The translations under genes were made by a program, and so were the position numbers. A stretch of 64,000 nt of DNA from a virus: IMG/VR virus record IMGVR_UViG_3300017925_000001, positions 1 through 64,000 of that record; one strand, written 5' to 3'. Shown piece by piece: positions 1-64,000 of the stretch. Below the pieces are notes generated by a model. The model was not told the origin of the DNA. It saw only the letters and a list, made by a program, of their open reading frames with translations, and did no database searches. Numbering within the stretch: the first letter of the stretch is position 1; every line of letters begins with the position of its first letter.

Positions 1-507
1 ACTGAGGTCCGCGCCTCTGAGGTTCGCGTCCCTGAGGTTCGCGCTCCTGAGGTTCGCGCTCCTGAGGTCCGCGCCTCTGAGGTCCGCGCCACTGAGGTCC
101 GCGCCTCTGAGGTTCGCGTCCCTGAGGTCCGCGCCACTGAGGTCCGCGCCACTGAGGTCCGCGCCTCTGAGGTTCGCGTCCCTGAGGTTCGCGCTCCTGA
201 GGTTCGCGCTCCTGAGGTCCGCGCCTCTGAGGTTCGCGTCCCTGAGGTTCGCGCTCCTGAGGTTCGCGCTCCTGAGGTTCGCGCCATAGAGGTTCGCGCC
301 ACTGAGGTCCGCGCCACTGAGGTGCGCGCTCCTGAGGTTCGCGCCATAGAGGTTCGCGCCACTGAGGTCCGCGCCACTGAGGTCCGCGCCTCTGAGGTTC
401 GCGTCCCTGAGGTTCGCGCTCCTGAGGTCCGCTTTGATTCCTCCGGTTTCCCCACGTACCCACTTAGCATGTACTTCTAGTATATGTTTCAACTCTTCGG
501 GTTTCAT
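1..507 (-). CDS. Pentapeptide-repeat protein (C-terminus beyond window edge)
   Basis: Read on the minus strand, a Shine-Dalgarno AAGGAG and ATG at 507 open a frame that runs to the window edge. The first 25 residues begin MKPEELKHILEVHAKWVRGE, the usual head of phage and bacterial pentapeptide-repeat proteins. About 28 copies of A-(D/N)-L-x-x follow (for example ADLRS, ANLRD, ADLSG), predicted to form a right-handed quadrilateral beta helix. Each repeat is a nearly identical 15-bp unit, so the DNA also looks like a tandem array. Some family members mimic DNA and bind gyrase, but nothing here proves that role. The plus strand is also open through the repeats, which is a by-product of the repeat composition. 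The stop lies outside the window. Confidence 0.9.
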   Translation of the reverse strand, partial: MKPEELKHILEVHAKWVRGETGGIKADLRSANLRDANLRGADLSGADLSGANLYGANLRSAHLSGADLSGANLYGANLRSANLRSANLRDANLRGADLRSANLRSANLRDANLRGADLSGADLSGADLRDANLRGADLSGADLRGADLRSANLRSANLRDANLRGADLS

Positions 508-538
508 TGAATCTCCTTTTCGACTGTGTAGGCGTCTT

Positions 539-772
539 TCATTGTTGTACCCCCAAGCATTCCTGGCGCGGATTGCGTACGCCGCGTGCATTTGTCTTGC
601 TCGAAACTGTGATAACATCAGGCGCACATTGGATCGCCTTGGTTGCCGCGTCGATCAGGTCGGCATCATCGAAGGCATTGTAGAACTTATTGCGCGTCAC
701 AAATGCGGAGCGCGCTTCGTTCACAACGTGGAAAGTATCAGCAGTCTTGTCGAATTGGATAGTCGTTGCCAT
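539..772 (-). CDS. Hypothetical protein, 77 aa
   Basis: Starts MATTIQFDKTADTFHVVNEA behind a good GGAGG Shine-Dalgarno and lies between two other leftward genes. It has no recognised domain or membrane segment. The start is fixed by the GGAGG, which itself lies inside the end of the 25-residue gene at 775-852. It is probably a small early phage protein. Confidence 0.6.
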   Translation of the reverse strand: MATTIQFDKTADTFHVVNEARSAFVTRNKFYNAFDDADLIDAATKAIQCAPDVITVSSKTNARGVRNPRQECLGVQQ

Positions 773-774
773 TG

Positions 775-852
775 CTATTTGCCTCCAATCATGAACTCGG
801 CATCGGGAAACATCTCGAACAGTTGGAAGGTGCTAATTGTACTTTTGCTCAT
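775..852 (-). CDS. Micro-protein, 25 aa
   Basis: A 25-codon frame (MSKSTISTFQLFEMFPDAEF...) whose ATG overlaps the TGA of the upstream zinc-ribbon gene as ATGA. Its last codons contain the Shine-Dalgarno of the next gene. Both features suggest genuine translational coupling. Function unknown; it is too short for a domain call. Confidence 0.55.
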   Translation of the reverse strand: MSKSTISTFQLFEMFPDAEFMIGGK

Positions 853-1031
853 AATTCTGGATTCCCTTGGTGATTAAACCCAACCGTAGAGGCACAGTTG
901 GAACATTTGGCAGTTATAGGCTGTAAGTTTTTACTGCTGTTCGTTTGTCCACATTTCGGGCAAGTCCAAAAGAGAATTTCATCGTCTGGCCAATACCCTT
1001 TACCCTCGGTTAAGTAAAATGGCTCACTCAT
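849..1031 (-). CDS. Small zinc-ribbon protein, 60 aa
   Basis: Starting at the ATG at 1031 gives MSEPFYLTEGKGYWPDDE, then a CPKCGQ knuckle at about residues 25-30 and CSNC near residues 45-48. This is a classic four-cysteine zinc ribbon. The frame is open further upstream, but that would overlap the whole end of the preceding gene, so the 1031 start (8-nt overlap) is preferred. Likely a small nucleic-acid or protein-binding accessory protein. Confidence 0.65.
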   Translation of the reverse strand: MSEPFYLTEGKGYWPDDEILFWTCPKCGQTNSSKNLQPITAKCSNCASTVGFNHQGNPEL

Positions 1032-1263
1032 GATAATTCTCGTAATACGAATCCCAGCGCATTTGGGTGAAGCTCTGTTTCTCCGCAGTACCCTCTCCCC
1101 GCAGGAGATGCCATTGTGTCTGGGGAAGATAGGAAACTGCACCGGTGCCTTTAACGAAGTATTTGACGGTGACCACGCCGCGATTGACTCGAATTACTGT
1201 AGCAAAGTATTCGCCGTCAGCCGCGCTATAGATAACCTTGTCGCCCTTGGTAAAATGTTCCAT
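1024..1263 (-). CDS. Hypothetical protein, 79 aa
   Basis: MEHFTKGDKVIYSAADGEYF opens after a strong AAGGAG Shine-Dalgarno. The N-terminal half (GDKVIYSA, ATVIRVNRGVVTVKYF) has the alternating pattern of a small SH3-like beta barrel, as in KOW or Tudor-type modules; this is inference from pattern only. It is the first gene of the leftward cluster that ends in the pentapeptide-repeat protein. Confidence 0.65.
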   Translation of the reverse strand: MEHFTKGDKVIYSAADGEYFATVIRVNRGVVTVKYFVKGTGAVSYLPQTQWHLLRGEGTAEKQSFTQMRWDSYYENYHE

Positions 1264-1823
1264 TGTGATTCTCCTTTTCGGTTACTGTACTCATAGTAGA
1301 TAACTCGCTGCATTTTGTCAAGCACTTTAGTCGCTTTGTTTTGAATGGGCTAGCGATTCATGTATATAATTCCCAAAGAAAAGCAAGTAGTGATAACATA
1401 ATGTCCTCCTTTGGGAATTCTCATCCATGCACCCGAAGCCCGGACTTGCGGCACTCATTCATTGGAGTTTGTCGCGTGTTGCTCCTATTGGCTGGGATGC
1501 ATGGGGAAAACTCTGTGCAAGGCCTCCAGCCGTTCCCAGCCGAAGATTTACTGCGGGAGCCCGTGGTATCGGTGACGTAGGGTTTGATGGCTTGCTAGGC
1601 CAACCCGGTTATGACGCGTCTTTCGCTCTCGCTCGCCTCTGGTGATTCAGCTTGCTTTTCAGCTGCGGCTGCTACCTGGAAAACCCCTCACGAAAGCTCC
1701 AGTTTATCGCTGCCTACTCGACTAGCCTATCCTCCAGCTAACGCCTTACAACCAAGGATCGCACAGCGCGCCCGATCTTGCAAGATTTATTTGAACTATT
1801 TTTCGCAAGGGGCCAGCCAGATA
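1264..1823. other. Gene-free 560-bp stretch with strong inverted repeats
   Basis: No frame here has a convincing start or domain. Two long-range inverted repeats stand out. AATTCCCAAAG at 1368-1378 is the complement of CTTTGGGAATT at 1409-1419 (11 of 11). GGCTGGGA at 490-497 of the second kilobase (1490-1497) pairs with TCCCAGCC at 1534-1541. The stretch could hold a structured noncoding RNA or the leader of the leftward cluster. No canonical promoter was identified with confidence. Confidence 0.4.
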
Positions 1824-2234
1824 TTAAAACGTACGTGAGGCAAGGCGTTGGAATTGTTGTGGATAGTAGCTTTTGGCTGTATCCACGGCGTCTAATCTAG
1901 CTTGTAAACTGAACCGTTCAGGGAATGAAAGCACAACTAGTGACCATGCGCAATCTTCCTCAAACCATCCAAGGGGTGCGTAGATATCCCCACGCATGTC
2001 TTTGTCCATCCGGCGAAGTAGTCCACTGGAAACGTGGAAACCGCCGTGTCCTGCTGTGCTGTACTGGATAATGCCACGCCCAAAACTACGTGCCGTTTGT
2101 GCGGTTCCCCAAGGTGTTGAGGTTTGCACATTGTACCGCGTCATTGATACCTCTGGTTCAGGCAAGCTAGTGAGTTTGCGCATTAGACTGTTAGGCGCTC
2201 CCACTGCAACGTTTCCGTTTTCTAGTGTGTTCAT
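1824..2234 (-). CDS. DUF7007-like protein, 136 aa
   Basis: The region TPWGTAQTARSFGRGIIQYS followed by TAGHGGFHVS and GWFEEDCAWSLVVLSFP matches the pattern I associate with the DUF7007 family, common in phages and plasmids and of unknown biochemical role. The conserved GHGGFH and EEDCAW segments are intact. The ATG at 2234 has only a weak ribosome-binding site, and an internal ATG near residue 31 is possible. Confidence 0.65.
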   Translation of the reverse strand: MNTLENGNVAVGAPNSLMRKLTSLPEPEVSMTRYNVQTSTPWGTAQTARSFGRGIIQYSTAGHGGFHVSSGLLRRMDKDMRGDIYAPLGWFEEDCAWSLVVLSFPERFSLQARLDAVDTAKSYYPQQFQRLASRTF

Positions 2235-2265
2235 GCTACTTTATATTGCAACCTGCTTGCCAAAC

Positions 2266-2281
2266 TTATTATCAACAACTT
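2266..2281 (-). promoter_or_regulatory. AAGTTGTTGATAATAA motif upstream of leftward gene
   Basis: A 16-bp minus-strand sequence identical to one at 12957-12972 in the divergent control region. It contains GATAAT, which with TTGAGT 16 bp upstream could be a sigma70 promoter for the leftward cluster. Because related copies cluster at 12927-13148, an operator or origin repeat is equally possible. Confidence 0.4.
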
Positions 2282-2602
2282 GCACACAGACTCAATGACT
2301 TGAGCATGACACAGAAGAACATTTGTTACACTTTGTGGAGCAAGGATTACCACATTGTGTCATACGTTCCCTAGCGTACGTTGGCAACCCCGGCCTGCTA
2401 TGCACTAACCCATAGAGAAAGACAGAAGCACAGCCAAGGGACAACCGTAGCCGCATAGCTTTTGCCGATCACTTTTGCAAGGAAGTGCCAATCCACCGCA
2501 TCTGTTCATTCTGAGGACAAGCACCGCAAAGCAGGGCTTTTCCTTGGCTTGAGCAACTAATAAACTAGTTTCTTATCAACTAATTAACTAAGTGGCAACC
2601 TA

Positions 2603-2646
2603 TGGAAAATCATAGATTAGCCGCTGGAAAATCATAGATTAGCCGC
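2603..2646. repeat. 22-bp perfect tandem direct repeat (2 copies)
   Basis: Two adjacent identical 22-bp units (2603-2624 and 2625-2646), each containing AATCATAGATTAG, sit next to an AT-rich stretch in the noncoding region. This is the kind of short iteration seen at phage origins or protein-binding sites, but no function can be assigned from sequence alone. Confidence 0.7.
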
Positions 2647-3319
2647 GTGAGCACCGTTGTGCTTCCTCTCTGCTTTCCCCAAGGGCAACCAAAACCCTTG
2701 CAATGCAATCACTTGCACTACTTCACATCTTCTCCTCGCGCTTCCTGGCAAGGCTGGGGGTCCCCGCTCCGCTCCAAGTCATTCTCGCGCTTGCGCCGGT
2801 TGCCCTTCGCTCGCCCCGAGGTGGCCCCGAGGTCTAAGTTGTACATAACAAAAGCGGTTGCCCCTGGTATTCGCCCTGCATTCGCCAGGGTTTCCCCTTG
2901 GGCTGCGCCGTGGCTGTGCCTATCGGGAGTGCTTAAGGTCGAGGCGGGGTCCAGAGCGTACGTCAGACAACGTATGAGAAGCATGGTGGAGAATCCTACA
3001 CTCTACGCCAGTGTTGCAGTGGTTAGACTTAGCTGGTACACTGATACCACAATGATACTTGAGTCAGACTGAGGACAACCTAGGACAGCGAAGGGAAGGC
3101 GAAGGGCAACCTAGGCAAGGCATTGATTCCCAAGCTGCTACGTGGAAGGCCCCACACCCCTAAAAAATAATTCTTATGGCAAGGGCGGCACGGTTGTAGA
3201 GTAAAATGTACCAGGCGCGATGCATCTATGTAATTTCTACACCAATTATATACATACCCACCCACTCTTCTCCAGTGCTTGCCTCTAGAAAATTTTTCTA
3301 CACACGTGGACGGGACCCC

Positions 3320-3349
3320 TTGACAACGGTAGCAGATCTATGGTATAAT
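3320..3349 (+). promoter_or_regulatory. Consensus sigma70 promoter
   Basis: TTGACA (3320-3325), an 18-bp spacer and TATAAT (3344-3349): both hexamers are perfect. The predicted transcription start falls at about 3356, 0-2 bases before the ATG at 3358, so the message would be leaderless or nearly so. A T-rich segment and ACACAC lie upstream, as at the 13180 promoter. Confidence 0.85.
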
Positions 3350-3357
3350 ATTTTATT

Positions 3358-4335
3358 ATGAAAACGCACTGTAAAAATGGTCACCCTAGAATACCTGAAA
3401 ACCTGGCAGCCAGCGGAGAGTGTAAAATTTGCAGGAAAGTCCGTGCCTCCAGCCATTCGCGCAAAGCTTACAACCAGGCTTATAATGCCCGACCAGAGCG
3501 AATAGCCAAGTCACAAGCTCGCAATGCGTCTCCTGAGGAAAAAGCCAAGGCTAAGGATAGGTATAAAGCGCAGCATCCACATGTACCCAAGACTCATTGC
3601 AAACGAGGACACCCCCGAATCCCAGAGAATCTTTCGAAGAACGGTGGGTGTAAAATTTGCACTAGTGAACGTGGGCATCAACGCTATGTTGCCCAACAAG
3701 CAATCCTAGGTCGCCCCGTGCTTACCCGGGAAGAATACAAAGAAGTGCAGAGAGCCAGAAGGAAGACCCAGTGCATCAATGGGCATCCATACACACCTGA
3801 TACCCGCAGGAAGAACCGCGGCTGCATCGTGTGCAATCGAGAGCAGGAACGAGCAAGGAGAGCCAAGAAAGCTATGCCAAAAGTGCCCAAGACCCATTGC
3901 CTTCAGGGGCATCCCAGAACGCCAGAGAATACCCTCAACAACGGTAGTTGCAGAGTATGCCGAAGGCTTGCCGAGAAACGCAGAGACCAAGCCCGGTCTG
4001 CCCTCAGCAAAGCTAGGAAAGCAGAGCTTGCCAAGGTATGGATCAATTCCAGCACGGGGAACCCTGTGTCTACTTCCAGAAAACTGGATCTGCGCGCCCA
4101 TGGATGGACTCAGCAAATGTATGAGACAACACTGTTTGAACAGGGTAACGTTTGTGCTTCCTGCAGACTGCCTTTCACCAAAGAGAATCCGCCCTGTGCT
4201 GATCATCGTCACTCTAAGCCGCCAGAGCCTCGCGGAGTATTACACGCCAAATGCAACTCCCTTATAGGCTTTGCCAAAGAAGATCCCGCGGTCTGCAGAG
4301 CTGCTGCTGAGTACTTGGAAGCCTGGACCGTGTAA
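3358..4335 (+). CDS. Endonuclease VII-like nuclease with four zinc-finger repeats
   Basis: A 325-residue protein. Residues 1-200 carry four copies of a finger of form C-x2-GHP-R-x-P-x-N...C-x2-C (for example KTHCKNGHPRIPENL...CKIC). The C-terminal 110 residues match recombination endonuclease VII (HNH, beta-beta-alpha-metal): CASC knuckle, ADHRHSKPPEPRGVLHAKCN and a following IGFAKED. In T4 this fold resolves branched DNA, and the same fold is used by homing enzymes. Here the fingers probably provide DNA targeting. It is transcribed from a consensus promoter with almost no leader, so it lacks a Shine-Dalgarno. It stands alone, followed by another promoter. Confidence 0.8.
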   Translation: MKTHCKNGHPRIPENLAASGECKICRKVRASSHSRKAYNQAYNARPERIAKSQARNASPEEKAKAKDRYKAQHPHVPKTHCKRGHPRIPENLSKNGGCKICTSERGHQRYVAQQAILGRPVLTREEYKEVQRARRKTQCINGHPYTPDTRRKNRGCIVCNREQERARRAKKAMPKVPKTHCLQGHPRTPENTLNNGSCRVCRRLAEKRRDQARSALSKARKAELAKVWINSSTGNPVSTSRKLDLRAHGWTQQMYETTLFEQGNVCASCRLPFTKENPPCADHRHSKPPEPRGVLHAKCNSLIGFAKEDPAVCRAAAEYLEAWTV

Positions 4336-4448
4336 AATTTTCCGCTATGCGTGGGCGGGCCAAGGAACACCAAGGGGCACCCCTAGGCATGCGCCGGACT
4401 GCAGCGGTAATAATTACACACCCCACGAAGTGCAGAAACAACACCCCC

Positions 4449-4477
4449 TTGCGCCAAGGAGTTCTTTGTGGTATAAT
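4449..4477 (+). promoter_or_regulatory. Sigma70-type promoter for the 4600-5681 operon
   Basis: TTGCGC (4449-4454), 17-bp spacer, perfect TATAAT (4472-4477). The -35 is weak. AATTACACACC lies about 35 bp upstream and resembles the segment before the 3320 and 13180 promoters. The predicted start at about 4484 coincides with the first base of the outer helix of the leader RNA. Confidence 0.65.
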
Positions 4478-4483
4478 GTTTCT

Positions 4484-4583
4484 GGGTACGACACCGGGAA
4501 GGACCGGCAGTGGCTTGTGACGCCATGTGAATGGGGAGCGTTACCCCGCGTACCCTCCATCAAACCCACCGAGGGGAACTCGG
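4484..4583 (+). ncRNA. Structured leader RNA, predicted four-way junction
   Basis: From the predicted transcript start the leader folds as an outer helix GGGTACG/CGTACCC (4484-4490 with 4549-4555). It encloses three hairpins: CCGG/CCGG (4494-4497 with 4504-4507), TGGC/GCCA (4511-4514 with 4522-4525) and GGGG/CCCC (4533-4536 with 4544-4547). A fourth hairpin CCGAG/CTCGG (4569-4573 with 4579-4583) sits just before the ribosome-binding site. This could be a riboswitch-like aptamer or an RNA-stabilising leader. I do not recognise a known class. Confidence 0.5.
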
Positions 4584-4599
4584 ATGACAAGGAGCAACA

Positions 4600-4977
4600 A
4601 TGACAACGCTTTTACAAGTCTTGGCTGAAAATAAACACCTAGAAAGCAGTGATCCACTTGCATTTTCTCAACACTTCGGAAACTGCACACTCGACTCCAT
4701 CACCTTGACTGATACGGACCTTGCTTGCCTAGCAGCGCACGCACAGCAAGGAATTGAAGACCTAAAACATACTGAAGTAAGCTACACTAAAAACATGAAG
4801 CGTGCTCTCTCACTTATGCGAGAAGCGGCAGACTTGATGTTGCGTGAGCGTACTCTTCATAAAGCACGAGTAGCTGCATGGACTTCAAAAGATCCCAGTC
4901 CCGCTGATCTGACTCAGGACCCCAAGAAATCTAATGTACCTATCAGCAAGGAAGGACTCATCACTCAAAGGAGCTGA
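4600..4977 (+). CDS. Hypothetical protein, 125 aa, first gene of small operon
   Basis: MTTLLQVLAENKHLESSD... follows an AAGGAG ribosome-binding site. It looks mostly helical (LACLAAHAQQGIEDLKHTEV, ALSLMREAADLMLRERTLHK) without a membrane segment. Its last codons contain the Shine-Dalgarno AAGGAG of the next gene. No domain recognised. Confidence 0.7.
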   Translation: MTTLLQVLAENKHLESSDPLAFSQHFGNCTLDSITLTDTDLACLAAHAQQGIEDLKHTEVSYTKNMKRALSLMREAADLMLRERTLHKARVAAWTSKDPSPADLTQDPKKSNVPISKEGLITQRS

Positions 4978-4978
4978 A

Positions 4979-5233
4979 ATGAAATTACCAGGAGACCCTG
5001 GCTACAATCCGAAATGCTACATTGGAGAAGCAGGCTGTGACTGCGTTCATGGCGTGCTCAAATTTCCTAAATCACTCACCTTCGTGCAGGAATTGGAAAC
5101 ACTGCTCAACAAGCACGGCTGGGACAGCACATTGGGTATTCCCGATTATATCCTGGCCAAATCTCTGGATCGAACACTGATGAACATGCTGGAAACCCAG
5201 AACGAAGTCAAAGCGCACGAGAGGGGAATATGA
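4979..5233 (+). CDS. Hypothetical protein, 84 aa
   Basis: The ATG at 4979 (MKLPGDPGYNPKCYIGEAGC) has AAGGAG at ideal spacing, so it is chosen over an earlier in-frame ATG at 4934 that would overlap the preceding gene. Cysteines cluster near the N-terminus (CYIGEAGCDC). The stop overlaps the next start as ATGA. Confidence 0.65.
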   Translation: MKLPGDPGYNPKCYIGEAGCDCVHGVLKFPKSLTFVQELETLLNKHGWDSTLGIPDYILAKSLDRTLMNMLETQNEVKAHERGI

Positions 5234-5424
5234 AGATTTTGATCCTGCACGACAATGTGAATGAGAATGAGCTGGTGGTCTTGGACGCCGAGGATTTCTC
5301 TATGGTGTTTCCCATGCTCGCTGGATCTGCTGTGAGGATGAAGAGCGGTGGGTCAGATGCGAAGCTCGTCCAAGAAACCCCGGCTGAAGTTCTGAGACTA
5401 CTCAAGGAGGCACTAGGACAATGA
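5230..5424 (+). CDS. Hypothetical protein, 64 aa
   Basis: Starts within the stop of the previous gene (ATGA overlap) and ends in the same way with the next. MKILILHDNVNENELVVLDA suggests a small alpha/beta protein. Function unknown. Confidence 0.65.
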   Translation: MKILILHDNVNENELVVLDAEDFSMVFPMLAGSAVRMKSGGSDAKLVQETPAEVLRLLKEALGQ

Positions 5425-5681
5425 AATACCTGGAAGACAGCGCAACTGAAGCTGTAGACGAAGCTTACCGTGCCCGCGCAAAGTGGGGCCTCAAATTCGA
5501 TGCAGCCAACACATTGAACGATTGGATCACCTATACCGTTAGCTACATGAGCCGTGCATCTCGCATGGACAACACCCGGGAACAGGTGATTGAAGATCTC
5601 AGAAAGGCTGCAGGCTTGGCGCTGAATGCCTTGAACGCAGCTGAGAACGACAAGCTCGCCCCACGGCATTACGATCTGTAG
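5421..5681 (+). CDS. Hypothetical protein, 86 aa
   Basis: Last gene of the four-gene operon, coupled by a 4-nt overlap and followed directly by a terminator. EAVDEAYRARAKWGLKFDAA and the spacing of later residues recall small phage proteins of the type that carry a helical RARxKWG motif, often annotated as hypothetical. No catalytic residues are evident. Confidence 0.65.
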   Translation: MKYLEDSATEAVDEAYRARAKWGLKFDAANTLNDWITYTVSYMSRASRMDNTREQVIEDLRKAAGLALNALNAAENDKLAPRHYDL

Positions 5682-5693
5682 AGACAAAAAAAA

Positions 5694-5741
5694 AGCCCCA
5701 GAAGAGCCGACCTTGTTGGTCAGTTCCTCTGGGGCTTTTTT
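5694..5741. terminator. Bidirectional intrinsic terminator
   Basis: AGCCCCAGA (5694-5702) pairs with TCTGGGGCT (5728-5736), with an inner GACC/GGTC helix. A U tract follows on the plus strand and an A tract precedes it for the minus strand. It separates the rightward operon from the leftward replication operon, ending both transcripts. Confidence 0.9.
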
Positions 5742-5809
5742 GCGTTTACTGCGGGTAGCGTAGTGAACATGGGGGAGCTTTGATCTGCTCCACGTAAGTG
5801 ACGTGCAAT

Positions 5810-6109
5810 TCATTCCCATCGGGGGGATGGCCTGAGCACTGTGGCGAATCCCAGCTGTTGAGCTGTGATCGCGGTGTCGATCAAGGTGCGAACCTCAATT
5901 ACGTTGAACTGCTGAGGCACGCCAGACAGAAGCTTGCTGTTCATCTCGACCGGGGTTTCAGACTTCTTGTAGTGAGCCGCAGGCTGAGTCTTACGATTTT
6001 CCAGGGCGTACAGATAGGCCCTGACATCCTCAGCGAGTTTGTTGTACTTCACCTGCAGTAGTTTATACTTCTGCTGCAGGGACAGCTTTTTCACTTTCGT
6101 TTTCTTCAT
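5810..6109 (-). CDS. Hypothetical coiled-coil protein, 99 aa
   Basis: MKKTKVKKLSLQQKYKLLQV is very basic and helical, followed by a less structured C-terminal part. The start carries the extended ribosome-binding sequence AAGGAGACTCAG. A neighbouring frame stays open past the stop for about 80 nt with protein-like content (HPPDGNELHVTYVEQIK), so a frameshifted longer product is conceivable but unproven. Confidence 0.65.
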   Translation of the reverse strand: MKKTKVKKLSLQQKYKLLQVKYNKLAEDVRAYLYALENRKTQPAAHYKKSETPVEMNSKLLSGVPQQFNVIEVRTLIDTAITAQQLGFATVLRPSPRWE

Positions 6110-6288
6110 TTCTGAGTCTCCTTGTTGTATTTCACGATGGTGTATTTCCAGCCGACGCTTTCATCTTCGAAGCGCTTGGCGGCTGCTTGCGCAATTGTTT
6201 TGTTGCAATGCACGCCAGCAAAGAAGGCTAATTCCCAATCTCTGGTTCCGACTTTGCGTTTGTACAGTAGCCAGATCTGTTTGACCAT
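6106..6288 (-). CDS. Hypothetical protein, 60 aa
   Basis: MVKQIWLLYKRKVGTRDWEL with downstream FEDESVGWKYTIVKYNKE: a small basic alpha/beta protein. It overlaps the next gene by 4 nt and starts after AAGGAG. Unknown role in the replication operon. Confidence 0.65.
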   Translation of the reverse strand: MVKQIWLLYKRKVGTRDWELAFFAGVHCNKTIAQAAAKRFEDESVGWKYTIVKYNKETQK

Positions 6289-6383
6289 TATTTCTCCTTG
6301 TGTCGTTTGTGTCTATCTCGTTCCCCTTGGATAAGCACTGCGATGACAATGATCCCACACAGTGCCAGGATTGCATCACTCAT
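6288..6383 (-). CDS. Single-span membrane micro-protein, 31 aa
   Basis: MSDAILALCGIIVIAVLIQG is a transmembrane helix followed by a charged tail (ERDRHKRHKEK). The ATG overlaps the stop of the upstream gene (ATGA) and its own stop overlaps the next start (TAATG). Such tight coupling at both ends supports real expression. It could be a small membrane effector or antiholin-like protein; function is not shown. Confidence 0.65.
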   Translation of the reverse strand: MSDAILALCGIIVIAVLIQGERDRHKRHKEK

Positions 6384-6730
6384 CCTAAGAATTCCCTCAC
6401 TTTCAGGGCTGCGTTCTCGTATGAGCTGGCTTTGCCCGAGAAGTAGTAAGAACTATTCTCACGATCTTTTGCAGTTACATTGCAACCTGAGTTGTACAGT
6501 TGGTTTACCTGTTCCTCTTCCTTCTCGGCGCGCTTGTGATTCTCTCTCTGACGCCGGGTGAAGTAGGCCACGAGACGATCAATATTCTCTGCGTAGCTCT
6601 TCACCAATTTCTCTCGCTCGGATTTGAGGTCTTCTAGATTTGCTAAGCACTTGTCCACGCGAGCGTTCAGCTCCGCAATTTCCTGCTTCTTACACTCAGC
6701 AGCCCTGGATGCTGGACTGCTGTACTCCAC
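6380..6730 (-). CDS. Coiled-coil protein, about 116 aa
   Basis: The clear coding part begins around EYSSPASRAAECKKQEIAEL and continues as a long charged helix (LANLEDLKSEREKLVKSYAE), then a serine-rich tail. I chose the GTG at 6730 because it limits overlap with the upstream gene; ATG starts exist at 6859 and about 6797 but give a 130-190 nt overlap. No ribosome-binding site clearly decides the start. Confidence 0.5.
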   Translation of the reverse strand: MEYSSPASRAAECKKQEIAELNARVDKCLANLEDLKSEREKLVKSYAENIDRLVAYFTRRQRENHKRAEKEEEQVNQLYNSGCNVTAKDRENSSYYFSGKASSYENAALKVREFLG

Positions 6731-7071
6731 ACGATACAGAAGGTTTTCCCAGGATTGTTCTCGTAGGGCAACCCTAGGGCTTCCCTGACAACCAACCATT
6801 GCCAGCAAGTGAGATTGTTTCCTGTATACTCCATCCCCTTGGGTTGTTGCAGGAGCCATTGAAGGCGCTCTCGCATAAAGATGTTTTCTTCACGAAGTTG
6901 ATCTATCTGATGGTTGCGCCATGCAATTGCGTTGGCTGCGATCACAGCAGTAGTGTTCAGATCCTCATCTTCCCATGCTCGATCAAGGCTCTTCTGCAAT
7001 GTTCCTTTAGCTGCAGTGATTTTGTCCAGCATAAAAGCAATTACCTGTCTTACATCTTCTGCACTATACAT
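6667..7071 (-). CDS. Hypothetical helical protein, 134 aa
   Basis: MYSAEDVRQVIAFMLDKITA and a central helical segment with RNHQIDQLREENIFMRERLQ. The last 30 residues lie in a region also read by the next gene in another frame. They look less protein-like, so either a true long overlap or a sequence or programmed frameshift is possible. Confidence 0.55.
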   Translation of the reverse strand: MYSAEDVRQVIAFMLDKITAAKGTLQKSLDRAWEDEDLNTTAVIAANAIAWRNHQIDQLREENIFMRERLQWLLQQPKGMEYTGNNLTCWQWLVVREALGLPYENNPGKTFCIVWSTAVQHPGLLSVRSRKLRS

Positions 7072-7327
7072 TCTCTTTCTCCTTCTCCTTCGGTAGCCCC
7101 AGGCGTCCCATGATCTGCTGTGCTTCTAGAACTTCTTCCTCGCGCTTCTTGGCACATTTTTCGCAAGGCACATCGTTGATGACGACTGTCTTCCGAGTTG
7201 AGTCATTCTGCGGATCTGACTGACAGACGTACTGACAACACTCGGGACAGTAGAGAATCCATCCGTTGGGAAACATCTTGTTGCTACTCGCAAGTGATTC
7301 GCGGATTACACCCTTCGGTTTTTCCAT
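7064..7327 (-). CDS. Zinc-ribbon protein, 87 aa
   Basis: The ATG at 7327 (MEKPKGVIRESLASSNKM) sits behind GGAGG and is preferred to the longer frame from 7501, which would overlay two other genes. CPECCQYVC and CEKCAKK form a probable zinc ribbon. It ends in a run of K and E. Possible nucleic-acid binding accessory protein. Confidence 0.6.
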   Translation of the reverse strand: MEKPKGVIRESLASSNKMFPNGWILYCPECCQYVCQSDPQNDSTRKTVVINDVPCEKCAKKREEEVLEAQQIMGRLGLPKEKEKENV

Positions 7328-7469
7328 GGTCCTCCTGGTAGTTCTCAAGTTCCTGGCGTTGCTGTGTGGGTGTGAGGTCTTCATAGAAGTCCATACCTGT
7401 GCGCTCGGCATACGCTGCGGCAGTATCAAATACGAGTACCAAATCTTGCTCAAGAATGCTGTCTGACAT
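7284..7469 (-). CDS. Hypothetical protein, 61 aa
   Basis: MSDSILEQDLVLVFDTAAAY is acidic and predicted helical, with an AGGGGAT ribosome-binding site. It overlaps RNase H at its start and the zinc-ribbon gene at its end (44 nt). No family recognised. Confidence 0.5.
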   Translation of the reverse strand: MSDSILEQDLVLVFDTAAAYAERTGMDFYEDLTPTQQRQELENYQEDHGKTEGCNPRITCE

Positions 7470-7881
7470 TGATCCCCTGCTTTCTTAATTCGTCGTTGCA
7501 CAAAAAATCTACCAACTCGTTGCCTGTATTACCGGAATGACCACGTACCCAGTGCAACATGTGGCCACCTCGGATCATCAAGGCTTGTGCAAGGTCTCGG
7601 AAGGGTCGTAGCTCTTCATGCTTGACCTTCCATTCTCCAGACACAAGTCTGACAACCAGTTGGCTATCACAGTTTATGTCCAGCTTAGTGATGGAATTCT
7701 GTGCGGACCATTTGAGCAAGTCAAGCAGTCCTTGAAATTCCGCGTAATTGTTGGTATATAGCTCAGGACCTAGGTAACGAGAGGACGCTTGAAACACAGC
7801 ATCCCCATCGTAGATAGCATAGGCACATGAGGTTTGGCCTGGGTTTGAGACCTTGCAGGCCCCGTCGCAGTAAGCGTGCAT
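7450..7881 (-). CDS. Ribonuclease H family protein
   Basis: 143 residues from the ATG at 7881, starting MHAYCDGACKVSNPG. The four acidic catalytic positions of RNase HI are present: D in YCDGA, E in NNYAEFQGL, D in NCDSQLV and D in NELVD, and HSGNTGNE corresponds to the conserved histidine loop. It would cleave RNA in RNA:DNA hybrids, removing primers during phage replication. It follows the MazG-like gene by one base. Confidence 0.85.
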   Translation of the reverse strand: MHAYCDGACKVSNPGQTSCAYAIYDGDAVFQASSRYLGPELYTNNYAEFQGLLDLLKWSAQNSITKLDINCDSQLVVRLVSGEWKVKHEELRPFRDLAQALMIRGGHMLHWVRGHSGNTGNELVDFLCNDELRKQGINVRQHS

Positions 7882-7882
7882 A

Positions 7883-8278
7883 TCAGTATTTCTTCCCATT
7901 AACACCGCAACGGGCTGCATGTGTATGATCCTCTCTTTTTCGGTTATACTCTAATTTTTCAATCAGAGCACCTCCAAGGTCAAGGCCGTATTCACCCGCA
8001 TAATCAAATACTCTGATTAGCAAATCTGCTAACTCTACCTCTACCATACGACGATGAGGAAGTTTATCATCCATCAAATTTTTACGATGACCTTCCATCG
8101 CCTCGCTGATTTCAGAGACCATAAGCATGAAACGCTCACCATGGTTATGGAATATGCGCTCTCCTGTAACTGGATCATGATACCACTTGTCTGCCTCATG
8201 ACGGCATAGGTCGCTTAACTCCTTGATAACCCTACTAGTATAGTCTTCTGGAACTACAAAATCACCATTAAGATCCAC
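7883..8278 (-). CDS. MazG-like nucleotide pyrophosphohydrolase
   Basis: 131 residues from the GTG at 8278, chosen because AAGGAG lies 7 nt upstream within the end of the reductase gene. SEISEAMEGHRK followed by VEVELADLLIRVFDYAGEYG gives the E-x3-E...E-x2-D metal-binding pattern of the all-alpha NTP-PPase (MazG) superfamily. Such enzymes hydrolyse (d)NTPs to monophosphates, or in phages may act on alarmones. It sits with RNR and polymerase, consistent with nucleotide-pool control. Confidence 0.75.
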   Translation of the reverse strand: MDLNGDFVVPEDYTSRVIKELSDLCRHEADKWYHDPVTGERIFHNHGERFMLMVSEISEAMEGHRKNLMDDKLPHRRMVEVELADLLIRVFDYAGEYGLDLGGALIEKLEYNRKREDHTHAARCGVNGKKY

Positions 8279-9902
8279 ATGAACCTCCTTTTCCTGAAAT
8301 CTCGCAAATATCTGCCTGCTCCACAAATGTTTCTCCCACATGCTTTACTGCGGTTGTCCACTTTACGGGGTTCAATGGTTGCCCTGAACGGGCTGCCTCA
8401 GGATAAGTAGTTAAGCCACGTAAGCTTGGCAGATACTTAATAAAAGCTTTGCCAAATTTTTGAACAGTGTCTGTACTGTTCAGCTCCGTGCCCCATTGCG
8501 GCAAGTTTATAGTACTTGAGATACCATGATCAACATACTTTTGAACATGTGCTTGGAAGTTTAAACGTCTTTCAACGTCTTCGGCTAGCACATAGGCGTC
8601 TTCAACATCTTCCGGGTTTAATCCTCCTTCTTCTATGAGTCGCTTAGCGGTAGGATCAAGGACATACTGATAGTGCCACACACTGCCTTTAAGGTAACGT
8701 CTTTTGTACGCAGCACAGAATATAGGTTCAATTCCCGTGGAAGTTTCTCCAAGTATTCCTATGCTACCTGTGGGGGCAATAGCGCGTGTCTTTATTGGGT
8801 GTGATAAGTCCCATTGATTAGCATAGTGAGCGGAATGCTTTCCGCTTTCTGCATACACCTCCAAGTATTTATCCAGTTCAATATCTGGTCCATACCTTTT
8901 TCCGTTCAACAGAAGCCATTCGTGTATACCCATCAGGCCTAATCCCAACCTACGGTTCTTAGTTCTGATCATATCTACCTTAGCATATGGTACATCGCTG
9001 TACACGGTTCCTGCCAAGAGGAACGCAGTGGCACACTCTACTACGGCCTTCATATTTTCCAAGTTACTTATACGTGCCAGATTAACTGATCCCAAATTAC
9101 ATACATCAGAGTCGTCTTCACTGGTTAATTCGCAGCATGCGTTACGAAGTGTCTCCTTCTTATTCTTTCCTAGGTCTATGCTAAATCCAGGCTCACTTGT
9201 CTTGAGCATTCTCTCTACAGCGGCCCAATATACCATGTTAGCCTGAGAGTTCTTTGGATGTTTATCATCAGCGAATGCAGCAAAGAATTCATCGTCTAAT
9301 AAAACACTGATGTTAGTGCCGTCCATCGTAGCCGGAAAATTAAAATCCTTAGACTTTAATTCTCTGACTTCTGGAATCCAATCCTTCATGTGGATGAATT
9401 TTTGTATATCCCCATGAGACCAGGAGAGTCCTGCCCACAGCGCCGAGCGACGAGATCCGCCCTGCATTACTCCTCTCCCAATCTCATTACCCATCTGCAT
9501 AGCGGCCAACGGCCCCGTAGCATACCCTCCGGTTTTTCTGATTATCTTACCTTCAGCTCTAACCGCAGAGTAATCTGTGCCTATTCCTGCACCGGTCATA
9601 AGTCCCATAGTAAGTTTCTGCATTAGCTCTGACCAGCCCTCTCTACTATCTACAGCTTTCAACAAGAGACAATTGTTCACCATATGAAAGGGTCGCCCCG
9701 TGGCATACAGATACCGCCCTCCGGGGATAAATTTCCGGTCAATGACATACTGCGTTGTCTGATCGACTAGGCTCTTAGGGGCATTCACTGCTTTGAACAC
9801 TGTCTTAACCACTCGATGGGCAAGCTCTGCCCAAGTTTCGCCATCCTGGGCATACTTCTGACGTAGGACGGTCTCTGCAAACACTGACATCTTATCTTTC
9901 AC
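8268..9902 (-). CDS. nrdJ: Adenosylcobalamin-dependent ribonucleotide reductase (class II)
   Basis: 544 residues. Recognisable segments: PGGRYLYATG (about 60-69), NNCLLL with the first active-site cysteine, the NACCELTSED and DVCNLGSVNL region (about 250-270) holding the N-C-E radical-site residues and second cysteine, APTGSIGILGETSTGIEP, and a C-terminal cysteine pair (CEISGKGGSC). It makes deoxyribonucleotides using B12 and needs no NrdB partner, and none is seen here. The first codon is GTG at 9902, overlapping the upstream gene; the ATG four codons later is also possible. Confidence 0.9.
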   Translation of the reverse strand: MKDKMSVFAETVLRQKYAQDGETWAELAHRVVKTVFKAVNAPKSLVDQTTQYVIDRKFIPGGRYLYATGRPFHMVNNCLLLKAVDSREGWSELMQKLTMGLMTGAGIGTDYSAVRAEGKIIRKTGGYATGPLAAMQMGNEIGRGVMQGGSRRSALWAGLSWSHGDIQKFIHMKDWIPEVRELKSKDFNFPATMDGTNISVLLDDEFFAAFADDKHPKNSQANMVYWAAVERMLKTSEPGFSIDLGKNKKETLRNACCELTSEDDSDVCNLGSVNLARISNLENMKAVVECATAFLLAGTVYSDVPYAKVDMIRTKNRRLGLGLMGIHEWLLLNGKRYGPDIELDKYLEVYAESGKHSAHYANQWDLSHPIKTRAIAPTGSIGILGETSTGIEPIFCAAYKRRYLKGSVWHYQYVLDPTAKRLIEEGGLNPEDVEDAYVLAEDVERRLNFQAHVQKYVDHGISSTINLPQWGTELNSTDTVQKFGKAFIKYLPSLRGLTTYPEAARSGQPLNPVKWTTAVKHVGETFVEQADICEISGKGGSCGS

Positions 9903-10041
9903 TTACTTTTTCCTCTTCTTTTTTCTCAAAGTTTTTACTACAATCCATTTTATGCCAACGGTAAATACCACTTGTTACACCATTACATTCTTGGCATCGT
10001 GTTGGGTTGTCCATAGGTCTGCCACCTTCCATGTCATTCAT
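9892..10041 (-). CDS. Small zinc-binding protein, 49 aa
   Basis: MNDMEGGRPMDNPTRCQECN continues with a short basic and glutamate-rich tail. It has CQEC and a later HKMDC. The reading frame overlaps the starts and ends of its neighbours by a few bases. Role unknown, possibly a cofactor of the adjacent reductase. Confidence 0.5.
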   Translation of the reverse strand: MNDMEGGRPMDNPTRCQECNGVTSGIYRWHKMDCSKNFEKKEEEKVSER

Positions 10042-10193
10042 TGTTCTTCTCTTCCTTCCTCGAAATCATGGAGGATATAAAACTCATGTTGAGCAGGACA
10101 TTCATAAGCCTGCATTAAATTCTGCATGAGGCCCCTAGGGAAAGCTTGTGCTGGACACCAGGGGCACGTTAAGTGAGTTGGTATTTTCTCCAT
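10038..10193 (-). CDS. Small zinc-ribbon protein, 51 aa
   Basis: The ATG at 10193 (MEKIPTHLTCPWCPAQAF) has AAGGAG at good spacing and is preferred to 10226, which would overlap the polymerase. CPWC and CPAQH form a candidate zinc site. It overlaps the following gene by 4 nt. Confidence 0.6.
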   Translation of the reverse strand: MEKIPTHLTCPWCPAQAFPRGLMQNLMQAYECPAQHEFYILHDFEEGREEQ

Positions 10194-10203
10194 TAGATCT
10201 CCT

Positions 10204-12666
10204 TTACTTTTGCCACCTATCTGCAATGTGGTAGTCGGATTCCATCACCACGCTCTTCATCGTTTCTGCGGCAGCGCGACGAAAACAGTCCGCTACGCAT
10301 TCTGCTACTTCTTTAGCATGGCGCTTGGGAGCTTGCAAAACTAGCTCGTCATGCACCATGGAAAGAAGCTTCCCTTTGTACTGAGGTAGAAGGTGCCAAA
10401 GATAAGGTTTTCCATGAGCATCAAATCCTGCCCCCATACTTCTTTTTATTATAGATGCGTTGCTGCCCTGCACACAATGGTTCTTACCACGCCTACCAAT
10501 ACTCCCCCAAAGACCTCGCATCGCTTGTTTGATCTCATATTCATTAGGCTCTCGGTGAGTAAGCTTGTATTTCTCCTCTTCCGTTGGAGTACGCAAATAT
10601 GCAGCGGAGAAGTTGAAGAGGTTTGTTTTCTGAGTTTCTTCTTCTAATTCTAGCCGATCTGCATGTTCGTCCTTGTAATACTCTCTAGATGACTCCCAAG
10701 TAGGAGCAGGCAATAAGCGTCTGCGTCCATACAAGTCCCGGGCTTCATTCAAACGCTGCGCACGTTCTCCGCTTTCTCGAAGGTAATTCCAGATATCAGG
10801 GAACTTCTCCTCATGCAGCTTCATCAAACCCTTTGCTGCGTCTATAGTTATTCCCAAAGCGTCTGCAAGTGCGTTTGGTCCTGCGCCATAGCACAACCCA
10901 AAGTTCAAAGCCTTTGACTGATCTCTCAACTTCTTGTGCTCAGGGCAAGAACATTTCAATCTTTTCGCTTCTCCTTTCTCATCTTTTTCGTAGTACTTAC
11001 ATTCAGGCAGTGCTAGGGTTGGCCATCGTTCTGGATAGAGTATTTCGGTACAAACCGAATGGACATCCCAGTTAGAATTGAAAGCATTGATCCACGATGT
11101 AGCCTGGGCTAACTCTGCAATGATTCGGAGTTCAGCTCCACTCATGTCGATTGTGATCAGCTGATAACCTTCAGGCTCTTCTTCATTTGGTGGGTCACAG
11201 ACAAAGCAAGCACGCACTTCCTCTTCGTGCGGAAGGTTCTGCATATTAGGTTGACTGCTGCTGGATCGACCCGTCTCGGCTTCTAGTTGATTGAACCTAG
11301 CATGTATGCGACCGTCTAACGGGTGGACCCAACCTTCAGCAGCGCAAGGCTTCGTCACCCAAGTTTGTGTCCAAGATTTTCCGTAGGTAGTCGTATCTTT
11401 CTTTCCTTTGCGATATTTGCGCAAGACTTGAATAAAGGGATGGTCATTGAATTTAAGCAAGTCTTCATCTGCAGCACTTGCCAAAGTCTTCAAGCCTTTG
11501 ATCTGCCGCAACGCTGTAACCAACTGTTCGTTGGAAGCGTAGTTGATGTAGGCTTCGCCTTCGCACTTCTCAACTCTCTTCTTGTACTCGGTATATTTCT
11601 TGCTGAGTTCAGAATATTCGCGGCGTGCCTGAGCTTTCTTTTCTTTTCTAATTTTGGTCAAAGCATTCAATTCTGCGCGCAACACGGCCTTCTGGGCATT
11701 ATCCCGCGTAGCACGAATTGCTTCAGCCTTGGCCATCTCTTCAGGCGTAGATTCTTCGAACCCAATACGCCATATATTTTCGAGACGGGTCATCTCCTCG
11801 AAGTCTATCTGTTCGGACTTTCGGCCAACAACTTTGATGAATTCCTGGTCAAGAACTGCTAGCTCGCCTTTGCGACGATTTTCAACGTCTATGATACGCT
11901 TCATCCAACGCTCACTAGCGAGACGCATGCCGTTCAGTTGCATGTCTTCAAAGGAACCCAACGCATCATTTTCGATTTGCGCAGTGGCAAGCAGTTGTTC
12001 CTGCGTCATCTCATTGATCTGATGCTCGCGCATCGAGAGAGGCATGCGCGTATCGAACGCGGCATATGCAATCTGCTCAGGGCGCAACGGGGATTCCAGA
12101 TCGAACTTGTCCTGCTCCTGTTTGTCGATCCATAATCCGAAGCGTCGAGCAACAATCTGTTGCATCGAGAACTCAGCCATCTTTTTCAAACTGATGCGAC
12201 CAGCTTGAATGACGCGCTCTGCGAGATCTGTGGAGTAGAGATGCCAGATGCGCACACCGAAGCTCCAGAAGAGAACGCAGTATTCGAAGGAGAGGTTCTG
12301 TCCCACCTTCAAACACTGGTTAGAACACAATGCTGGAATGAGAATATCGAAGATGGGTTTGAAGCAGTCGAGCATTCGGAAGTTGCCCTGCTTGCAGAGC
12401 GTATCCGTGGAGCCAGCGAATGCGAGCAGATCAATGACGAACTGTTGATTCTTGTCTCCCACTTGAATCGTACGAACTTTTCGGCTGGAGAACTCGTTAC
12501 ACCAGTTGGTCTCTGTGTCCAAACCAAACATCCTACGCTCGGCAAGTTTCTTTGCAATGAAACTCGACAACTCAGGGAGTCCAGAAGTGGGCGTCACGAG
12601 CGTGATGTTCATTGGCGGCTGGAGTTCTGTCAGCACCAAAGGTTTCAGCAAAGTTCCATCAATCAT
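10204..12666 (-). CDS. polA: DNA polymerase, family A, with 3'-5' exonuclease
   Basis: 820 residues. N-terminal DEDD exonuclease: FGLDTETNW (about 47-55). Palm and fingers: motif A TIDMSGAELRIIAEL (about 502-516), motif B KALNFGLCYGAGPNAL (about 585-600), motif C MVHDELVL (about 770-777), and the upstream AETGRSSSSQPNMQNLP signature. The cysteine-bearing insertion KRLKCSCPEHKK between motifs A and B is unusual and could bind zinc. No 5'-3' exonuclease domain is present. It replicates the phage genome. The start overlaps the upstream gene by 8 nt. Confidence 0.93.
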   Translation of the reverse strand: MIDGTLLKPLVLTELQPPMNITLVTPTSGLPELSSFIAKKLAERRMFGLDTETNWCNEFSSRKVRTIQVGDKNQQFVIDLLAFAGSTDTLCKQGNFRMLDCFKPIFDILIPALCSNQCLKVGQNLSFEYCVLFWSFGVRIWHLYSTDLAERVIQAGRISLKKMAEFSMQQIVARRFGLWIDKQEQDKFDLESPLRPEQIAYAAFDTRMPLSMREHQINEMTQEQLLATAQIENDALGSFEDMQLNGMRLASERWMKRIIDVENRRKGELAVLDQEFIKVVGRKSEQIDFEEMTRLENIWRIGFEESTPEEMAKAEAIRATRDNAQKAVLRAELNALTKIRKEKKAQARREYSELSKKYTEYKKRVEKCEGEAYINYASNEQLVTALRQIKGLKTLASAADEDLLKFNDHPFIQVLRKYRKGKKDTTTYGKSWTQTWVTKPCAAEGWVHPLDGRIHARFNQLEAETGRSSSSQPNMQNLPHEEEVRACFVCDPPNEEEPEGYQLITIDMSGAELRIIAELAQATSWINAFNSNWDVHSVCTEILYPERWPTLALPECKYYEKDEKGEAKRLKCSCPEHKKLRDQSKALNFGLCYGAGPNALADALGITIDAAKGLMKLHEEKFPDIWNYLRESGERAQRLNEARDLYGRRRLLPAPTWESSREYYKDEHADRLELEEETQKTNLFNFSAAYLRTPTEEEKYKLTHREPNEYEIKQAMRGLWGSIGRRGKNHCVQGSNASIIKRSMGAGFDAHGKPYLWHLLPQYKGKLLSMVHDELVLQAPKRHAKEVAECVADCFRRAAAETMKSVVMESDYHIADRWQK

Positions 12667-12916
12667 GCAATCTCCCTATTTGTCCACTTGTACCTCCGAG
12701 GGACAAGTCCCTCCAGAAAGCTCGTTTGCCTACATTTTTCCTGCGCAACTTGCGCATCTCTTTTTCACAGCGGGCGATCTGCTCTTCTCCGAAAGCTCTT
12801 TTCTTGGCTGCATCGGGCTGGCCGGTCTTTACTTCCGCGACGGCGCGCCTCCAGATCGAAAGCTCCTGTCCAAGCTTCTGGCGGGCCTTGCTGACCCCAT
12901 CGGGTGTCCTTTTCAT
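12659..12916 (-). CDS. Basic hypothetical protein, 85 aa
   Basis: MKRTPDGVSKARQKLGQELS, highly charged and helical, with runs such as RCEKEMRKLRRKNVGKR. It is the first gene of the leftward replication operon and is read from the promoter at 13095-13123. Its end overlaps polymerase. DNA binding is plausible from charge only. Confidence 0.65.
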   Translation of the reverse strand: MKRTPDGVSKARQKLGQELSIWRRAVAEVKTGQPDAAKKRAFGEEQIARCEKEMRKLRRKNVGKRAFWRDLSLGGTSGQIGRLHD

Positions 12917-12926
12917 GCCCTTATCC

Positions 12927-13148
12927 TAACTTGTTGATTTATATAGACGGTAGTCTAAGTTGTTGATAATAAAGAAACTGAGTTTTGAATTTATAAGTCC
13001 TTTGTTTTCTTTATCGTTTTCCCCAGTTGTTCGTAAGTTATTGATTCTTATATTTCTTCTGTATATCCCTAGTTTGCCCTTTGCCTACAGATCTAGTATA
13101 GTCTTTTTTTTTACTTATGTCAACATAATTCGTAAGTTGTTGAAAATT
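12927..13148. repeat. AT-rich control region with four TAAGTTGTTGAT-like repeats
   Basis: Plus-strand copies: TAACTTGTTGATTT (12927), AAGTTGTTGATAATAA (12957, identical to the minus strand at 2266-2281), TAAGTTATTGATTC (13034) and TAAGTTGTTGAAAA (13133). The region is strongly AT-rich, gene-free, and lies between divergent operons next to the polymerase operon. It could be an origin with iterons or a repressor operator array. Confidence 0.55.
13095..13123 (-). promoter_or_regulatory. Sigma70-type promoter for the leftward replication operon
   Basis: On the minus strand TTGACA (13123-13118), a 17-bp spacer and TATACT (13100-13095). It points at the gene ending the replication operon start (12916), leaving a leader of about 170 nt that crosses the AT-rich repeats. 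Confidence 0.7.
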
Positions 13149-13179
13149 GGATGCTAGGAAATTTTTACACACTTTTCCC

Positions 13180-13209
13180 TTGACAAGTGGTCTACCTCCA
13201 TGATATAAT
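13180..13209 (+). promoter_or_regulatory. Consensus sigma70 promoter, rightward
   Basis: TTGACA (13180-13185), 18-bp spacer, TATAAT (13204-13209), with AAATTTTTACACAC upstream as at the 3320 promoter. The predicted start near 13216 gives a leader that contains the pseudoknot at 13230-13268. Confidence 0.85.
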
Positions 13210-13229
13210 TATATTAGATCGAAATTAGT

Positions 13230-13271
13230 GGGTAGGTGCCTCATACACCTGCCCACACCCTTATGAGGAGG
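13230..13271 (+). promoter_or_regulatory. Pseudoknot leader element, copy 1 (no P1 hairpin)
   Basis: Hairpin GGGTAGGTG/CACCTGCCC (13230-13238 with 13246-13254). Its loop CCTCATA (13239-13245) is fully complementary to TATGAGG (13262-13268), which runs into the Shine-Dalgarno GAGGAGG of the gene at 13276. The first hairpin seen in other copies is absent here. Confidence 0.75.
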
Positions 13272-13275
13272 GTTT

Positions 13276-13602
13276 ATGGAAAAACTACACGAAGAACAGC
13301 GAGCAATGAAAAAGCGCTGGCAGCTCACCAAAACTGAAAGAGTTTGGAATGCACAGCATTCTATGAAGACATACTTCATTCAAGGTGCTTCTACTGGGTT
13401 GATAAAGATAGGCAAGACCGCAGGATCAGTTAAAAAGCGCTGTGACGACTTGCAGGTAGGCAGTCCTGATAACCTTCGCGTGCTGAAAAGTGTGAAGAGA
13501 GACATTGAGAGGGGTCTTCATAAGAGTTTTGCATACCTCAGGACACACGGAGAGTGGTTTCGTCCTGCACCAGAACTTCTGAGATTTATAAGCAAGTTGT
13601 AG
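13276..13602 (+). CDS. T5orf172-like GIY-YIG superfamily nuclease
   Basis: 108 residues; the N-terminal 30 are basic and helical. The rest, with KTYFIQGASTGLIKIGKTAG, then KRCDDLQVGSPDNLRVL and a final EWFRPAPELLRFI, matches the T5orf172/MUG113 branch of the GIY-YIG fold: the Y...G-x-IKIG core, the Q/L strand, an E in RDIERGLHKSF and the terminal EWF. A DNA endonuclease role is likely. It is the only gene between the divergent promoter and the structured region, and its translation start is under pseudoknot control. Confidence 0.75.
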   Translation: MEKLHEEQRAMKKRWQLTKTERVWNAQHSMKTYFIQGASTGLIKIGKTAGSVKKRCDDLQVGSPDNLRVLKSVKRDIERGLHKSFAYLRTHGEWFRPAPELLRFISKL

Positions 13603-13880
13603 TAGCAACCCACTGGAGTTGAGCCCCGCGTCTCTCCTTTCGCGCAATCTGTGCGCTCCTCCAGTGGGAAGAGAAATTGGGCCTAGTTTCCCAAGCGAAA
13701 CAGAGCGGACAACCAACCGCTCTAGCCCATAGAGTTTGTTTCGCTGATTCTGCCGCGACAAGCCAGATCAGGTAACAACGTGCAACTGCCCACGATACTA
13801 GGCAGCATTGGCCCGAGCGTGGTCAGCCCTAAGAAGCCCCACGCTCGCCCGCCGAAGTCCCATGTCAAGCTGTTAGGTAA
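13603..13880 (+). ncRNA. Structured noncoding segment after the 13276 gene
   Basis: No gene is visible. Strong helices are: CCCACTGGAG/CTCCAGTGGG (13609-13618 with 13659-13668), AGAGCGG/CCGCTCT (around 13704 and 13720) and CGAGCGTGG/CCACGCTCG (around 13813 and 13838). None has a U tract, so they are not simple terminators. A noncoding RNA or an RNA-processing region before the tRNA cluster is plausible. Confidence 0.4.
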
Positions 13881-13895
13881 TTTTTGGAGGCAGCG

Positions 13896-14066
13896 ATGGT
13901 TGTCATTCTCGTACTAGGTACGTTCATTGTATTTCTTGCGATTGATGCAGTTCGATCTCGCGTTCGTGTTCCGCGTGGCACGATGTTCACCACGCCAGGA
14001 TTTGAAATGCTGGGAGCATTAGCCCAGGATGGTGGGACGGAAGTAGAAGCAGATTATGAGATTTAA
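13896..14066 (+). CDS. Single-span membrane protein, 56 aa
   Basis: From the ATG at 13896 behind GGAGG: MVVILVLGTFIVFLAIDAV is a signal-anchor helix, followed by a basic RSRVRVPRG stretch and an acidic C-terminal tail. The Thr tRNA begins at the base after the stop. Function unknown. Confidence 0.65.
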   Translation: MVVILVLGTFIVFLAIDAVRSRVRVPRGTMFTTPGFEMLGALAQDGGTEVEADYEI

Positions 14067-14141
14067 GCCATTGTAGCTTAAGCGGAAAAGCCCTCACTTG
14101 TAATGAGGAAGTTGGGTTTTCAACTAACCCCGATGGCTCCA
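14067..14141 (+). tRNA. tRNA-Thr (anticodon TGT)
   Basis: A full cloverleaf: acceptor GCCATTG/CGATGGC, D stem GCTT/AAGC, anticodon stem CCTCA/TGAGG with loop CTTGTAA (TGT reads ACA), T stem GGGTT/AACCC with loop TTCAACT, discriminator T and encoded CCA. It starts immediately after the stop of the small membrane protein gene. Confidence 0.92.
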
Positions 14142-14149
14142 GTTTTTAA

Positions 14150-14213
14150 GCTCGCATCCTCGTGGATACTAGATACACATCTTGTTGATTACAAGGTTGA
14201 AGATAAAGCGAGC
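14150..14213 (+). other. tRNA-like remnant
   Basis: A closing helix GCTCGC/GCGAGC (14150-14155 with 14208-14213) and an anticodon-like arm TCTTG/CAAGG with loop TTGATTA (GAT) are present, but the T arm is missing and the D arm is irregular. It may be a decayed tRNA-Ile or an unusual tRNA-like RNA; it is not called as functional. Confidence 0.3.
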
Positions 14214-14226
14214 TAAGTTTTAGTGT

Positions 14227-14299
14227 AGCGGGGAAGTGAATAGGATCACGAGAGGGCTCATAACCCTTAAATCCGGTTCGAGTCCGGCGACCGCTACCA
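14227..14299 (+). tRNA. tRNA-Met (anticodon CAT), mismatched acceptor
   Basis: The D arm GTGA/TCAC, anticodon arm GAGGG/CCCTT with loop CTCATAA, and T arm with loop TTCGAGT are normal, and ACCA is encoded. The acceptor AGCGGGG pairs with GACCGCT at only five positions; the two inner pairs are mismatched. It most resembles initiator- or elongator-Met tRNAs of the AGCGGGG type. The mismatches suggest specialisation or decay. Confidence 0.7.
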
Positions 14300-14302
14300 A
14301 AG

Positions 14303-14509
14303 TTTCGCCCGTAGGTCGCTCAGCGACCCGCGAGGAGACGCTAAGCGACTCCGTGGCGAAAGAAAGACTCACCCAAGTAAACGCAGGCCGGATTCGAGCC
14401 GGAAACTTGTGCTGGTTTGAGACTGTGCAATGCGATATGCACAAACGCCACCTGGGGCAAACCAGGATAGTAGGCCGGTCGCGTGCCTTGGTGAGTTGAT
14501 ATCGCACCA
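14303..14509 (+). other. Gene-free spacer with folded segments
   Basis: A three-way structure is possible at 14303-14361: TTTCGCC/GGCGAAA closing helix, with inner GTCG/CGAC and GGAG/CTCC arms. Further on, GCGATAT (14432-14438) and ATATCGC (14499-14505) followed by ACCA have the spacing of a 78-nt tRNA, but no anticodon loop or T loop fits. An isolated T-arm-like CCGG-ATTCGAG-CCGG lies near 14383-14397. These may be tRNA relics. Confidence 0.3.
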
Positions 14510-14580
14510 GAATGTGGCGACATAGGGGTCTTTAGGAAGCTTTCGTCCCTCGTACGAAATGAAAGCTCCAGCTTTTATAT

Positions 14581-14655
14581 GGGCGATTGGCGTAATCGGG
14601 AACGCACGAGGTCTGCAACCTTGAGTCGTCAGATCGTAACTGGCATCGTCCACCA
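14581..14655 (+). tRNA. tRNA-Ala (anticodon TGC)
   Basis: Acceptor GGGCGAT/ATCGTCC, D stem GCGT/ACGC, anticodon stem CGAGG/CCTTG with loop TCTGCAA (TGC reads GCA), T stem GTCAG/CTGGC with loop ATCGTAA, and ACCA at the end. The T loop departs from TTCGAAT, but all stems are sound. Confidence 0.85.
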
Positions 14656-14679
14656 AGTTCATACATAACTAATACCAGA

Positions 14680-14704
14680 AGCTGCCTAACCGGCAGCTTT
14701 TTTT
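14680..14704 (+). terminator. Intrinsic terminator after the tRNA cluster
   Basis: AGCTGCC (14680-14686), loop TAACC, GGCAGCT (14692-14698) and a run of seven T. It ends the tRNA transcript before the structural gene block. Confidence 0.85.
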
Positions 14705-14755
14705 GTGCTCGAAATACCCGAATGCGGCATAGTCGCTGTGGGCTTTGGAGCAAAT

Positions 14756-15130
14756 ATGCGCAGCGATAAGGTTCTTAAATCTTGGTACCGAAAAATTAAC
14801 CACAAATTTTTTGACAATCAACTCACAGATAACGTTTGCGTCCGTTGGGCAAACGAAGATGACGATGGGGACACACTAAGGTGGGAAGAAAAATTTTTCG
14901 GGTGGTGTGACAAGGCGGGGGATGGCTACCACGAGTACGTTATAGTTCTCAGTAAGAAGATGAATAAGCCTATATCCAGTAGACTCTTGACCCTTTCTCA
15001 CGAAATGTGCCATGTAGCATCTGAGCTTAAAGATCAGCATGGCCCAGCCTTCGAATATTGGAGGCAGTACATCGCAGATCGAGGCATTTTTAAGAAGCAC
15101 GCGCTGGTGAAGAACCTAACGATTTTTTAG
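14756..15130 (+). CDS. SprT-like zinc metalloprotease-domain protein
   Basis: 124 residues from the ATG at 14756, which has GGAG at good distance; the frame opens earlier but without a signal. DKVLKSWYRKINHKFFDNQL, then LLTLSHEMCHVASEL holds the HExxH zinc motif, followed by HGPAFEYWRQYI with the third-ligand region. This is the SprT/Spartan-type fold, associated with DNA-protein crosslink handling or unknown roles in phages. It is the first gene after the terminator. Confidence 0.75.
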   Translation: MRSDKVLKSWYRKINHKFFDNQLTDNVCVRWANEDDDGDTLRWEEKFFGWCDKAGDGYHEYVIVLSKKMNKPISSRLLTLSHEMCHVASELKDQHGPAFEYWRQYIADRGIFKKHALVKNLTIF

Positions 15131-15160
15131 TTGTAAAATTAAAACGAGGAGACTCAGAGT

Positions 15161-15511
15161 ATGTCCGTTGAAGGTGTGGTTGAAGAAGTGAAGCAGGAGG
15201 TCGTAAAAGTGGCTGCCGAAGTTAAGGCAGAGGTTGAGAAGGTTGTTGAGGCAGTGAAGCCCGAGGTTAAGAAACTCGTTCAAGAACTGACTGCTGAGGA
15301 AAAACTAGCTTTGCGTGAGATTGAAAATGCTTACCTGAAGGCCCAGATGGAAATTCAACGCATTCAGCCTATTATTCAGAAGGCTCAGCAAGATTTCACG
15401 AAGACTGTTGAAGGCCTCGTTACCAAATATGCTGTGGACCCGGCAGAGTGGGCGTTCGATAATGTAAAGCTTATTTTTACAAAGAAACCCGCAGCGCCTG
15501 CACAGAAGTAA
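15161..15511 (+). CDS. Coiled-coil/repeat protein, 116 aa
   Basis: MSVEGVVEEVKQEVVKVAAE begins a set of short V/A/E/K repeats (EVKAEVEKVVEAVKPEVKKL), then a helical region and an alanine/proline tail. It has the extended ribosome-binding sequence GGAGACTCAGAG. Position before the terminase genes suggests a morphogenesis helper; not established. Confidence 0.6.
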   Translation: MSVEGVVEEVKQEVVKVAAEVKAEVEKVVEAVKPEVKKLVQELTAEEKLALREIENAYLKAQMEIQRIQPIIQKAQQDFTKTVEGLVTKYAVDPAEWAFDNVKLIFTKKPAAPAQK

Positions 15512-15521
15512 GGAGCCAGAG

Positions 15522-16118
15522 ATGGCAGAAGACTCAGAAAATAACTCGGGGCCTCTGGAAAAGAAACCAGAGGTCACCGAAGAATTAGTGTTGCACGCTA
15601 AATCACAAGACTTTGTAAAAGCAAATCGAAAGAAGAATGGACAATTTGCTAAAAAAGACCGGGCAATGCCTTCGTCTCTCGAAGTAACACGCCTCATGCG
15701 TACGTTGTTGAATCAGGCAGAAGCTGGGCCTGATGGACATATCATGAAGGGCGCACATTCGCGCTTTCGAAAGATGTTCGACAAGATCTTCGAAATCGCT
15801 ACTTGCGGATTTGAGCAACCTGCTAAGGACAAGCACGGGAATGTCATCATGATGCCCGATGGCAAACCTCTCACATACAAGGATGCGAAGATGGCTATGG
15901 CATCGGTCCAGGCCTTTAAGGAACTAATGTTGCGGGCCCATGGAGAGGCACCTAAGAATGATGCTGAGCTTGAAGCTCTGCAGCAGCATGGCGTGCGCAT
16001 AGTCGTGATTCAGCCTCCAGCAGAGATGATGAACCGTGATGTTATAGAGGATGCCCCGCGTCCAGCATTGAAGCCCGCCTTCATAGAGGGGGAGTTTGTA
16101 ACCGACGATAAAAAGTAA
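15522..16118 (+). CDS. Candidate small terminase subunit, 198 aa
   Basis: It lies directly before the large terminase, the usual place of the small subunit. The sequence is helical and basic in the middle (ANRKKNGQFAKKDR, SRFRKMFDKIFEIATCGFEQ) and has a conserved-looking KDAKMAMASVQAFKELMLRA helix. No clear helix-turn-helix signature, so the role rests on position only. Confidence 0.45.
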   Translation: MAEDSENNSGPLEKKPEVTEELVLHAKSQDFVKANRKKNGQFAKKDRAMPSSLEVTRLMRTLLNQAEAGPDGHIMKGAHSRFRKMFDKIFEIATCGFEQPAKDKHGNVIMMPDGKPLTYKDAKMAMASVQAFKELMLRAHGEAPKNDAELEALQQHGVRIVVIQPPAEMMNRDVIEDAPRPALKPAFIEGEFVTDDKK

Positions 16119-16127
16119 GGACTCAGC

Positions 16128-17792
16128 ATGCCAAGAATAAAACGAACTGAAGTAAAAGAACGACCAGCGTATCTTAGTCCTGACGGCACTATTGACCTTA
16201 GAAAGATATTTCAACTCCAGCCAAAACAGACGGAACTCTTGCAGATGCGTACGAGAGACGGAGTTCCTTATATCATGACGGTTGCTCCTCAATGTCTGAG
16301 TGTTGGAGGTTTCCGATCAGGTAAAACTGTAGGGTGGTTGATGTACTTCATCGAAAACTATTCTTTGGCGTATGAAAATTGTGACATACTTGTTCTTCGT
16401 AGAACATTTAAGGAATTAGAGGCAGGCTGTATAAAGGACTTCCTTACGTTTGTCCCAGCAGAGTTGTTTACTTATGATCAAACTAAGCACACTGCTACAA
16501 TGATAAATGGTTCACGCGTTGTGTTTGGTCATTGCAATAATAATAAAATGCGAGACATTGACCAATATCTGGGCACAAGCTATAGCGCGATCCTTGTTGA
16601 CGAGTGCGGTCAATTTTCTCCAGATGCTTGGGGCATGCTTTACTCAAGAAACATTGTAAGTGGTGCTTGTATACCTAATAAACACGGTCATCTTCCTATC
16701 CCAGTGATAGTTGGAGCAACCAACCCTCTTGGTCCTTATTACGAATATTATCGTACGGTGTTTGTGCAGAAGGAACCTTGGGAACGTCCTGAGGGCGCTA
16801 AGCGCGATGCTAATGGTGCATGGTGGGTGGAGTCTAATGGAGAGTTGCTGAACGTATACGACCCACGTTTGTATGCCTATCAGCGCTCAACCGCGATGGA
16901 TAACCCAGAATTCCTTAAGAGGGACCCGGGATTCCTAGCGCGTATGAACAGTTTGCCCAAGGCACAGCGTGACAAAAAACTGTTGGGCCTTGATGGAGCA
17001 GTCGAGGGGCAGTACTTCACCAACTTTGATCCTTATGAACATGTGATAGACCTTCGTGAAGATCCCGATGCTATCATTTTTGAACCGTGGCAGAAAGTGT
17101 GGGCGGGAAGTGACTGGGGGATTGGTCACGCTTGCGCTGCACACATGTTTACTAAGGCTTTGGTAAAAACTTCTAGCGGGGATTATCGACAAAAAGTAGT
17201 GTGCTTCAAAGAGCAAGTAACCACAGGGGGAAAAACACACAAAGAATGGGCGTTGTTGTTTAGTAAGATGTGTAAACTTCCAAACGGTGTAGAAGTTAAA
17301 CCTTCTTCTATTTTCTTTAGTCATGAGAAGTTTTCTAGACAAGTTAGCGCGCATACACCTGCAGACGAGTATTCAAAAGAACTTAAGACATATGGATTAC
17401 CCGCTGTAACTCGTGCTACGCAGGATCGCATAGGATCTGCGTCATTGATGTACAACATGTTATCTAATGGGGAATTGGTGATACTTGACACATGCAAGGA
17501 TATTATCAATGCGATTCCTTCGTTAATGCGTGATCCTGATAATATTGATGATGTACTTAAAGTAGATACACGCGGAGATGATGTTTACGATTCGTTTAGG
17601 TATGGACTGTTTGGACAGCTTGGCACAAGAAAAAGACCTGCAGAAATAGCTATTCAAGAACATGCAAAGGAGCTTGATCCCTTGGCGCGACATTTTTATT
17701 TGATGAAAATGGCTCACGACAAATCAAATTCTAACGAACCTTTTGTTCAGAAGAGTGTGCCTATTTGGCAAGGTAAATGTGGTTTAGCATAA
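16128..17792 (+). CDS. terL: Terminase large subunit
   Basis: 554 residues. Walker A GGFRSGKT at about 60-67, the ILVLRRTFKELE adenine/Q region, Walker B AILVDECGQFS at about 153-163, and a C-terminal RNase H-fold nuclease with GSDWGIGHA (about 325) and DDVYDSFRYGLFG (about 483-495) carrying acidic residues. It is the ATP-driven DNA packaging motor and headful or site-specific cutter. The start has AAGGACTCAGC upstream. The pseudoknot and GIY-YIG unit are inserted directly after its stop. Confidence 0.93.
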   Translation: MPRIKRTEVKERPAYLSPDGTIDLRKIFQLQPKQTELLQMRTRDGVPYIMTVAPQCLSVGGFRSGKTVGWLMYFIENYSLAYENCDILVLRRTFKELEAGCIKDFLTFVPAELFTYDQTKHTATMINGSRVVFGHCNNNKMRDIDQYLGTSYSAILVDECGQFSPDAWGMLYSRNIVSGACIPNKHGHLPIPVIVGATNPLGPYYEYYRTVFVQKEPWERPEGAKRDANGAWWVESNGELLNVYDPRLYAYQRSTAMDNPEFLKRDPGFLARMNSLPKAQRDKKLLGLDGAVEGQYFTNFDPYEHVIDLREDPDAIIFEPWQKVWAGSDWGIGHACAAHMFTKALVKTSSGDYRQKVVCFKEQVTTGGKTHKEWALLFSKMCKLPNGVEVKPSSIFFSHEKFSRQVSAHTPADEYSKELKTYGLPAVTRATQDRIGSASLMYNMLSNGELVILDTCKDIINAIPSLMRDPDNIDDVLKVDTRGDDVYDSFRYGLFGQLGTRKRPAEIAIQEHAKELDPLARHFYLMKMAHDKSNSNEPFVQKSVPIWQGKCGLA

Positions 17793-17795
17793 GAT

Positions 17796-17870
17796 CTCGA
17801 AGCTTAGCGGCTTCGGGCTAGCTCGGGAGGTGCCTCAATCACCTCCTTTGAGCGACCTATTGAGGAGGAA
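17796..17870 (+). promoter_or_regulatory. Pseudoknot leader element, copy 2
   Basis: P1 CTCGAAG/CTTCGGG (17796-17802 with 17811-17817) with loop CTTAGCGG; outer helix GCTC/GAGC; P2 GGAGGTG/CACCTCC (17826-17832 with 17840-17846). Loop CCTCAAT (17833-17839) pairs perfectly with ATTGAGG (17859-17865), immediately before the GAGGAGGAAG ribosome-binding site of the gene at 17874. Confidence 0.85.
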
Positions 17871-17873
17871 GAA

Positions 17874-18575
17874 ATGTTTTATACATATCTGTGGTTACGA
17901 GAAGATGGTACCCCGTATTACGTTGGAAAAGGTTCTGGGCGTAGAGCATTTATAAACCATAGAAAACGTCGGGTGAGGATGCCCCTCGATAAAGAACGTA
18001 TTATCATTCAATATTTTGAGAATGAAACTGATGCCTTTGAAGCTGAGAAATTTCTTATATCATTTTTTGGAAGAGAAGATTTAGGTTTAGGATGTCTTCT
18101 TAATATGACAGACGGAGGAGATGGCCAATCTGGGTTGGTTCATAAAGAATCTTCCAAAGAAAAGATCAGACAGGCCCAAAAAGGTCAAAAGAGATCTGTA
18201 GAAAGAGTTAAAAAGACAGCAGACGCCTTGCGAGGAAGAAAAGGCAGGATGCTTTCCGAAGAAGAAAAGCAATACCTGTCTGATCTTTTTAAGGGTAAGC
18301 CTTGGTCTGAATCTAGAAGAAAAACTCAAGAAGAAAAACCTATCCGTATGGCTACTTGTCACCCCGATAGGAAGCACGCAGCTAACGGCCTGTGCAAAGA
18401 ATGCAACTACAGGGAATGGTCAATAAGAGTAGGCAGAAGACCTGGAACGGGAAAACTTAAAGGCTTTATTCCAACGTGTCACCCGGATAGGAAAGGACAT
18501 GCTAAAGGTTTATGCAAAGCCTGCTATGAAAGGGAAAGATTAGAAAAGAAAAGGAGAGCTCAGGATGCCCTATGA
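17874..18575 (+). CDS. GIY-YIG endonuclease with C-terminal zinc fingers
   Basis: 233 residues. Residues 1-80: MFYTYLWLREDGTPYYVGKG is the GIY-YIG core (Y...YYVGKG), then GRRAF and NETDAFEAEKFLISFFGRED with the catalytic-site glutamate. A middle NUMOD-like region (SGLVHKESSKEKIRQAQKG) is followed by two finger motifs CHPDRKHAANGLCKEC and CHPDRKGHAKGLCKAC. A homing endonuclease is likely. It is a free-standing gene between terminase and the next gene, which it overlaps by 11 nt. Confidence 0.85.
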   Translation: MFYTYLWLREDGTPYYVGKGSGRRAFINHRKRRVRMPLDKERIIIQYFENETDAFEAEKFLISFFGREDLGLGCLLNMTDGGDGQSGLVHKESSKEKIRQAQKGQKRSVERVKKTADALRGRKGRMLSEEEKQYLSDLFKGKPWSESRRKTQEEKPIRMATCHPDRKHAANGLCKECNYREWSIRVGRRPGTGKLKGFIPTCHPDRKGHAKGLCKACYERERLEKKRRAQDAL

Positions 18576-18999
18576 AGAAACATATGGCGCACGAATACGC
18601 CAGTTCATTCAAGAATTGTTTGGCAGTAGGCTTACGGCTCACTTAGAGGATGAAATCACCCGCCTTCGGAACGACCATGACAGAGCCCTGCAGGATCGTG
18701 ACACTCAAATTGCAGTGCTGAGGGAAGAGAAGCAGCTTCTGATGTCAAAGATCACGGCATATGAATTCGCAGTGCTCCCGAGAACGTCTAGGGCAGGTGC
18801 AGAGGTTATAGCGTATCAGAAACCTGCGCCCCCGAAGCCAAACTTCAGCTTCGCAGATCTCCCTCCTACAAAGAGCAAGTGGGAACAATTTCAGGAAAAT
18901 TATTACGCGGGAGAGGCCAAGGCCATAGAGGCTGAAAAAGCAGCCGCAGCTGCTGTTGCTGCACAGAAACAAGCTGAAGCCGCCGCAAAGGAGATTTAG
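18565..18999 (+). CDS. Coiled-coil protein, 144 aa
   Basis: MPYEETYGARIRQFIQELFG, then a heptad region (EDEITRLRNDHDRALQDRDT...LREEKQLLMSKI), a proline-rich linker and an alanine-rich tail. It overlaps the end of the nuclease gene, whose insertion it may have accommodated. Function unknown. Confidence 0.6.
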   Translation: MPYEETYGARIRQFIQELFGSRLTAHLEDEITRLRNDHDRALQDRDTQIAVLREEKQLLMSKITAYEFAVLPRTSRAGAEVIAYQKPAPPKPNFSFADLPPTKSKWEQFQENYYAGEAKAIEAEKAAAAAVAAQKQAEAAAKEI

Positions 19000-19233
19000 A
19001 TGGCAGAAAAAGAAGGGTGTTGTGGTGAACTGTGTGATCTGCATATGCATGTTGTTGAAGATGGGTATCACTTTTGTTGCATGTACGAATCTGAGGATAA
19101 CAATTCATTAGGTCGCAGAGCTGGGTGGGTTCCGCCTGCCCCATGTGAACGCAAAGAATACGTTGCAAAGACGAAAGCGGCAGCGATTAAGAAATTTGAA
19201 GAGATTTTGAACGAGAAGCATTGCAGTAAATAG
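19000..19233 (+). CDS. Cysteine/histidine-rich small protein, 77 aa
   Basis: MAEKEGCCGELCDLHMHVVE with further cysteines in YHFCCMYES and APCERK. A zinc site is plausible. The start codon immediately follows the upstream stop. No family recognised. Confidence 0.6.
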   Translation: MAEKEGCCGELCDLHMHVVEDGYHFCCMYESEDNNSLGRRAGWVPPAPCERKEYVAKTKAAAIKKFEEILNEKHCSK

Positions 19234-19253
19234 CGGCTAAGGCCGAGGAGGAA

Positions 19254-19730
19254 ATGATGTTCCCTACAAAAGATGGAAAATCCTACGGTAGTCGCTTTGT
19301 GGCGAAACGTAAGGACGCTGAGCACGCGAAGATGGGCGCACCTGCAGCGGGTGCAGGAGAGAATTTGATGAAGAAAGCGTCCCCTGCTGCCCCTGCGGCT
19401 GGAGCACCTGCGGCTGGAGCACCTGCAGTTGGTGAACCTGCTGAGCAGAAGCCTGAAGGCATTGGCGCAGCACCGGAAGATCCAAAGCAGGTTGTCGCTG
19501 CGCATGGCAAAGCGACCACAGTTCACATTGCGCATGATCACAAGAACGGAAAGCATCATGTTGTCAGTACTCATGAGGATGGGACTGTGCATGAGTCTGA
19601 GCATCCTGATGCAAAAGCTGCTCACACTGCAGCAGCTGCCCTAGCCGGGTCTGGCGATCAGCCAATGGGTGAACCTGCGGCACCTGAGGCACCCGAAGCT
19701 GATGGTTTCAGCATGCCGAAGCTGGCATAA
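19254..19730 (+). CDS. Ala/Pro-rich protein with HDH-x-STHEDGT motif, 158 aa
   Basis: A low-complexity middle of repeated AAGAPA units is followed by ATTVHIAHDHKNGKHHVVST then HEDGTVHESEH and a helical AAHTAAAALA. The same HDH...STHEDGT...EH...AK motif is present in the next gene, so the two are paralogues. The start is after GAGGAGG; ATGATG gives two possible first codons. It may be a histidine-rich structural or assembly factor. Confidence 0.65.
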   Translation: MMFPTKDGKSYGSRFVAKRKDAEHAKMGAPAAGAGENLMKKASPAAPAAGAPAAGAPAVGEPAEQKPEGIGAAPEDPKQVVAAHGKATTVHIAHDHKNGKHHVVSTHEDGTVHESEHPDAKAAHTAAAALAGSGDQPMGEPAAPEAPEADGFSMPKLA

Positions 19731-19742
19731 AGGAGATCAAAA

Positions 19743-20165
19743 ATGTATCAAAGTAAAACAGACCCATCCAGAAAGTTTGGCAGTGCATTTAGAGGTTCTC
19801 GCTTCGATGCGTACCACGCTGGTGAGCAGCCCGGTGGAAGCAATGAGAACGAAAAATCTGAACCACAAGAACGTGGCTCCAGTGATGCAGATGTAGCGAA
19901 GGCGAAGAGTCCTGCAACATCATTCCACTTTGTTCATGATCATGCTGGCAACAAGCATACCGTAACCTCTACGCATGAGGACGGTACTACAAATCAGACG
20001 GAGCATGGCAGTGCAAAGGAAGCATACGATTCCGCAGCGCAGTTGGCTTTGGAAGCGGGTGGGGAAGAGCAGGCTACTGATGTGAAGAAACGCACACATC
20101 CCGATCAGCAAGGCGCAGAGTCCGAAGAGCGTGGCTACGAGATGCCTGATCTGACCATGGCGTAG
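19743..20165 (+). CDS. Paralogue of the preceding HDH-motif protein, 140 aa
   Basis: ATSFHFVHDHAGNKHTVTST then HEDGTTNQTEHGSAKEAYDS aligns with the C-terminal half of the 19254 product, while the N-terminal parts differ. This indicates tandem duplication with divergence. It starts after AGGAGATC. Function unknown. Confidence 0.65.
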   Translation: MYQSKTDPSRKFGSAFRGSRFDAYHAGEQPGGSNENEKSEPQERGSSDADVAKAKSPATSFHFVHDHAGNKHTVTSTHEDGTTNQTEHGSAKEAYDSAAQLALEAGGEEQATDVKKRTHPDQQGAESEERGYEMPDLTMA

Positions 20166-20174
20166 GAGAGAAGT

Positions 20175-20360
20175 ATGCCGTTCGTATCACAGAAACAAAG
20201 ACGCTGGGCTCATGCGAACCCAGAAGAGCTGGGTGGAGAAGCGGCTGTTTCGGAATGGGAGTCGCATACTCCCTCTGAGCTTCCGAAGTACAAGCACGGG
20301 ACAACCACTTCTCCCGAATTGAAAAAGCGTTTTACCTACGCTGCAAAAACCAAGAAATAA
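20175..20360 (+). CDS. Small phage protein of the FVSxxQRRW type, 61 aa
   Basis: MPFVSQKQRRWAHANPEELG... belongs to a widespread group of tiny phage and prophage proteins that begin with FxSxxQRRW or similar. Their role is unknown, but they are usually found near portal genes, as here. Confidence 0.7.
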   Translation: MPFVSQKQRRWAHANPEELGGEAAVSEWESHTPSELPKYKHGTTTSPELKKRFTYAAKTKK

Positions 20361-20368
20361 GGTGCAGT

Positions 20369-20473
20369 ATGTGGCCGTTGTGGATGCGAAAGTGTCCTCT
20401 ATGCGGACGTGTGTTGTACAAGAGTTCACTGTCTGAGACACTGAAGTGTGTCTGCGGGTGGCTTTGGAGTTGA
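20369..20473 (+). CDS. Micro zinc-ribbon protein, 34 aa
   Basis: MWPLWMRKCPLCGRVLYKSS continues to KCVCGWLWS and stop. Two CxxC-type knuckles within 34 residues form a minimal zinc ribbon. Short spacing to its neighbours and the intact motif support it, though the ribosome-binding site is only GGTGC. Confidence 0.55.
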   Translation: MWPLWMRKCPLCGRVLYKSSLSETLKCVCGWLWS

Positions 20474-20475
20474 CC

Positions 20476-20613
20476 ATGATAGGTATGGCACGAAGCAAGA
20501 AAAAGGAAGTCGAAACAGATTCTGGTGATGCCAAGAAGACCTTCAGAGAAGTACTTGGTCTTGGGGACGAAGATAAAATCAAGTCCGTGAAGTTGAAAGT
20601 GAAGATGAAGTAA
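20476..20613 (+). CDS. Lysine-rich micro-protein, 45 aa
   Basis: MIGMARSKKKEVETDSGDAK and a C-terminal KIKSVKLKVKMK. It starts two bases after the previous stop and has the GGAG ribosome-binding site inside that gene's last codons. Function unknown. Confidence 0.5.
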   Translation: MIGMARSKKKEVETDSGDAKKTFREVLGLGDEDKIKSVKLKVKMK

Positions 20614-20628
20614 TCTCAGAGGAGACAT

Positions 20629-23283
20629 ATGGCAGATCCAGGTCAAGATGTAAATACAATGACGACCAATGCGCCGTCTGCAGCACCCCTGCCATACGAG
20701 CAGCCTGAGAAGCCAGAGGACAGTCCATTAGGAGCTTACGCTCCTTTCGACTGGTCTTCAGAGCCTTTCGCAGATTTGAGCAATGATGCCAAAGGTGTTC
20801 TGATGCAACTGGACGTAATAGCCACCAAGACAGACGTGGCTGCGCGTAGGTTTGAAGTTGAGCAATGCTGGGAAGCACTGCACTTCGACCGTGGTTATCA
20901 GCACTTGCTTCGCGGGAGACAAGGTGGTTGGATACTTCCTGGTCAAGCCTCGGGGTTTGGTGCTACATCACAGCAAAACAACAACACGATTTACGACACG
21001 AACGTGTACGGGTCTAAAGGAGACATTATTGTTTCTGCCCTTGCGCGTGAGGTGCCGAAAGTGGAATTCTTCCCCGCTGATCCAGAGTACGGGCCGGATA
21101 ACACCGCAGCTGAAGAGGCTGAGCGATTCAAAGAGATCTGGTCACGCAATAACTGTCTGCACAAGCTGTTGACTGAAGTTGCCCGAGTGTTCTGGAATGA
21201 AGATCGTGTCTTATTGTGGACACGATATGAATTGAATGGCCAGCTGTATGGTTTCGATGAAGATCAAGAGACCGCGCCTGTCACCTCCGAGGATATTCTA
21301 AATCCTCCCGATGACACTCCCACAGGACAAGACGGTCTTGATGATGTTCTGGCCCAGGTAGAATCCCCTCTTGAAGAGCAGAGCGAAAATCCTGACGAAG
21401 ACCAACAGCTGACTATGCCCGCTGCCCCTATGAAGAGGGCGCGAGGCATGGAAGTCACTACCTATCACGGCAAGCTTGATCACAAGTGCCCTATCGCGGT
21501 CGATGAAGTGAAGGACATGCAGTTTGTCCAGCTCATGGAAGATCTCGACGTAGCCATTGTGAAGGCAAAGTTTCCGTGGATAGCGGACAAGATTAAACCG
21601 GGATCTGACGGCAATTCTGAAACTGAGTTGGACAGAATCGCTCGTGAAAATACTCGCCAAGCCGTACTCGGTGCGTATGTCACAGGTGATTCATTGCAGC
21701 GCCACACAGTTGTGAAACACACTTGGTTTCGTCCCTCTATGTTCATGGACGCGAGCGTCAATGACACAGTGCGCGCTGAACTCATGGAAGCTTTCCCAAA
21801 TGGATGCTTGCTTGTCAAAGCAGGCTCAAACTTCGCCTTTGCTCGTAATGAGAGCATGGACGATCATATCGCCATAGGGCATGCTCTTGGTGGTAAAGGT
21901 CAGAACCGTAGAGCGTTGGGAAGCTCATTGATTTCGATCCAGAAGCGTATCAATGATTGGGTTGATCTCCAAGACGATTTCTTCAAACGTACTGTACCTA
22001 AAAAGTGGATGAACAGCCAGGCTTTCGACATCGAAGCTCTAAAGACACAAACCAATGTGCCTGGAAGTACGGGAGCATTCCTGCCGCAACCCGGCCTCAC
22101 CACTGCAGATCAGTACATTATGGTTGAACCTACGCCGCAACCGCAAGCTTCACTCGCGGATTTCATCAAGTGGTTCCTCACAACCCTCTCAGAAGAGATC
22201 AGTGGCGCGTTACCATCTTTGTTTGGAGCGGCTACAGGAGAAAACACAGTCGGTAATGCGCAGATCCAGAGAGATCAAGCGCTGCAGCGCATCGGGTGTC
22301 CTTGGAATAACATCCAGCTCCTATTTGCGGAAGCTGCCCGACAAGCTGTGAAATGCGCAGGGGACTGCCGCGATGGTAAAGTTCTACGACAATCTTTCAA
22401 AGACCTTGGTACTGTTACCGTCAACACAGGTTATTTGACAGGCAACGTACTGTGCTACCCAGAAAGCGACCCTTCGTTCCCAGAGAGTTCAGCTCAACGC
22501 GAAGCGAAGTTGAAGGAGTTGGTGGATGTCAGTGCCAATATCCCGCAACTTGCAGCGTGGTTGTTCGCCCCAGGAAACCTGACCACTCTACAGGCAGGTA
22601 TTCGTATGAAAGGTTTCAAAGTAGAAGGTGCGGACTCTATTAACAAGCAGAAATCGGAATTCGAACTTCTGCTGCGTTCAGGTCCCACGCAGAATCCAAA
22701 GTTGCTGAAGATCCAGAGCATCTTGGACGAAGCTGCTACCGATATGCAAGGGAAGCAGGCACAAGGTCTCCCGCCAGATCCGAAGGAACTTGCAGCAGTT
22801 GCGCAGATGCAGCAATTGCAAAAGCAATTGCCTCCTTTGGTAAGTACTATTCCTGTGGCGCAGGATGAAAGCGAAAATCACTCCATAGAAGCAGCTGCTT
22901 GCCTGATTTGGCTGAACGGTTCAGAAGGACAGAAATTCAAATATGGCAACCCGCAACAGCGCGCTGCGTACGCGAACGTCCACCTTCATTGGTCGGAGCA
23001 TTATGCTATGGCGAAGCAGATAGCTTTGGCTAATGCACCGCCTCAGAAACCACCAAGTGAAAGCCTCAGTGTAGATGTATCAAAAATGCCTCCAAATGTG
23101 GCGATTCAAGCACTTGGCAAGATGAATATCAAGGCTACTCCACAGGATTTTGCGCAACATGATGCTAATACTTTGGACATGGCCGTGAAGAAAAAAGTTA
23201 TACCCGACGCACTCAAAGGTGAGAAACCTCAACCTGTAGCATCTCCACAAGGTGAGGGTCAACCTCGTCAATTGCGTCGTTAG
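20629..23283 (+). CDS. Portal protein
   Basis: 884 residues. The central region (IDRLWDLQ-like: RINDWVDLQDDFFKRTVPKK; ADFIKWFLTTLSEEISGALP; GAATGENTVGNAQIQRDQAL) has the helical and loop pattern of large podovirus-type portal proteins, and it sits between terminase and scaffold. It forms the dodecameric DNA gate at one capsid vertex. The acidic insert of DE-rich sequence at about 210-260 and the proline/glutamine-rich C-terminus are lineage-specific. A pseudoknot-nuclease unit follows right after its stop. Confidence 0.8.
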   Translation: MADPGQDVNTMTTNAPSAAPLPYEQPEKPEDSPLGAYAPFDWSSEPFADLSNDAKGVLMQLDVIATKTDVAARRFEVEQCWEALHFDRGYQHLLRGRQGGWILPGQASGFGATSQQNNNTIYDTNVYGSKGDIIVSALAREVPKVEFFPADPEYGPDNTAAEEAERFKEIWSRNNCLHKLLTEVARVFWNEDRVLLWTRYELNGQLYGFDEDQETAPVTSEDILNPPDDTPTGQDGLDDVLAQVESPLEEQSENPDEDQQLTMPAAPMKRARGMEVTTYHGKLDHKCPIAVDEVKDMQFVQLMEDLDVAIVKAKFPWIADKIKPGSDGNSETELDRIARENTRQAVLGAYVTGDSLQRHTVVKHTWFRPSMFMDASVNDTVRAELMEAFPNGCLLVKAGSNFAFARNESMDDHIAIGHALGGKGQNRRALGSSLISIQKRINDWVDLQDDFFKRTVPKKWMNSQAFDIEALKTQTNVPGSTGAFLPQPGLTTADQYIMVEPTPQPQASLADFIKWFLTTLSEEISGALPSLFGAATGENTVGNAQIQRDQALQRIGCPWNNIQLLFAEAARQAVKCAGDCRDGKVLRQSFKDLGTVTVNTGYLTGNVLCYPESDPSFPESSAQREAKLKELVDVSANIPQLAAWLFAPGNLTTLQAGIRMKGFKVEGADSINKQKSEFELLLRSGPTQNPKLLKIQSILDEAATDMQGKQAQGLPPDPKELAAVAQMQQLQKQLPPLVSTIPVAQDESENHSIEAAACLIWLNGSEGQKFKYGNPQQRAAYANVHLHWSEHYAMAKQIALANAPPQKPPSESLSVDVSKMPPNVAIQALGKMNIKATPQDFAQHDANTLDMAVKKKVIPDALKGEKPQPVASPQGEGQPRQLRR

Positions 23284-23289
23284 AATTAT

Positions 23290-23360
23290 CTCAGGACTTA
23301 TAAACCTGAGCTAGAGTAGGGAGGTGCGCGAACATCTCCCTTCTCGCCTTTTCGCGGAGG
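23290..23360 (+). promoter_or_regulatory. Pseudoknot leader element, copy 3
   Basis: P1 CTCAGG/CCTGAG (23290-23295 with 23305-23310). P2 GGGAGGTG/CATCTCCC (23319-23326 with 23333-23340). Loop CGCGAA (23327-23332) is complementary to TTCGCG (23351-23356), next to GGAGG before the ATG at 23366. Linker GCTAGAGT and CTCGCC match other copies. Confidence 0.85.
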
Positions 23361-23365
23361 AATCA

Positions 23366-23974
23366 ATGATTGTTTATTTGATAACAAACGAAGTGAATGG
23401 AAAACAGTATATAGGTCAGACCGTTCGCAGTTTGCAAGTACGTTGGAAAAAGCACTTGTCTGCTGTGGTTTTGGGCAGTGAGTATTATTTTCACAAAGCC
23501 ATAAGAAAATATGGTGAAGAAAACTTTTCTTTGTTAGTACTCCACATTTGTGAAACCAAAGAAGAGATGGACTTTACCGAAGTGTTCTACATTTCTTTGT
23601 TGGGCACAAAAGCTCCTAAAGGATACAACTCTACCGAGGGTGGAGAAGGAACTGTAGGGCATAAACATACTGAAGAGTCCATTCAGAAAATGAGAAGTTC
23701 TCATAGTGGTCATAGAACCACTGAAGAACACAAAGAAAAGTTACGAAAAGCTTCCGAAGGAGTTCCGAAGTCAAAGGAGCATTGTCGCAGCATTTCTGAA
23801 GGAAGAAAAGGTATAAAATTTTCTTCTGAGCACCGAAAGAATATAAGTTTAGGACACATCAGAAATATTTGCCATCGTGGTCACAGTAGGATTCCTGCTA
23901 ATCTCAACAGAGATGGATCATGTAAACAATGCAAAAGGATTACAGAGCTTAAGAGATTGGGGAGGAGCCTTTGA
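23366..23974 (+). CDS. GIY-YIG homing-type endonuclease with zinc finger
   Basis: 202 residues from the ATG at 23366 (strong GCGGAGG); an earlier in-frame ATG is inside the RNA element and is rejected. MIVYLITNEVNGKQYIGQTV gives the GIY-YIG core, then YFHKAIRKYGEENF and the E in EMDFTEVFYI. Repeated TEEHKEKLRKASEG-type NUMOD3-like segments follow, and the end carries CHRGHSRIPANLNRDGSCKQC, the same finger type as the 3358 protein. It ends inside the start of the next gene. Confidence 0.88.
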   Translation: MIVYLITNEVNGKQYIGQTVRSLQVRWKKHLSAVVLGSEYYFHKAIRKYGEENFSLLVLHICETKEEMDFTEVFYISLLGTKAPKGYNSTEGGEGTVGHKHTEESIQKMRSSHSGHRTTEEHKEKLRKASEGVPKSKEHCRSISEGRKGIKFSSEHRKNISLGHIRNICHRGHSRIPANLNRDGSCKQCKRITELKRLGRSL

Positions 23975-24597
23975 TGGCAGACAAGAAGCTAATTGCTGTG
24001 ATACAAAGGCACGGAAGCACCACTCTCAATGAGGACAACTGCTTTCGTGGCAGAAGTGATCCACCTCTTGATGAAAAAGGTGTTGCCCAAGCTGAGGATA
24101 TGGCTGACAGTCTGAAGAACGAGGGCATCGAGATCAAACGTGTTGTTTCATCTCCCATGCTCAGGGCTTGTCAAACAGCAGACATTATCGCTGACCTTTT
24201 TGGTTTGAAAGTAGAACAAGATCGAGCAATAATCTCCTGGGATCTGGGATTTCTCAGTGGGAAAGACAAGGATGAATACGGTCCTGTGCTCGACCTTTTT
24301 GTGAACAATCCTAAACTGGCGATACCTGCCGGGGAATCTTTGGACTCCTTGGAGCAGCGCCTGTACGATTATTTCGAAAAGGAATTTCGGAAAGACAAGC
24401 TGACTTTGTACTGTACGCACAACAGCAACATCGTTACCCTGGAAACATTGATCGCGGGTGAAAAGGTTGGTAGACCAGAAGCTTCGGAGACATCAGTACA
24501 GCCCGGTGGCGCTCTGGGAATCTATGTAGACTCTGATGGTAAGTACAGCACAGAGGTCTTGTTTGGTAAGGAAAAGCAAGCAGATTTTGGAAGTTAG
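23974..24597 (+). CDS. Histidine phosphatase superfamily protein
   Basis: 207 residues. IAVIQRHGSTTLNEDNCFRG has the RHG-x-T-x-N phosphohistidine motif, followed by PLDEKGVAQAEDMA and SSPMLRACQTADIIA and a late CTHNSNI holding the second catalytic histidine. These are the landmarks of phosphoglycerate mutase-like phosphatases; the substrate cannot be predicted. The ATG shares a base with the nuclease stop. Its presence between portal and scaffold is unusual. Confidence 0.85.
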   Translation: MADKKLIAVIQRHGSTTLNEDNCFRGRSDPPLDEKGVAQAEDMADSLKNEGIEIKRVVSSPMLRACQTADIIADLFGLKVEQDRAIISWDLGFLSGKDKDEYGPVLDLFVNNPKLAIPAGESLDSLEQRLYDYFEKEFRKDKLTLYCTHNSNIVTLETLIAGEKVGRPEASETSVQPGGALGIYVDSDGKYSTEVLFGKEKQADFGS

Positions 24598-24621
24598 ACT
24601 CAGGACTCAAGGAGACTCAAG

Positions 24622-26115
24622 ATGGCTGATTCAGTGTTGGATTACGCGAGCTTAGAAACAGTAGGCTCAGAAGCAGCGGCAGTTGAAACACCTGTTGCTG
24701 AAACTCCGGTTGTTGAAACCCCTGCTGGTGAAACGCCTGTAGTGGAGACACCGGCTGAAGGCGAAGTACCGAAAGGTGAAGTCGGTCCTGATGGTAAACC
24801 TGTTGCAAAGGTATCCACAGAAGCTGATGATGAAAAGGAATTTGGAGAGAAGACTCCGCAGGAAGTGCGCAAGGCTTTGAAAGCCTTCCGCGATGCGAAC
24901 GCAGGCAATGCTGGGATGACCAAGCAGCTCCATGGCGCTTACGAGCGCTGGGAAGCCGCTAAGACTATCTTCCCGGGTGGCGTCAATGAGATGAAGCAGA
25001 TCAAGGAATTTGCTGATCTCGTGGGTGGAGTTGAAGGCTACGAAAGGTTGACAGGCACAGTAGCTGCAGCTGAAGCATCGGATGCGAAGTTGTATGATCC
25101 GGCACAGAATGCGTCTCTCATTGAGGACGTGGTAGAGGATCTGAAGCAGCAAGGAAAGCTTGGCAATCTCAAGACTCTCTCCGCAGCGATTCTTGACGCC
25201 ACGAAGACTAATGCCGAGGCCGATTACAAAGCTCTCATCGAGCCCCATACGTTGGCAACCTTGGAAGCTGCAAATATGCCGGGAGTACTTGCGGCATTCT
25301 CCAGAATATTCACTGATCCGAATCTGAATTCGGCTGATGCTGCAGTGAAAGCGACTGCCGTGGAAAAAGCCCTGAAAATCGCCAAGGACATTTCTGACGA
25401 TATGGGTGGATGGTACAAGCAGTTGACCGAGAAGAATAAAGCAGCCAAGACAGCTGAAGTTTCTCCTGAGCGTCAGAAGCTTGAAGCCGACCGCAAGGCA
25501 TTCCTGAAGCAGCAAGAAGACTTCAAGACGAATCAGAGCACCGAGTTCAAGAATGGCGTGGCCAAGGTTTGCGAATCCCACAATAACAAGTTGCTGGGCG
25601 CAGAGTTGGGACCGTTCTTGAAGATGGCCTTCTTCAAAGGTTATGGCAAAGAGAATCTGATGCCCCTCGGCAATACTCTGAAATCGAATTTGTACGCAGC
25701 TTTGAAGGCTGATAATGCGTATCAGATTCAGATGAAAGCTATGTGGGGAGCAAAAACCCCGGATCGCGCCAAGATCGAAGAGTACCATCAGGCGCGTGTG
25801 GCTTCCATCGCTAAACAGATCGTACAAGACACGGTGCAGAAGATGTACCCGGGCTATGCCAAGGGTGGCGCTGCAGCGGGTCGTGTGGCGGCTGCTACGG
25901 ATAAGAAAGCAGCGGCTGCGAAGATTGAAACCAAATCGGCAGCTACAGGACAGCCGATCTTTGTGTCACAGAAGCCGGGACGCGATTCTATTGATTGGGA
26001 TCACGTTGATGCAAAAGGCCGCGCTGATGCCGAGATGTTGATGATCTTGGGCAGAGCATACCTGAAGCCGACCGTCAAAGGTCAACCTGGGAAGTTCGTT
26101 ACGTGGCGCAAGTAG
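24622..26115 (+). CDS. Scaffold-like protein
   Basis: 497 residues, with an N-terminal low-complexity ETPV repeat (residues about 15-55), a long acidic helical body and a basic C-terminal end. Position between portal and capsid genes, size and coiled composition fit an internal scaffolding protein that directs capsid assembly. No sequence motif is diagnostic. The start has two overlapping ACTCAAGGAGACTCAAG signals. Confidence 0.65.
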   Translation: MADSVLDYASLETVGSEAAAVETPVAETPVVETPAGETPVVETPAEGEVPKGEVGPDGKPVAKVSTEADDEKEFGEKTPQEVRKALKAFRDANAGNAGMTKQLHGAYERWEAAKTIFPGGVNEMKQIKEFADLVGGVEGYERLTGTVAAAEASDAKLYDPAQNASLIEDVVEDLKQQGKLGNLKTLSAAILDATKTNAEADYKALIEPHTLATLEAANMPGVLAAFSRIFTDPNLNSADAAVKATAVEKALKIAKDISDDMGGWYKQLTEKNKAAKTAEVSPERQKLEADRKAFLKQQEDFKTNQSTEFKNGVAKVCESHNNKLLGAELGPFLKMAFFKGYGKENLMPLGNTLKSNLYAALKADNAYQIQMKAMWGAKTPDRAKIEEYHQARVASIAKQIVQDTVQKMYPGYAKGGAAAGRVAAATDKKAAAAKIETKSAATGQPIFVSQKPGRDSIDWDHVDAKGRADAEMLMILGRAYLKPTVKGQPGKFVTWRK

Positions 26116-26130
26116 ATTTAAAGTCTTAAC

Positions 26131-26210
26131 CCAGACCCATAAACCGTCTGGAAAGGGGTCTGTAGCTGCCTGGGAGAAATTCCGAAAGCTACAAGAATTA
26201 TCCTAGGAGA
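26131..26210 (+). promoter_or_regulatory. Pseudoknot-like leader before a capsid-module gene
   Basis: P1 CCAGAC/GTCTGG (26131-26136 with 26146-26151), P2 GTAGCT/AGCTAC (26162-26167 with 26187-26192), and CCTGGGA (26169-26175) in the P2 loop complementary, with one G-U, to TCCTAGG (26201-26207) that abuts the AGGAG of the next gene. The architecture matches the nuclease leaders but the P2 loop is larger (19 nt). Confidence 0.5.
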
Positions 26211-26216
26211 AATAAC

Positions 26217-26486
26217 ATGGCACAAGGCGTTACGAGGACGGGAAAGCCCGTTCAGGTTGGCGACACTGTTAGCATTACTGGTGTTGTCACGGCGGTTACA
26301 GGTAGTGGGGGCGCAGCTAATCTCACAGTGCTTTGCCAAGGTGCGCTGGATGGCCCTTTCAATGAAACCACCACTGTGCAGGGTGGCGCGTATTCGTACA
26401 GCATTGGGGTTCCCCTTGCTGGTGGGACGAACGCACCGGCTACTGGTGTTTATGCAGCCGATGTGACTGCATCTCAATCGCTGTAA
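26217..26486 (+). CDS. Small beta-rich structural protein, 89 aa
   Basis: MAQGVTRTGKPVQVGDTVSI with alternating hydrophobic residues, G/T-rich loops and no charge clusters. It looks like a head decoration or trimeric beta protein, located just before the capsid gene. Function by position only. Confidence 0.5.
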   Translation: MAQGVTRTGKPVQVGDTVSITGVVTAVTGSGGAANLTVLCQGALDGPFNETTTVQGGAYSYSIGVPLAGGTNAPATGVYAADVTASQSL

Positions 26487-26501
26487 TTTAAGGAGAAAAC
26501 A

Positions 26502-26621
26502 ATGCATCTTTTTCTGTATGCAGGGTTAGGTTGGCTGGTGGGTTGTTTTACCCCGGCTGTTGGCCGAAAAGTTAAGAGCTGGTTTAGCTCTGAAGCGAAG
26601 ACGGCAGTTACCAAATTGTAA
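26502..26621 (+). CDS. Micro-protein with hydrophobic N-terminus, 39 aa
   Basis: MHLFLYAGLGWLVGCFTPAV is a likely membrane helix, followed by a basic tail (GRKVKSWFSSEAKTAVTKL). Good AAGGAG and tight spacing between neighbours support it. Unknown role. Confidence 0.6.
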   Translation: MHLFLYAGLGWLVGCFTPAVGRKVKSWFSSEAKTAVTKL

Positions 26622-26635
26622 AAATCAAGGAGCCC

Positions 26636-26743
26636 ATGTGGCTCCGTAATACTCTATGGTGGTTTGAGAAACTACGGGACATTACGGAGCTACATTTTAG
26701 TCTCACACTACCAACCCTAGAAAACTCCGCGAACGAGTTATAA
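26636..26743 (+). CDS. Micro-protein, 35 aa
   Basis: MWLRNTLWWFEKLRDITELH follows AAGGAGCCC. Amphipathic, tryptophan-rich start. Its reality rests on the ribosome-binding site and clean frame only. Confidence 0.45.
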   Translation: MWLRNTLWWFEKLRDITELHFSLTLPTLENSANEL

Positions 26744-26852
26744 ACTAGAGACAGGGGCGGCGTGGAAATAAACAGTAAGAACTCAGGCCCGCAATGCGTG
26801 GGCTACGTCTACTCAGGGCGTAACGCGTAATTCAATTAAGGAAGTAATAGCA

Positions 26853-27207
26853 ATGCCTCTTTTAGAAGCCGCTGTTGAAGCGGTTGAGTTAGACGCCTTC
26901 GCTAAGGAAATACCCGATCTTGTCTTTCATGGCACGACCGCGTATAGCCTTTTTAAGGCTGAAGCTACCTCTATTCCCGTTAGCAATCAGTCGAATGCTG
27001 GCGGAACGGTTCGTGCATCCTTTAGGGTGCCTTTCCGAGTGCAGTCTGGTGCGGCAATTTCACAGGGAACTGGTAACGCGGATAGTATGGGTCGCGGAAC
27101 TGGATCTCAGTGGGCTTCGTTCGCTCTAGCTCCTGTGTATTTGTTTAACGTTTGCGAAATCTCGTGGTTAGCTCAGGCTTCCACGGACAGCAAACAGAAG
27201 GGTCTTT
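26853..27207 (+). CDS. Major capsid protein, exon 1
   Basis: Encodes the N-terminal arm: MPLLEAAVEAVELDAFAKEI then LFKAEATSIPVSNQSNAGG and VCEISWLAQASTDSKQKG. The frame runs on only into intron sequence (stop at 27230). Joined to exons 2 and 3, the total is 1470 nt, a 489-residue protein of normal capsid size, located right after scaffold and decoration genes. The 3' end of the exon is uncertain by a few bases (27204-27208); 27207 keeps phase with exon 2 at 28030. Confidence 0.7.
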
Positions 27208-28029
27208 TTGCCGTAGAGTCAACGCTTTAGCGGCTGCTTTAGACTTTAAAGAAAACAACACTTGACTATATCGGTGGAACCCTGCTATCCTGAAAATAGG
27301 AGGCAGACAATACCGAGGGAAGATAGGAATGACAAAACAGTCGAAGTTTTCGTATTTAGCAGGTTTCATGGATGGTGAGGGCAGCTTCTCCATCGTCAAA
27401 ACCTTCTCTGTTCAAAGAAAACGGGACGGAAGTAAGCAGAAATACGTAACCTACAAATGTATGGTTTCCGTAACCAACACCAACAAAGAGGTGATGGATT
27501 GGATAGCCAAAACTTTTGGTGGTAAGGTTCTCACAGGCAGCAACGAGAATCGGAACCCAAAGTACAAAACTAGGTATTCATGGTTCAGGACGAGCCATGA
27601 GGACATTGAAAAGTTCACGTTAGGAATTCTGCCTTACCTCATTGTGAAAAGGAAACAGGCTTTGGTTGCTTTAGAGTTTTGTAAGACATACTTTACAGGG
27701 CGAATTGGTAGCCAAGAACTGAGTTCCGAAGTGACTGCAAAGAGAGATGAACTGAGACGCGAGATGATGCGCCTCAATGGCATCTTTTTACCAGACGCTT
27801 TACCTAAACCCGTAGAGACTACACGTCAGGCACCTCAAAGTTTAGATATAGACCATTGCCCCAAATGCAAGGAATTTTTGCACGATGAAATGGGTCATAT
27901 GTGTCCCTAAATATAAGGTGATGATATAGTCCGACCTTCTACAGAGATGTAGAGAGGGTGGCAGAAATGTCCATCCCTGAACGTCATCACTTGCAATTAA
28001 GTAATGACGTTTTGTAACAATAAGTAAAG
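27208..28029 (+). ncRNA. Group I intron 1 in the capsid gene (with LAGLIDADG gene)
   Basis: The 5' region can pair AGGGTCT of the exon with AGACTTT at 27241 as P1. A P3-P5-like segment with GGTGGAACC and CAATACCGAG lies at 27273-27321, and the 3' core TGATGATATAGTCCGACC is at 27916-27936, a typical P7 and J8/7 region, then a P9 hairpin TCTAC/GTAGA. The nuclease gene fills a peripheral loop. Splice points are inferred from reading-frame continuity. Confidence 0.75.
27329..27910 (+). CDS. Intron-encoded LAGLIDADG homing endonuclease
   Basis: 193 residues. YLAGFMDGEGSF near the N-terminus is the single LAGLIDADG motif, so the enzyme should act as a homodimer. LPYLIVKRKQALVALEFCKT is the usual following helix. 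The C-terminal HCPKCKEFLHDEMGHMCP adds a zinc knuckle, again a finger-type extension. It lies inside group I intron 1 and ends just before the catalytic core's 3' half. Confidence 0.9.
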   Translation: MTKQSKFSYLAGFMDGEGSFSIVKTFSVQRKRDGSKQKYVTYKCMVSVTNTNKEVMDWIAKTFGGKVLTGSNENRNPKYKTRYSWFRTSHEDIEKFTLGILPYLIVKRKQALVALEFCKTYFTGRIGSQELSSEVTAKRDELRREMMRLNGIFLPDALPKPVETTRQAPQSLDIDHCPKCKEFLHDEMGHMCP

Positions 28030-28986
28030 CCCAGGAAATGAAGAATTCTCTGGATGCCGCAATGCAAGGTATTGAGGGCTTGATCAACTCTGACGGTTCT
28101 GGCATGATCGACCAGATCCCGGTGGGAGCCAACGTCTCCAGCGGTTCAGGAGTCGGTGCGCAGACCTCTTTCATCACCCCGATGAACGTGGCTGTCGCGT
28201 TCTCCGACCAACAGGTTGTTCAGTTCTACACCACAGCCGGTGTCAACCGTGGTGGAACCGCAACGATTTCCTATGTTGACGGCCCCACGAACACCCTGTG
28301 GTTCAGCACCGCTCTGCCCGCTGGTGTCGCAGCCACGGACTACGTTGTGGTCGCTGGTGCAACATACGGTACGGGCGCATCCATCCTGGGTATCAAAGCT
28401 TGGGATGTGAACTCAAACAGCGGAACCATCGCTGGTTTGAACCGCGCATCGTATCCGGGTCGCTTGTCCACTCCGACCATCAACTTGGCCGGTGCGGCAA
28501 TCACCCCTGGCATCGCGCAGCGCGCTGAAGTCCTCTTGGGACGTGCGCTCGGCCCTGATGCGGATTCCATCAAAAGTGGAATCTGGTACGGTCCCCCTGA
28601 GCAGGCTTTCGCTCAGTCGAACCTGATGTACAACGTTCAGATTGCGAACGCGCAAGAAATCCACGGGGACAAGACCCTGGATATGGCGAAGAAATCCTTC
28701 GCTGACACGTTTGGTGGACGCAAGTACCACAAATCGTGGACCGCAATCAACAACCGCATGGACCTGTTGGTTCTTGACAACTGGTACATCGGGGAGCTGT
28801 CTCCGCTGGAGCTGTACGACTTCGGTGGTGGCAACGTTGTGGCACCTGTGCCCGACATCAGCTCTACGAACGGGACCGCGAGTTACCTTACCTCGCACAT
28901 GTTCGCTTACAATACGTGCTTCAATTTGGCGAATGCTGCACCGCGTGCAGGATTGTACATCCAGAACGCCGCTGTTAGCTCTATCT
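28030..28986 (+). CDS. Major capsid protein, exon 2
   Basis: Encodes the bulk of the capsid protein. The frame enters from intron sequence (AQEMKNSLDAAMQGIEGLIN) and gives the HK97-fold spine helix, a beta-rich P/A region (TATISYVDGPTNTLWFSTAL, VVVAGATYGTG), the E/N-rich LDLLVLDNWYIGELSPLELY-like segment, and GLYIQNAAVSSI before the next intron. The in-frame stop at 28988 lies in intron 2, so translation of the unspliced message would truncate the protein. Confidence 0.8.
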
Positions 28987-29251
28987 AGTTGATTCTAAAG
29001 CAATTAACTGATAGAAAAGCAGCTTTGCTCAGCAATGAGCATTGAGAATCTAGAGAATTCAGGGAAACACTCATAAGAGTCAATCCTGAGCCGAGCCCCG
29101 CAAGGGGAAGGTGCAACGACTATCCCGCAAGGGAGTAGGGCGCAAGTGCGCTCGAAGCACTAGACACCCGTCAGGGTGATGATATAGTCTGAGCTTGCAG
29201 GCGACTGCAAGAGACCAAACGGAAACGGTTTGATCGCAACATAACTGACCG
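28987..29251 (+). ncRNA. Group I intron 2 in the capsid gene (ORF-less)
   Basis: P1 is an extended hairpin of TCTAT-C-TAGTTGATT with AATTAACTGATAGA giving a U-G pair at the splice site after 28986. GAATTCAGGGAAAC and CAATCCTGAGCCGAGCC form P3-P4. AACGACTATCCCGCAAGGGA and GATATAGTCTGAG make P7. The 3' splice at 29251 (last base G) restores the frame. At about 265 nt it has no gene. Confidence 0.85.
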
Positions 29252-29409
29252 CAAGTGTAATAAATTTAGGGCTTTCTGCAGGAAGTCCTTGGGTTGGAGT
29301 CCTGCTGCAGCGGGATTCCTTCTCAGAATTAGTTTGTATTCCAGCGACGGTTGGGATACCGCGTGGGAGCAGCCTAGAACTGCTCCTGCGCAATCTTTCT
29401 AGGAGATAA
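29252..29409 (+). CDS. Major capsid protein, exon 3
   Basis: The C-terminal 52 residues: VINLGLSAGSPWVGVLLQRD, then SFSELVCIPATVGIPRGSSL and ELLLRNLSRR, stop at 29407-29409. The frame has no start codon of its own, but it continues exon 2 precisely when the 265-nt intron is removed. Its last codons contain the Shine-Dalgarno AGGAGA of the next nuclease gene. Confidence 0.75.
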
Positions 29410-29411
29410 TT

Positions 29412-30068
29412 ATGACAGAAAAGATTTGCACTAGATGTTGTGTTTCAAAACTTTTGAATGAAGAGAACTTCAAGAAGAGAAAAGGTTATGCTGACGGCTT
29501 CCACACATGGTGTACCGAGTGTTTGAAGACTTACAATGCATGGTGGGAAAAGAAGAATAGAGATGCAGACCCAGAGTACTACCGTGCTCGGGAATTTGCA
29601 CGAGAGATGAAGAAATACGGAACTACTGTGGAGTGGTACCGAGACCGGCTCATAGAACAGCTTGGTTTATGCGCAATCTGCGGACATCTTAGTCATCATC
29701 ATGGCACGATTCAGAGACTTCAGGTCGATCATGCTCATTCTTGTTGTGATTTGCACACCAAAAGCTGTGGCAAGTGCCTTCGCGGTCTACTTTGTGCCGA
29801 TTGTAACATTAGGCTAGCTCCGCTTGAGCTTCTGTTGACCGAGTTCCCTTCCGAAAGAGTTGATCAAGCCGAGGTTTTCCTTCGCAATTCCGTTGTAAAA
29901 GACTCATGGACCTATCGAGCGTTGAAATATCTCAAGAGGTACGTGCAAGATCATAATAAACCTTGGAACCTGACGCAGGATGCCTTAGCAACTCTAGAAT
30001 TAGCAAAAATTAAACCAAGAGAAGGCGTGATAATCACAGGCGTGACTCAGGAGACTCAGAATGTATGA
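29412..30068 (+). CDS. HNH/endonuclease VII-like nuclease
   Basis: 218 residues. N-terminal zinc site CTRCC...CTEC and a helix precede the endonuclease VII-type core GLCAICGHLSHHH, LQVDHAHSCCDLH, CGKCLRGLLCADCNIRLAP, with the D-H-x-H catalytic stretch and C-x2-C pairs. It starts three bases after the capsid stop, so it is translated from the capsid message. It may home into or mobilise the neighbouring introns. Confidence 0.85.
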   Translation: MTEKICTRCCVSKLLNEENFKKRKGYADGFHTWCTECLKTYNAWWEKKNRDADPEYYRAREFAREMKKYGTTVEWYRDRLIEQLGLCAICGHLSHHHGTIQRLQVDHAHSCCDLHTKSCGKCLRGLLCADCNIRLAPLELLLTEFPSERVDQAEVFLRNSVVKDSWTYRALKYLKRYVQDHNKPWNLTQDALATLELAKIKPREGVIITGVTQETQNV

Positions 30069-30396
30069 AAAATATATCAACGCTTGCGGTAGTTGTATCA
30101 CGCAGCACATTCTTAACGTCACAGTAGCTAACTCAGGGCTTCATTGGCGCATGAGATTCGCACAAATCGCAGCTTTGGAGATGATTGCCCTGCGAAATGT
30201 GACAGTATCTGAGGCAGAAATACCAGAAGACGTTGCAAAAGAGCTTTGTAAGAAGCCAGTTAGCTACACTTTGCTCGGTTTGCCGGTGAGAATTGACGAC
30301 AGCCTTCCTCCATCACGCATTTCTCTCTATTTGGGAGAAAAAGAAGTGAATAGAATAGAAGCTTTATCAATACCTTTTGGATTTCCTCTAGAATGA
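30061..30396 (+). CDS. Hypothetical protein, 111 aa
   Basis: MYEKYINACGSCITQHILNV, with an alpha/beta pattern and no membrane helix. It has GGAGACTCAGA before its ATG and overlaps the nuclease end by 8 nt. Function unknown; capsid module. Confidence 0.6.
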   Translation: MYEKYINACGSCITQHILNVTVANSGLHWRMRFAQIAALEMIALRNVTVSEAEIPEDVAKELCKKPVSYTLLGLPVRIDDSLPPSRISLYLGEKEVNRIEALSIPFGFPLE

Positions 30397-30439
30397 CAGG
30401 TTTGCCCCTAGCACTTCCAAGGTTGCCTAGGGCATAATG

Positions 30440-30491
30440 CATCATGGCCCCTTCTCAGGACGGCTTGGAACCTTCCAGAGAGACCATGATG
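30440..30491 (+). repeat. Long inverted repeat before the GroES-like gene
   Basis: GCATCATGG (30440-30448) pairs with CCATGATGC (30483-30491). The loop contains ACCTTCC, complementary to the AGGAAG ribosome-binding site at 30512, so it could mask that site. A second helix TTCCAAG/CTTGGAA crosses it. No U tract follows, so it is not a clear terminator. Confidence 0.45.
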
Positions 30492-30522
30492 CTAAGATTT
30501 GACTCAGAAAGGAAGACTCAGT

Positions 30523-31233
30523 ATGCCCGTAGGCGATAAATTAGCGCGTGGAGACAAATCCGCAGCGTTTGGTGGTGCAGGAAGCGCAGTAACGGATTTT
30601 GAACAAGACTTTGCGTTCCTGAATAAGGCTGAAATAGAAGAAAAGTACGGTTTGAGTGAAAAGGAATACGATACGTACGACAAACTTAGGATTGACGGGC
30701 AAAAACTGCCTGATCTGCCCCTTGCAAGCGCTCAGGAGGTTGGTCCTAGCTTCACAGTGACCGATAGGCGCATGTTCAATGCTCTTCCTGAGGCAAAGCA
30801 GGTGGAAACCAAGGTTTCCAAGTACCCTGCCAAGGAATACAGCACTGGAGTGACAATTTTAGACCGTCTTTTGGTAAAACGTATCGAAGACGACCCGGAT
30901 ATTGAGGTTTTGGAGGACGGGTCTGCCCGAAACAGGGTTACAGGTATGTTTATTCCGGCTAGTTACCGGCAGCACAACAATAAAGGCATAGTTTTGCGTG
31001 TTGGGAATTATTTAGGCATCGGTGGGGCGTGTTTTCCTCTTTCGGACTTTGTTAAACCTGGGGATAAGGTGACTTTTGGTTCATATAACACCGAAAAGTT
31101 TAATATGGAGTTCAAACAGGCTAAAACACTGTGTGATTCCCTAGAAATTGACCACAACGAGACCGATGAGCCCTTTCAGATAGTTCGCATACAGGATGTA
31201 CGCCTTGTGGAAGCGTTGGTGACCCATGAGTAG
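30523..31233 (+). CDS. GroES-like co-chaperonin with N-terminal extension
   Basis: 236 residues from the ATG at 30523. The first 110 are a phage-specific extension. From about 112: GVTILDRLLVKRIED, then the mobile-loop-like ARNRVTGMFIPASYRQHNNK, GIVLRVGNYLGIGGACFPLS, DFVKPGDKVTFGSYNTEKF and QIVRIQDVRLVEAL, which follow the order of a GroES beta barrel. Phages such as T4 encode a GroES substitute (gp31) to fold their capsid protein, and this gene lies right after the capsid gene. Confidence 0.75.
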   Translation: MPVGDKLARGDKSAAFGGAGSAVTDFEQDFAFLNKAEIEEKYGLSEKEYDTYDKLRIDGQKLPDLPLASAQEVGPSFTVTDRRMFNALPEAKQVETKVSKYPAKEYSTGVTILDRLLVKRIEDDPDIEVLEDGSARNRVTGMFIPASYRQHNNKGIVLRVGNYLGIGGACFPLSDFVKPGDKVTFGSYNTEKFNMEFKQAKTLCDSLEIDHNETDEPFQIVRIQDVRLVEALVTHE

Positions 31234-31510
31234 CATTTTGCACGGTTCAGACCTCGTTGAGAAGCCTTATGACAAATTCTGGGATGAAAAACCTTCACGA
31301 AGAGAAATGCAAGCAGCTTTTCAGAAGCTTGGTAACAATGATGCTGAGCTGATGAGCATGGTAGACACCAATTGCCTAGTGGTCAACTACCTGTGTGAAA
31401 AGCTCAACGTGACCCGGGAAGATCTTGAGGTTTACGTTGCTAAGCAGAAGGAAAAGTTGGCCGCATTGAAAGTGCCTACGGAGGCTCCCAGTGAGCAGCC
31501 CCAGGGATAG
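31226..31510 (+). CDS. Hypothetical protein, 94 aa
   Basis: MSSILHGSDLVEKPYDKFWD with helical SRREMQAAFQKLGNNDAELM and a proline-rich end. It overlaps both neighbours by 8-20 nt. Probably a small assembly factor; no domain recognised. Confidence 0.6.
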   Translation: MSSILHGSDLVEKPYDKFWDEKPSRREMQAAFQKLGNNDAELMSMVDTNCLVVNYLCEKLNVTREDLEVYVAKQKEKLAALKVPTEAPSEQPQG

Positions 31511-32225
31511 CTATGAATGCTACGAATGCCCTCAGGAATTCCAAGATCGACTCACCGAGGTGGGTGGCAGGAACAAGTACGAACAGCCAAATTTTTTGGT
31601 GGTCTGGGGTCAGGGTGGACAAGAAGAATGTCTATATCGTGCAGGAGGGTCCTGGCATGTACCGGGAGAACCTACTTTCACAGGTTATAGAGATCTTTTG
31701 ATAGGTGGCGGGGTGCCCGCGTGGTGCTTGCTTCAGTGGACAGATGCACTCGACTATGGGACACCAGAATCATACTACGTGGCCAACCATGACGATGAAA
31801 CTGGTCTGCAGGATCTAGCCGAATACCCGTACTCAGGACGCTATAAATTGCTGTATAACATGTCTTGGCGCGATATGAAGAATGGGAAGATGCGTATTGA
31901 AGCAATGCCCTTGAACTCTTTTGTGCTCAGCATTGTGATTCCCATAATTCTGGAAGCCAGAGACATTTCCATGCAACGAACTATGGAAGCCATGAAGGGA
32001 ATCAAGGAGCAGGAAGACAAAGCTGACATTGCTATGATTGAAGACGCGATGCGTGATGCCTCGGTTGCCTTCAAAGGCCCTGTGTCATACGCAAGGCAAG
32101 GTTGCAGAACTCATTTTCTCGACAAAAAAGTCGAGGCAATGACTCGGAATTGGAATCGGATGATTACCAATGCAAAACAATTAGGAAGGGGACTCAGCAG
32201 TCATGCGGCTGACCCAACAATTTAG
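31491..32225 (+). CDS. Conserved-type phage protein, 244 aa
   Basis: Begins at a GTG (MSSPRDSYECYECPQEFQDR). W-rich middle (FLVVWGQGGQEECLYRAGGS, PTFTGYRDLLIGGGVPAWCL) and a helical C-terminal half. The pattern resembles proteins seen beside capsid genes in podovirus-like phages, but I cannot name a function. Confidence 0.6.
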   Translation: MSSPRDSYECYECPQEFQDRLTEVGGRNKYEQPNFLVVWGQGGQEECLYRAGGSWHVPGEPTFTGYRDLLIGGGVPAWCLLQWTDALDYGTPESYYVANHDDETGLQDLAEYPYSGRYKLLYNMSWRDMKNGKMRIEAMPLNSFVLSIVIPIILEARDISMQRTMEAMKGIKEQEDKADIAMIEDAMRDASVAFKGPVSYARQGCRTHFLDKKVEAMTRNWNRMITNAKQLGRGLSSHAADPTI

Positions 32226-32243
32226 ACTCAAGGAGACTCAAGA

Positions 32244-33134
32244 ATGATTAACTCAGTTATTACGAGTACAAGAAATGAGCAGTCGTCTCAAGCGATGGCT
32301 GCTGCGAACAATGGTTCTTTCAACTTCAATGCGAATGAATATCTCATGAGCAGGGAACCTCAGTTCATGGTTTATATTCACAGCATTTCGGAGCGTACGT
32401 ACGAAGTGTTTCGTCCTCCGTACTTTAAGAAGCTAATTTTAGTAGGTAAGAAGCCGGGTGAAAAGTATATTCGCTGTGCATCTCTACCTCATCCTATGAA
32501 TGTTCCAGATTGTAACGTTGACTCAAGTGAGATTGGTATTAAGCAGGTGGATGCCCGCAGAGTTGCTATGGACATTCTCAACCCTGACAACCTAGGCCTG
32601 GATCAAGACGCTGTAATTCTTAACCCTACTAGTATTGGGAATAACCTAGGTGAAAAAGGTGTGTTCTGGTCCCTCAACGAAATCCCGACGCACGAGGAGC
32701 TTCAGAAGGCGCAGAAGCGCATGGAAGAGTACTATCGTCGTCTGGTAGACAAAGCCAATACCACCCAGGCTGCAGAACCCGGGAAGCTCCCTGATATTCT
32801 GACGCCAGAGCATCTTGCTGCCGCTGCCTATCTAGAAGAAAACTTCGGTATGCAGTTCGTGTGGCATACGCGTATGGCGCGCCTTGAAGACTGCGCTATT
32901 TGCGGAGAGAAGGCTAAGGCAGGCGTGGCATTTCATCGTACGGACGATGGTGGCGTTTGCGTCCGCGATTGGGCAAGGGCTGTCAAGGCCGGTGCCCGTA
33001 CGCGTGCTCAGGCATTCGAAGCTACCGAGGACCCGCAATGGGCACCCAAAGCACCTGTGCATGAACCAGTTGAAACCCCTAAAGGTGGGCACGTAGCTTC
33101 TACAAAACCTATCCCCACAGAGGATAAGAAGTAG
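32244..33134 (+). CDS. Hypothetical structural-module protein, 296 aa
   Basis: MINSVITSTRNEQSSQAMAA starts behind ACTCAAGGAGACTCAAG. Contains a mixed alpha/beta region and CAICGEKAKAG..GVCV, a likely zinc knuckle near the C-terminus, and a proline-rich tail. It is followed by a terminator-like hairpin. Confidence 0.6.
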   Translation: MINSVITSTRNEQSSQAMAAANNGSFNFNANEYLMSREPQFMVYIHSISERTYEVFRPPYFKKLILVGKKPGEKYIRCASLPHPMNVPDCNVDSSEIGIKQVDARRVAMDILNPDNLGLDQDAVILNPTSIGNNLGEKGVFWSLNEIPTHEELQKAQKRMEEYYRRLVDKANTTQAAEPGKLPDILTPEHLAAAAYLEENFGMQFVWHTRMARLEDCAICGEKAKAGVAFHRTDDGGVCVRDWARAVKAGARTRAQAFEATEDPQWAPKAPVHEPVETPKGGHVASTKPIPTEDKK

Positions 33135-33141
33135 CATAAGT

Positions 33142-33177
33142 CGCAGGTTCTACTCAGAAGAGCCTGCGCAAATTTTT
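33142..33177 (+). terminator. Probable intrinsic terminator
   Basis: CGCAGG (33142-33147) pairs with CCTGCG (33163-33168), followed after AAA by TTTTT (33173-33177). The gap before the T run weakens it. It closes the capsid operon before the nuclease unit; ATCGACC/GGTCGAT and GCCACC/GGTGGC repeats follow. Confidence 0.55.
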
Positions 33178-33313
33178 AAGACCTTATCGACCAAAGGAGC
33201 TTCGTGAATGCGGAGTTCTGAGTCCTCCTAAAGCGTGGGCTTCCGAGGTCGATATGCTTTCTGAAAGCCACCTCTAGGCGGGAAGACTCCCTAGGGGTGG
33301 CTATTCGTGTTTT

Positions 33314-33390
33314 CCCCTAGACTAATTACCTAGGGGCAGCCGTGGGCTCCTTGCTTACCCAAGGGGCCTGCGCAATCTCGGTAAGGAGGA
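33314..33390 (+). promoter_or_regulatory. Pseudoknot leader element, copy 4 (divergent sequence)
   Basis: P1 CCCCTAG/CTAGGGG (33314-33320 with 33330-33336). P2 GGCTCCTTG/CAAGGGGCC (33345-33353 with 33360-33368). Loop CTTACC (33354-33359) complements GGTAAG (33380-33385), which leads into GGAGG before the ATG at 33395. Sequence differs from the other copies, but the architecture is the same. Confidence 0.75.
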
Positions 33391-33394
33391 AGTC

Positions 33395-34009
33395 ATGGGA
33401 AGAGCAGGAAAATACACAGGTCTCATTGGAAAGAGGTTTGGTCTTCTAGAAGTCAGAGTCTTGTCACGTATTGTGCATACAACTCGGTTTGGGAAGCCAA
33501 TAGGATTTACACGATACTACCTTTGTAAATGTGATTGTGGTGGCTCGATAATTGTTAGAGAAACACATCTAACCGAGAAAAGAAAAGCCAACATACAAAA
33601 AAGTTGTGGATGCTTGGTGAAGGAGCTGCACAAGAGTGCTTCGTGGCACACAAAGTCTCGCAAAGAAGGCACAGCTTTTCGTAGATGCTTGGATCAATAC
33701 AAGGCGAATGCAAGGAATCGTGGATTATCTTGGGAGTTGACCGATGATCAGTTCAGAGAGATCACTACATCTCCGTGTCATTATACCGGAGAGGCTCCAT
33801 CCACGGTGAAAAAGTCTAGGTGCGAAGAGTATGTGCATAATGGCATAGATCGCATAGACAATAATAAAGGTTACATAACAGAAAACTGTGTTCCTTGTTG
33901 TGCAATTATCAACCAGATGAAGGCGGATCTCTCATTGAAGAGATTCTTGGAGCTATGCAAAAAAGTTTCAGAGAGGACACAATGTGAGCAGCCCAACAAT
34001 CAACAGTAA
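33395..34009 (+). CDS. HNH homing-type endonuclease with zinc knuckles
   Basis: 204 residues: GRAGKYTGLIGKRFGLLEVR as an AP2-/NUMOD-like N-terminus, CKCDCGGS and CGCLVKE forming a zinc site, then a helical stretch and GIDRIDNNKGYITENCVPCC which is the HNH-N (H omitted variant) core with asparagines and metal-site residues, and INQMKADLS. Typical of self-mobilising phage HNH enzymes. It overlaps the next gene by 26 nt. Confidence 0.85.
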   Translation: MGRAGKYTGLIGKRFGLLEVRVLSRIVHTTRFGKPIGFTRYYLCKCDCGGSIIVRETHLTEKRKANIQKSCGCLVKELHKSASWHTKSRKEGTAFRRCLDQYKANARNRGLSWELTDDQFREITTSPCHYTGEAPSTVKKSRCEEYVHNGIDRIDNNKGYITENCVPCCAIINQMKADLSLKRFLELCKKVSERTQCEQPNNQQ

Positions 34010-34841
34010 TTTATCCAGTAATGGTGACACAAGTCTCCTCAATATTTGTAATTTGGTTAGGGCTTTAATTAACGACAGCCAGGCCGGTGCCCAGGGTATT
34101 CCGGGCGAAGGACAAGTATTCACAGACAACCCTGCTATCTCCCCTTTCGTTCAGCCTTTTTTGAATTCCGCGATACGAAGTTTATATCGTGAACTAAGAA
34201 ACGTTGGGGACCCTGCGCTTGTGTTTGACAACTACATCATCCCGAATATCACACCCATCAACAGTCCGCTGACCGGCCCAGGCAACCCTGATCCGGCACT
34301 GCAAGTCTATATTGGGCAGAGTGGGTACTTTGATGGCACACAGATTTGGCCAGTGATAGCACTGCCCAACAATTTGATGTATCTTGAGCGTGTGTGGGAG
34401 CGCCAGAGCAACACGAACAACACTTTTGTTCCGATGAGTCAGTCGCAGTTTGGTCTTCCCTCTCGGCCTCAACAGCCTTCTTTCATAGAGTGGGAGTGGA
34501 GAAACTATAACCTGAATATGGTGGGCAGCACACAGACCAACGATCTTCGTCTGCGCTTTTGGGGATCTCTACCAACGTTTTATAGCGCTACACTGGACTT
34601 CTCGTCCACGTACGTTCCCATCATAGACTGCACGGACGCATTGGCGTACAAGATTGCAACAATGTATTGTCGTATGCTGGAATCACCCGGTCTGCCTGAT
34701 CTTGTTGCTGAGGCAAAAGAGCAGATGTTCCAACTGAAGAATGCCGTGGTGCGCAGATCTCAGTCCATTGAATATCAACGTATTCCTTACGGAACAAGTG
34801 CCCGCGACACTAACAATAGATTTTTCGCAAACTGGCAGTAA
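33984..34841 (+). CDS. Candidate head-tail connector (tail tubular A-like), 285 aa
   Basis: GTG start after AGAGGACACA. LLNICNLVRALINDSQAGAQ resembles the N-terminal helix of T7 gp11-like adaptors, and the C-terminal ALAYKIATMYCRMLESPGLP helix fits the same type. Position between capsid and tail genes supports a connector, but similarity is weak. Confidence 0.5.
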   Translation: MSSPTINSNLSSNGDTSLLNICNLVRALINDSQAGAQGIPGEGQVFTDNPAISPFVQPFLNSAIRSLYRELRNVGDPALVFDNYIIPNITPINSPLTGPGNPDPALQVYIGQSGYFDGTQIWPVIALPNNLMYLERVWERQSNTNNTFVPMSQSQFGLPSRPQQPSFIEWEWRNYNLNMVGSTQTNDLRLRFWGSLPTFYSATLDFSSTYVPIIDCTDALAYKIATMYCRMLESPGLPDLVAEAKEQMFQLKNAVVRRSQSIEYQRIPYGTSARDTNNRFFANWQ

Positions 34842-34850
34842 GGAGATCAC

Positions 34851-35150
34851 ATGGCTACACTTTTTCGTGCAGATGGTTGGGTGAAGTCGGTTCTGGGACA
34901 AGCAATCGCCGGTGCTCAGATTTTCATATGTGCTCAACCCGCGGATACCGCTTATGTGCCTCCTGTCCCCCTTGCTCAGATCTACTCTGACCCTGCAGGA
35001 TCTTCCCCTATCACCCAGCCTATCATCAGCGATGGCTTCGGGCACTATAATTGGTATGCAGCCGCAGGAGCGTACACAGTTGTAATTGTCACAGGGGGCA
35101 ACGTTCAGGTCGTATATCAAGATCAGGTGCCCATGGGAGCAACCATATAA
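34851..35150 (+). CDS. Small fibre or baseplate-type protein, 99 aa
   Basis: MATLFRADGWVKSVLGQAIA then QIYSDPAGSSPITQPIISDG and YAAAGAYTVVIVTGGNVQVV: a compact beta domain of the prealbumin-like type. It aligns closely with the first 120 residues of the next protein, so the pair arose by duplication. It is probably a trimeric tail component. Confidence 0.65.
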   Translation: MATLFRADGWVKSVLGQAIAGAQIFICAQPADTAYVPPVPLAQIYSDPAGSSPITQPIISDGFGHYNWYAAAGAYTVVIVTGGNVQVVYQDQVPMGATI

Positions 35151-36394
35151 TGAACAATTTTTATCGCTCAGATGGCTGGGTAAAGACTACGCTCGGACCC
35201 GCAGTATCGGGGGCACAAGTCTATGTGTTATCGCAGCCAGCTAATGTTACTCCTCCTGTTACACCTCCGAGATCAACTCCGGTTCCATTCACCCCAAACC
35301 CTCAGGTGCAAATATACTCAGACGCAGGGTTTACCCCAATCACACAACCTGTCATAACAGATGGCTACGGGCACTACGATTTTTACGTACTCCCAGGATT
35401 GTACACAGTGGCCATTTATTATGGAGGGAAGCTGCAGCAATATTACGTTGACCAGTCGATAGGTAATGTGGGCAGCACGCAGGCAACCCCTGTAGTGCTT
35501 TCGACCAATGGAACGCCCAATTTTAATCAGAGCCTTCTGAACCTTGTGCAGGGCCCGTTGATTACGGTTGTTACAGACAACCTTGGGAATTCCGTGATTA
35601 GCGGAGTATTGCCTCCGACTATGACCAACTTGGTTGGGGGCTTGGTTCCAACACCTCCCAATAGTGCCACGGAATATCTAGATGGAACAGGACATTTCAG
35701 CATACCTCCAAGCGGTTCCTCTGTTCTTCTAGAAACTAACGGTATCCACAACGGAAGCCAGTCTCTACTTAACTTGGTGAATGGTGCAGGGGTATCCATC
35801 ACTCAGGACGGAGCAGGAAACGTTACGGTAGCAGCACCTCCCGTGGTTGCCCCTAGGAATATTTGGACAGGCAACGATTTTTCCTCGACATTGACCTATG
35901 CAGCAAACACTGGGCCCGGTGGAACCAATGGGGAAGTGTTTACTTACCCATTCTATCTCTCGATGGCCACAGTTATTGGACACATATCCCAGCAACAGTA
36001 CGGCGGTCCATATGGGGGTGGAGCCCCGACTTACCCAGCAGGGTGCTACACATGCGCGATCTACACTCTTGATGGTACAACCAAACTGGTTGACGCAGGC
36101 CCCGCAGCTTTCAGTGCTCTCTCTAGTGGATTTCAGACTAAAGCTATCACCCCTGTCACGCTTCCAGCAGGAGCATACAGATTCGCGTTTTCTTTCGCAG
36201 ATGCTACTACGCAAGTGGTTTATGGGGTGAGTATATCTGATTCACCTTCTATTTGGAACGTAAACTCAACAGGCGTTCCTTTGGTTGCCTCTTGTAGCGC
36301 TATTATGGGGCCTGGGGGTGCTATGCCCGCAGCACTCGGAGCATTTACCGCAAACACGAACACAGGCTGGCCCAGCTTCTTGCTGGAGCCCTAA
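35150..36394 (+). CDS. Tail fibre or baseplate protein, 414 aa
   Basis: The ATG at 35150 overlaps the previous stop. Domain 1 (about 1-115) repeats the 34851 fold (FYRSDGWVKTTLGPAVSGAQ). The rest has repeated QSLLNLV-x(2)-G and G/T/S-rich beta sequences typical of tail fibre shafts, and a C-terminal TYPAGCYTCAIYTLDGTTKL domain. No enzymatic motif. Confidence 0.6.
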   Translation: MNNFYRSDGWVKTTLGPAVSGAQVYVLSQPANVTPPVTPPRSTPVPFTPNPQVQIYSDAGFTPITQPVITDGYGHYDFYVLPGLYTVAIYYGGKLQQYYVDQSIGNVGSTQATPVVLSTNGTPNFNQSLLNLVQGPLITVVTDNLGNSVISGVLPPTMTNLVGGLVPTPPNSATEYLDGTGHFSIPPSGSSVLLETNGIHNGSQSLLNLVNGAGVSITQDGAGNVTVAAPPVVAPRNIWTGNDFSSTLTYAANTGPGGTNGEVFTYPFYLSMATVIGHISQQQYGGPYGGGAPTYPAGCYTCAIYTLDGTTKLVDAGPAAFSALSSGFQTKAITPVTLPAGAYRFAFSFADATTQVVYGVSISDSPSIWNVNSTGVPLVASCSAIMGPGGAMPAALGAFTANTNTGWPSFLLEP

Positions 36395-36416
36395 ACTCTT
36401 CTAAGGAGCTAGTACA

Positions 36417-39400
36417 GTGAATTTTCTCAAACGACTCAAAAAGCTTTTATTGCCCTTTGTCCTGCTTACGGCAACCCTAGGGTTTTCCCAAGCAGTGCAG
36501 GGAAATGGTGTGCAGCCAGGAGAAGCACAGAATAGCGAAGTGTCTCTTGATACGCTAAACATTCATTTGGATATTCCTTTGGTGAACAAGAAGGGCATTG
36601 GGTTGCCAACAGCACTTTCCTTGAGCTACAACAGTAATCTGTGGCTCGGAGGCACTTTAACTCACCCAGGAGCTTTTAGGCCAAGTTCTGCTGTGACTCC
36701 CGGTTGGAATACTCCTGTTATTATTGGAGGTTCTTTGCAGTATGAAGTCTTTGACTGCGGAGTTCCGGTGCCACCTCCTGGGCAAGGCAATTATAAGGGA
36801 TACAAGTACACAACCTACACAGACGTGTCTGGTGCGGTGCATCCTTTTACAGAACCCGGAGGGGTACTTTCTCCTGCCGAAGGACTGTGCGCATTGTCTT
36901 CAACAGTAGTGTCAGTAGACGGCAGCGGATTCACGTATAATTTAACCACTCCAGGTCTCAATACGAGCACCGTAGTTGACCCTTCGGGAACAGTACTACA
37001 CCCGATAGGTATCACAACAGACTTAAGTAGCAGCATTGTGGATGTGAATGGAAACGCTGTGTCGTACAGTAGCTCTACTGGGGTGCTTACAGACACTTTT
37101 GGAGTAGCCGAAGTCACAGTTACAGGAACTCCTGCTTCTGGAACGGTTACATATACGTATCCTATATCAACAGGAACAGCAAGCGTTAATGTGCTGTATA
37201 CAGGGTACCGATTAGGAACTTATTTTCAATGTGGAGCGAACGCTCCCGATTGGAGCAGTGACCAGACTTTCTACTTGCCTACTAAGGTGAATCTGCCTGA
37301 TGGGTCTAACTACGCCATGACATATGAGAGTCAAGTGTCAGGTACGGTAACAGGACGACTGGCTTCTATAGTATATCCTAATGGGGCAGCAGTTTCTTAC
37401 GCATATTCAGGACCGAACAATGGAGTAAACTGCGGTGATGGATCAACTGCTGGTTTGACAAAAATTGTCTCGGGGGATGCGACATACTCGTTTACAAGAA
37501 ACACATCTACTTGGCTCACTACTACTGAGATTGATGCTGTAGGGATTGCTAACAACACTGCTGTATATACCTTTGTACAACAGCCAGTTGTTATTACCTT
37601 CGGTTCTTTTTTCATGACAAAGGAAGTAGAGAATCAAGGCTCTAGCACGCCTTTGGTTACCAAGACATATTGCTATCAAGGAACAAGTTGTCCGCAAGCT
37701 TCTGTGGCCCCTAGTTTTCCCATCACTCAAACTGATGTGTATACTACGTTAGCCGGGATGTCCACATCTTCTAGGGTATCCAAAACATTCGACGCATATC
37801 AGAATGTGACCAAAACTGCCTTGTATGACTTCGGGGCTTCTACTCCTACCCGTCAAACGGTGTCTGGACCTTTTGGGTATACCTGGAATGGCAATACTTC
37901 TTCCCCTACTTGCACCACTGCAATAGGCAGTGGGGTCAACGACGTTCCATGCCAAGTACAACTTGAGAATGGAGCTGGAAGCCAGCTTAGAAATGCTTAT
38001 TTCAAATATGACACATCTTCGAACCCTGGCAGTTTGTTAGAATCTGCAGTTCTTACAGGCGGATCTTCTTATTTGATCAGCGCTTATACCTACAACACGA
38101 ATGGTGTACCGTCTACAGTAACAGACGCAGCTGGAAACATTACTAATTTTGCATACAGTTCTAGTGTTTGTAAAAGTGGCAGACCAACATCAATAACAGT
38201 ATGGCCCGTGGCAGGAACTACATCCCTTGTCACTTCATTTCTTTATGATTCTGGGTGCAAAGGGGCTGTAACAACAAAGATTACGGACCCAAATTCAAAA
38301 CCTGTCACCTTGGGATACTCTGACCCATTTTGGAGGCTAACTACCTACACAGACGAGCTGGGGAATACAACAAACAATGCATATCCAATGCAGTCTCCGT
38401 ACACAAGCATAGAAACTACTCTAAATTTTTCTTCCTCAACTGTGGATGTGTATCAGCAATCGTACCCAAATTTAGGGAAAGCTTTAGCACAACAGTTGGA
38501 GTCTCCGACATCTTCTAATTGGGACACTGTTTTATCTGCTTACACATGGAATAGCACTGGTATTTTCAACTCTTCTTCGTTGCCTGTTGTAGGTACGAAA
38601 ACTACTGTTCCTACAAACGTTGTTAATACAACTGTAACCCATGATGCCTTAGGTCGTACATTGGTTACAACGGACGGTGGAGGAGGTACAGTTACCACTG
38701 CGTATACTGGACAGGATGTTTTAAACACCCTGGGTCCGGCACCGGCAGGGGAAGTAGTGAAGCAGGTACAGAAGGAGTATGATGGTCTTGGGCAATTGCT
38801 TTCTACTTGCGAAATATCCAATTCTTCTCAGCCTTTGGCTAGTGCCAAAAACTGTGGACAAGTAAATGGCGGGTATACTGGGTATTTAACCAAATATACA
38901 TACAATGCCGAAGGTACCTTGGCATCAGTGGCTAAGTCATCTAGCGCTGCTACGCAGACACATTCATATACGTATGATAAACTTGGCAGAGTTTTAACTG
39001 AGACACTTCCAGAGAGTGGTACTGTTACCAACACTTATGACGGTACTTGTACAGTCCCTACCAGCGGGTGTGGTCAACTTGTTAGCTCCATAGACGCCAA
39101 CGGCAACACCTCTAGTTATGTCTATGATGGGTTAAATAGGGTAACATCCATTACATACAGCGGACCAAACGCAGACGGCTATAATCAATATTTTGTGTAC
39201 GACAAAGCTGTGGTTGATGGCACAGCAATGGTCAATGCAAAAGGAAGGCTGGCCGAAGCGTACACAGCAACTACAGCTACAGCCAGTAAATATGTGGACG
39301 AAGGTTTTGGGTACACAGCTCGTGGGGAAAGCTCAGACGTGTACGAACTCACACCAAATTTGGGTGGGTACAAGCATACTAAGACTTCCTATTATGCCAA

Positions 39401-41285
39401 CGGTGTGCTTAATTCTATCAGCGGCATACCTGGGGGACCTTGGACTTACAGTGTTGACGGCAAAGGCCGCTTATCTGATTCTACTAACGGTTCCTCTACA
39501 ATACTGACAGCAGGAATAACATACAACGCTGCAGACCAACCTCTAGTTGTTACCTATGGTTCTGGGGATTATGATACTTACACCTATGATCCTCTAACCA
39601 CTCGCATGACTGGGTATGCTTTTACTATAGGGTCTACTCCAGCAACTGATTCTGGAACTTTGATATGGAATGCTAATGGAACCCTTAGGTCGTTAAGTAT
39701 AGCAGATGGGGTGAACAGTGGGGGTTCTCAAACGTGCGCCTATGGAGGAGCTACAGCGCCCGGATATGATTCTATAGGCAGACTTTTATCTGTATCATGT
39801 GGTTATGGTGCTCCTGGCTCTAAGACTCTGACCTATTTGTGGGGTCAAAGTTTCAGTTATGACGTTTTTAACAATCTCACCAAGACGGTACCTGCTGCCC
39901 CTTCTGGGTCGTATGTGTATACGCCCACGACTTGGAACCCGGGGTACAGCTCTAGCACCAATAGGCCGAACGGTACTACATCTGATGCCAATGGTAATTT
40001 GTTGACAGACACCTTTCACACCTACACTTGGAACCAGAATAACAAGATAACAGGCGTGACAGACGCTGGTATATCCGTCAAATATGATGCTTTTGGAAAT
40101 GCAGTAGAGTACTATAATGGTACAACGTATACACAGCCCATTTTAAGTCCTATGGGAAACCTTGGTTTGTGGAGCAAAACTGCTCTGAGCAAGTATAGAG
40201 TTCCACTCCCAGGAGGATCAGAACTAGTTTCTGGCACTGATATATGGCATAGGGACTGGTTGGGGTCGGTGCGTCTTGCATCTAGTCTTACCGGAAGAAA
40301 TTCCGTTAAGGATACAGCGTTTGCTCCTTATGGAGAAACTTACGCCACCTTTGGAAGCGCTACAGATGATATAAACTTCACAGGGGATAATCAGGATTTG
40401 GTGGCAGGAATATTTGATACACCTAACAGAGAGTTGAATCCTGATCAAGGTCGTTGGCTTTCACCAGACCCTTCCAGTTCTGGTTGGAATGCGTACGCGT
40501 ATAGTGATAATCCTTTAGGAGAAGTTGATCCAACTGGTCTGAGTATTCTTGATTGGCTCTTTGGTTCAAAAAACTGTTCCTCATCGACAGGTAAAAGCTG
40601 TAGGTGGAATAACGCCTGGAATGGGGATAATCTCCAATATGCAGGTGCGGGAATATGGCTTGCTCCCGGTAGTGGTACTGTGGGAATTAACTGCGGAGTT
40701 ATCACCGGGTGTGGTCATGGCCTTCATCAAATTACTATAAAGTGGTCAGAGACAAATGGGGGTGCTGGAGACAGTTGGGATAGAAGCTTTATTTCTGAAT
40801 CTGTGGGTGAATTTGAGTGGGATTTGGTTCGTGAAGGGATTTTTTTAGGTGCCGCTAGAGGCACTCCCAGCGGTGATGGAGGTTTAGTAAATGGATCAGT
40901 AGCAATGGCAAGGAACTGGCTTAAACAGCCCACAAAATATGGCACTGTTGCAACCGACATAAACGGTAATCATTGGATTCAATTGGCTATAGAAGATATA
41001 GAAAAAGGAAACCAGTGGGCTCTTGAAAGTCAGATGGTAGTAGACGCTTGGGTTAATGGTAACAAAAACCCAGGTTATTACATTGTGAAACTCACATCTG
41101 AAAACTACATGAATAGGTTGGATGCCTTAGATGCAGAGTATAACCTAAACAAATTTGGGAGAGGTATGCTTGAGGCGGCTCACGCTTTTCCAACTACCCC
41201 AAGACTGAGTATGTATGGAAATATGCCAAAAGATCTAAGGCCAAATATGGAAGACATGTTCAAATACAAGAGAGAGGGGGATTAA
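36417..41285 (+). CDS. Secreted Rhs/YD-repeat protein with variable C-terminal domain
   Basis: 1622 residues, GTG start with AAGGAG. An N-terminal basic plus hydrophobic segment (FLKRLKKLLLPFVLLTATLG) is a signal peptide. A large series of YD-like repeats (YTYDKLGR, YVYDGLNRVTS, YDSIGRLLSV, YDAFGNAVEYYN) ends in the RHS-associated core: DWLGSVRLASSLTGR, YGETYATFG, and EVDPTGL at about 1369-1375. About 247 residues of unrelated sequence follow, the position of the toxin in bacterial Rhs polymorphic toxins. I do not recognise a known toxin fold there. No dedicated immunity gene is evident immediately downstream. Confidence 0.85.
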   Translation: MNFLKRLKKLLLPFVLLTATLGFSQAVQGNGVQPGEAQNSEVSLDTLNIHLDIPLVNKKGIGLPTALSLSYNSNLWLGGTLTHPGAFRPSSAVTPGWNTPVIIGGSLQYEVFDCGVPVPPPGQGNYKGYKYTTYTDVSGAVHPFTEPGGVLSPAEGLCALSSTVVSVDGSGFTYNLTTPGLNTSTVVDPSGTVLHPIGITTDLSSSIVDVNGNAVSYSSSTGVLTDTFGVAEVTVTGTPASGTVTYTYPISTGTASVNVLYTGYRLGTYFQCGANAPDWSSDQTFYLPTKVNLPDGSNYAMTYESQVSGTVTGRLASIVYPNGAAVSYAYSGPNNGVNCGDGSTAGLTKIVSGDATYSFTRNTSTWLTTTEIDAVGIANNTAVYTFVQQPVVITFGSFFMTKEVENQGSSTPLVTKTYCYQGTSCPQASVAPSFPITQTDVYTTLAGMSTSSRVSKTFDAYQNVTKTALYDFGASTPTRQTVSGPFGYTWNGNTSSPTCTTAIGSGVNDVPCQVQLENGAGSQLRNAYFKYDTSSNPGSLLESAVLTGGSSYLISAYTYNTNGVPSTVTDAAGNITNFAYSSSVCKSGRPTSITVWPVAGTTSLVTSFLYDSGCKGAVTTKITDPNSKPVTLGYSDPFWRLTTYTDELGNTTNNAYPMQSPYTSIETTLNFSSSTVDVYQQSYPNLGKALAQQLESPTSSNWDTVLSAYTWNSTGIFNSSSLPVVGTKTTVPTNVVNTTVTHDALGRTLVTTDGGGGTVTTAYTGQDVLNTLGPAPAGEVVKQVQKEYDGLGQLLSTCEISNSSQPLASAKNCGQVNGGYTGYLTKYTYNAEGTLASVAKSSSAATQTHSYTYDKLGRVLTETLPESGTVTNTYDGTCTVPTSGCGQLVSSIDANGNTSSYVYDGLNRVTSITYSGPNADGYNQYFVYDKAVVDGTAMVNAKGRLAEAYTATTATASKYVDEGFGYTARGESSDVYELTPNLGGYKHTKTSYYANGVLNSISGIPGGPWTYSVDGKGRLSDSTNGSSTILTAGITYNAADQPLVVTYGSGDYDTYTYDPLTTRMTGYAFTIGSTPATDSGTLIWNANGTLRSLSIADGVNSGGSQTCAYGGATAPGYDSIGRLLSVSCGYGAPGSKTLTYLWGQSFSYDVFNNLTKTVPAAPSGSYVYTPTTWNPGYSSSTNRPNGTTSDANGNLLTDTFHTYTWNQNNKITGVTDAGISVKYDAFGNAVEYYNGTTYTQPILSPMGNLGLWSKTALSKYRVPLPGGSELVSGTDIWHRDWLGSVRLASSLTGRNSVKDTAFAPYGETYATFGSATDDINFTGDNQDLVAGIFDTPNRELNPDQGRWLSPDPSSSGWNAYAYSDNPLGEVDPTGLSILDWLFGSKNCSSSTGKSCRWNNAWNGDNLQYAGAGIWLAPGSGTVGINCGVITGCGHGLHQITIKWSETNGGAGDSWDRSFISESVGEFEWDLVREGIFLGAARGTPSGDGGLVNGSVAMARNWLKQPTKYGTVATDINGNHWIQLAIEDIEKGNQWALESQMVVDAWVNGNKNPGYYIVKLTSENYMNRLDALDAEYNLNKFGRGMLEAAHAFPTTPRLSMYGNMPKDLRPNMEDMFKYKREGD

Positions 41286-41293
41286 TAACAAAT

Positions 41294-41530
41294 ATGTCCT
41301 TTACACAGAAGTTCGACAGTTTTTGCAGCGGTTTCAAGGACTACCATGTTCCTTCCTACCTCTTCATGTTCTCGACTGGAGCCATTCTACAATGGCTCCA
41401 TCATCTTGATCCTACTTTCGTGACCTTTACCGCAGCTATTCTGGCAGCTATTACAGGGCACCAGTTTAGTCCTGCCGCAAAAGATCAAAACGATAACAAT
41501 CCTACACCACCTACTCAACCTACCGCATAG
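41294..41530 (+). CDS. Small membrane protein, holin-like, 78 aa
   Basis: VPSYLFMFSTGAILQWLHHL and FVTFTAAILAAITGHQF suggest one or two membrane segments, with a proline-rich cytoplasmic tail. It may be a holin or a membrane anchor. It also occupies the slot an Rhs immunity gene would, so that role cannot be excluded. Confidence 0.5.
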   Translation: MSFTQKFDSFCSGFKDYHVPSYLFMFSTGAILQWLHHLDPTFVTFTAAILAAITGHQFSPAAKDQNDNNPTPPTQPTA

Positions 41531-41539
41531 AGGACGACG

Positions 41540-42118
41540 ATGCCAATTACATATTTGTATCCTGAGAACCCTGTCAGTCCAAACTGTGGGTTTGCCTTGT
41601 GGGCCATGGCAGTCAACATGGCCAACAATTTTCTAAAAATTGACACCATCCTTGGCGGTGATGCAATCGCGCAGTCGTTTAATGGGCGTACGGGAGACGT
41701 TTTCCCAGATACCAACGACTACAGCTTCAACCAAATATCTGGTACGTTGGGTTTGGGACAGATACCTGCAGATGGTACTGATCAGACTTTTCTTCGAGGC
41801 GATGGCAGCTGGTCTGTTCCCTTGCGTATGACAACTACGCAAGCCGGGGATTATCAGCCTCTCAACACGGATGAAACTATTTTCTGCAACGGTTCTGGAC
41901 CCCAAACCATAACTCTTTTGACTGACGATACAATTTATGTAGGCAAAAGGTATTATGTAAAACTCATCGGAACCGGCTCGGCTACAGTCTTGACTTCCAG
42001 CACAGAGATGAGCGGTTCCATACCACTGACTACAGCTCCTGGTGCGTCTACTGTGGGCGGGCATCTCAATATACAGTGGGATGGCTACAATTGGTGGCTG
42101 TTGAGCTACACTGCCTAG
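41540..42118 (+). CDS. Fibre protein with shared N-terminal anchor module, 192 aa
   Basis: Residues 1-45 (YLYPENPVSPNCGFALWAMA, NMANNFLKIDTILG) form a module also present at the N-terminus of the 49366 and 54036 products. The rest (DQTFLRGDGSWSVPL, then beta-rich) is a typical tail fibre tip. The shared module likely binds a common partner on the virion. Confidence 0.65.
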   Translation: MPITYLYPENPVSPNCGFALWAMAVNMANNFLKIDTILGGDAIAQSFNGRTGDVFPDTNDYSFNQISGTLGLGQIPADGTDQTFLRGDGSWSVPLRMTTTQAGDYQPLNTDETIFCNGSGPQTITLLTDDTIYVGKRYYVKLIGTGSATVLTSSTEMSGSIPLTTAPGASTVGGHLNIQWDGYNWWLLSYTA

Positions 42119-42127
42119 GAGTATGCT

Positions 42128-42388
42128 ATGCGAGAACGCTTGTTTGCCTTTATACGCAGTACATTTTCTGAGCCAGATGGAACAGGCTCAGCGAGCAGAG
42201 TTTTAGCGGGATGCACCGTGGCGTCATGTTTGATCTGGGTTTCCTTCATAGTTTTTACGAAACACATCATCCCAGATCTCGGCGGGGCATCCCTGTTCGT
42301 TACGAGCGGTTTTTCAGGGTACGGCGTAAATAGGCTTTCCCGGGCATTTGGAGAAGATCATGACAAGGATCATCAGCAGACTAGCTAG
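42128..42388 (+). CDS. Holin-like membrane protein, 86 aa
   Basis: SEPDGTGSASRVLAGCTVAS and SCLIWVSFIVFTKHIIPDLG give one or two membrane helices with a short charged C-terminus. This form recalls phage holin or lysis-regulator proteins that begin with a GTGSAxRVLA stretch. It overlaps the next gene by 29 nt. Confidence 0.55.
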   Translation: MRERLFAFIRSTFSEPDGTGSASRVLAGCTVASCLIWVSFIVFTKHIIPDLGGASLFVTSGFSGYGVNRLSRAFGEDHDKDHQQTS

Positions 42389-43079
42389 GAAGGCCCCCAG
42401 CTTGCCCCCTGTATCCACCTTGCCTACCATCGTGGTCCCTAGCCGCTACCCAGACATCTTTGAGGCTTGCCGCAGTTCCCTAGCTCAGTTTGCCCCTAGC
42501 GCCCCCAAGATTCTGGTGCGTGACGGAGATGCCATAGGGCAACCAGAGGGCTGGAAGGTCATCCAGGGGCCTCCAGGGGACTTCTGCTATTCGCATAATG
42601 TGAACCTTGGAATCCAAGCATGCTCTGGAGACGTTCTGCTGTGTAATGATGATGTAAAATTTACACAGTCAGGTACTTTGGAGTCTTTGGCGGGCATTTT
42701 TGCCCTTCGGCCTGACGTTGGAATCCTGTCTCCTAGTGTGGATGGCGTGGCGAACGGGGTTTCTGCTAGGGAAGCCATTCAGGAAACCAAGGGGTACCTG
42801 AGCTTTGTCTGTGTATTGATCCGAAGGGCCGTGATCGACAAAGTAGGGCTGTTGGATGAACGCTACACAGCCTACGGATCTGAAGACGTTGACATGTGCC
42901 GTAGAGCACAGATGGCAGGCTTTACGCTTGCCACTACTTCCTTAGTTACAGTAGAGCACAAGCACGCAAGTTCTTCATACAAACGAGAAGAAGGCTTGGA
43001 GCAGAAGCGGGCAGAGTCGGCACGAATCTACCTTGAAAAGTGGGGAAAAGGAACACCGGGGCATTATGCCGACGAATAG
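42360..43079 (+). CDS. Glycosyltransferase, GT2-like
   Basis: 239 residues from the ATG at 42360 behind TTTGGAGA. PTIVVPSRYPDIFEACRSSL then GDVLLCNDDVKF (DxD equivalent) and GILSPSV...LDERYTAYGSEDVDMCRRAQ with the ED motif of GT-A folds. Transfers sugar from a nucleotide donor. It opens a cluster of glycosyl enzymes inside the tail region. Confidence 0.8.
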   Translation: MTRIISRLARKAPSLPPVSTLPTIVVPSRYPDIFEACRSSLAQFAPSAPKILVRDGDAIGQPEGWKVIQGPPGDFCYSHNVNLGIQACSGDVLLCNDDVKFTQSGTLESLAGIFALRPDVGILSPSVDGVANGVSAREAIQETKGYLSFVCVLIRRAVIDKVGLLDERYTAYGSEDVDMCRRAQMAGFTLATTSLVTVEHKHASSSYKREEGLEQKRAESARIYLEKWGKGTPGHYADE

Positions 43080-44034
43080 AAGATTTTTGCGGAGACCTGC
43101 AGGGTTAAAACCTCAAGTTCCCGTGGCGACATTTCCAGATTGGTGGGCAACGCAGCAACACGCCCTGCATGAAGGTTTTGCATATTGCATTACGAACTGC
43201 TCAAATCCAAAGCATGTGCAAGAGTTAATTGAAGACCTTGTGCGTAAAACCACTGCCCCCTACGAAATTGTGCTTTGGGTTGAGTCTTTGGCTGCTGATT
43301 TTGAACGATTCTTGGCACACCAGATTTGGGCAGGAGTCCCAATCTTTGTAGCCGAGCGCAGCCTCCCGAAAAGCACTATTATTCGAGAACTCTTCCCGTT
43401 TTGCCAACGCAGCTGGGTTATGCAGATTGATTGCGACACTCCCAAAATGGTGGAAGGTTACAACCCCAAGGTTTCTATAATTATTCCCACGTACAAGAGG
43501 CAGCATGTGCTTCTGCGTACGATCAAATCTATTTTGGAACAGTCGTACTCAAATTGGGAACTGATCATAGTGAACAATGAGGTAGGGGGAGTACTTCCTG
43601 GGCTGCCCAATGACTCCCGAATATTTGTCTACAACCACCATGGGGAAGCCAACGCATGCTATGCCAGAAATATGGGCGTAGGGCATGCCACGGGTGACCT
43701 AGTAAACTTCTTTGATGACGATGACGAGATGCTGCCGGGATACCTAGAGAAGATGGCAGCACCTTTCTCAGACCCCAAGGTTATGGTAGTGCGTTGTGGC
43801 ATGCTTTGTACCTTCGGGGCCTGTGACTTTAGTTATTCCACGCAGGAAGCGTGGTTGCGTAGGGCGTACGCCACACCGACGTGGCAAAAAGGATCTCTTG
43901 TTCACGATCAGGTTTATTATCGGAGCATGATTGAAAGAAATGGTTGGAAGAAAGAGAATATCCTTCAGCTTGGTGAAGTCCTTGTGAAGGCATATACGGA
44001 ACCCAGCGGAGGTATCAGGGCTGGTGGGTATTAG
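43066..44034 (+). CDS. Glycosyltransferase with two GT-A-like halves
   Basis: 322 residues from the ATG at 43066. The first 110 residues resemble a partial GT-A fold (AYCITNCSNPKHVQELIEDL, YEIVLWVE). The second is a full GT2: VSIIIPTYKRQHVLLRTIKS, WELIIVNNE, NMGVGHATGDLVNFFDDDDE with the acidic cation site at about 214-218. It may build one linkage of a tail-associated or host glycan. Confidence 0.8.
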   Translation: MPTNRRFLRRPAGLKPQVPVATFPDWWATQQHALHEGFAYCITNCSNPKHVQELIEDLVRKTTAPYEIVLWVESLAADFERFLAHQIWAGVPIFVAERSLPKSTIIRELFPFCQRSWVMQIDCDTPKMVEGYNPKVSIIIPTYKRQHVLLRTIKSILEQSYSNWELIIVNNEVGGVLPGLPNDSRIFVYNHHGEANACYARNMGVGHATGDLVNFFDDDDEMLPGYLEKMAAPFSDPKVMVVRCGMLCTFGACDFSYSTQEAWLRRAYATPTWQKGSLVHDQVYYRSMIERNGWKKENILQLGEVLVKAYTEPSGGIRAGGY

Positions 44035-44043
44035 GAGGACTCA

Positions 44044-44901
44044 GTGAAAATCTACGTGCTCGGTGGCTCAGGGATGCTTGGAAGAGCGTTTATACAGCAT
44101 TTTGGTGAGCGTCATGACTTGGGTTTGCCTGGGGTGACTAATCCCCGTGTGGATGTTACTAACTTTGAAGAAGTGGCCAGAGATATCCGAAGGTTTGATC
44201 CTTGCTCCATTGTAAATTTCGCAGCTATCTGCGATATGGAAAAATGTGAAAAGGACCCCTCTTTGGCTTTGAAAGTTCATGCCCTAGGTTCGGCTAACGT
44301 AGCGCTTATAGCAAATCGGGCGAACGCAGAGTACATGTATATCAGCAGCGCTTGCGCATTTGATGGTAAAAAACAGTGGTATTCAGATACAGATGCAACC
44401 TCTCCCATATCAGTGTACGGCAAGACGAAGATGTTTGGAGAAGAGATCGCAAGGTCCATCCCAAAGCATTACGTGGTGCGTACCGAATGGTGTTTCGGAG
44501 GAGGACCAAAGCACGACACAAAATTTATTGGAAAGCTCTATCGTCAAATAGCCTCGGGGCAATCAGAGATCAGCGCAGTGCAAGACAAATATGGCTCCCT
44601 TTCTTATTTGCCCGACTTCTGCAAAGGAGTGGAGAAGCTTCTGGAGAGTAGGCAGTACGGTACCTACCACATCACCTGTGAAGGCTCAGCATCACGGTAC
44701 GAGGTAGCCAAAGAGTTTGTACGTTTGCTGGGTGTGGGTGTTCAAGTGAAAGCTGTGGATTCCTCCGCATTTGCTGGGGATTACTTTGCTCCCAGACCTG
44801 TTAGTGAGAGATTGGTGAACAGCTTGGTACCGGGGTTCTCAGCTAGAACGTGGCAGGAATGCCTCGCTGAGTACAGTAAGGAATTTTTGCATGGATGCTA
44901 A
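44044..44901 (+). CDS. dTDP-4-dehydrorhamnose reductase-like NAD(P)-dependent SDR
   Basis: 285 residues from GTG behind GGAGGACTCA. MKIYVLGGSGMLGRAFIQHF holds the nucleotide-binding G-x2-G-x2-G; ISSACAFDG and SVYGKTKMFGEEIA provide the catalytic Y-x3-K; LPDFCKGVEKLLE and YHITCEG follow. This fold (RfbD type) makes the last step in dTDP-L-rhamnose or reduces a related nucleotide sugar. Two further glycosyltransferases follow. Confidence 0.8.
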   Translation: MKIYVLGGSGMLGRAFIQHFGERHDLGLPGVTNPRVDVTNFEEVARDIRRFDPCSIVNFAAICDMEKCEKDPSLALKVHALGSANVALIANRANAEYMYISSACAFDGKKQWYSDTDATSPISVYGKTKMFGEEIARSIPKHYVVRTEWCFGGGPKHDTKFIGKLYRQIASGQSEISAVQDKYGSLSYLPDFCKGVEKLLESRQYGTYHITCEGSASRYEVAKEFVRLLGVGVQVKAVDSSAFAGDYFAPRPVSERLVNSLVPGFSARTWQECLAEYSKEFLHGC

Positions 44902-45790
44902 GGACGACCTAATTCTCGGGGTTTTCGCTAACTATTCGTTCTCGTGGTTGGAAGCCTACATGGTATCCATTACCCGCAGCAAGTTCAGAGGACGAAAAGT
45001 TCTCATTGTGTGGAACATCGAATCAGAGGTTAGAAAAAAGCTAATCGAGTATGGTTTTGAACTTGTAGAAGTTCCACCACAAACAAAAAACGAAGTGGTG
45101 TTTGCTGCTGATTTCTTTCGTGTTCGGGACAGACTAGCCTATGAGTTTTTGAAGGAACACTACCAAGAATTTCGGTTCGTTTTTTGGATGGACATACGCG
45201 ACCTTGTGTTTCAGTCAGACCCTTCCGTGTGGATGGAGAAGAACCTGGGATCGAGCAGGATTGTTGTGGCTTCTGAGTGCATACGTATTAAGGACGAGCA
45301 ATGTAACGACGGGTGGGTAAAAGCAATTTTTGATCCTGCTACGTACCTTCGCATTAGAGAGCATGAAGTTCTCAATGCAGGAACTTTTGCAGGTTATGCA
45401 GAAAACATGCGGGATGTGTTCTTTCGGCTTTGCGAGATTGCTGACCACACTACAGAGGTGGCTGAACAGGCCGCTTTGAACTTTGTACTGCGGGAACCTG
45501 AGTTTGAAAGCGTCACGAAGATCCCTAGGATGTCCGAAGGCTTCGCTGCGGTTGGTTATGGTTTCGGCAATGAGTTGGAGCATGTGTGGACGGATCAAGT
45601 CCCGGTACTGAATAAAGAAACGGGCATGCTTTACCCTCAAGGTAAGATCGAACCATTCGCCATTGTACATCAGTATGATAGACATCCACAGTGGAAGCCT
45701 GTTATATCCTCACACTACACTGTGGGCAAGGTTCCTCCACCCCCAAGACCACTAAGGAATCCAAGGTTTTCAAGGAGATTACCAAGATGA
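44891..45790 (+). CDS. Glycosyltransferase-like protein, 299 aa
   Basis: GVFANYSFSWLEAYMVSITR and RKVLIVWNIESEVRK, then FVFWMDIRDLVFQSDPSVWM with D-I-R-D as the metal-binding element, VLNAGTFAGYAENM and AEQAALNFVL. The order matches GT8- or GT-A-like transferases. It overlaps both neighbours. Confidence 0.7.
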   Translation: MDAKDDLILGVFANYSFSWLEAYMVSITRSKFRGRKVLIVWNIESEVRKKLIEYGFELVEVPPQTKNEVVFAADFFRVRDRLAYEFLKEHYQEFRFVFWMDIRDLVFQSDPSVWMEKNLGSSRIVVASECIRIKDEQCNDGWVKAIFDPATYLRIREHEVLNAGTFAGYAENMRDVFFRLCEIADHTTEVAEQAALNFVLREPEFESVTKIPRMSEGFAAVGYGFGNELEHVWTDQVPVLNKETGMLYPQGKIEPFAIVHQYDRHPQWKPVISSHYTVGKVPPPPRPLRNPRFSRRLPR

Positions 45791-46488
45791 ACAAAACTCT
45801 TCTGGCCTTGATTACCTGTCACACACGACAGGCATACGCACAAGCACAGCGCGAGACGTGGATACCGAAGATCCCTGCAGGGTTGGACTACAAGTTTTTC
45901 CTGGGGCCTTCTGAGCGTACTCCTGGGCCAGATGAAGTGTTTCTGGAGTGTGATGATTCGTATTCAGGCCTACCCTCCAAAATAAGGGCGGCATGTCGTT
46001 GGGTATATGACCAAGGCTACGAGTTTTTGGCTAAAATTGACGACGATGTTCTTTTGAAAGCAAGCTCATTCTTAGGTTCTGGTTTTCAAAACTACGACTT
46101 CTCAGGGCATACCAATAATGATAACACAGCTGTGAAGGTTCCGTGGGGTTTTTTATACTTGCTCAGTCGGAAGTCCATGGAGATTATGGCGAACGCTCAG
46201 CTTCCACAAGGGTTCAATGATGAAGCTTGGTGCGCGAATACATTGGCTGCACATGGTATACTTCTACACCATGAGCCACGTTATGTGTTGCATCGTGGTA
46301 GACGTTCTGATTTTATACCAACTTTCAAGCGTCCCCTAAGGGCACCTACGAGGCCACACCTTATGGACGAGGAAACCCCTAGGAATGCCATAGCAACGTG
46401 CATCTTCCTTCACTGGCATGGTTACCACAATACACCAGATTCAGTGAACATCAGAGAAATGTACAAAGTGTTCAAGGAAACCCAATGA
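45787..46488 (+). CDS. GT31-type galactosyl-like transferase
   Basis: 233 residues, from the ATG at 45787 (AAGGAG at 14 nt, longer frame rejected because it lies within the preceding gene). LLALITCHTRQAYAQAQRET with R-x-TW, then YKFFLGPSERTPG, ECDDSYSGLPSKIRAACRWV, and FLAKIDDDVLL (DDD). These match beta-1,3-galactosyltransferase-like phage and bacterial enzymes. Overlaps neighbours by 4 nt on each side. Confidence 0.75.
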   Translation: MNKTLLALITCHTRQAYAQAQRETWIPKIPAGLDYKFFLGPSERTPGPDEVFLECDDSYSGLPSKIRAACRWVYDQGYEFLAKIDDDVLLKASSFLGSGFQNYDFSGHTNNDNTAVKVPWGFLYLLSRKSMEIMANAQLPQGFNDEAWCANTLAAHGILLHHEPRYVLHRGRRSDFIPTFKRPLRAPTRPHLMDEETPRNAIATCIFLHWHGYHNTPDSVNIREMYKVFKETQ

Positions 46489-46640
46489 CACGCGTAGAAA
46501 TACTCAGGGCAGCTGCGAAGAAATTTGAAGACTCTCGGGCCGTTCCAAAGGTTTACCCTAAAGTAGACACAGTAGGGATCAGGAAGTTCTGGGAAGGCCG
46601 AAGTAAGCTTGTTTTGGAATGGCGTAAGAAAAACAAATAG
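46485..46640 (+). CDS. Hypothetical small protein, 51 aa
   Basis: MTRVEILRAAAKKFEDSRAV, ATGA-coupled to the transferase. Helical and basic (WEGRSKLVLEWRKKNK). It is probably a companion of the glycosyl cluster. Confidence 0.6.
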   Translation: MTRVEILRAAAKKFEDSRAVPKVYPKVDTVGIRKFWEGRSKLVLEWRKKNK

Positions 46641-46741
46641 GTTCTTTCTGCTACTGCAGAAGAAGATGTAAACTTAAACTGTTAAAGCATCCGATAGTTA
46701 GGACAAGAAACCTAACGAGGCGGGGAGAAAAGAGAACAAAT

Positions 46742-47116
46742 ATGTCAAGTGTAGTGAGTCAAGCGATTCTAGATCCTGCCACAACTTTGTTATTCCCAGA
46801 TATTACAGGCGGCTCGATAGGCGCTTACTTCAATGTAACGTTTACCGCAGGAACTTATACTTCCGGTGGCGTACCTGTAGGCCTTATGGCTTGGGCAGAC
46901 CAGCAAACAATAGATTTTCATTGTTTCTTAATCTGTGCCTTTTACAATGAAAGTTATGATGGAGCATCTCCTGTCTATACGTTCCGTTATATTCCCACAA
47001 CTGACACCGTGGTTATTTATTCTAGCGGAGTTGAACTTGCCAGCGGGGCTGCAGTTGCCATTACGGATTCCGTGATTGCTCACGCAGTCTTCAACCGCAC
47101 TACGACTCTTGGATAA
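46742..47116 (+). CDS. Beta-rich structural protein, 124 aa
   Basis: MSSVVSQAILDPATTLLFPD, with G/T/Y/S-rich alternation and no charged clusters. It may be a fibre or decoration domain. Start behind GGGGAG. The 100-nt spacer before it contains hairpins TTCTGC/GCAGAA and GTTAGG/CCTAAC. Confidence 0.5.
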   Translation: MSSVVSQAILDPATTLLFPDITGGSIGAYFNVTFTAGTYTSGGVPVGLMAWADQQTIDFHCFLICAFYNESYDGASPVYTFRYIPTTDTVVIYSSGVELASGAAVAITDSVIAHAVFNRTTTLG

Positions 47117-47126
47117 GGAGAAAATC

Positions 47127-47363
47127 ATGGCAGCAACAATGGGTAAAGATATATTCGCCAAGGACTTCTCAGTAGGTACTGTAGTTTACCTGCGATGCAA
47201 AGTCCTTTCTTTCACTGGCGCGGGCCCTGTGTGGGCAGGTGCCGGGGATACTGTCACTGTGCAGGTAGAGAGTAACGGAAATACTGGGGAAATCACTCCT
47301 GGTCCAATAGTTACTGTGTCTCCTGTGCAATGTAGAGCTACAGGCGCAACATACCAAAGTTAG
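47127..47363 (+). CDS. Small beta protein, 78 aa
   Basis: From the ATG at 47127 (AAGGAG): MAATMGKDIFAKDFSVGTVV, GDTVTVQVESNGNTGEITPG. Compact beta-sandwich-like. Paired with the preceding gene, probably a virion component. Confidence 0.55.
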   Translation: MAATMGKDIFAKDFSVGTVVYLRCKVLSFTGAGPVWAGAGDTVTVQVESNGNTGEITPGPIVTVSPVQCRATGATYQS

Positions 47364-47384
47364 GACCAGTAACACGAAGATGCA

Positions 47385-47421
47385 GCGGAGATCAGTCCGC
47401 AAGCCCCGTGGGAATCGGGGC
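47385..47421 (+). other. Two adjacent GC hairpins upstream of a glycosyltransferase
   Basis: GCGGA/TCCGC (47385-47389 with 47396-47400) and GCCCCG/CGGGGC (47403-47408 with 47416-47421) are separated by AA. They resemble the P1-P2 layout of the pseudoknot leaders, but no loop-to-Shine-Dalgarno pairing is found, so this may be a regulatory leader or a weak terminator. Confidence 0.4.
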
Positions 47422-47493
47422 ACCTCTTAGGCTCTGTCTAGAAATGTGGAGCACTTATTTATTGTAAGGAACGGGCAAAGAAAGACTCCCTCA

Positions 47494-48543
47494 ATGAAAA
47501 AGATTCACCTTGCTTTAGTATTTAAAGACTTTGCGTATTGGATACGTTCTAGTTGTGTTGGATTGCACGTTGCTGGTTTTACTACTGCAGAAGTTCTGCG
47601 GGAGAAGGGTGTGGATGTATCAGTATTTCCTGTGCGACACAATGTTGACTTAGTTCATGCTATAGACAAGTATAATGAAACACATGATGAGCCATTGACC
47701 CATGTGGTTATCTCTGCTCCATGGCTAAGCGCACATGATCTTAAAACCATCATAAAGAATTGGCCATGTACAAAATTTATTATTCTTTCTCATTCTAATG
47801 TAGGGTTTCTTCAAGCCGATCCAAATGGTGTTGAGTTATTGCGCGCTTACCTTGCTCTTGCGACAAGACACACGAATCTTCAGGTGGGAGGCAATTCACA
47901 TCGTTTTGTAGAATGGTTAGGATATGCTTATGCTTCAGAAGTTATATGGTTGCCTAATTTATATCCGTTTGAGACATGTGAAACCAAAAAATGGAAAGAT
48001 GGAGTAATAAAGATTGGTGCCTTCGGTGCAGTTCGGCCTGAAAAGAATTTTATGACAGCAGCAGCAGCAGCAGTTGCAATTCATAAAAATCTTGGTGTTC
48101 CAGTTGAACTTCACATGTTGTCGGGAGGCGAAGGGGACCAAGGTCGTGTCGCACCAGCAATTGAGCAGATGTGCTTTGGTATTGAAGGTATATCCTTGAT
48201 TAGGCACGAATGGGAACCGTGGGATAAATTCATAGAGACCGTTGGTGAAATGGATTTGCTATTACAGCTTTCTTATACTGAGTCATTTAACATGGTGACG
48301 GCGGACGGTATTTCACGTGGAGTTCCTTCTGTAGTGTCCTCCGCTATAACGTGGGCACCAGAATGTTGGAAAGTAGATGCAGACGATGTAATGCAGGCTG
48401 CGGAGGTGGGCATCACTTTACTAACTGATGAAATGGTGCGACGAAAGGGTTTTGATGCATTGAGGGACCATAACGAAATGGCTATTAAAGAATGGCTTAA
48501 ATGGCTTGGAATTGCTAAGAAACCTTGGTACAAGTTTTGGTAA
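47494..48543 (+). CDS. Glycosyltransferase, GT4-like
   Basis: 349 residues from the ATG at 47494; a GTG at 47446 is also possible and neither has a good ribosome-binding site. KIHLALVFKDFAYWIRSSCV, then the C-terminal Rossmann half IKIGAFGAVRPEKNFMTAAA, VELHMLSGGEGDQG, and LLLQLSYTESFNMVTADGIS with the ESFNMVTADG motif of GT-B retaining enzymes. It probably adds sugars to a phage or host glycan. Confidence 0.75.
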   Translation: MKKIHLALVFKDFAYWIRSSCVGLHVAGFTTAEVLREKGVDVSVFPVRHNVDLVHAIDKYNETHDEPLTHVVISAPWLSAHDLKTIIKNWPCTKFIILSHSNVGFLQADPNGVELLRAYLALATRHTNLQVGGNSHRFVEWLGYAYASEVIWLPNLYPFETCETKKWKDGVIKIGAFGAVRPEKNFMTAAAAAVAIHKNLGVPVELHMLSGGEGDQGRVAPAIEQMCFGIEGISLIRHEWEPWDKFIETVGEMDLLLQLSYTESFNMVTADGISRGVPSVVSSAITWAPECWKVDADDVMQAAEVGITLLTDEMVRRKGFDALRDHNEMAIKEWLKWLGIAKKPWYKFW

Positions 48544-48558
48544 ACAAGGAGGACTCAG

Positions 48559-49356
48559 ATGAACAGAATTGAACTCGAAGAGGAACAGGCAAGGCTGCAC
48601 GAAGCCTCGCGTTTGAAAATGGCCTTGCTCAAAGAAGCCGAAGAGAAAGCCCAAGCTAAAGCTCAGGAAGAGCAAAGGGAAGCCAAGGAACGCGCTGAGA
48701 AACGTAGGATAGACGCTCGGGAAGCCCAGGAAGCCCAACGTAGAGACGCTTTGCAGAAGCAGATGGAAGCCGAAGCCGAGATGAATCGTAAACAGAAAGA
48801 ACTGGACGAAAAGCTCAGGCTGGTCAAAGAACAGGAAGCTCAACGTATCGAGCAAATGTCTTTGACCGAGAAAGCTGAGCAAGAGCGCAGGAATACCGAG
48901 GCAAGACAGAAGGCAGCGGATCTAGCCGCCCAAGCCGAGGCAGATCGAGCCAAGGCTATAGCTGCAGCCCAGGAAATCAAACGACGTGCCCTGCAAGAAG
49001 AGCGAGACAAAGTAGAGGCCATCCTTGAAAGAGAGAGACAGGCTCGACTAAAGCAATTTGTTGTAGAGCAGCAACTGAATACTGCAGCGGAAGCAGAGCG
49101 TCTTGAACAGGAAAAGTCTCGACAGGCTGAGGCTGCTCGTGTTCAAGCTGAGTTTCTAGAGGAACAGCATAGAAAACTTCTGCGAGACAGTTTGAGCACC
49201 CTTGAGATGAAGCTTAGTACGTCTGAGGTTAGTGCAGAGTATCCCCAGGGGCAAGCCGAGGGCGACAAAGCAGCAGTAGGCACTGAAGGTAGTACGCAAG
49301 ACGAAAACATGTCTGGGCATATGCGCCGGATATTGAGACAGTTTAACAGAGTATAA
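48559..49356 (+). CDS. Long coiled-coil protein, 265 aa
   Basis: MNRIELEEEQARLHEASRLK followed by more than 200 residues of E/K/R/A/Q-rich heptads. It has the GGAGGACTCAG ribosome-binding site. It may be a chaperone or spacer for the adjacent collagen-like fibre; coiled composition alone cannot prove it. Confidence 0.65.
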   Translation: MNRIELEEEQARLHEASRLKMALLKEAEEKAQAKAQEEQREAKERAEKRRIDAREAQEAQRRDALQKQMEAEAEMNRKQKELDEKLRLVKEQEAQRIEQMSLTEKAEQERRNTEARQKAADLAAQAEADRAKAIAAAQEIKRRALQEERDKVEAILERERQARLKQFVVEQQLNTAAEAERLEQEKSRQAEAARVQAEFLEEQHRKLLRDSLSTLEMKLSTSEVSAEYPQGQAEGDKAAVGTEGSTQDENMSGHMRRILRQFNRV

Positions 49357-49365
49357 GGAGTTACT

Positions 49366-50967
49366 ATGGCATATCTGCTTCCACCTTACTATATTGATGA
49401 GAACCCCATAACTCCGAACCTATTTTTGGGTTTGTGGGGCATGGATGTAGCGATAGCCAAGAATTTTGTAAAAATTGATTCAGCCTTTGGTGCCCTGAGC
49501 TTAACTTTTGATGTGAACGGCGTACCTGTTCCTCCTCCAGCCGAATTTGTGAACAGTGGCACCGTTACATTCTCGGTTGTGGGAAGCGTTGTCACTGCTA
49601 CTGCAATTGCTGCTGTGGGTTCAGCTGCATGGGCTACGCTCACAGGGGATCTCACTGAGTTGCAAGTTGTGCCGTGGGATGGCCCCACGATTGGTACGTC
49701 TGACACAGGTATTTCTCGCATTGCTGGGGGCACCCTTGCTATAGGAAACGGAACTACAGGTGATTTCTCTGGTAGCCTTAAGTTGACGGGTATTGATATT
49801 GTTGGGGCACTGACTGATGGTACAAGCTCTGTAGGTACTTCTGGAGAGGTTTTAAGCAGTACTGTTACTGGGGTAAAATGGGTTCTCCTCAATCAGGCCC
49901 CCCCGGGCGCACAAGGTACAACAGGCGCACAAGGTACAACGGGCACAACCGGCACGCAAGGAACAACTGGCTCTACGGGTGCTCAAGGTACAACAGGTTC
50001 TCAAGGAACCACAGGTACGACAGGTATTCAAGGCACAACTGGAGCAACTGGTGCTCAGGGAACGACCGGAACTACAGGCATTCAAGGTACAAGCGGGACG
50101 AATGGTTCGCAGGGTACGACCGGCGCTACTGGGGTACAAGGCACCACAGGAACAACAGGGCCTCAAGGGACAACCGGGGCTACGGGAGCACAAGGCACAA
50201 CTGGTACACAAGGTGCTACCGGCACACAAGGAACGATTGGGGCTCAAGGCACTACGGGTGATACAGGAGCCCAAGGGACTACCGGCACTACCGGCTCGCA
50301 GGGGACTACGGGCACGACGGGTTCTCAGGGCACAACGGGAACCACCGGCTCGCAGGGGACAACCGGCACTCAAGGTACTACAGGTACGACGGGAACCCAA
50401 GGAACGACCGGCACTACCGGAACTCAAGGCACAACTGGTACAACAGGCTCTCAAGGCACTACAGGCACACAAGGCACTACTGGTACGACGGGTTCTCAGG
50501 GTACTACAGGAACCACAGGTTCTCAAGGAACGACCGGCACTCAGGGAACAACAGGTTCAGGTTCCCAAGGTACTACCGGGGCACAAGGCACTACGGGTGC
50601 TCAGGGGACAACCGGAAAGGTAATCTCGTTCCAGTTTGGTACACCAGGCGGGGCTGCGATTAGCACAGGTATTCTCGGGTATATTACAGTACCTTTTGGC
50701 TGCACGATTGTTGGGTGGAGTATTGAAGTCGATGCAGGGACGGCAACAGTCAAGACTTTGAAAGTGGCAAGCGGAACAGCGATTCCCACTATAGGTTCAA
50801 ACTCTATCAGCACAAGTGGTGTGGCTATTTCTACTGGAACGGTGGTCCAAAGTGCAGTTACCTCTGACTTTACGACAACCACAGTTACCGCCAACGACAT
50901 TATCGGGGCGGACTTGTTTACGGTTAGCGGGGTAGGATACATCAACTTCCAGTTGCAGGTTCAGTAG
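49366..50967 (+). CDS. Collagen-like tail fibre protein
   Basis: 533 residues. N-terminal module ([28 protein letters not shown]) as in the 41540 and 54036 proteins; a beta region; then about 240 residues of uninterrupted Gly-x-y triplets (GAQGTTG, GSQGTTG, GTQGTTG) forming a trimeric collagen-like stalk from about residue 178; and a beta-rich C-terminal knob ([20 protein letters not shown]). The DNA repeat units are highly similar, so length may vary by slippage. Confidence 0.85.
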
Positions 50968-50974
50968 GAGGAGT

Positions 50975-51658
50975 ATGGGATTTACACATTCTCAGAGCAA
51001 GTTGGTAAATGGAACAGTTACGGTGGCTACCCCACTGGCGGTTACCTTGACCAGTAATCCCTCACTTGGGGATGTTGTATGGGTGTCAATTTTCAACGTT
51101 ACAGGAGCCTCAATAGGAGACTTAACTGTACTAGATTCCAATAGTAATAGCTATACTAAAACAGCTAACTCTCCTTATACTTTAGGAGATAATTCTATTT
51201 CCTTGTATTATTTAATAGCTCCTTCTAATGCGACTAATAGCCTTTCAGTTCACGCATCCCTTGTCACCGCTATTATCTACGTTGCAGTAGATGATTTTGC
51301 AGTAAGTGGAGGAAATGCTACTTATGATAAAGAAGCTAAAGGTACTGGTACTGGTACTACAATAAATACCCCAAGTATAACCCCTACTTACCCTAATTCT
51401 TTATTGTACTCTACCGCTGCGATATCCGTGGCAGGCATAACTGCTCCAAATGCTGGAGCTACTCTAGGTAGTTGGACTGGTGGAGCCGGTCAATCGCCTT
51501 CTAGTACGAAGTACAACGATGTAGAGTATATACTTAGTGCTACCGGAGCAACAGCCGTAAACTATTCATGTAGTTCTGGTAATTGGATAGCTTTGGTAGA
51601 TGCGTTTTATATCCCTAGTGCCGCAGTCACAAACAAGCCACACGTTCAAATGTTTTAA
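50975..51658 (+). CDS. Beta-rich fibre-associated protein, 227 aa
   Basis: MGFTHSQSKLVNGTVTVATP, then T/S/G-rich beta sequence (VWVSIFNVTGASIGDLTVLD, LVTAIIYVAVDDFAV) like an Ig- or jelly-roll-type domain. Possible fibre tip. A pseudoknot unit follows its stop. Confidence 0.55.
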   Translation: MGFTHSQSKLVNGTVTVATPLAVTLTSNPSLGDVVWVSIFNVTGASIGDLTVLDSNSNSYTKTANSPYTLGDNSISLYYLIAPSNATNSLSVHASLVTAIIYVAVDDFAVSGGNATYDKEAKGTGTGTTINTPSITPTYPNSLLYSTAAISVAGITAPNAGATLGSWTGGAGQSPSSTKYNDVEYILSATGATAVNYSCSSGNWIALVDAFYIPSAAVTNKPHVQMF

Positions 51659-51663
51659 CAATC

Positions 51664-51730
51664 CCAAAGCTTAGCGGCTTTGGTGTAGAGTCGGGAGGTG
51701 CCATTCCACCTCCCCGCTCGACCTGAATGG
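51664..51730 (+). promoter_or_regulatory. Pseudoknot leader element, copy 5 (before a hydrolase-like gene)
   Basis: P1 CCAAAG/CTTTGG (51664-51669 with 51678-51683), loop CTTAGCGG. P2 GGGAGGTG/CACCTCCC (51693-51700 with 51707-51714). Loop CCATTC (51701-51706) complements GAATGG (51725-51730), which runs into GGAGG. The next gene at 51738 is not a nuclease, but the one after it is. Confidence 0.85.
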
Positions 51731-51737
51731 AGGAACT

Positions 51738-52733
51738 ATGATTAACAGAAATTTTGTGCGTTTAGTTTTGGCTGAAGGTGGAACAATCAAACCGTTGATG
51801 ATTTCTTCTGTTGACTCTGGTGGGCTTGGGCTCTGTAACCCGTCAGTGTTTGTTGATCACGGTGAAATTTGGTTGATACTCAGAAATGTCAGTTACACGA
51901 TATACCACTGCGAAAATGAGAAGAGATTCAATAGTCGGTATGGTCCGCTGAGTTATCTCAATCCAGAGCATGACCAGCATTTGCGGACTACGAATTTTCT
52001 TTGTAAGTTGACACCAAGTCTCGAAATAGAACGATACTGGAAAATCGACACTAGCCATCTCGACAAAGAACCGCTCTGGGAGTTTACGGGTTTGGAAGAC
52101 GCTCGTCTCGTACGTTGGGATGGGCATCTGTACGGTATCGGAGTTCGGCGTGATACAACAACCAACGGTCAGGGACGGATGGAGTTTTCGGAACTCGAAT
52201 TGGTCAACGACACTGTAAAGGAAATCGGGCGATATAGAATTGAACATCCTACGGCTCCTGAATGGTATTGTGAAAAGAATTGGATGCCAGTGTTGGACAT
52301 GCCTTACCATTTCATCCAGTGGACAAATCCTGCGGTATTGGTTAAAGCTAACCTTACGACTTTGAAGTCCTATCGGGCGATTGAGGTCAATGAGTCTGGC
52401 AAGATTGAAGGCATGCCATTTCTCCGTGGGGGTTCCCAAGTAATCCCTTGGCATAACTATTACATCTGTATTGTCCACGACTGTGACCTGACCAAGAATC
52501 TCATAGGACAAAAAGATGCTACTTACATGCATCGGTTTGTGGTCTATGACCGGAATTGGAATATAGTTAGGATTGGCGACCAGTTCTCTTTCATGGATGG
52601 GGAAATCGAATTCTGTTGTGGACTCGCAGAATATGAGAAGGACTTCTTGATGACGTTCGGTTTTCAAGATAATAGTGCTTGGATTTTGAAAATTCCATCA
52701 TCTATAATTCCCAAATTGATCGGAGTAGCATGA
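51738..52733 (+). CDS. GH43/GH130-like beta-propeller protein
   Basis: 331 residues. FTGLEDARLVRWDGHLYGIG with acidic residues in a repeating blade, VFVDHGEIWLILRNVSYTIY, NWMPVLDMPYHFIQWTNPAV and INPAV-like blade ends suggest a five-bladed propeller of the GH130 or GH43 kind that cleaves or phosphorolyses glycans. It is translated from the pseudoknot leader and overlaps the downstream GIY-YIG gene by 4 nt. Confidence 0.6.
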   Translation: MINRNFVRLVLAEGGTIKPLMISSVDSGGLGLCNPSVFVDHGEIWLILRNVSYTIYHCENEKRFNSRYGPLSYLNPEHDQHLRTTNFLCKLTPSLEIERYWKIDTSHLDKEPLWEFTGLEDARLVRWDGHLYGIGVRRDTTTNGQGRMEFSELELVNDTVKEIGRYRIEHPTAPEWYCEKNWMPVLDMPYHFIQWTNPAVLVKANLTTLKSYRAIEVNESGKIEGMPFLRGGSQVIPWHNYYICIVHDCDLTKNLIGQKDATYMHRFVVYDRNWNIVRIGDQFSFMDGEIEFCCGLAEYEKDFLMTFGFQDNSAWILKIPSSIIPKLIGVA

Positions 52734-53467
52734 CCTTCTATACTTACACGTATCTTCGTGCAGACGGAACTCCGTATTATATCGGTAAAGGGAAAGACTA
52801 TCGTGCGTTCAAGAATGGGGGTCGCCCATGCAAGAAACCGATTTACCATTCTCGTATTCTAATCCAATATTGGAAGTCTGAAGAAAAAGCGTTTGAAATG
52901 GAAGTCTGGTGGATCAATTTTTGGGGACGTAAGGATAACGGAACAGGTATTCTTAGAAATTTATCTGATGGAGGCGCAGGCAAGGCGGGATTTATACCTG
53001 ACCCTGAACAGGGGCGCAAACACAGCAAATTTCTGAAAGACAAATTTGCATCAGGAGAGATGGGACCTCCCGGCGCTCAGTCTATAGAGGCGAGAAAAAA
53101 ATTAAGTACATCGCTGAGGGCGGGACATGCCTCTGGGGAAATAGTTACTTACAACAAAGGAATCCATGCTACTGATGAGCAAAAGGCAAAATGGTGGACG
53201 CCAGAACGGAGAGCCGCTCAAGCCGAACGGTGTCGTAAAATGGCAATGGAAGTTATTTTTACTCCTGAGCGTAGAGCTGCTTTAGCCGCTGCCGCTGCTA
53301 AAAGATTTAAGGGAATTCCTCAATCCGAAGAACAGAAAACCCGAGCTAGAGAAGGTTGGAAAAAAGCTTGGACTCCAGAACGTAAAGCCGCTCGATCTGA
53401 GAGGGCAAAAGCGCAGGGATTTGGAACTATTATTCATCCATCAGTTCGGAGGAAAGATGTTTCCTGA
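52730..53467 (+). CDS. GIY-YIG endonuclease
   Basis: 245 residues from the ATG at 52730 (ATGA overlap with the hydrolase stop). FYTYTYLRADGTPYYIGKGK is the GIY-YIG core, then EEKAFEMEVWWINFWGRKDN and a C-terminal series of TPERRAAQAER segments of NUMOD3-like type. It differs from the 17874 and 60940 enzymes in lacking the C-terminal zinc finger. It overlaps the next gene by 11 nt. Confidence 0.85.
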   Translation: MTFYTYTYLRADGTPYYIGKGKDYRAFKNGGRPCKKPIYHSRILIQYWKSEEKAFEMEVWWINFWGRKDNGTGILRNLSDGGAGKAGFIPDPEQGRKHSKFLKDKFASGEMGPPGAQSIEARKKLSTSLRAGHASGEIVTYNKGIHATDEQKAKWWTPERRAAQAERCRKMAMEVIFTPERRAALAAAAAKRFKGIPQSEEQKTRAREGWKKAWTPERKAARSERAKAQGFGTIIHPSVRRKDVS

Positions 53468-54014
53468 ATTACTGAGATATATATCTGATCCCAAGAATGC
53501 AGAATATAATTTCCAACTCGGACTTTGGTATGAGAATTGGGGTCACACTGCGGGAGCAGCGGGTTTCTATGTTCGGGCGGCAGAATACTCCTCAGATGCT
53601 TTGCTATCCTATGAAGCTTTGCTGCGAATCGCCAATATCTTTACACGGCAAGGTGGTCGTGTCTACATGGTCAAGGGTGTTTTGTTGCGGGCCATATCCT
53701 TGATACCAGAGAGACCCGAGGCATATTTTCTTCTTAGTCAAGTGTATGAGAAAAACAAGGATTGGCAAGAAGCATACAGCTTTGCTGTAATGGGGCAACG
53801 ACTCAGCGAAGACCAGCCTAAGCTTAGGACAAACGTGGAATACCCGGGGAAGTACGCTCTGGTTTATGAGCAGGCTGTCTCCGCATGGTGGATTGGTTTG
53901 TTCAAGGAATCCATCACTCTTTTTAAGCAGCTTCAGAAAAACAAGACAATGCTGCCGATCCATAGCGTATCCGTACAGGATAATTTGCAACGTTTAGAAG
54001 GATTAGTAAGGTAG
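53457..54014 (+). CDS. Tetratricopeptide-repeat protein
   Basis: 185 residues from the ATG at 53457 (GGAGG). AEYNFQLGLWYENWGHTAGA, AAGFYVRAAEYSSDALLSYE, RPEAYFLLSQVYEKNKDWQE are TPR units. Similar phage proteins travel with glycosyltransferases and may bind or organise glycan-modifying enzymes. It follows the hydrolase-nuclease pair. Confidence 0.75.
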   Translation: MFPELLRYISDPKNAEYNFQLGLWYENWGHTAGAAGFYVRAAEYSSDALLSYEALLRIANIFTRQGGRVYMVKGVLLRAISLIPERPEAYFLLSQVYEKNKDWQEAYSFAVMGQRLSEDQPKLRTNVEYPGKYALVYEQAVSAWWIGLFKESITLFKQLQKNKTMLPIHSVSVQDNLQRLEGLVR

Positions 54015-54035
54015 AAACAGGAATAGGAGTTCAAT

Positions 54036-54875
54036 ATGTCAGTAACACTTTACCCAGGTGGTGACAACCCTGTCACTCCGAATCTTGGTTTGGCCTTGTG
54101 GGACATGAGCATGACCATGGCTGAGAACTTTGAACTTCTGGACTCGGCTGTGGCAGCAGGAAGCCTCAAGGTGAATGAGGCTTTGGTCACAGCCCCAAAC
54201 TTTGTCAACAGCCCTACCGTCACGTTTTCTGCGGTTGGGTCAAATATTTCCTTAAACGCAGCTGATGATTTTTTATCTCTTGCTGGTAATACACCTACTA
54301 CCCCAGTAACGGGCTCCATTTACTGTAATGCTTCATTCACTTTACCAGTTGTTGGAGATTTTACTGGAGGATGGACTACTGAGGATGTCACAGGAAATAT
54401 TATCGCATCTGGTAACAGCTCTTTAGTAGGAGGGCCAGCAATATTTTTCACTGTACCGGGCTTTGCATACTATTTCAGTGCAGACTTGGCCGGTGTATCA
54501 TTCAACTCTCTAGCGGGTGCCACAATAGAAATTCTTAAAGGTTCTGGTGTTGATGTAGCCCACGTAGGAAACTCTACCGGTAATGCCGGAATGGAAACAG
54601 ACACATTTAGCCCTGATAGTAACAGCTTTTATGGTGATCCAGTAGTTATTGGACAAAGTAACGATACTATATCTTCTAACTCAATCGTTATCTCTAGCGC
54701 AACCGGAACAATAGTCAATGGTCCGTTTATTGAGGCTACAACTAAAACTCCGGCATCATCTTCTGCCGCAGGGGTCACGGGCCAGATCGCTTGGGATCAA
54801 AGCTACATCTACGTTTGTTTGAACGGCTCAACTCCGAAATGGGGTCGGGCAGCACTCACTTCGACAGGTTGGTAA
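54036..54875 (+). CDS. Tail fibre protein with shared N-terminal module
   Basis: 279 residues. N-terminal GGDNPVTPNLGLALWDMSMT and AENFELLDSAV match the 41540 and 49366 proteins. The C-terminal GQIAWDQSYIYVCLNGSTPK then WGRAAL is a typical fibre tip motif. The middle is beta-rich. It is probably a receptor-binding or fibre-adapter protein. Confidence 0.7.
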   Translation: MSVTLYPGGDNPVTPNLGLALWDMSMTMAENFELLDSAVAAGSLKVNEALVTAPNFVNSPTVTFSAVGSNISLNAADDFLSLAGNTPTTPVTGSIYCNASFTLPVVGDFTGGWTTEDVTGNIIASGNSSLVGGPAIFFTVPGFAYYFSADLAGVSFNSLAGATIEILKGSGVDVAHVGNSTGNAGMETDTFSPDSNSFYGDPVVIGQSNDTISSNSIVISSATGTIVNGPFIEATTKTPASSSAAGVTGQIAWDQSYIYVCLNGSTPKWGRAALTSTGW

Positions 54876-54909
54876 AGAAAGAAAGAAAGAGAAAACATAG
54901 GAGAATTAA

Positions 54910-55443
54910 ATGAAGAACGTATTGAAAGCGGTTTTATTCGCTGCTATGTCTATCTCTTTATTTGGGACATGCCTTGCACAAGAAGGCAGATTGCAAGTAA
55001 AGACTCAGACGCACACTTTAGCACTAAAAGAAAAAATCAAGGTTGATCCACCTACCAAGTATGTTTTGTCTGGCACCTATTTGGTATCCGGCAACGGCAA
55101 TGTAACGTACATAGAACCTTTGTCTGTTACGTATCTTGACGACCCCTTAACAGTAACGTGCGCGAGCACATGTTCAATCCTAGGCAGCTTAACAGTGCAG
55201 ACCAGTGGAAGTATTTCCAGTAATAACCTGGCTGTATGTATGCTTGTGGATGGAGAACCTGTTCCAAACGGTTGTCAATGGTCTACTGATACTCCAGGTG
55301 ATGGTACTTTTGTTGAAAGTTCTGTTTCTTCTTGGGTAGTAGATTTGCCTGCTGGGGAACACACAGTACAGACGGCCATAGCTTCTGAGTATGGCTGTGA
55401 TTATGAATACTGGGGCTTTCAATATTCTGTGTACAAGCCGTAG
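54910..55443 (+). CDS. Secreted or periplasmic protein, 177 aa
   Basis: MKNVLKAVLFAAMSISLFGT then CLAQ gives a signal peptide with a possible lipobox-like LFGTC. The mature part is beta-rich with several cysteines (CASTCSILG, NGCQWST). A cell-surface or virion-exposed product is possible. A degenerate pseudoknot element and a split tail gene follow. Confidence 0.6.
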   Translation: MKNVLKAVLFAAMSISLFGTCLAQEGRLQVKTQTHTLALKEKIKVDPPTKYVLSGTYLVSGNGNVTYIEPLSVTYLDDPLTVTCASTCSILGSLTVQTSGSISSNNLAVCMLVDGEPVPNGCQWSTDTPGDGTFVESSVSSWVVDLPAGEHTVQTAIASEYGCDYEYWGFQYSVYKP

Positions 55444-55452
55444 GGAAAGCAT

Positions 55453-55504
55453 CTCAGGTCCTCGAAACCTGGGCTAGAGCTGGAAGGAGCCTAACTCTCC
55501 TTCC
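55453..55504 (+). promoter_or_regulatory. Degenerate pseudoknot leader element, copy 6
   Basis: P1 CTCAGGT/ACCTGGG (55453-55459 with 55467-55473), linker GGGCTAGAGC with GAGC/GCTC, and P2 GGAAGGA/TCCTTCC (55482-55488 with 55498-55504) are intact. Loop CCTAACT pairs with the downstream ATTTAAG at only five of seven positions and there is no ATG at the expected spot. It looks like a relic of a lost nuclease unit. Confidence 0.6.
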
Positions 55505-55541
55505 TTGCTCGATCTGATTTAAGAGCTGAATATCTAGAAAA

Positions 55542-55608
55542 GTGGAAGGAAGGGTAGCGATATCGGACATAACCTTAAACAACTGGGTAAGTAAGTTGCC
55601 CCCTCAGT
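55542..55608 (+). CDS. Large tail protein, exon 1
   Basis: GTG at 55542 is the only plausible start; it opens VEGRVAISDITLNNWVSKLP then PQ and the first base of the next codon, after which the intron begins. The joined frame gives PQSSLDCFGGLIT, a good match to the start of this tail protein family. The ribosome-binding site is weak, so the true start could differ. Confidence 0.55.
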
Positions 55609-55834
55609 CAGTAATGATTGAGCGCAGAACCAAGAGAATTCGGTGAAACGCCCTCTGGGCCAATACCGAGCCGAGCCGCTAATGCGGAAGGTGTAACGAC
55701 TATCCCGCAAGGGAGTAGGGAACAGTGTTCCCGAAGTACTTGGGGTCCTGAAAAGGATCATGATATAGTCTGGTCTTACTGGCAACAGTAAGAGTTCGAA
55801 TGGAAACGATTCGAGCGTAACATATAAACGACAG
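55609..55834 (+). ncRNA. Group I intron 3 in the large tail gene (ORF-less)
   Basis: The core is nearly the same as intron 2: GAATTCGGTGAAAC and CAATACCGAGCCGAGCC, AACGACTATCCCGCAAGGGA, GATATAGTCTGGTC. P1 can form between CTCAGTCA and TGATTGAG. Removing about 226 nt joins exon 1 and 2 in frame. No gene lies within it. Confidence 0.8.
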
Positions 55835-58800
55835 CTTCTTTGGATTGTTTTGGCGGTCTTATTACCATGGCTCAAGCCCGTGATTTGCCCGAAGGTGCGA
55901 GTCCGAGATGTTTCGACGTTGACTTTACAGTCGGTAGCGTAGCCACTCGTCCCGGCTTAGTATCCGTGTATACCTACGCAAATACTTGGGCCATCACCTC
56001 GTACTCCCTTGGTAGTGGTGGTCTTGCAACATTTAACTACACCGGTATCCCCGAGATCACCGAGAACGAAGGATTGATCCTCAGCGGATTCCAAGGACCT
56101 CTCAGTGTTTTGAACGGAACCACGATATATGCCGAAGCTGTAACCATGAACACTTTCATGGCACAAGTAGTTGGACCCTTGGGCACCTTTGTCAACCTAA
56201 GCGCCAGCGCAGTTTCCCTAGTGGGCTCCTTTGTAGGGCCTAACCAAGGGGTTGCCTCTAGCACTTCTTGGAGTAGTCCGCAGAACGTGTTCAGTCCCAC
56301 GGGGTACGCCTCGGCAAGCGGAGGACAGACATACAGCCCTGCGATTGTCCCTGGATCAACGTCTAGCACTTCATCTACAGCTTGGACTAACCCAAGCTAT
56401 GCTTTGTCCACAAGCCCAAGTACGTACGCTACTGTGAGTTCTCTTGGTGCAGGAGTGTCCGCACCCCTCTATGCGAGTGCTTTGGGCTTGTCTGTACCTC
56501 CCAATGCAACAATCACAGGGGTGAAGGTCGCATTCTCTGCTAGAGCTACAGAGGCCAGCGGTAATCCATACGTCATTGCTCAGCTTGTGCTGGGAGGGTC
56601 GCAAAGTTACTTGGGAAGCGCAGTAAATATTCCTATCGCAGCGAATGGCGCGAGTTTGGCTCCATACAATTATGGTTCCTCAACGTTTCAATGGGGTACC
56701 ACTCTGACGCCCGCGATTGTCAATGATCCTACTTTCGGGTTTGACCTAAGCGCTTTCACGGGAACTCTGTCGAACAACTTTCATTATTATTTGAACAGCC
56801 TCGTGGTCGCGGTTTACTACACCACATCGGCTACAACAGAGATTCTGACGGCCAACAGTTTCGGATTCTCGATCTCGTTGTCTTCTGGAGTCTCAGGGTT
56901 CAACACCACTTTCAAAGCGTATTCCAGCGCATCTACTTCGGCAGTGTTTCAACTACTTGAGAACGGAGTTCCTCAGGGCACTCCTAAGACTCTTCCTCTC
57001 ACCACTACGCCCACGGTGTATAATCTGGGCGGGCCTGAGGACCCTTGGGGCTATGTCTGGTCAGCAGCCAACGTCAACTCTCCGCAGTTTGGAATTCAGA
57101 TCACAGCCGAAGGAGTCGGCACTACGTACGTAGGGGACTTGGATGTCACCACATTTGTCACCCCGGCGCTATCGAATTTCAACTGGATTGGGAGCTATGA
57201 GCAGACGAATGCTGCGCTTACCACTCTGGCTCTTGATGCTGATGGCAACATGTGGGCTGAGAACGTTCTCAATAACCCTGGGGTACTATCGCTCTCATTG
57301 AGCGGTTTGCTTCCAGATTCGTACGCGGTTGGAGCTACGATGAATGATTCCGAGTTCATCATGTTCTCGGATCTGAATATCGGCACCGACCGTCCTCGTC
57401 AGCTCTACAACGATGGAAACTGGTATCCGGTGACCCAAGTGGGCCCTGGTAGTGCTCCGACATTCTTGGCTTCCACAGGTGGGATTACTAATACCCTGCA
57501 CATCAGCGCTTACACAGCAGTCGCAGGCACACCCACTATTCCGTCATCAACGACCTTCACAATATCACCTGTGGCAGCTGTAGCTCCGGTTGTTGGATCA
57601 CTTTATGTACTGAGCGGATTCACTGGGCCGGACGCAGTATTGAATGGTCAGGTGGTCACGGTTTTGACAGGTGCAACCACTGCTAGCTTTTCAGCAGATG
57701 TATCGGTTACTGCTCCAGGCAACACCGCTGTCGTAGCTCTTGCTACGCTCACCTTCGCATATCCCATAGAGAGCATCAAACAATTGGGGTACATTACGAG
57801 CGGTCTGAGCGGTGGGGTGCTTTGGTTCCTTCTGAGTACAGGACCTAACCAGTCTGCTCAGGGCAGTGTAGTGACAGTGTACTACGCATATGCATCGCCT
57901 TCACTAGCGCCAAATTTGAACCTTCAGAATGCTTGGAATGCGTCTGTGGCTGGAACTGGTCCTCCAGTTTACGTGCAGATCAATAATGCAGCCAATGTCA
58001 ATGGTTACAATTTTGATGGGATCTGGCAAGTCACAGGCATAGGGTACAACCATTTCTTGGGGTATACCTCACAGGGGTATTACTTCACTTTCCAGTACAC
58101 TGAGTCTGGTTTTGCCAACGGCACCAACAATGCCACGGCTTATCTGACACAAGCCACGTTGACCTTAGCTTCCCCTGGTGTCGTTGGGATCACGAATAAT
58201 ACACCCATCACTATTACAGGGGTCACAGGAAGTTCTCCAGATCAGGTAGGGTACAACAATACGTGGGTTATCACCAACGCTGTCAATACAGGTCAGTATA
58301 ACATCACTGAATCCCAGTATAATGGCGCTGGGGTTGCGACCTTCACATACAACTTCGCCTCTTTAACTAATAGTCAAGTTCCTGTTGTAGGTAATACCAT
58401 TCAGATCATAGGCGTCACCAACAATGCCGCCATGAACGGTATCTTTGCAATTTCGGCTGTGAATGCTGGCGCTTCTACATTCAGCGTGCTAGTGACTATC
58501 CCAGGCCTTGCAGCGCAGCCCTCAGCTATTGCTGAGAATAGTGCGCAGGCAACTATGGCTGGTACGCAGTTCATATTTGATCCTGGGGCTTTGCTGGCGG
58601 GCAGCGCATCTGGAAATGCTATATTTGGAACAGCGACCGATGGAGACGTATCATTCATTGGTGTTACGCTGGTTCCGATAGGGGCAGGTACGCGCCAAGG
58701 TGTCGTGTTCTTCATTACGAAGACTGGCTCTTGGACGCCTGCGTCTCCTCCTGTAACATTCACTATTGCAGCTGATGCAAACCAGCTCAATGTGTCGAAT

Positions 58801-60858
58801 ATCCCAATTGGACCTCCTGATGTCGTTGGCCGAGGCATAGCAATTACCGAGGCCGGTGCCAATGGCGTCCCAGGGGCAAACTTCTACGTGATCGAGACCG
58901 CCGTAACCACAACTGTAAACACAGTGGTGACTACGAACACGTCTACGATCATCAAGGATAACACAAGCACCACAGCTTCCTTTAGCTTTTCGGATGCTGT
59001 CCTTCTGAACTCTACAGAAGTTGACGTGCCCAGCCTAGACATTTTCAACACGATTGAAATAGGCAGCTGCGCATGGTGCGTTCCTTATTCGAGCAGAATG
59101 TTCTATGGCCTGCAGCTGAACAAGGTGCAGAACTTTAACAACCTGACGTTCGACGGGGGATATGTAGTTCCGAATCAACCTGCAGGTTGGGGCTTGAATC
59201 TCGCCACAAGCGTTCCTACAGAATTGGAGCTGATAATCAGCCCGGTTACTGGAGACGCAATCTACATCCTTAACTCAACGGGGAGCATTCAGCCACAGTT
59301 TGGCATGCTCTATCAGACGGCCTATCAGGACCCCTACAACGTTGCGATCATACAGAACAACACAGCGTATTCGGTACGCGTGGCCTGTTCCTGTCCTTCG
59401 GGCGTTGCTATAGGGAATCTCGTGATTGACCTCACGCAGTTCAATAACGGCAACTTCACGCAAGGGGCAAACGGCCTCGGCGTGTACGGCTCGTTCGTGC
59501 TACCTTTGTCTGAGATGTCACCTTCAGTACGAGTCTACACAGGGCCACTGCTTGCTGCGTCTGTGTTCACTGGGAATGTCGATCCATACCTGACGTTCCG
59601 CGTTTGGGCTCAAAACATGGGCCTAGGGGCAGACTTGCTCATCGACCGTATCGAAGTCTATCCTACGCTTTTCCCTTACCTTAAAACTGAGGTCTATGGG
59701 TCATACATAGGGCGACCAGAGATGGTGGACGCATCGGGGGACGGGGGCATTATCGACACGTCTACTGAGAATCCGCAGCCTGTCATGGGAGCGTTTGTGC
59801 TTCGTGATAGTCTATACTTGCTCAAGACGAATAGCATGTACGTGACTAAGGATAATCCAACTTCAGAGCCATCAGGCTGGTCCATAAACGAAATAGATAA
59901 TAGGGCTGGTGCATGTGGTATCAACGCATACGACACGGGTGAGGAATGGGCGATCATGGCATGCCGCAATGGCATCTATGGTTTCGATGGGGGCAAGCCT
60001 GAACTGCTCAACTTGGAAATACTTCAGGTTTGGAATTGCATCAATTGGAACGCGGGAAACTCCATATGTCTGAGGAATGATACGGAAAACCGTAGGATTC
60101 TCTGTACAGTTCCGCTGCCCACTGGGACAAGCCCTGATGGCGTTGCAACCGCAACGACTACATGGCTCCCCTACGCACCGTATAACCCTGCTCCGACTAC
60201 TCCCAATGTCATACTCGTATGTAACTATGAAGCCATAGGGTCGTTTGAAGAGTTACTAAAAGACCAAGGTGTCCATGCTACGATGTTTGGCCAGTTGGCG
60301 AACCCAGATATGCGCCGTAAGTGGACAATCTGGAACATACCAACTCCTTATTTAGGACAGGTCACTAGAGCCAACTTACTTGAGATAACATTGATGGTTT
60401 GTAACGGAATTGACTCTTCAAAGATTTATCAATTTGAAGATGAAGCCACCAGTGATGATGGGGCTCCGATACACTCACTTTATTGCGGCTACGGTTTTGT
60501 CAACGCGGCCAAAGCAGTGACCATGCCCATTTTTGGGCTCCATCAGAAGCGATACACATTATTACAGTTTAATGCTAATGGTGCTGGGCAGATGAATGTC
60601 ACGTTGTTCCCTAATGATTTGGGGGCAAGATACCCATTGACTGTCCCACTAGGATTGCCTTATGGCATCGCTCTGGTTGACCCCGCAAACGATGATTACT
60701 TTAGGCCAATCAACATCAAGGCACAACGGTGCTTCACGCAATGGGAAACCAATGCTGTTGGGGCGTGGTTTGAACTTTGTCATGTTTTGCTTTCAGGAAA
60801 ACAAGATCCATGGTCCTCACTCAATCCAACGGGTGGAGGTTCGAACGGGATAGTTTAA
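55835..60858 (+). CDS. Large tail protein (connector/tubular-type), exon 2
   Basis: About 1674 residues, making nearly 1696 with exon 1. Residues near the start (DCFGGLITMAQARDLPEGAS then VGSVATRPGL) match the head of podovirus tail tube/stabiliser-like proteins that enclose the DNA channel. The rest is mostly beta-rich blades, with a C-terminal domain that includes NSMYVTKDNPTSEPSGWSIN. The large size is unusual for tail tubular B. A pseudoknot-nuclease unit follows the stop. Confidence 0.65.
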
Positions 60859-60861
60859 TAT

Positions 60862-60936
60862 CTCAAGGCTTAGCGGCCTTGGGCTAGAGTTGGGAAGTGC
60901 TATGAACACTTCCCTTCTCGCCTTTTCATAGGAGGA
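60862..60936 (+). promoter_or_regulatory. Pseudoknot leader element, copy 7
   Basis: P1 CTCAAGG/CCTTGGG (60862-60868 with 60877-60883), loop CTTAGCGG. P2 GGGAAGTG/CACTTCCC (60892-60899 with 60907-60914). Loop CTATGAA (60900-60906) complements TTCATAG (60925-60931), directly at GGAGG before the ATG at 60940. Confidence 0.88.
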
Positions 60937-60939
60937 ATT

Positions 60940-61608
60940 ATGCCAACAGGAATTTATGAAAGAAAACCAACAATACCTAGAATGTCTAACTGTCACCCTG
61001 ATAGAAAACATTTTGGAAAAGGAATGTGCAACCAGTGTTATCATAAGGCTTACCACGTACAGCATAAGCACTCGTTTGTAGATGAGTTTGGTATTTCAAT
61101 ACCAGAGGGCTTCTATACCTACCTCTGGTTCAGGGCAGATAGCACCCCATATTATGTGGGAAAAGGCAACGGAAAAAGAGCCTACGTAAATCATGGACAT
61201 TCGTTTCACAGACCTGTGAGTAGGGCAAGGATTTTTGTGCAATATTGGGAGTCTGAGGAAAAGGCGCTTGAGATTGAGGCTTGGTACATTGCTTTTTATG
61301 GGCGCATAGACAAAGGCACAGGTTGTCTCAGAAACCTAACAGATGGAGGAGAAAATCCTCCAGGCAATAAAGGTGTAAAGTTTTCAGAAGAGCACAAACG
61401 AAAAATAAGTGAAGCACAGAAAGGCCCTAAGGGACATTGGTTTGGAACAAAGAGGCCTTTTGTTTCTAGAGGTAAAGGTCGAGTACAAAACCCTGAATGG
61501 ATTGCTAAAAGGGTAGCCAGTACAAAAGCAACTCGTGAGTGTAAGAAGAAAGGAGACCCTACGGTATGCAAGGCAGAACTAGCGCGCTCGATGGCGGGCA
61601 AGAGCTAA
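60940..61608 (+). CDS. GIY-YIG endonuclease with N-terminal zinc finger
   Basis: 222 residues. An N-terminal finger CHPDRKHFGKGMCNQC (same type as in the 17874 enzyme, but at the other end of the protein), then FYTYLWFRADSTPYYVGKGN, EEKALEIEAWYIAFYGR and a NUMOD3-like FSEEHKRKISEAQKG. It overlaps the next gene by 43 nt. Confidence 0.88.
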   Translation: MPTGIYERKPTIPRMSNCHPDRKHFGKGMCNQCYHKAYHVQHKHSFVDEFGISIPEGFYTYLWFRADSTPYYVGKGNGKRAYVNHGHSFHRPVSRARIFVQYWESEEKALEIEAWYIAFYGRIDKGTGCLRNLTDGGENPPGNKGVKFSEEHKRKISEAQKGPKGHWFGTKRPFVSRGKGRVQNPEWIAKRVASTKATRECKKKGDPTVCKAELARSMAGKS

Positions 61609-62192
61609 CCATAATTCAGCGCCAAGACTTCAACAATGGCAACCTCCTCAATCGCATCATCCAAGCTATGAACGGGCTTGCCCATAACTTGGGAGCAGCC
61701 GCTGTGGGCAAGTTGGACCCGCCTCCTCCCGTACAATCTATTCAAGTGCAAGGCGTGCAGTCGGGCAGCACACTCATTTGTCCGAGCGAGCTGCTCCATT
61801 GGACAATAAATCACACTCAGGAGATTCAGAAGCATGTCCGCTACTTTAGCGAGATTGCGACAGAGCCAAACTTTTTGGCTCCGCATGTCATTGACCACGG
61901 CACTAGCCGTACTGGTTTTTTACACCTGCCAACATATTTGAACGACGGCGTTACGAAGCAGACGTATTACCTACGCAGCTACGCTCAGTACCCTGGCTCT
62001 GACCCACAGAAACCTACAGTACTTGGGGGATTAGCCAGCCCCTTGAAGATTCAGATGACGGGCAGCTCAGCCACAACACTTCTCAGCTCTCCTGGGTCAG
62101 GCACAGCAGCCGCAAATGGCACCCAAGGGGGCAAGGGGTTGGGCGTTGTACTCACACGCCCTGCGCCAACGACGAAGAGGTCGATAACCTAA
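61566..62192 (+). CDS. Virion-associated hypothetical protein, 208 aa
   Basis: MQGRTSALDGGQELTIIQRQ has AAGGAG ten nt upstream. Helical start (NGNLLNRIIQAMNGLAHNLG), then proline-rich and beta segments. Position among tail genes suggests a tail accessory. It overlaps the next gene as TAATG. Confidence 0.55.
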   Translation: MQGRTSALDGGQELTIIQRQDFNNGNLLNRIIQAMNGLAHNLGAAAVGKLDPPPPVQSIQVQGVQSGSTLICPSELLHWTINHTQEIQKHVRYFSEIATEPNFLAPHVIDHGTSRTGFLHLPTYLNDGVTKQTYYLRSYAQYPGSDPQKPTVLGGLASPLKIQMTGSSATTLLSSPGSGTAAANGTQGGKGLGVVLTRPAPTTKRSIT

Positions 62193-62620
62193 TGTCAGAA
62201 GAAATTTTGGTCAGGTCATACGCCCCTTCGGACTTGGCGGCGATAAAGCGAATACATGAGCAGAACAAGCTAGACTTTCAGTTTCCCAACTTGGACTCAA
62301 CGCTGTTTCCCGCGCACAAGGTTCTGCTCATGAACGGGGAAGTCAAGGCCTCCTATGCATTGCGTCTGGTAACCGAGGCCAACCTCTGGCTGTCCCGAGA
62401 TGAGTGGACAGACGCCGAGGGCAAATGGGCAGCAATCAGGTTGCTCGACAAAGAGACCACCGAGGCAGCAGCAGATGTCGGTCTGGACGCAGTGCAGTGT
62501 TTCCTGCCTCCAGGCTACGAGAGATTCGGAAAACGAATTTGTGGTAAAGATGGCTTAGGTTTTTCTCCAGACCGCCCCGGGTGGTTGGGATACAGCAAGT
62601 TCATAGGAGTGAAGAAATGA
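62192..62620 (+). CDS. GNAT-like acetyltransferase-fold protein
   Basis: 142 residues. EILVRSYAPSDLAAIKRIHE is a typical GNAT beginning; VKASYALRLVTEANLWLSRD and EGKWAAIRLLDKETTEAAAD match the core strand and helix order. The acetyl-CoA loop (R-x2-G-x-G/A) is not clear, so activity is uncertain. Phages often carry such proteins near tail genes. Confidence 0.6.
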   Translation: MSEEILVRSYAPSDLAAIKRIHEQNKLDFQFPNLDSTLFPAHKVLLMNGEVKASYALRLVTEANLWLSRDEWTDAEGKWAAIRLLDKETTEAAADVGLDAVQCFLPPGYERFGKRICGKDGLGFSPDRPGWLGYSKFIGVKK

Positions 62621-63291
62621 AAGTTTATACACGTTTAGAATATCAAATGTTGCCCAATGGTGGGCTGGAGTTGATCTCCGAAGATTCGTACTCCTATGAA
62701 GGCCCTGTAGCACAGTGTTTGAGACAAGCAGCTGCACAGGCAGGACAAGCAGCTAACACTGCGGCGGCAACGGGTGCCCAGCTGGGCGGTGAGGCCCAAG
62801 GTGAGCTAGGCGTTCTGAATCCATTCGCCACTCGTGAAATGCAGGCTGAGCATGCTTTTGATCCGAGTCAGCTCAATGAATTGCTCACAGCAGCCGGAGC
62901 AGGGGCTGGGGGAGTGACAGGGGCAGCACAGGCTGCTATGCAGCGCCAAGCGGCTTCTACAGGCAATGCGGCGGGTGCGACCAAAGGCTTGCAGGAGTTG
63001 GCGCGTGACCGTATGAAAGCGCAAGCTGGGGCATCCGAAGGTATCGCAGGTGAAGACGTACTGGGTGCGCAGAAATTGCGTCAAGAAGGCGCTGGATTAG
63101 AGTCAGGTCTTTATGGAGAAAACTTAAAAGGCATGCTTTCCGCGATGGGGCAGGTTGCTCCAGATGTACAAGCTGAGACTGCAGCATCTAAAACTGGATG
63201 GCTGCAGAATGCTGAAGGTGCCTTAGGTAGTTTAGCAAGTACTGCTGCACCTTATCTAAAAATGTATGGACCCGGTGGAACGAACACCTAG
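62617..63291 (+). CDS. Alanine-rich internal virion-like protein, 224 aa
   Basis: The ATG at 62617 overlaps the previous stop. CLRQAAAQAGQAANTAAATG and long Ala/Gly/Gln-rich helices (VTGAAQAAMQRQAASTGNAA) resemble internal core or ejection proteins of podoviruses. No catalytic motif. Confidence 0.55.
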   Translation: MKVYTRLEYQMLPNGGLELISEDSYSYEGPVAQCLRQAAAQAGQAANTAAATGAQLGGEAQGELGVLNPFATREMQAEHAFDPSQLNELLTAAGAGAGGVTGAAQAAMQRQAASTGNAAGATKGLQELARDRMKAQAGASEGIAGEDVLGAQKLRQEGAGLESGLYGENLKGMLSAMGQVAPDVQAETAASKTGWLQNAEGALGSLASTAAPYLKMYGPGGTNT

Positions 63292-63300
63292 GAGCATAAA

Positions 63301-64000
63301 ATGCCAGATGAAACGATGATGGGACGCGTAGCTGAGCGAGCACGTCAGCTTTATTCTCAAGGCAAAGCCCTGGTTGCCCCTATGACAAGCGAGCAGCAAG
63401 GTTTGAAAGAGAAGCAGCATCAGATTGATGAAGCTACGCAGACACCTGCCGAAACTCCTAAGATGAACTACACGCCTGCCCCGTCTGACTATGTACACCC
63501 AGGTATGAAGTATGGGGACAAGCCGGGGGAGCAGCGCTTGCCTGTATATGATGATGGTGGAGATGTGCCAGAGGATCAAGTTGCAAAGCTAGGGCAGGGG
63601 GAACGTGTACTCAATCCACAGGAAGCTGCAGCGTATCGTCAGGCTGAGCAGGAATATAATGTGGCCCCTGGGGAAATGAAACAAGAAGGTATGATGGTAG
63701 ATGTAGGTGGAGCTAAAGCTATTCCTAATCCTAAGGGGATAAAGCCCATGATGGATACAGAGCCGCCTGAACAACATGTTGCTCCTTTGCAGGGCGCTAC
63801 TATGCACATGGAGAATGCTCCTATAGGCAAATCTGTGATGAACACTGAAAAAGCACCTTTACAAGGGGCAGACACAGTAACCCCGCGTCAAGAGACTCCG
63901 ATGCAGGAGATTTCTACCATGGGCACGCCCAGGATGCGCATAGAAACTCCCATGTCCTCGGGCACTACGGATCATCCAGAAGCTCCTCAGCAAGGTGAGG
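63301..64000 (+). CDS. Virion internal protein, partial (runs off the right edge)
   Basis: AGGAGC and ATG at 63301 start MPDETMMGRVAERARQLYSQ. DDGGDVPEDQVAKLGQGERV followed by LNPQEAAAYR is a motif common near the tail end of phage genomes. The protein is rich in P, E, Q and G. The stop lies outside the window. Confidence 0.7.
   Translation, partial: MPDETMMGRVAERARQLYSQGKALVAPMTSEQQGLKEKQHQIDEATQTPAETPKMNYTPAPSDYVHPGMKYGDKPGEQRLPVYDDGGDVPEDQVAKLGQGERVLNPQEAAAYRQAEQEYNVAPGEMKQEGMMVDVGGAKAIPNPKGIKPMMDTEPPEQHVAPLQGATMHMENAPIGKSVMNTEKAPLQGADTVTPRQETPMQEISTMGTPRMRIETPMSSGTTDHPEAPQQGE

Follow-up and report, generated by a model that had tools for sequence, protein, structure and literature searches.

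Introduction

Homing nucleases have to be expressed sufficiently to spread without harming the phage that carries them. In T4-type phages their translation is limited by RNA structure that hides the Shine–Dalgarno sequence (SD; PMC2988022, PMC3014915). The leaders of I-TevI, I-TevII, I-TevIII, segB and Aeh1 mobE, which serve free-standing or intron-encoded nucleases, work in this way (PMC2988022, PMC3014915): a plain hairpin covers the SD, the nucleases sit in late operons, and a late promoter is placed so that late transcripts drop the 5′ arm of the hairpin. In Aeromonas phage 25, seg43 carries a very stable hairpin immediately upstream of the SD, described as not sequestering it. Pseudoknots are known from two further leaders. 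In repZ of the IncIα plasmid ColIb-P9, the strand just ahead of the SD base-pairs with the loop of a hairpin farther upstream; this helix competes with an SD-hiding stem and activates translation, and an antisense RNA and a leader peptide take part. The gene 32 pseudoknot of phages T4, T2 and RB69 is situated 67 nt ahead of the start codon, where it nucleates gp32 binding, and does not include the SD. Whereas the known RNA control of homing nucleases consists of single hairpins in T4-like phages, we describe here a compact module repeated throughout one lineage of uncultured phages, in which two covarying helices divide the SD between them.

Results

Nine intact leaders in one phage genome

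The window analysed is a 64,000-nt part of an IMG/VR virus record of 109,724 nt, whose + strand carries a block of phage structural genes. An earlier note on this DNA had named six leaders, at 13230, 17796, 23290, 33314, 51664 and 60862, each with a hairpin loop complementary to a strand ahead of the following gene. We scanned the 109.7-kb genome with a mechanical descriptor, namely a hairpin with a 6–8-nt loop followed downstream by the full reverse complement of that loop. There were ten matches on the + strand and one on the − strand, against one to three per strand in shuffled sequences; nine of the ten + strand matches were followed by an SD and the ATG of a nuclease-type gene or its operon, a context missing from the shuffle matches. 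The scan, together with reading of the sequence, recovered all six named copies with the loop/strand pairs that the note had given, and added three, one in the window (29373) and two beyond it (genome positions 69721 and 77239). The genome thus holds nine intact leaders, plus one decayed copy at 55476.

From 5′ to 3′ the leader consists of a hairpin (H1), CUA, the 5′ strands of an outer helix (P0) and a stem (S1), the S1 loop, the 3′ strands of S1 and P0, 0–2 nt, an anti-SD (CCU and variants), the strand complementary to the S1 loop (forming helix S2), the 3′ half of the SD, 4–6 nt and the start codon. H1 is a 6–8-bp hairpin, often with a UUAGCG loop, a few nucleotides past the upstream stop codon. 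A few H1 loop types recur (UUAGCG, GUUGCU, CUUGAUCA, AUUAAUUAC, ACUUAUAAA and CCUCGAA), and leaders of unrelated nucleases have them in common. P0 occurs as GAG/CUC, GCUC/GAGC or GCGC/GCGC, commonly with a 2×2 internal loop, and the swap of GAGC/GCTC for GCTC/GAGC that had been reported for the outer helix is confirmed by the sequence. S1 comprises 8 bp, or about 13 bp with P0, while other copies have one continuous stem of 11–13 bp; the S1 loop is 6–7 nt long. The spacing from SD to ATG is 4–6 nt in 49 of 56 copies.

Some copies lack H1 and have instead a TTGACA-17/18-TATAAT-like promoter just upstream; by eye, such boxes precede copies in L011, L015, L017 and L102. Copy 1 in the window (13228..13273, +; covariance-model match 13227-13277) is of this type. 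By consensus match, its only strong + strand promoter is a sigma-70-type TTGACA-18-TATAAT (13180..13209; 12/12) just upstream of the whole leader, not inside the structure; an 11/12 match on the − strand at 13123-13095 points away from it. A transcription terminator was ruled out, there being no T-run after S1 and none found at 13050-13350. S1 (13228-13238/13246-13256) encloses the loop CCTCATA (13239-13245), ACCCT (13257-13261) and AGGGT (13269-13273) form the anti-SD helix H3 on either side of the S2 strand TATGAGG (13262-13268), and a MUG113 (GIY-YIG-like) nuclease ORF follows at 13276..13602 (+; Pfam PF13455, 2.4e-10).

Copy 2 lies between the terminase gene and a GIY-YIG/NUMOD3 homing-nuclease ORF (17874..18575, +), whose NUMOD3 match is just below cutoff and whose relatives are Seg-like; the ORF is an insert before the next gene, judging by the empty site in relatives. 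H1 (17796..17817, +; UUAGCG loop at 17804-17809) starts 4 nt past the terminase stop codon. The core (17821..17868, +), found by descriptor and covariance model, contains P0 (GCTC 17821-17824/GAGC 17850-17853), S1 (17825-17832/17840-17847), the loop CCTCAAT (17833-17839), the anti-SD CCT (17856-17858), the S2 strand ATTGAGG (17859-17865) and the SD half AGG (17866-17868). Three further + strand copies were likewise found by both methods and carry H1 at their 5′ ends. Copy 3 (23290..23360, H1 from 23290; S1 23319-23326/23333-23340, loop CGCGAA 23327-23332, anti-SD CCTT 23347-23350, S2 strand TTCGCG 23351-23356, GAGG 23357-23360) precedes a GIY-YIG homing-nuclease ORF (23366..23974, +; Pfam PF01541, 1.9e-11). 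Copy 6 (60862..60935, H1 from 60862; S1 60892-60899/60907-60914, loop CTATGAA 60900-60906, anti-SD CCTT 60921-60924, S2 strand TTCATAG 60925-60931, GAGG 60932-60935) precedes a NUMOD3 homing-nuclease ORF (60940..61608, +; Pfam PF07460, 1.6e-06; PHROG 314, homing endonuclease). Copy 5 (51664..51733, H1 51664-51684; S1 51693-51700/51707-51714, loop CCATTC 51701-51706, anti-SD CCT 51722-51724, S2 strand GAATGG 51725-51730, AGG 51731-51733) stands directly before a non-nuclease ORF of 331 aa (51738..52733, +) that has no Pfam, PHROG or PDB match. This ORF overlaps a GIY-YIG-like ORF (start 52730) by ATGA within a unit spanning 51738-53467, and is perhaps a cargo gene of the homing-nuclease unit.

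Copy 4 (33314..33389, +; descriptor), with H1 at 33314-33336, S1 at 33342-33353/33360-33371, the loop CTTACC (33354-33359), the S2 strand GGTAAG (33380-33385) and GAGG (33386-33389), precedes a putative nuclease ORF (33395..34009, +) that has no Pfam match of its own and is so named for its resemblance to HNH ORFs. The additional copy at 29373 (29361..29407, +; descriptor and covariance model) lacks H1 and comprises S1 (29361-29372/29380-29391), the loop CCTAGAA (29373-29379), the anti-SD ATCT (29393-29396), the S2 strand TTCTAGG (29397-29403) and AGAT (29404-29407). It stands between a group I intron core (28995-29211; Rfam RF00028) and the adjoining endonuclease-VII (HNH-type) ORF (29412..30068, +; Pfam PF02945, 1.1e-10), an order in which the leader may also serve a possibly intron-linked nuclease. 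The decayed leader (55476..55530, +; remnant given from 55452), matched by a covariance model built without S2 pairing, keeps H1, P0 and S1 and has lost the S2 strand, the SD and the nuclease. It lies downstream of an ORF stop at 55443 and upstream of a group I intron core (55579-55792), and probably marks where an intron nuclease has been lost. The claim that most copies begin just past a stop codon held for those at 17796, 23290, 51664 and 60862; it failed for 13230, which has its own promoter, and for 29373 and 33314.

The loop/strand helix covaries

In 22 copies of equal length, S2 is 98.7% paired without any G-U pair and six of its seven pairs change on both sides; S1/P0 is 92.6% and H3 90.9% paired. 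None of 500 shuffles reaches the observed covariation of the whole structure, and sliding the partner strand destroys the pairing. These rows had been chosen for S2 complementarity, so the fair test is a set of loci collected by DNA patterns blind to S2. There, all 14 distinct 5-mer pairs are complementary (permutation mean 1.0, maximum 6), bearing out the proposal that loop and strand change together. Five distinct elements found only by a covariance model ignorant of S2 also carry S2, and H1 covaries as well. On this comparative evidence, S2, S1/P0, H1 and H3 are well supported as RNA helices. The copies are alike in S1 and might be recombination patches, but compensatory changes in four helices refute the notion of chance or a DNA-level repeat devoid of RNA function, to which we assign almost no weight. 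One element (L103; G006:17643-17701, − strand) keeps four S2 pairs and has its SD displaced downstream, the next ORF having its own SD; it appears to be a decayed or altered copy.

An anti-SD helix takes the other half of the SD

The S2 strand had been placed directly before the SD. Instead it overlaps the SD, and what remains of the SD pairs with the leader's own anti-SD through H3, which joins the last 3–5 linker bases before the S2 strand to the bases right behind it. H3 has at least 3 bp in 54 of 57 elements, and its total complementarity exceeds that of all 2000 between-element permutations (0/2000). Both sides vary together, as in ACCCU/AGGGU, GAUCU/AGAUC, GUCC/GGAC and CCUU/GAGG, and further in ACUCU/AGAGU, CGCCU/AGGCG and ACCU/AGGU; about half of the copies (29 of 57) have just CCU/AGG as H3. 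Bases of the SD fall in both S2 and H3 in 50 of 56 copies, most commonly GG in S2 and AGG in H3. S2 occupies one to four SD bases in most copies, covering GGAG in the ATGGAG/GGACA subgroup, and its formation often leaves AGGA free. For several of the window copies, ordinary folding also gives a small hairpin on the SD or beside it.

Two folds that should exclude each other

S1 and H3 stand back to back with a 0–2-nt linker, so that their loops point apart. Intramolecular kissing of the two loops was rejected, since the collinear complex would require a span of 48–62 Å with 0–2 nt of linker. Also rejected was a static H-type pseudoknot with the 13-bp S1/P0 intact: in an A-form model about 44 Å must be bridged, for which the 5-nt L3 is too short. 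Because five nucleotides cannot span 13 bp, P0 must open for a simple pseudoknot to form. S2 and P0/H3 should therefore exclude each other in one molecule, to the extent that an ideal A-form model describes the leader, and if they cannot coexist, a bistable lock describes it better than one static pseudoknot. Rough mean energies (S2 stacks −11.3, S1 −20.6 and H3 −1.9 kcal/mol) make both states plausible. We tentatively propose, as a possibility we do not yet hold to be probable, a new RNA family that divides the ribosome-binding site between a pseudoknot and an anti-SD hairpin, two helices that covary separately and exclude each other, the bistable lock serving as the lineage's standard, signal-responsive module before unrelated nucleases.

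The same geometry bears on whether S2 might form between two RNA molecules, the S1 loop of one kissing the H3 loop of the other. Both partners are 6–7-nt hairpin loops with strict Watson–Crick pairing, and the A-form model sterically excludes kissing in cis. Nothing suggests a high RNA concentration, however, and orthogonality of the loops within a genome, although all are different, was not significant (0 of 91 pairs identical, 1.25 expected). We consider intermolecular pairing very improbable. The stability of S1, and the predicted start of promoter-type transcripts about 12 nt before it, would suit a leader acting on mRNA stability or processing, through an exonuclease block or protected 5′ end, with the SD overlap incidental. 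We give this little credence, as the SD itself takes part in the H3 covariation and there is almost no variation in the distance to the start codon.

A leader family in one phage lineage

Relatives were collected from terminase homologues, four DNA-pattern scans of IMG/VR, model matches in whole contigs and the genome's own copies. The strict descriptor gave 57 distinct intact elements, to which the covariance model adds more, and the loop/strand covariation among relatives, which the earlier note had proposed to look for in phage genomes and metagenomes, is overwhelming. The leader stands before almost every homing-nuclease gene in this group of uncultured phages. Its contigs share one lineage's structural proteins (45–90% identity), with the exception of L059, which could not be placed; the terminase is less than 30% identical to those of cultured phages. 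Three more distant terminase relatives (L034, L036 and L037) lack the leader. Matches in bacterial contigs (L062 and L063) and in one phage (L094) were dismissed as chance, all being without S2.

Rfam 15 gave no leader match at gathering score in the window or six relative loci, and none to the copy at 17796 at E values up to 5. BLAST found no leader DNA match in cultured phage records, the descriptor none upstream of ten related nucleases, and the model none in 11 cultured phages (T4 and ten with related nucleases) in a search run without a positive control. Searches of open-access papers yielded no pseudoknot family for homing nucleases. A previously undescribed RNA family before homing-nuclease genes, as had been suggested, is thus borne out by its absence from Rfam and its covarying loop/strand helix.

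Leaders and nucleases are probably gained together, and nucleases can be exchanged under a leader

The downstream ORFs are unrelated nuclease types (endonuclease VII, HNH, GIY-YIG, MUG113 and NUMOD3), with some small ORFs that have no Pfam match and are labelled nucleases by resemblance. In whole-genome model searches, leader copies precede nucleases or sit in a nuclease operon, and the leader is kept before unrelated families, both in copies transcribed from a promoter and in those whose transcript comes from the gene upstream. Nucleases without a leader are a − strand NUMOD4 ORF (L005:16541-17047) and the LAGLIDADG ORF at 27329-27910. The latter sits between ORFs 26853-27230 and 28038-28988, which may be one split structural gene; Rfam reported no intron in 26853-28988.

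The use of one leader before unrelated nucleases would allow for an external common factor, such as a phage or host RNA-binding protein that recognizes the H1 loop UUAGCG, CUA and GGGAGGUG to repress or activate several nucleases as a group. Conservation is higher in the S1 and H1 loop sequences than in S2, but promoter-type copies lack H1 and S1 varies freely with compensation, and we regard such a protein operator as improbable.

Leader and nuclease follow the terminase stop codon in the window and in L025, L026 and L032, while L014 (terminase 93% identical), L027 and L028 pass straight from terminase to the next gene; occupied and empty sites together indicate that leader and nuclease were gained jointly, directly behind the stop codon. 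In the pairs L041/L043 and L040/L106 the leaders are identical and the ORFs diverge right after the SD into unrelated nucleases, so nucleases are exchangeable under an existing leader. The breakpoint just after the SD is a natural recombination joint. The suggestion that RNA element and nuclease move as a unit is consequently upheld for insertion, but a leader can persist through a change of nuclease, which suggests that regulation, like the nuclease, passes between selfish genes as a unit.

Discussion

We favour, as the probable reading, a leader that acts as a cis-acting 5′ throttle on homing-nuclease translation within a strongly transcribed structural-gene operon, for two reasons: the analogy to T4-type systems, and the division of the SD into halves, each covered by one helix. 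The covariation shows that S2 joins the S1 loop to a strand that takes in the SD's 5′ half, and that H3 joins the anti-SD to its 3′ half. Since each helix hides part of the SD, the ribosome would meet an incomplete SD in either state; full access would need a transient open state, keeping nuclease synthesis low, and this synthesis may be tuned or timed as the leader switches between P0/H3 and the S2 pseudoknot. Leader and nuclease would insert jointly behind the stop codons of conserved genes, with nucleases later swapped under the existing leader. The one copy without a nuclease has lost S2 and the SD, which supports the throttle. Against it, H3 is a weak lock, alone worth about −1.9 kcal/mol and reduced to CCU/AGG in half of the copies.

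The main rival is a reading of opposite sign, in which the pseudoknot is the ON state as in repZ, which needs a pseudoknot upstream of its SD in order to be translated (PMC8383071): S2 would melt or prevent H3 and activate translation, perhaps once upstream translation or a factor opens P0. The competition of S2 and H3 for adjacent bases without coexistence in cis, the free AGGA of the S2 state in many copies and rough energies of the same order for both states all speak for it, but S2 itself takes SD bases in most copies, including GGAG in the ATGGAG subgroup, and H3 is very weak in half of them. As to which state is the more open, these tendencies point in opposite directions; we think the ON-state reading unlikely, and that hiding of the ribosome start signal by the leader fold probably keeps these selfish nuclease genes quiet. 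The dozens of natural leader variants are a ready set of compensatory mutants for asking how competing helices set SD access, and the leader is a tool for finding hidden homing nucleases.

Among the closest known systems are the T4-type leaders. Here too a homing nuclease lies downstream (in one copy behind the putative cargo ORF) and the SD is paired within the leader, the nucleases being inserted in a structural-gene operon as their T4-type counterparts sit in late operons. Unlike those plain hairpins, the present leaders combine a hairpin with a loop/strand helix and an anti-SD helix, and one repeated family spans unrelated nucleases; the predicted promoters, where they occur, stand ahead of the complete leader. 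With repZ they share the pairing of a hairpin loop with a strand at the SD and a competition between this helix and an SD-hiding stem, which here follows from geometry. The gene 32 leader is likewise a phage mRNA pseudoknot, and translational control is what we infer here; in the present family, however, the SD is part of the structure, and the downstream genes encode nucleases. The seg43 hairpin resembles S1 in its stability and its position immediately upstream of a homing-nuclease SD, but a loop/strand helix is not reported there. By its sequence, then, this appears to be a new structured-RNA family that would work like the known SD-sequestering leaders through an architecture that is different, more elaborate and repeated.

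Follow-up and report, generated by a model that had tools for sequence, protein, structure and literature searches.

Polymorphic toxins of the Rhs type usually, though not always, have a cognate immunity gene beside the sequence encoding their variable C-terminal domain (CTD). Several described systems share features with the phage gene analysed here. Sec-exported Rhs/WapA proteins cleave themselves and kill bacteria (PMC12704120), Teneurin-like toxins with immunity genes are known (PMC13018210) and in Tse15 two aspartates are essential for self-cleavage of the toxin (PMC11461821). In phages, polymorphic toxins are known and so far best described as the MuF proteins of temperate phages (PMC5576092).

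The window, by which we mean the whole stretch of 64,000 nucleotides analysed, belongs to a 109,724-b IMG/VR record of a tailed phage carrying terminase, family A DNA polymerase, ribonucleotide reductase, tail fibre and glycan genes; the record is classed as linear and may be incomplete. The ribosome-binding site of its Rhs gene (Table 1) lies approximately 10 nt upstream of the GTG start codon, and the N-terminus of the product, MNFLKRLKKLLLPFVLLTATLGFSQA, is basic and then hydrophobic as in a typical Sec signal peptide when judged by hydropathy and inspection. Signal-like N-termini were also recognised by eye in the Rhs proteins of the viral contigs L003, L061, L067 and L083, in L061 and L067 starting from an internal ATG of the open reading frame. 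RHS repeats were found in three stretches (PF05593, E 1.1e-14) along with YD repeats (TIGR01643, E 6.8e-14) and an Rhs-associated core at residues 1303-1375 (TIGR03696, E 3e-13, above cut-off), which is closed at L1375 by the motif EVDPTGL and followed by a CTD of 247 aa. The earlier note had described this open reading frame, its signal-peptide-like start, its repeats, the end of its core and its unmatched C-terminus, and all were confirmed.

Table 1 Features of the Rhs locus in the window and of candidate toxin-immunity pairs in two other viral contigs
Feature	Position	Strand	Remarks
Left boundary, tail-fibre-like protein	35153..36394	+	Kept in relatives without Rhs; in-frame part of ORF 35051-36394
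Rhs-family protein	36417..41285	+	1622 aa, GTG start, AAGGAG ribosome-binding site
Signal-peptide-like N-terminus, residues 1-26	36417..36494	+	Basic n-region, then hydrophobic stretch
RHS/YD-repeat shell (predicted) and Rhs-associated core, residues 27-1375	36495..40541	+	Conserved with L003/L002, L061, L067
Candidate aspartyl autoprotease / cleavage region	40467..40541	+	DPSSSGWNAYAYSDNPLGEVDPTGL; predicted cut after L1375
Variable CTD, residues 1376-1622	40542..41285	+	Without known relatives; candidate toxin domain
78-aa protein, two hydrophobic stretches	41294..41530	+	Putatively holin-like; co-conserved with Rhs core in L003/L002 despite different CTDs
192-aa fibre-like protein	41540..42118	+	Homologue directly 5' of Rhs in L003; 60% identity over 144 aa
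Right boundary, 86-aa small membrane-like protein	42128..42388	+	At place of relatives' 62-aa small proteins
L003 candidate pair	L003:5923-6801 and L003:6851-7075		Same orientation
L067 candidate pair	L067:6414-11528 (CTD end) and L067:11525-11758 (-)		Convergent

In its predicted signal peptide, RHS shell and variable CTD the protein resembles both the Rhs/WapA toxins and the chromosomal Rhs proteins of Terriglobales, however it differs from these in being phage-encoded and part of a phage-specific clade, in having no adjacent immunity gene and in having no cell-wall anchor domain recognised by Pfam. It is like the T6SS Rhs effectors RhsA (7q97), Tse5 and Tse15 in having two aspartates at the end of the core and a DPxGL-like site, and its core is a distant sequence match to the solved 7q97 and Tse5, but a predicted signal peptide stands in place of the PAAR or VgrG domain and RHS_repeat was the only Pfam family matched. 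No Pfam match was obtained to an SpvB domain following the signal peptide, a feature of the TcdB/TcaC type. The YD-repeat protein (Z) of APSE, which is also phage-encoded, matches residues 835-1374 at ~24% and in APSE-3 is followed by a holin gene; it is however very distant, comes from a phage of an insect symbiont and has no detected CTD similarity. The MuF toxins share phage residence and a variable CTD (PMC5576092), but are placed in the phage head together with the portal, whereas the window protein has a signal-peptide-like start, no MuF domain in our domain searches and no integrase found in its record.

The end of the core contains two aspartates, D1351 and D1371, that are invariant in four phage Rhs proteins and may be the equivalents of the two essential residues of Tse15, which would point to aspartyl self-cleavage in the window protein. 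Their spacing is 20 as against 22 in the published consensus, the GG of which is absent. An AlphaFold model of residues 430-1622 built on four alignment rows had a mean pLDDT of 32.0 and was uninformative on the shell fold, as was a model of the CTD, the check asked for in the earlier note, on the structure of that domain (residues 1376-1622, mean pLDDT 33.6).

Architecture and evolution both give good support to the reading of this protein as a polymorphic toxin. A related Rhs gene is present on L003, an 18.8-kb viral contig, and on L002, a 5.6-kb fragment 99.7% identical to it over the shared part. The cores of the window and L003 proteins are ~54% identical overall, with 62% identity over the last ~940 residues (window compared with L002). 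Identity is ~67% up to residue 1375 and from there ~18%, the level of a forced alignment, and BLAST detects no similarity between the two CTDs. At the DNA level the two are alike again, at 80%, starting 6 nt upstream of the ATG of the gene 3' of Rhs. L003 represents a different type of phage: its terminase matches phrog_38 and that of the window phrog_2, with no match between the two. The L003 Rhs protein has ~300 additional N-terminal residues. These comparisons support a swap of the CTD between phages exactly at residue 1375, the organisation of a polymorphic toxin, and together with the differing CTDs of 20 bacterial relatives they bear out the phage-encoded toxin architecture that the earlier note had proposed.

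The window CTD has no family match in Pfam, PHROGs or NCBIfam and no convincing homologue among phages, plasmids, IMG/VR and PDB sequences, or in 396 genomes of the phylum and 397 of the order; because there is no homologue, no activity can be assigned to it. Two weak matches were read as chance, one to the tail-tip J-like protein 23gd (E 0.0048 over 70 residues) and one to a 2758-aa carboxypeptidase-regulatory-like repeat protein. The 247 codons of the CTD contain no stop and their codon adaptation index equals that of the core (0.828).

Immediately 3' of the Rhs gene, after 8 nt, the 78-aa gene is 85% identical in protein and 80% in DNA to its L003/L002 counterpart. Its conservation beside a different CTD in L003 shows that it goes with the core rather than with the CTD, and having been kept beside unrelated CTDs it was rejected as an immunity gene. 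An apparent extension of its homology into the 3' end of Rhs was an alignment artefact. In L003 the homologue of the 192-aa gene likewise stands before Rhs, so that the three genes resemble a common cassette in a changed order. There is no CTD-specific gene in the neighbourhood of the window CTD, and the earlier remark that no obvious immunity gene is present holds in this sense; its being odd for a toxin is underlined by the sister phage protein of L003, which has a linked candidate. There the CTD and the gene of the 78-aa type are separated by a 74-aa gene. In L067, with an Rhs core of only 34% identity, the CTD is homologous to that of L003 over its last ~190 residues (28%, E 5e-18) and a 77-aa homologue (39%) of the 74-aa gene abuts Rhs on the opposite strand. 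The 74/77-aa gene follows the CTD across divergent cores and so behaves as an immunity gene would, a pattern that replaced our reading of it as a general phage gene and makes it, with the CTDs of L003 and L067, a candidate for a new toxin-immunity family. In the integrase-bearing phage L061 a 203-aa membrane-like protein (L061:9408-10019) overlaps the end of the Rhs gene and is possibly the immunity protein of the L061 CTD.

In order to place the gene among bacterial relatives we relied on profile searches, as scans of genomes and viruses with the single window protein found little. A core profile search of genomes gave a Terriglobales MAG as its sole match; with a profile built on the end of the core, 254 of 397 Terriglobales genomes gave matches, often in ORFs of ~1600-1700 aa. 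The phage host probably belongs to this bacterial group. At the 20 bacterial loci examined the core ends are 38-45% identical to the window and the CTDs, of 26-261 aa (mostly 176-261), are nearly all unrelated to one another, none resembling that of the window. In a tree of 25 core ends the window sequence groups with that of L003 in a clade (100/100) on a stem of 0.64, with L061 placed weakly beside it (86/44). The tree neither shows nor rules out a single origin of all phage Rhs sequences. With a phage clade on a long stem, and the closest sampled bacterial cores at ~45%, a recent capture from a sampled host lineage, which the earlier note had entertained, is not supported. A protein built like the swappable-tip toxins of bacterial competition, with a tip not met elsewhere and no protective gene beside it, suggests that phages maintain a lineage of this bacterial weapon for themselves. 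One bacterial Rhs protein of the same family (L020, G150) has a CTD that by eye is like a peptidoglycan hydrolase, glucosaminidase-like.

The Rhs gene lies 3' of the terminase and structural genes, in a variable region made up of tail-fibre-like and glycan genes, so that its earlier placement inside the tail module was roughly right. This position among fibre-like genes speaks for an alternative in which the protein is attached to the tail, either as an adhesin or fibre or as an effector to be ejected, and in which its CTD targets the infected cell or the envelope of that cell. In L003, Rhs comes after a fibre-like gene whose end it overlaps, and the additional N-terminal residues of its product might bind glycans. 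Two syntenic relatives, G404 (108 kb) and G402 (26 kb), nevertheless keep the fibre-like genes of window positions 33984-36394 and have no Rhs there: a 62-aa small protein comes immediately after these genes, with glycan genes behind it, and in the window the Rhs, 78-aa and 192-aa block occupies the same place. The window's 86-aa protein and the relatives' 62-aa proteins are not similar by BLAST. A terminase search returned 26 related contigs, most too short to reach the Rhs position, and none contained an Rhs match. With no Rhs between the conserved flanks of G404 and G402, the gene is cargo and not a conserved part of the virion, which tells against the virion fibre of the earlier note. A Sec signal would moreover route the protein to the periplasm, away from cytoplasmic tail assembly, and the Rhs genes of three relatives lie beside integrase or endolysin instead. 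We regard a virion-associated role as unlikely.

Our preferred reading, to which we give a probability of about 55%, is that the window encodes a polymorphic toxin of the Rhs type which is exported, cleaves itself and is accessory cargo of the phage; from the precedents of Tse15, WapA, Teneurin-like and MuF toxins we infer such a toxin, released at lysis. Synthesised during infection, the protein would cross the inner membrane by way of its Sec signal, the CTD would be enclosed in a shell folded from the RHS repeats, and aspartyl self-cleavage involving D1351 and D1371 would free residues 1376-1622 inside that shell. A large Sec-exported Rhs protein in a Gram-negative host would still have to cross the outer membrane, for which lysis, perhaps aided by the linked 78-aa holin-like protein, is the proposed solution. 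The released package may then harm other bacteria related to the host. Of this reading the sequence itself shows the architecture, the exchange of the CTD as a module, the residence in a phage, the accessory status and the absence of a neighbouring CTD-specific gene, and the steps of export, shell folding, cleavage, toxicity, target and ecological role are inferred.

Integrases raise another explanation, that the phage or its ancestors were temperate and that Rhs arms the lysogen against competitors, a role that has been proposed for MuF toxins. The three further viral contigs with related Rhs cores, L061, L067 and L083, each have an integrase, which adjoins Rhs in two of these three more distant phages. 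L061 has terminase, portal, Rhs and integrase within 12 kb, one end of the L067 contig bears Rhs, the 77-aa gene and integrase, and in L083 tail genes and an endolysin are near Rhs and the record contains an integrase. No tyrosine or serine recombinase (PF00589/PF00239) was found however in the window record, the L003 record or that of the 108-kb relative, in searches whose controls gave matches, the L003 record being a fragment and the other two perhaps incomplete. Nor is there a gene beside the window CTD able to protect a lysogen, and scans for promoters, terminators and repeats returned nothing above expectation or useful, with no promoter-like excess around the Rhs gene. Conversion of a lysogen is on this evidence an improbable account of the window gene, on a par with a place on the virion.

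Less probable again is that the exported CTD acts on the envelope of the infected cell itself, for instance in lysis or in shutting out other phages, where immunity would be unneeded. The missing immunity gene, the linked protein with two hydrophobic segments, four cysteines in the CTD that would suit an oxidising periplasm and the endolysin near the L083 Rhs are all in keeping with it, but the CTD matches no lysin or protease and the linked candidate immunity gene of the sister phage protein points to use between cells. That Rhs is a captured passenger whose CTD lost its toxic activity or never had one would fit the lack of a CTD homologue and of an immunity gene, but is similarly improbable given an intact frame of 1622 codons, a good ribosome-binding site, phage-like codon use and a core maintained in two unrelated phage types.

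The exported, self-cleaving toxin can be extended, tentatively and with distinctly less confidence, to a general picture in which integrase-less phages maintain their own clade of Sec-exported Rhs toxins and exchange the tips as a cassette between unrelated phages. Such a tip might need no immunity gene as the phage kills its host anyway, making the toxin a one-way weapon used at lysis against neighbouring cells or competing lysogens. If true, a phage clade of Rhs proteins with signal peptides, held in common as a cassette by phages whose terminases are unrelated, and in some phages without detectable integrase, would extend the idea of phage polymorphic toxins to exported toxins released at lysis. 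The locus also yields a CTD of no known family and, on L003 and L067, a candidate toxin-immunity family that is directly testable.

Beside the tail fibres, positions 42348-48543 of the window hold a run of glycosyltransferase-like and RmlD/epimerase genes whose content varies among relatives. Four window ORFs (17874-18575, 52679-53467, 60940-61608 and 23324-23974) match ORFs of L003 at 34-55% identity, and those matched at L003:10393-10998 and L003:13161-13754 appear by eye to be homing-endonuclease-like, which suggests that genes of this kind are common to the window phage and the unrelated L003.
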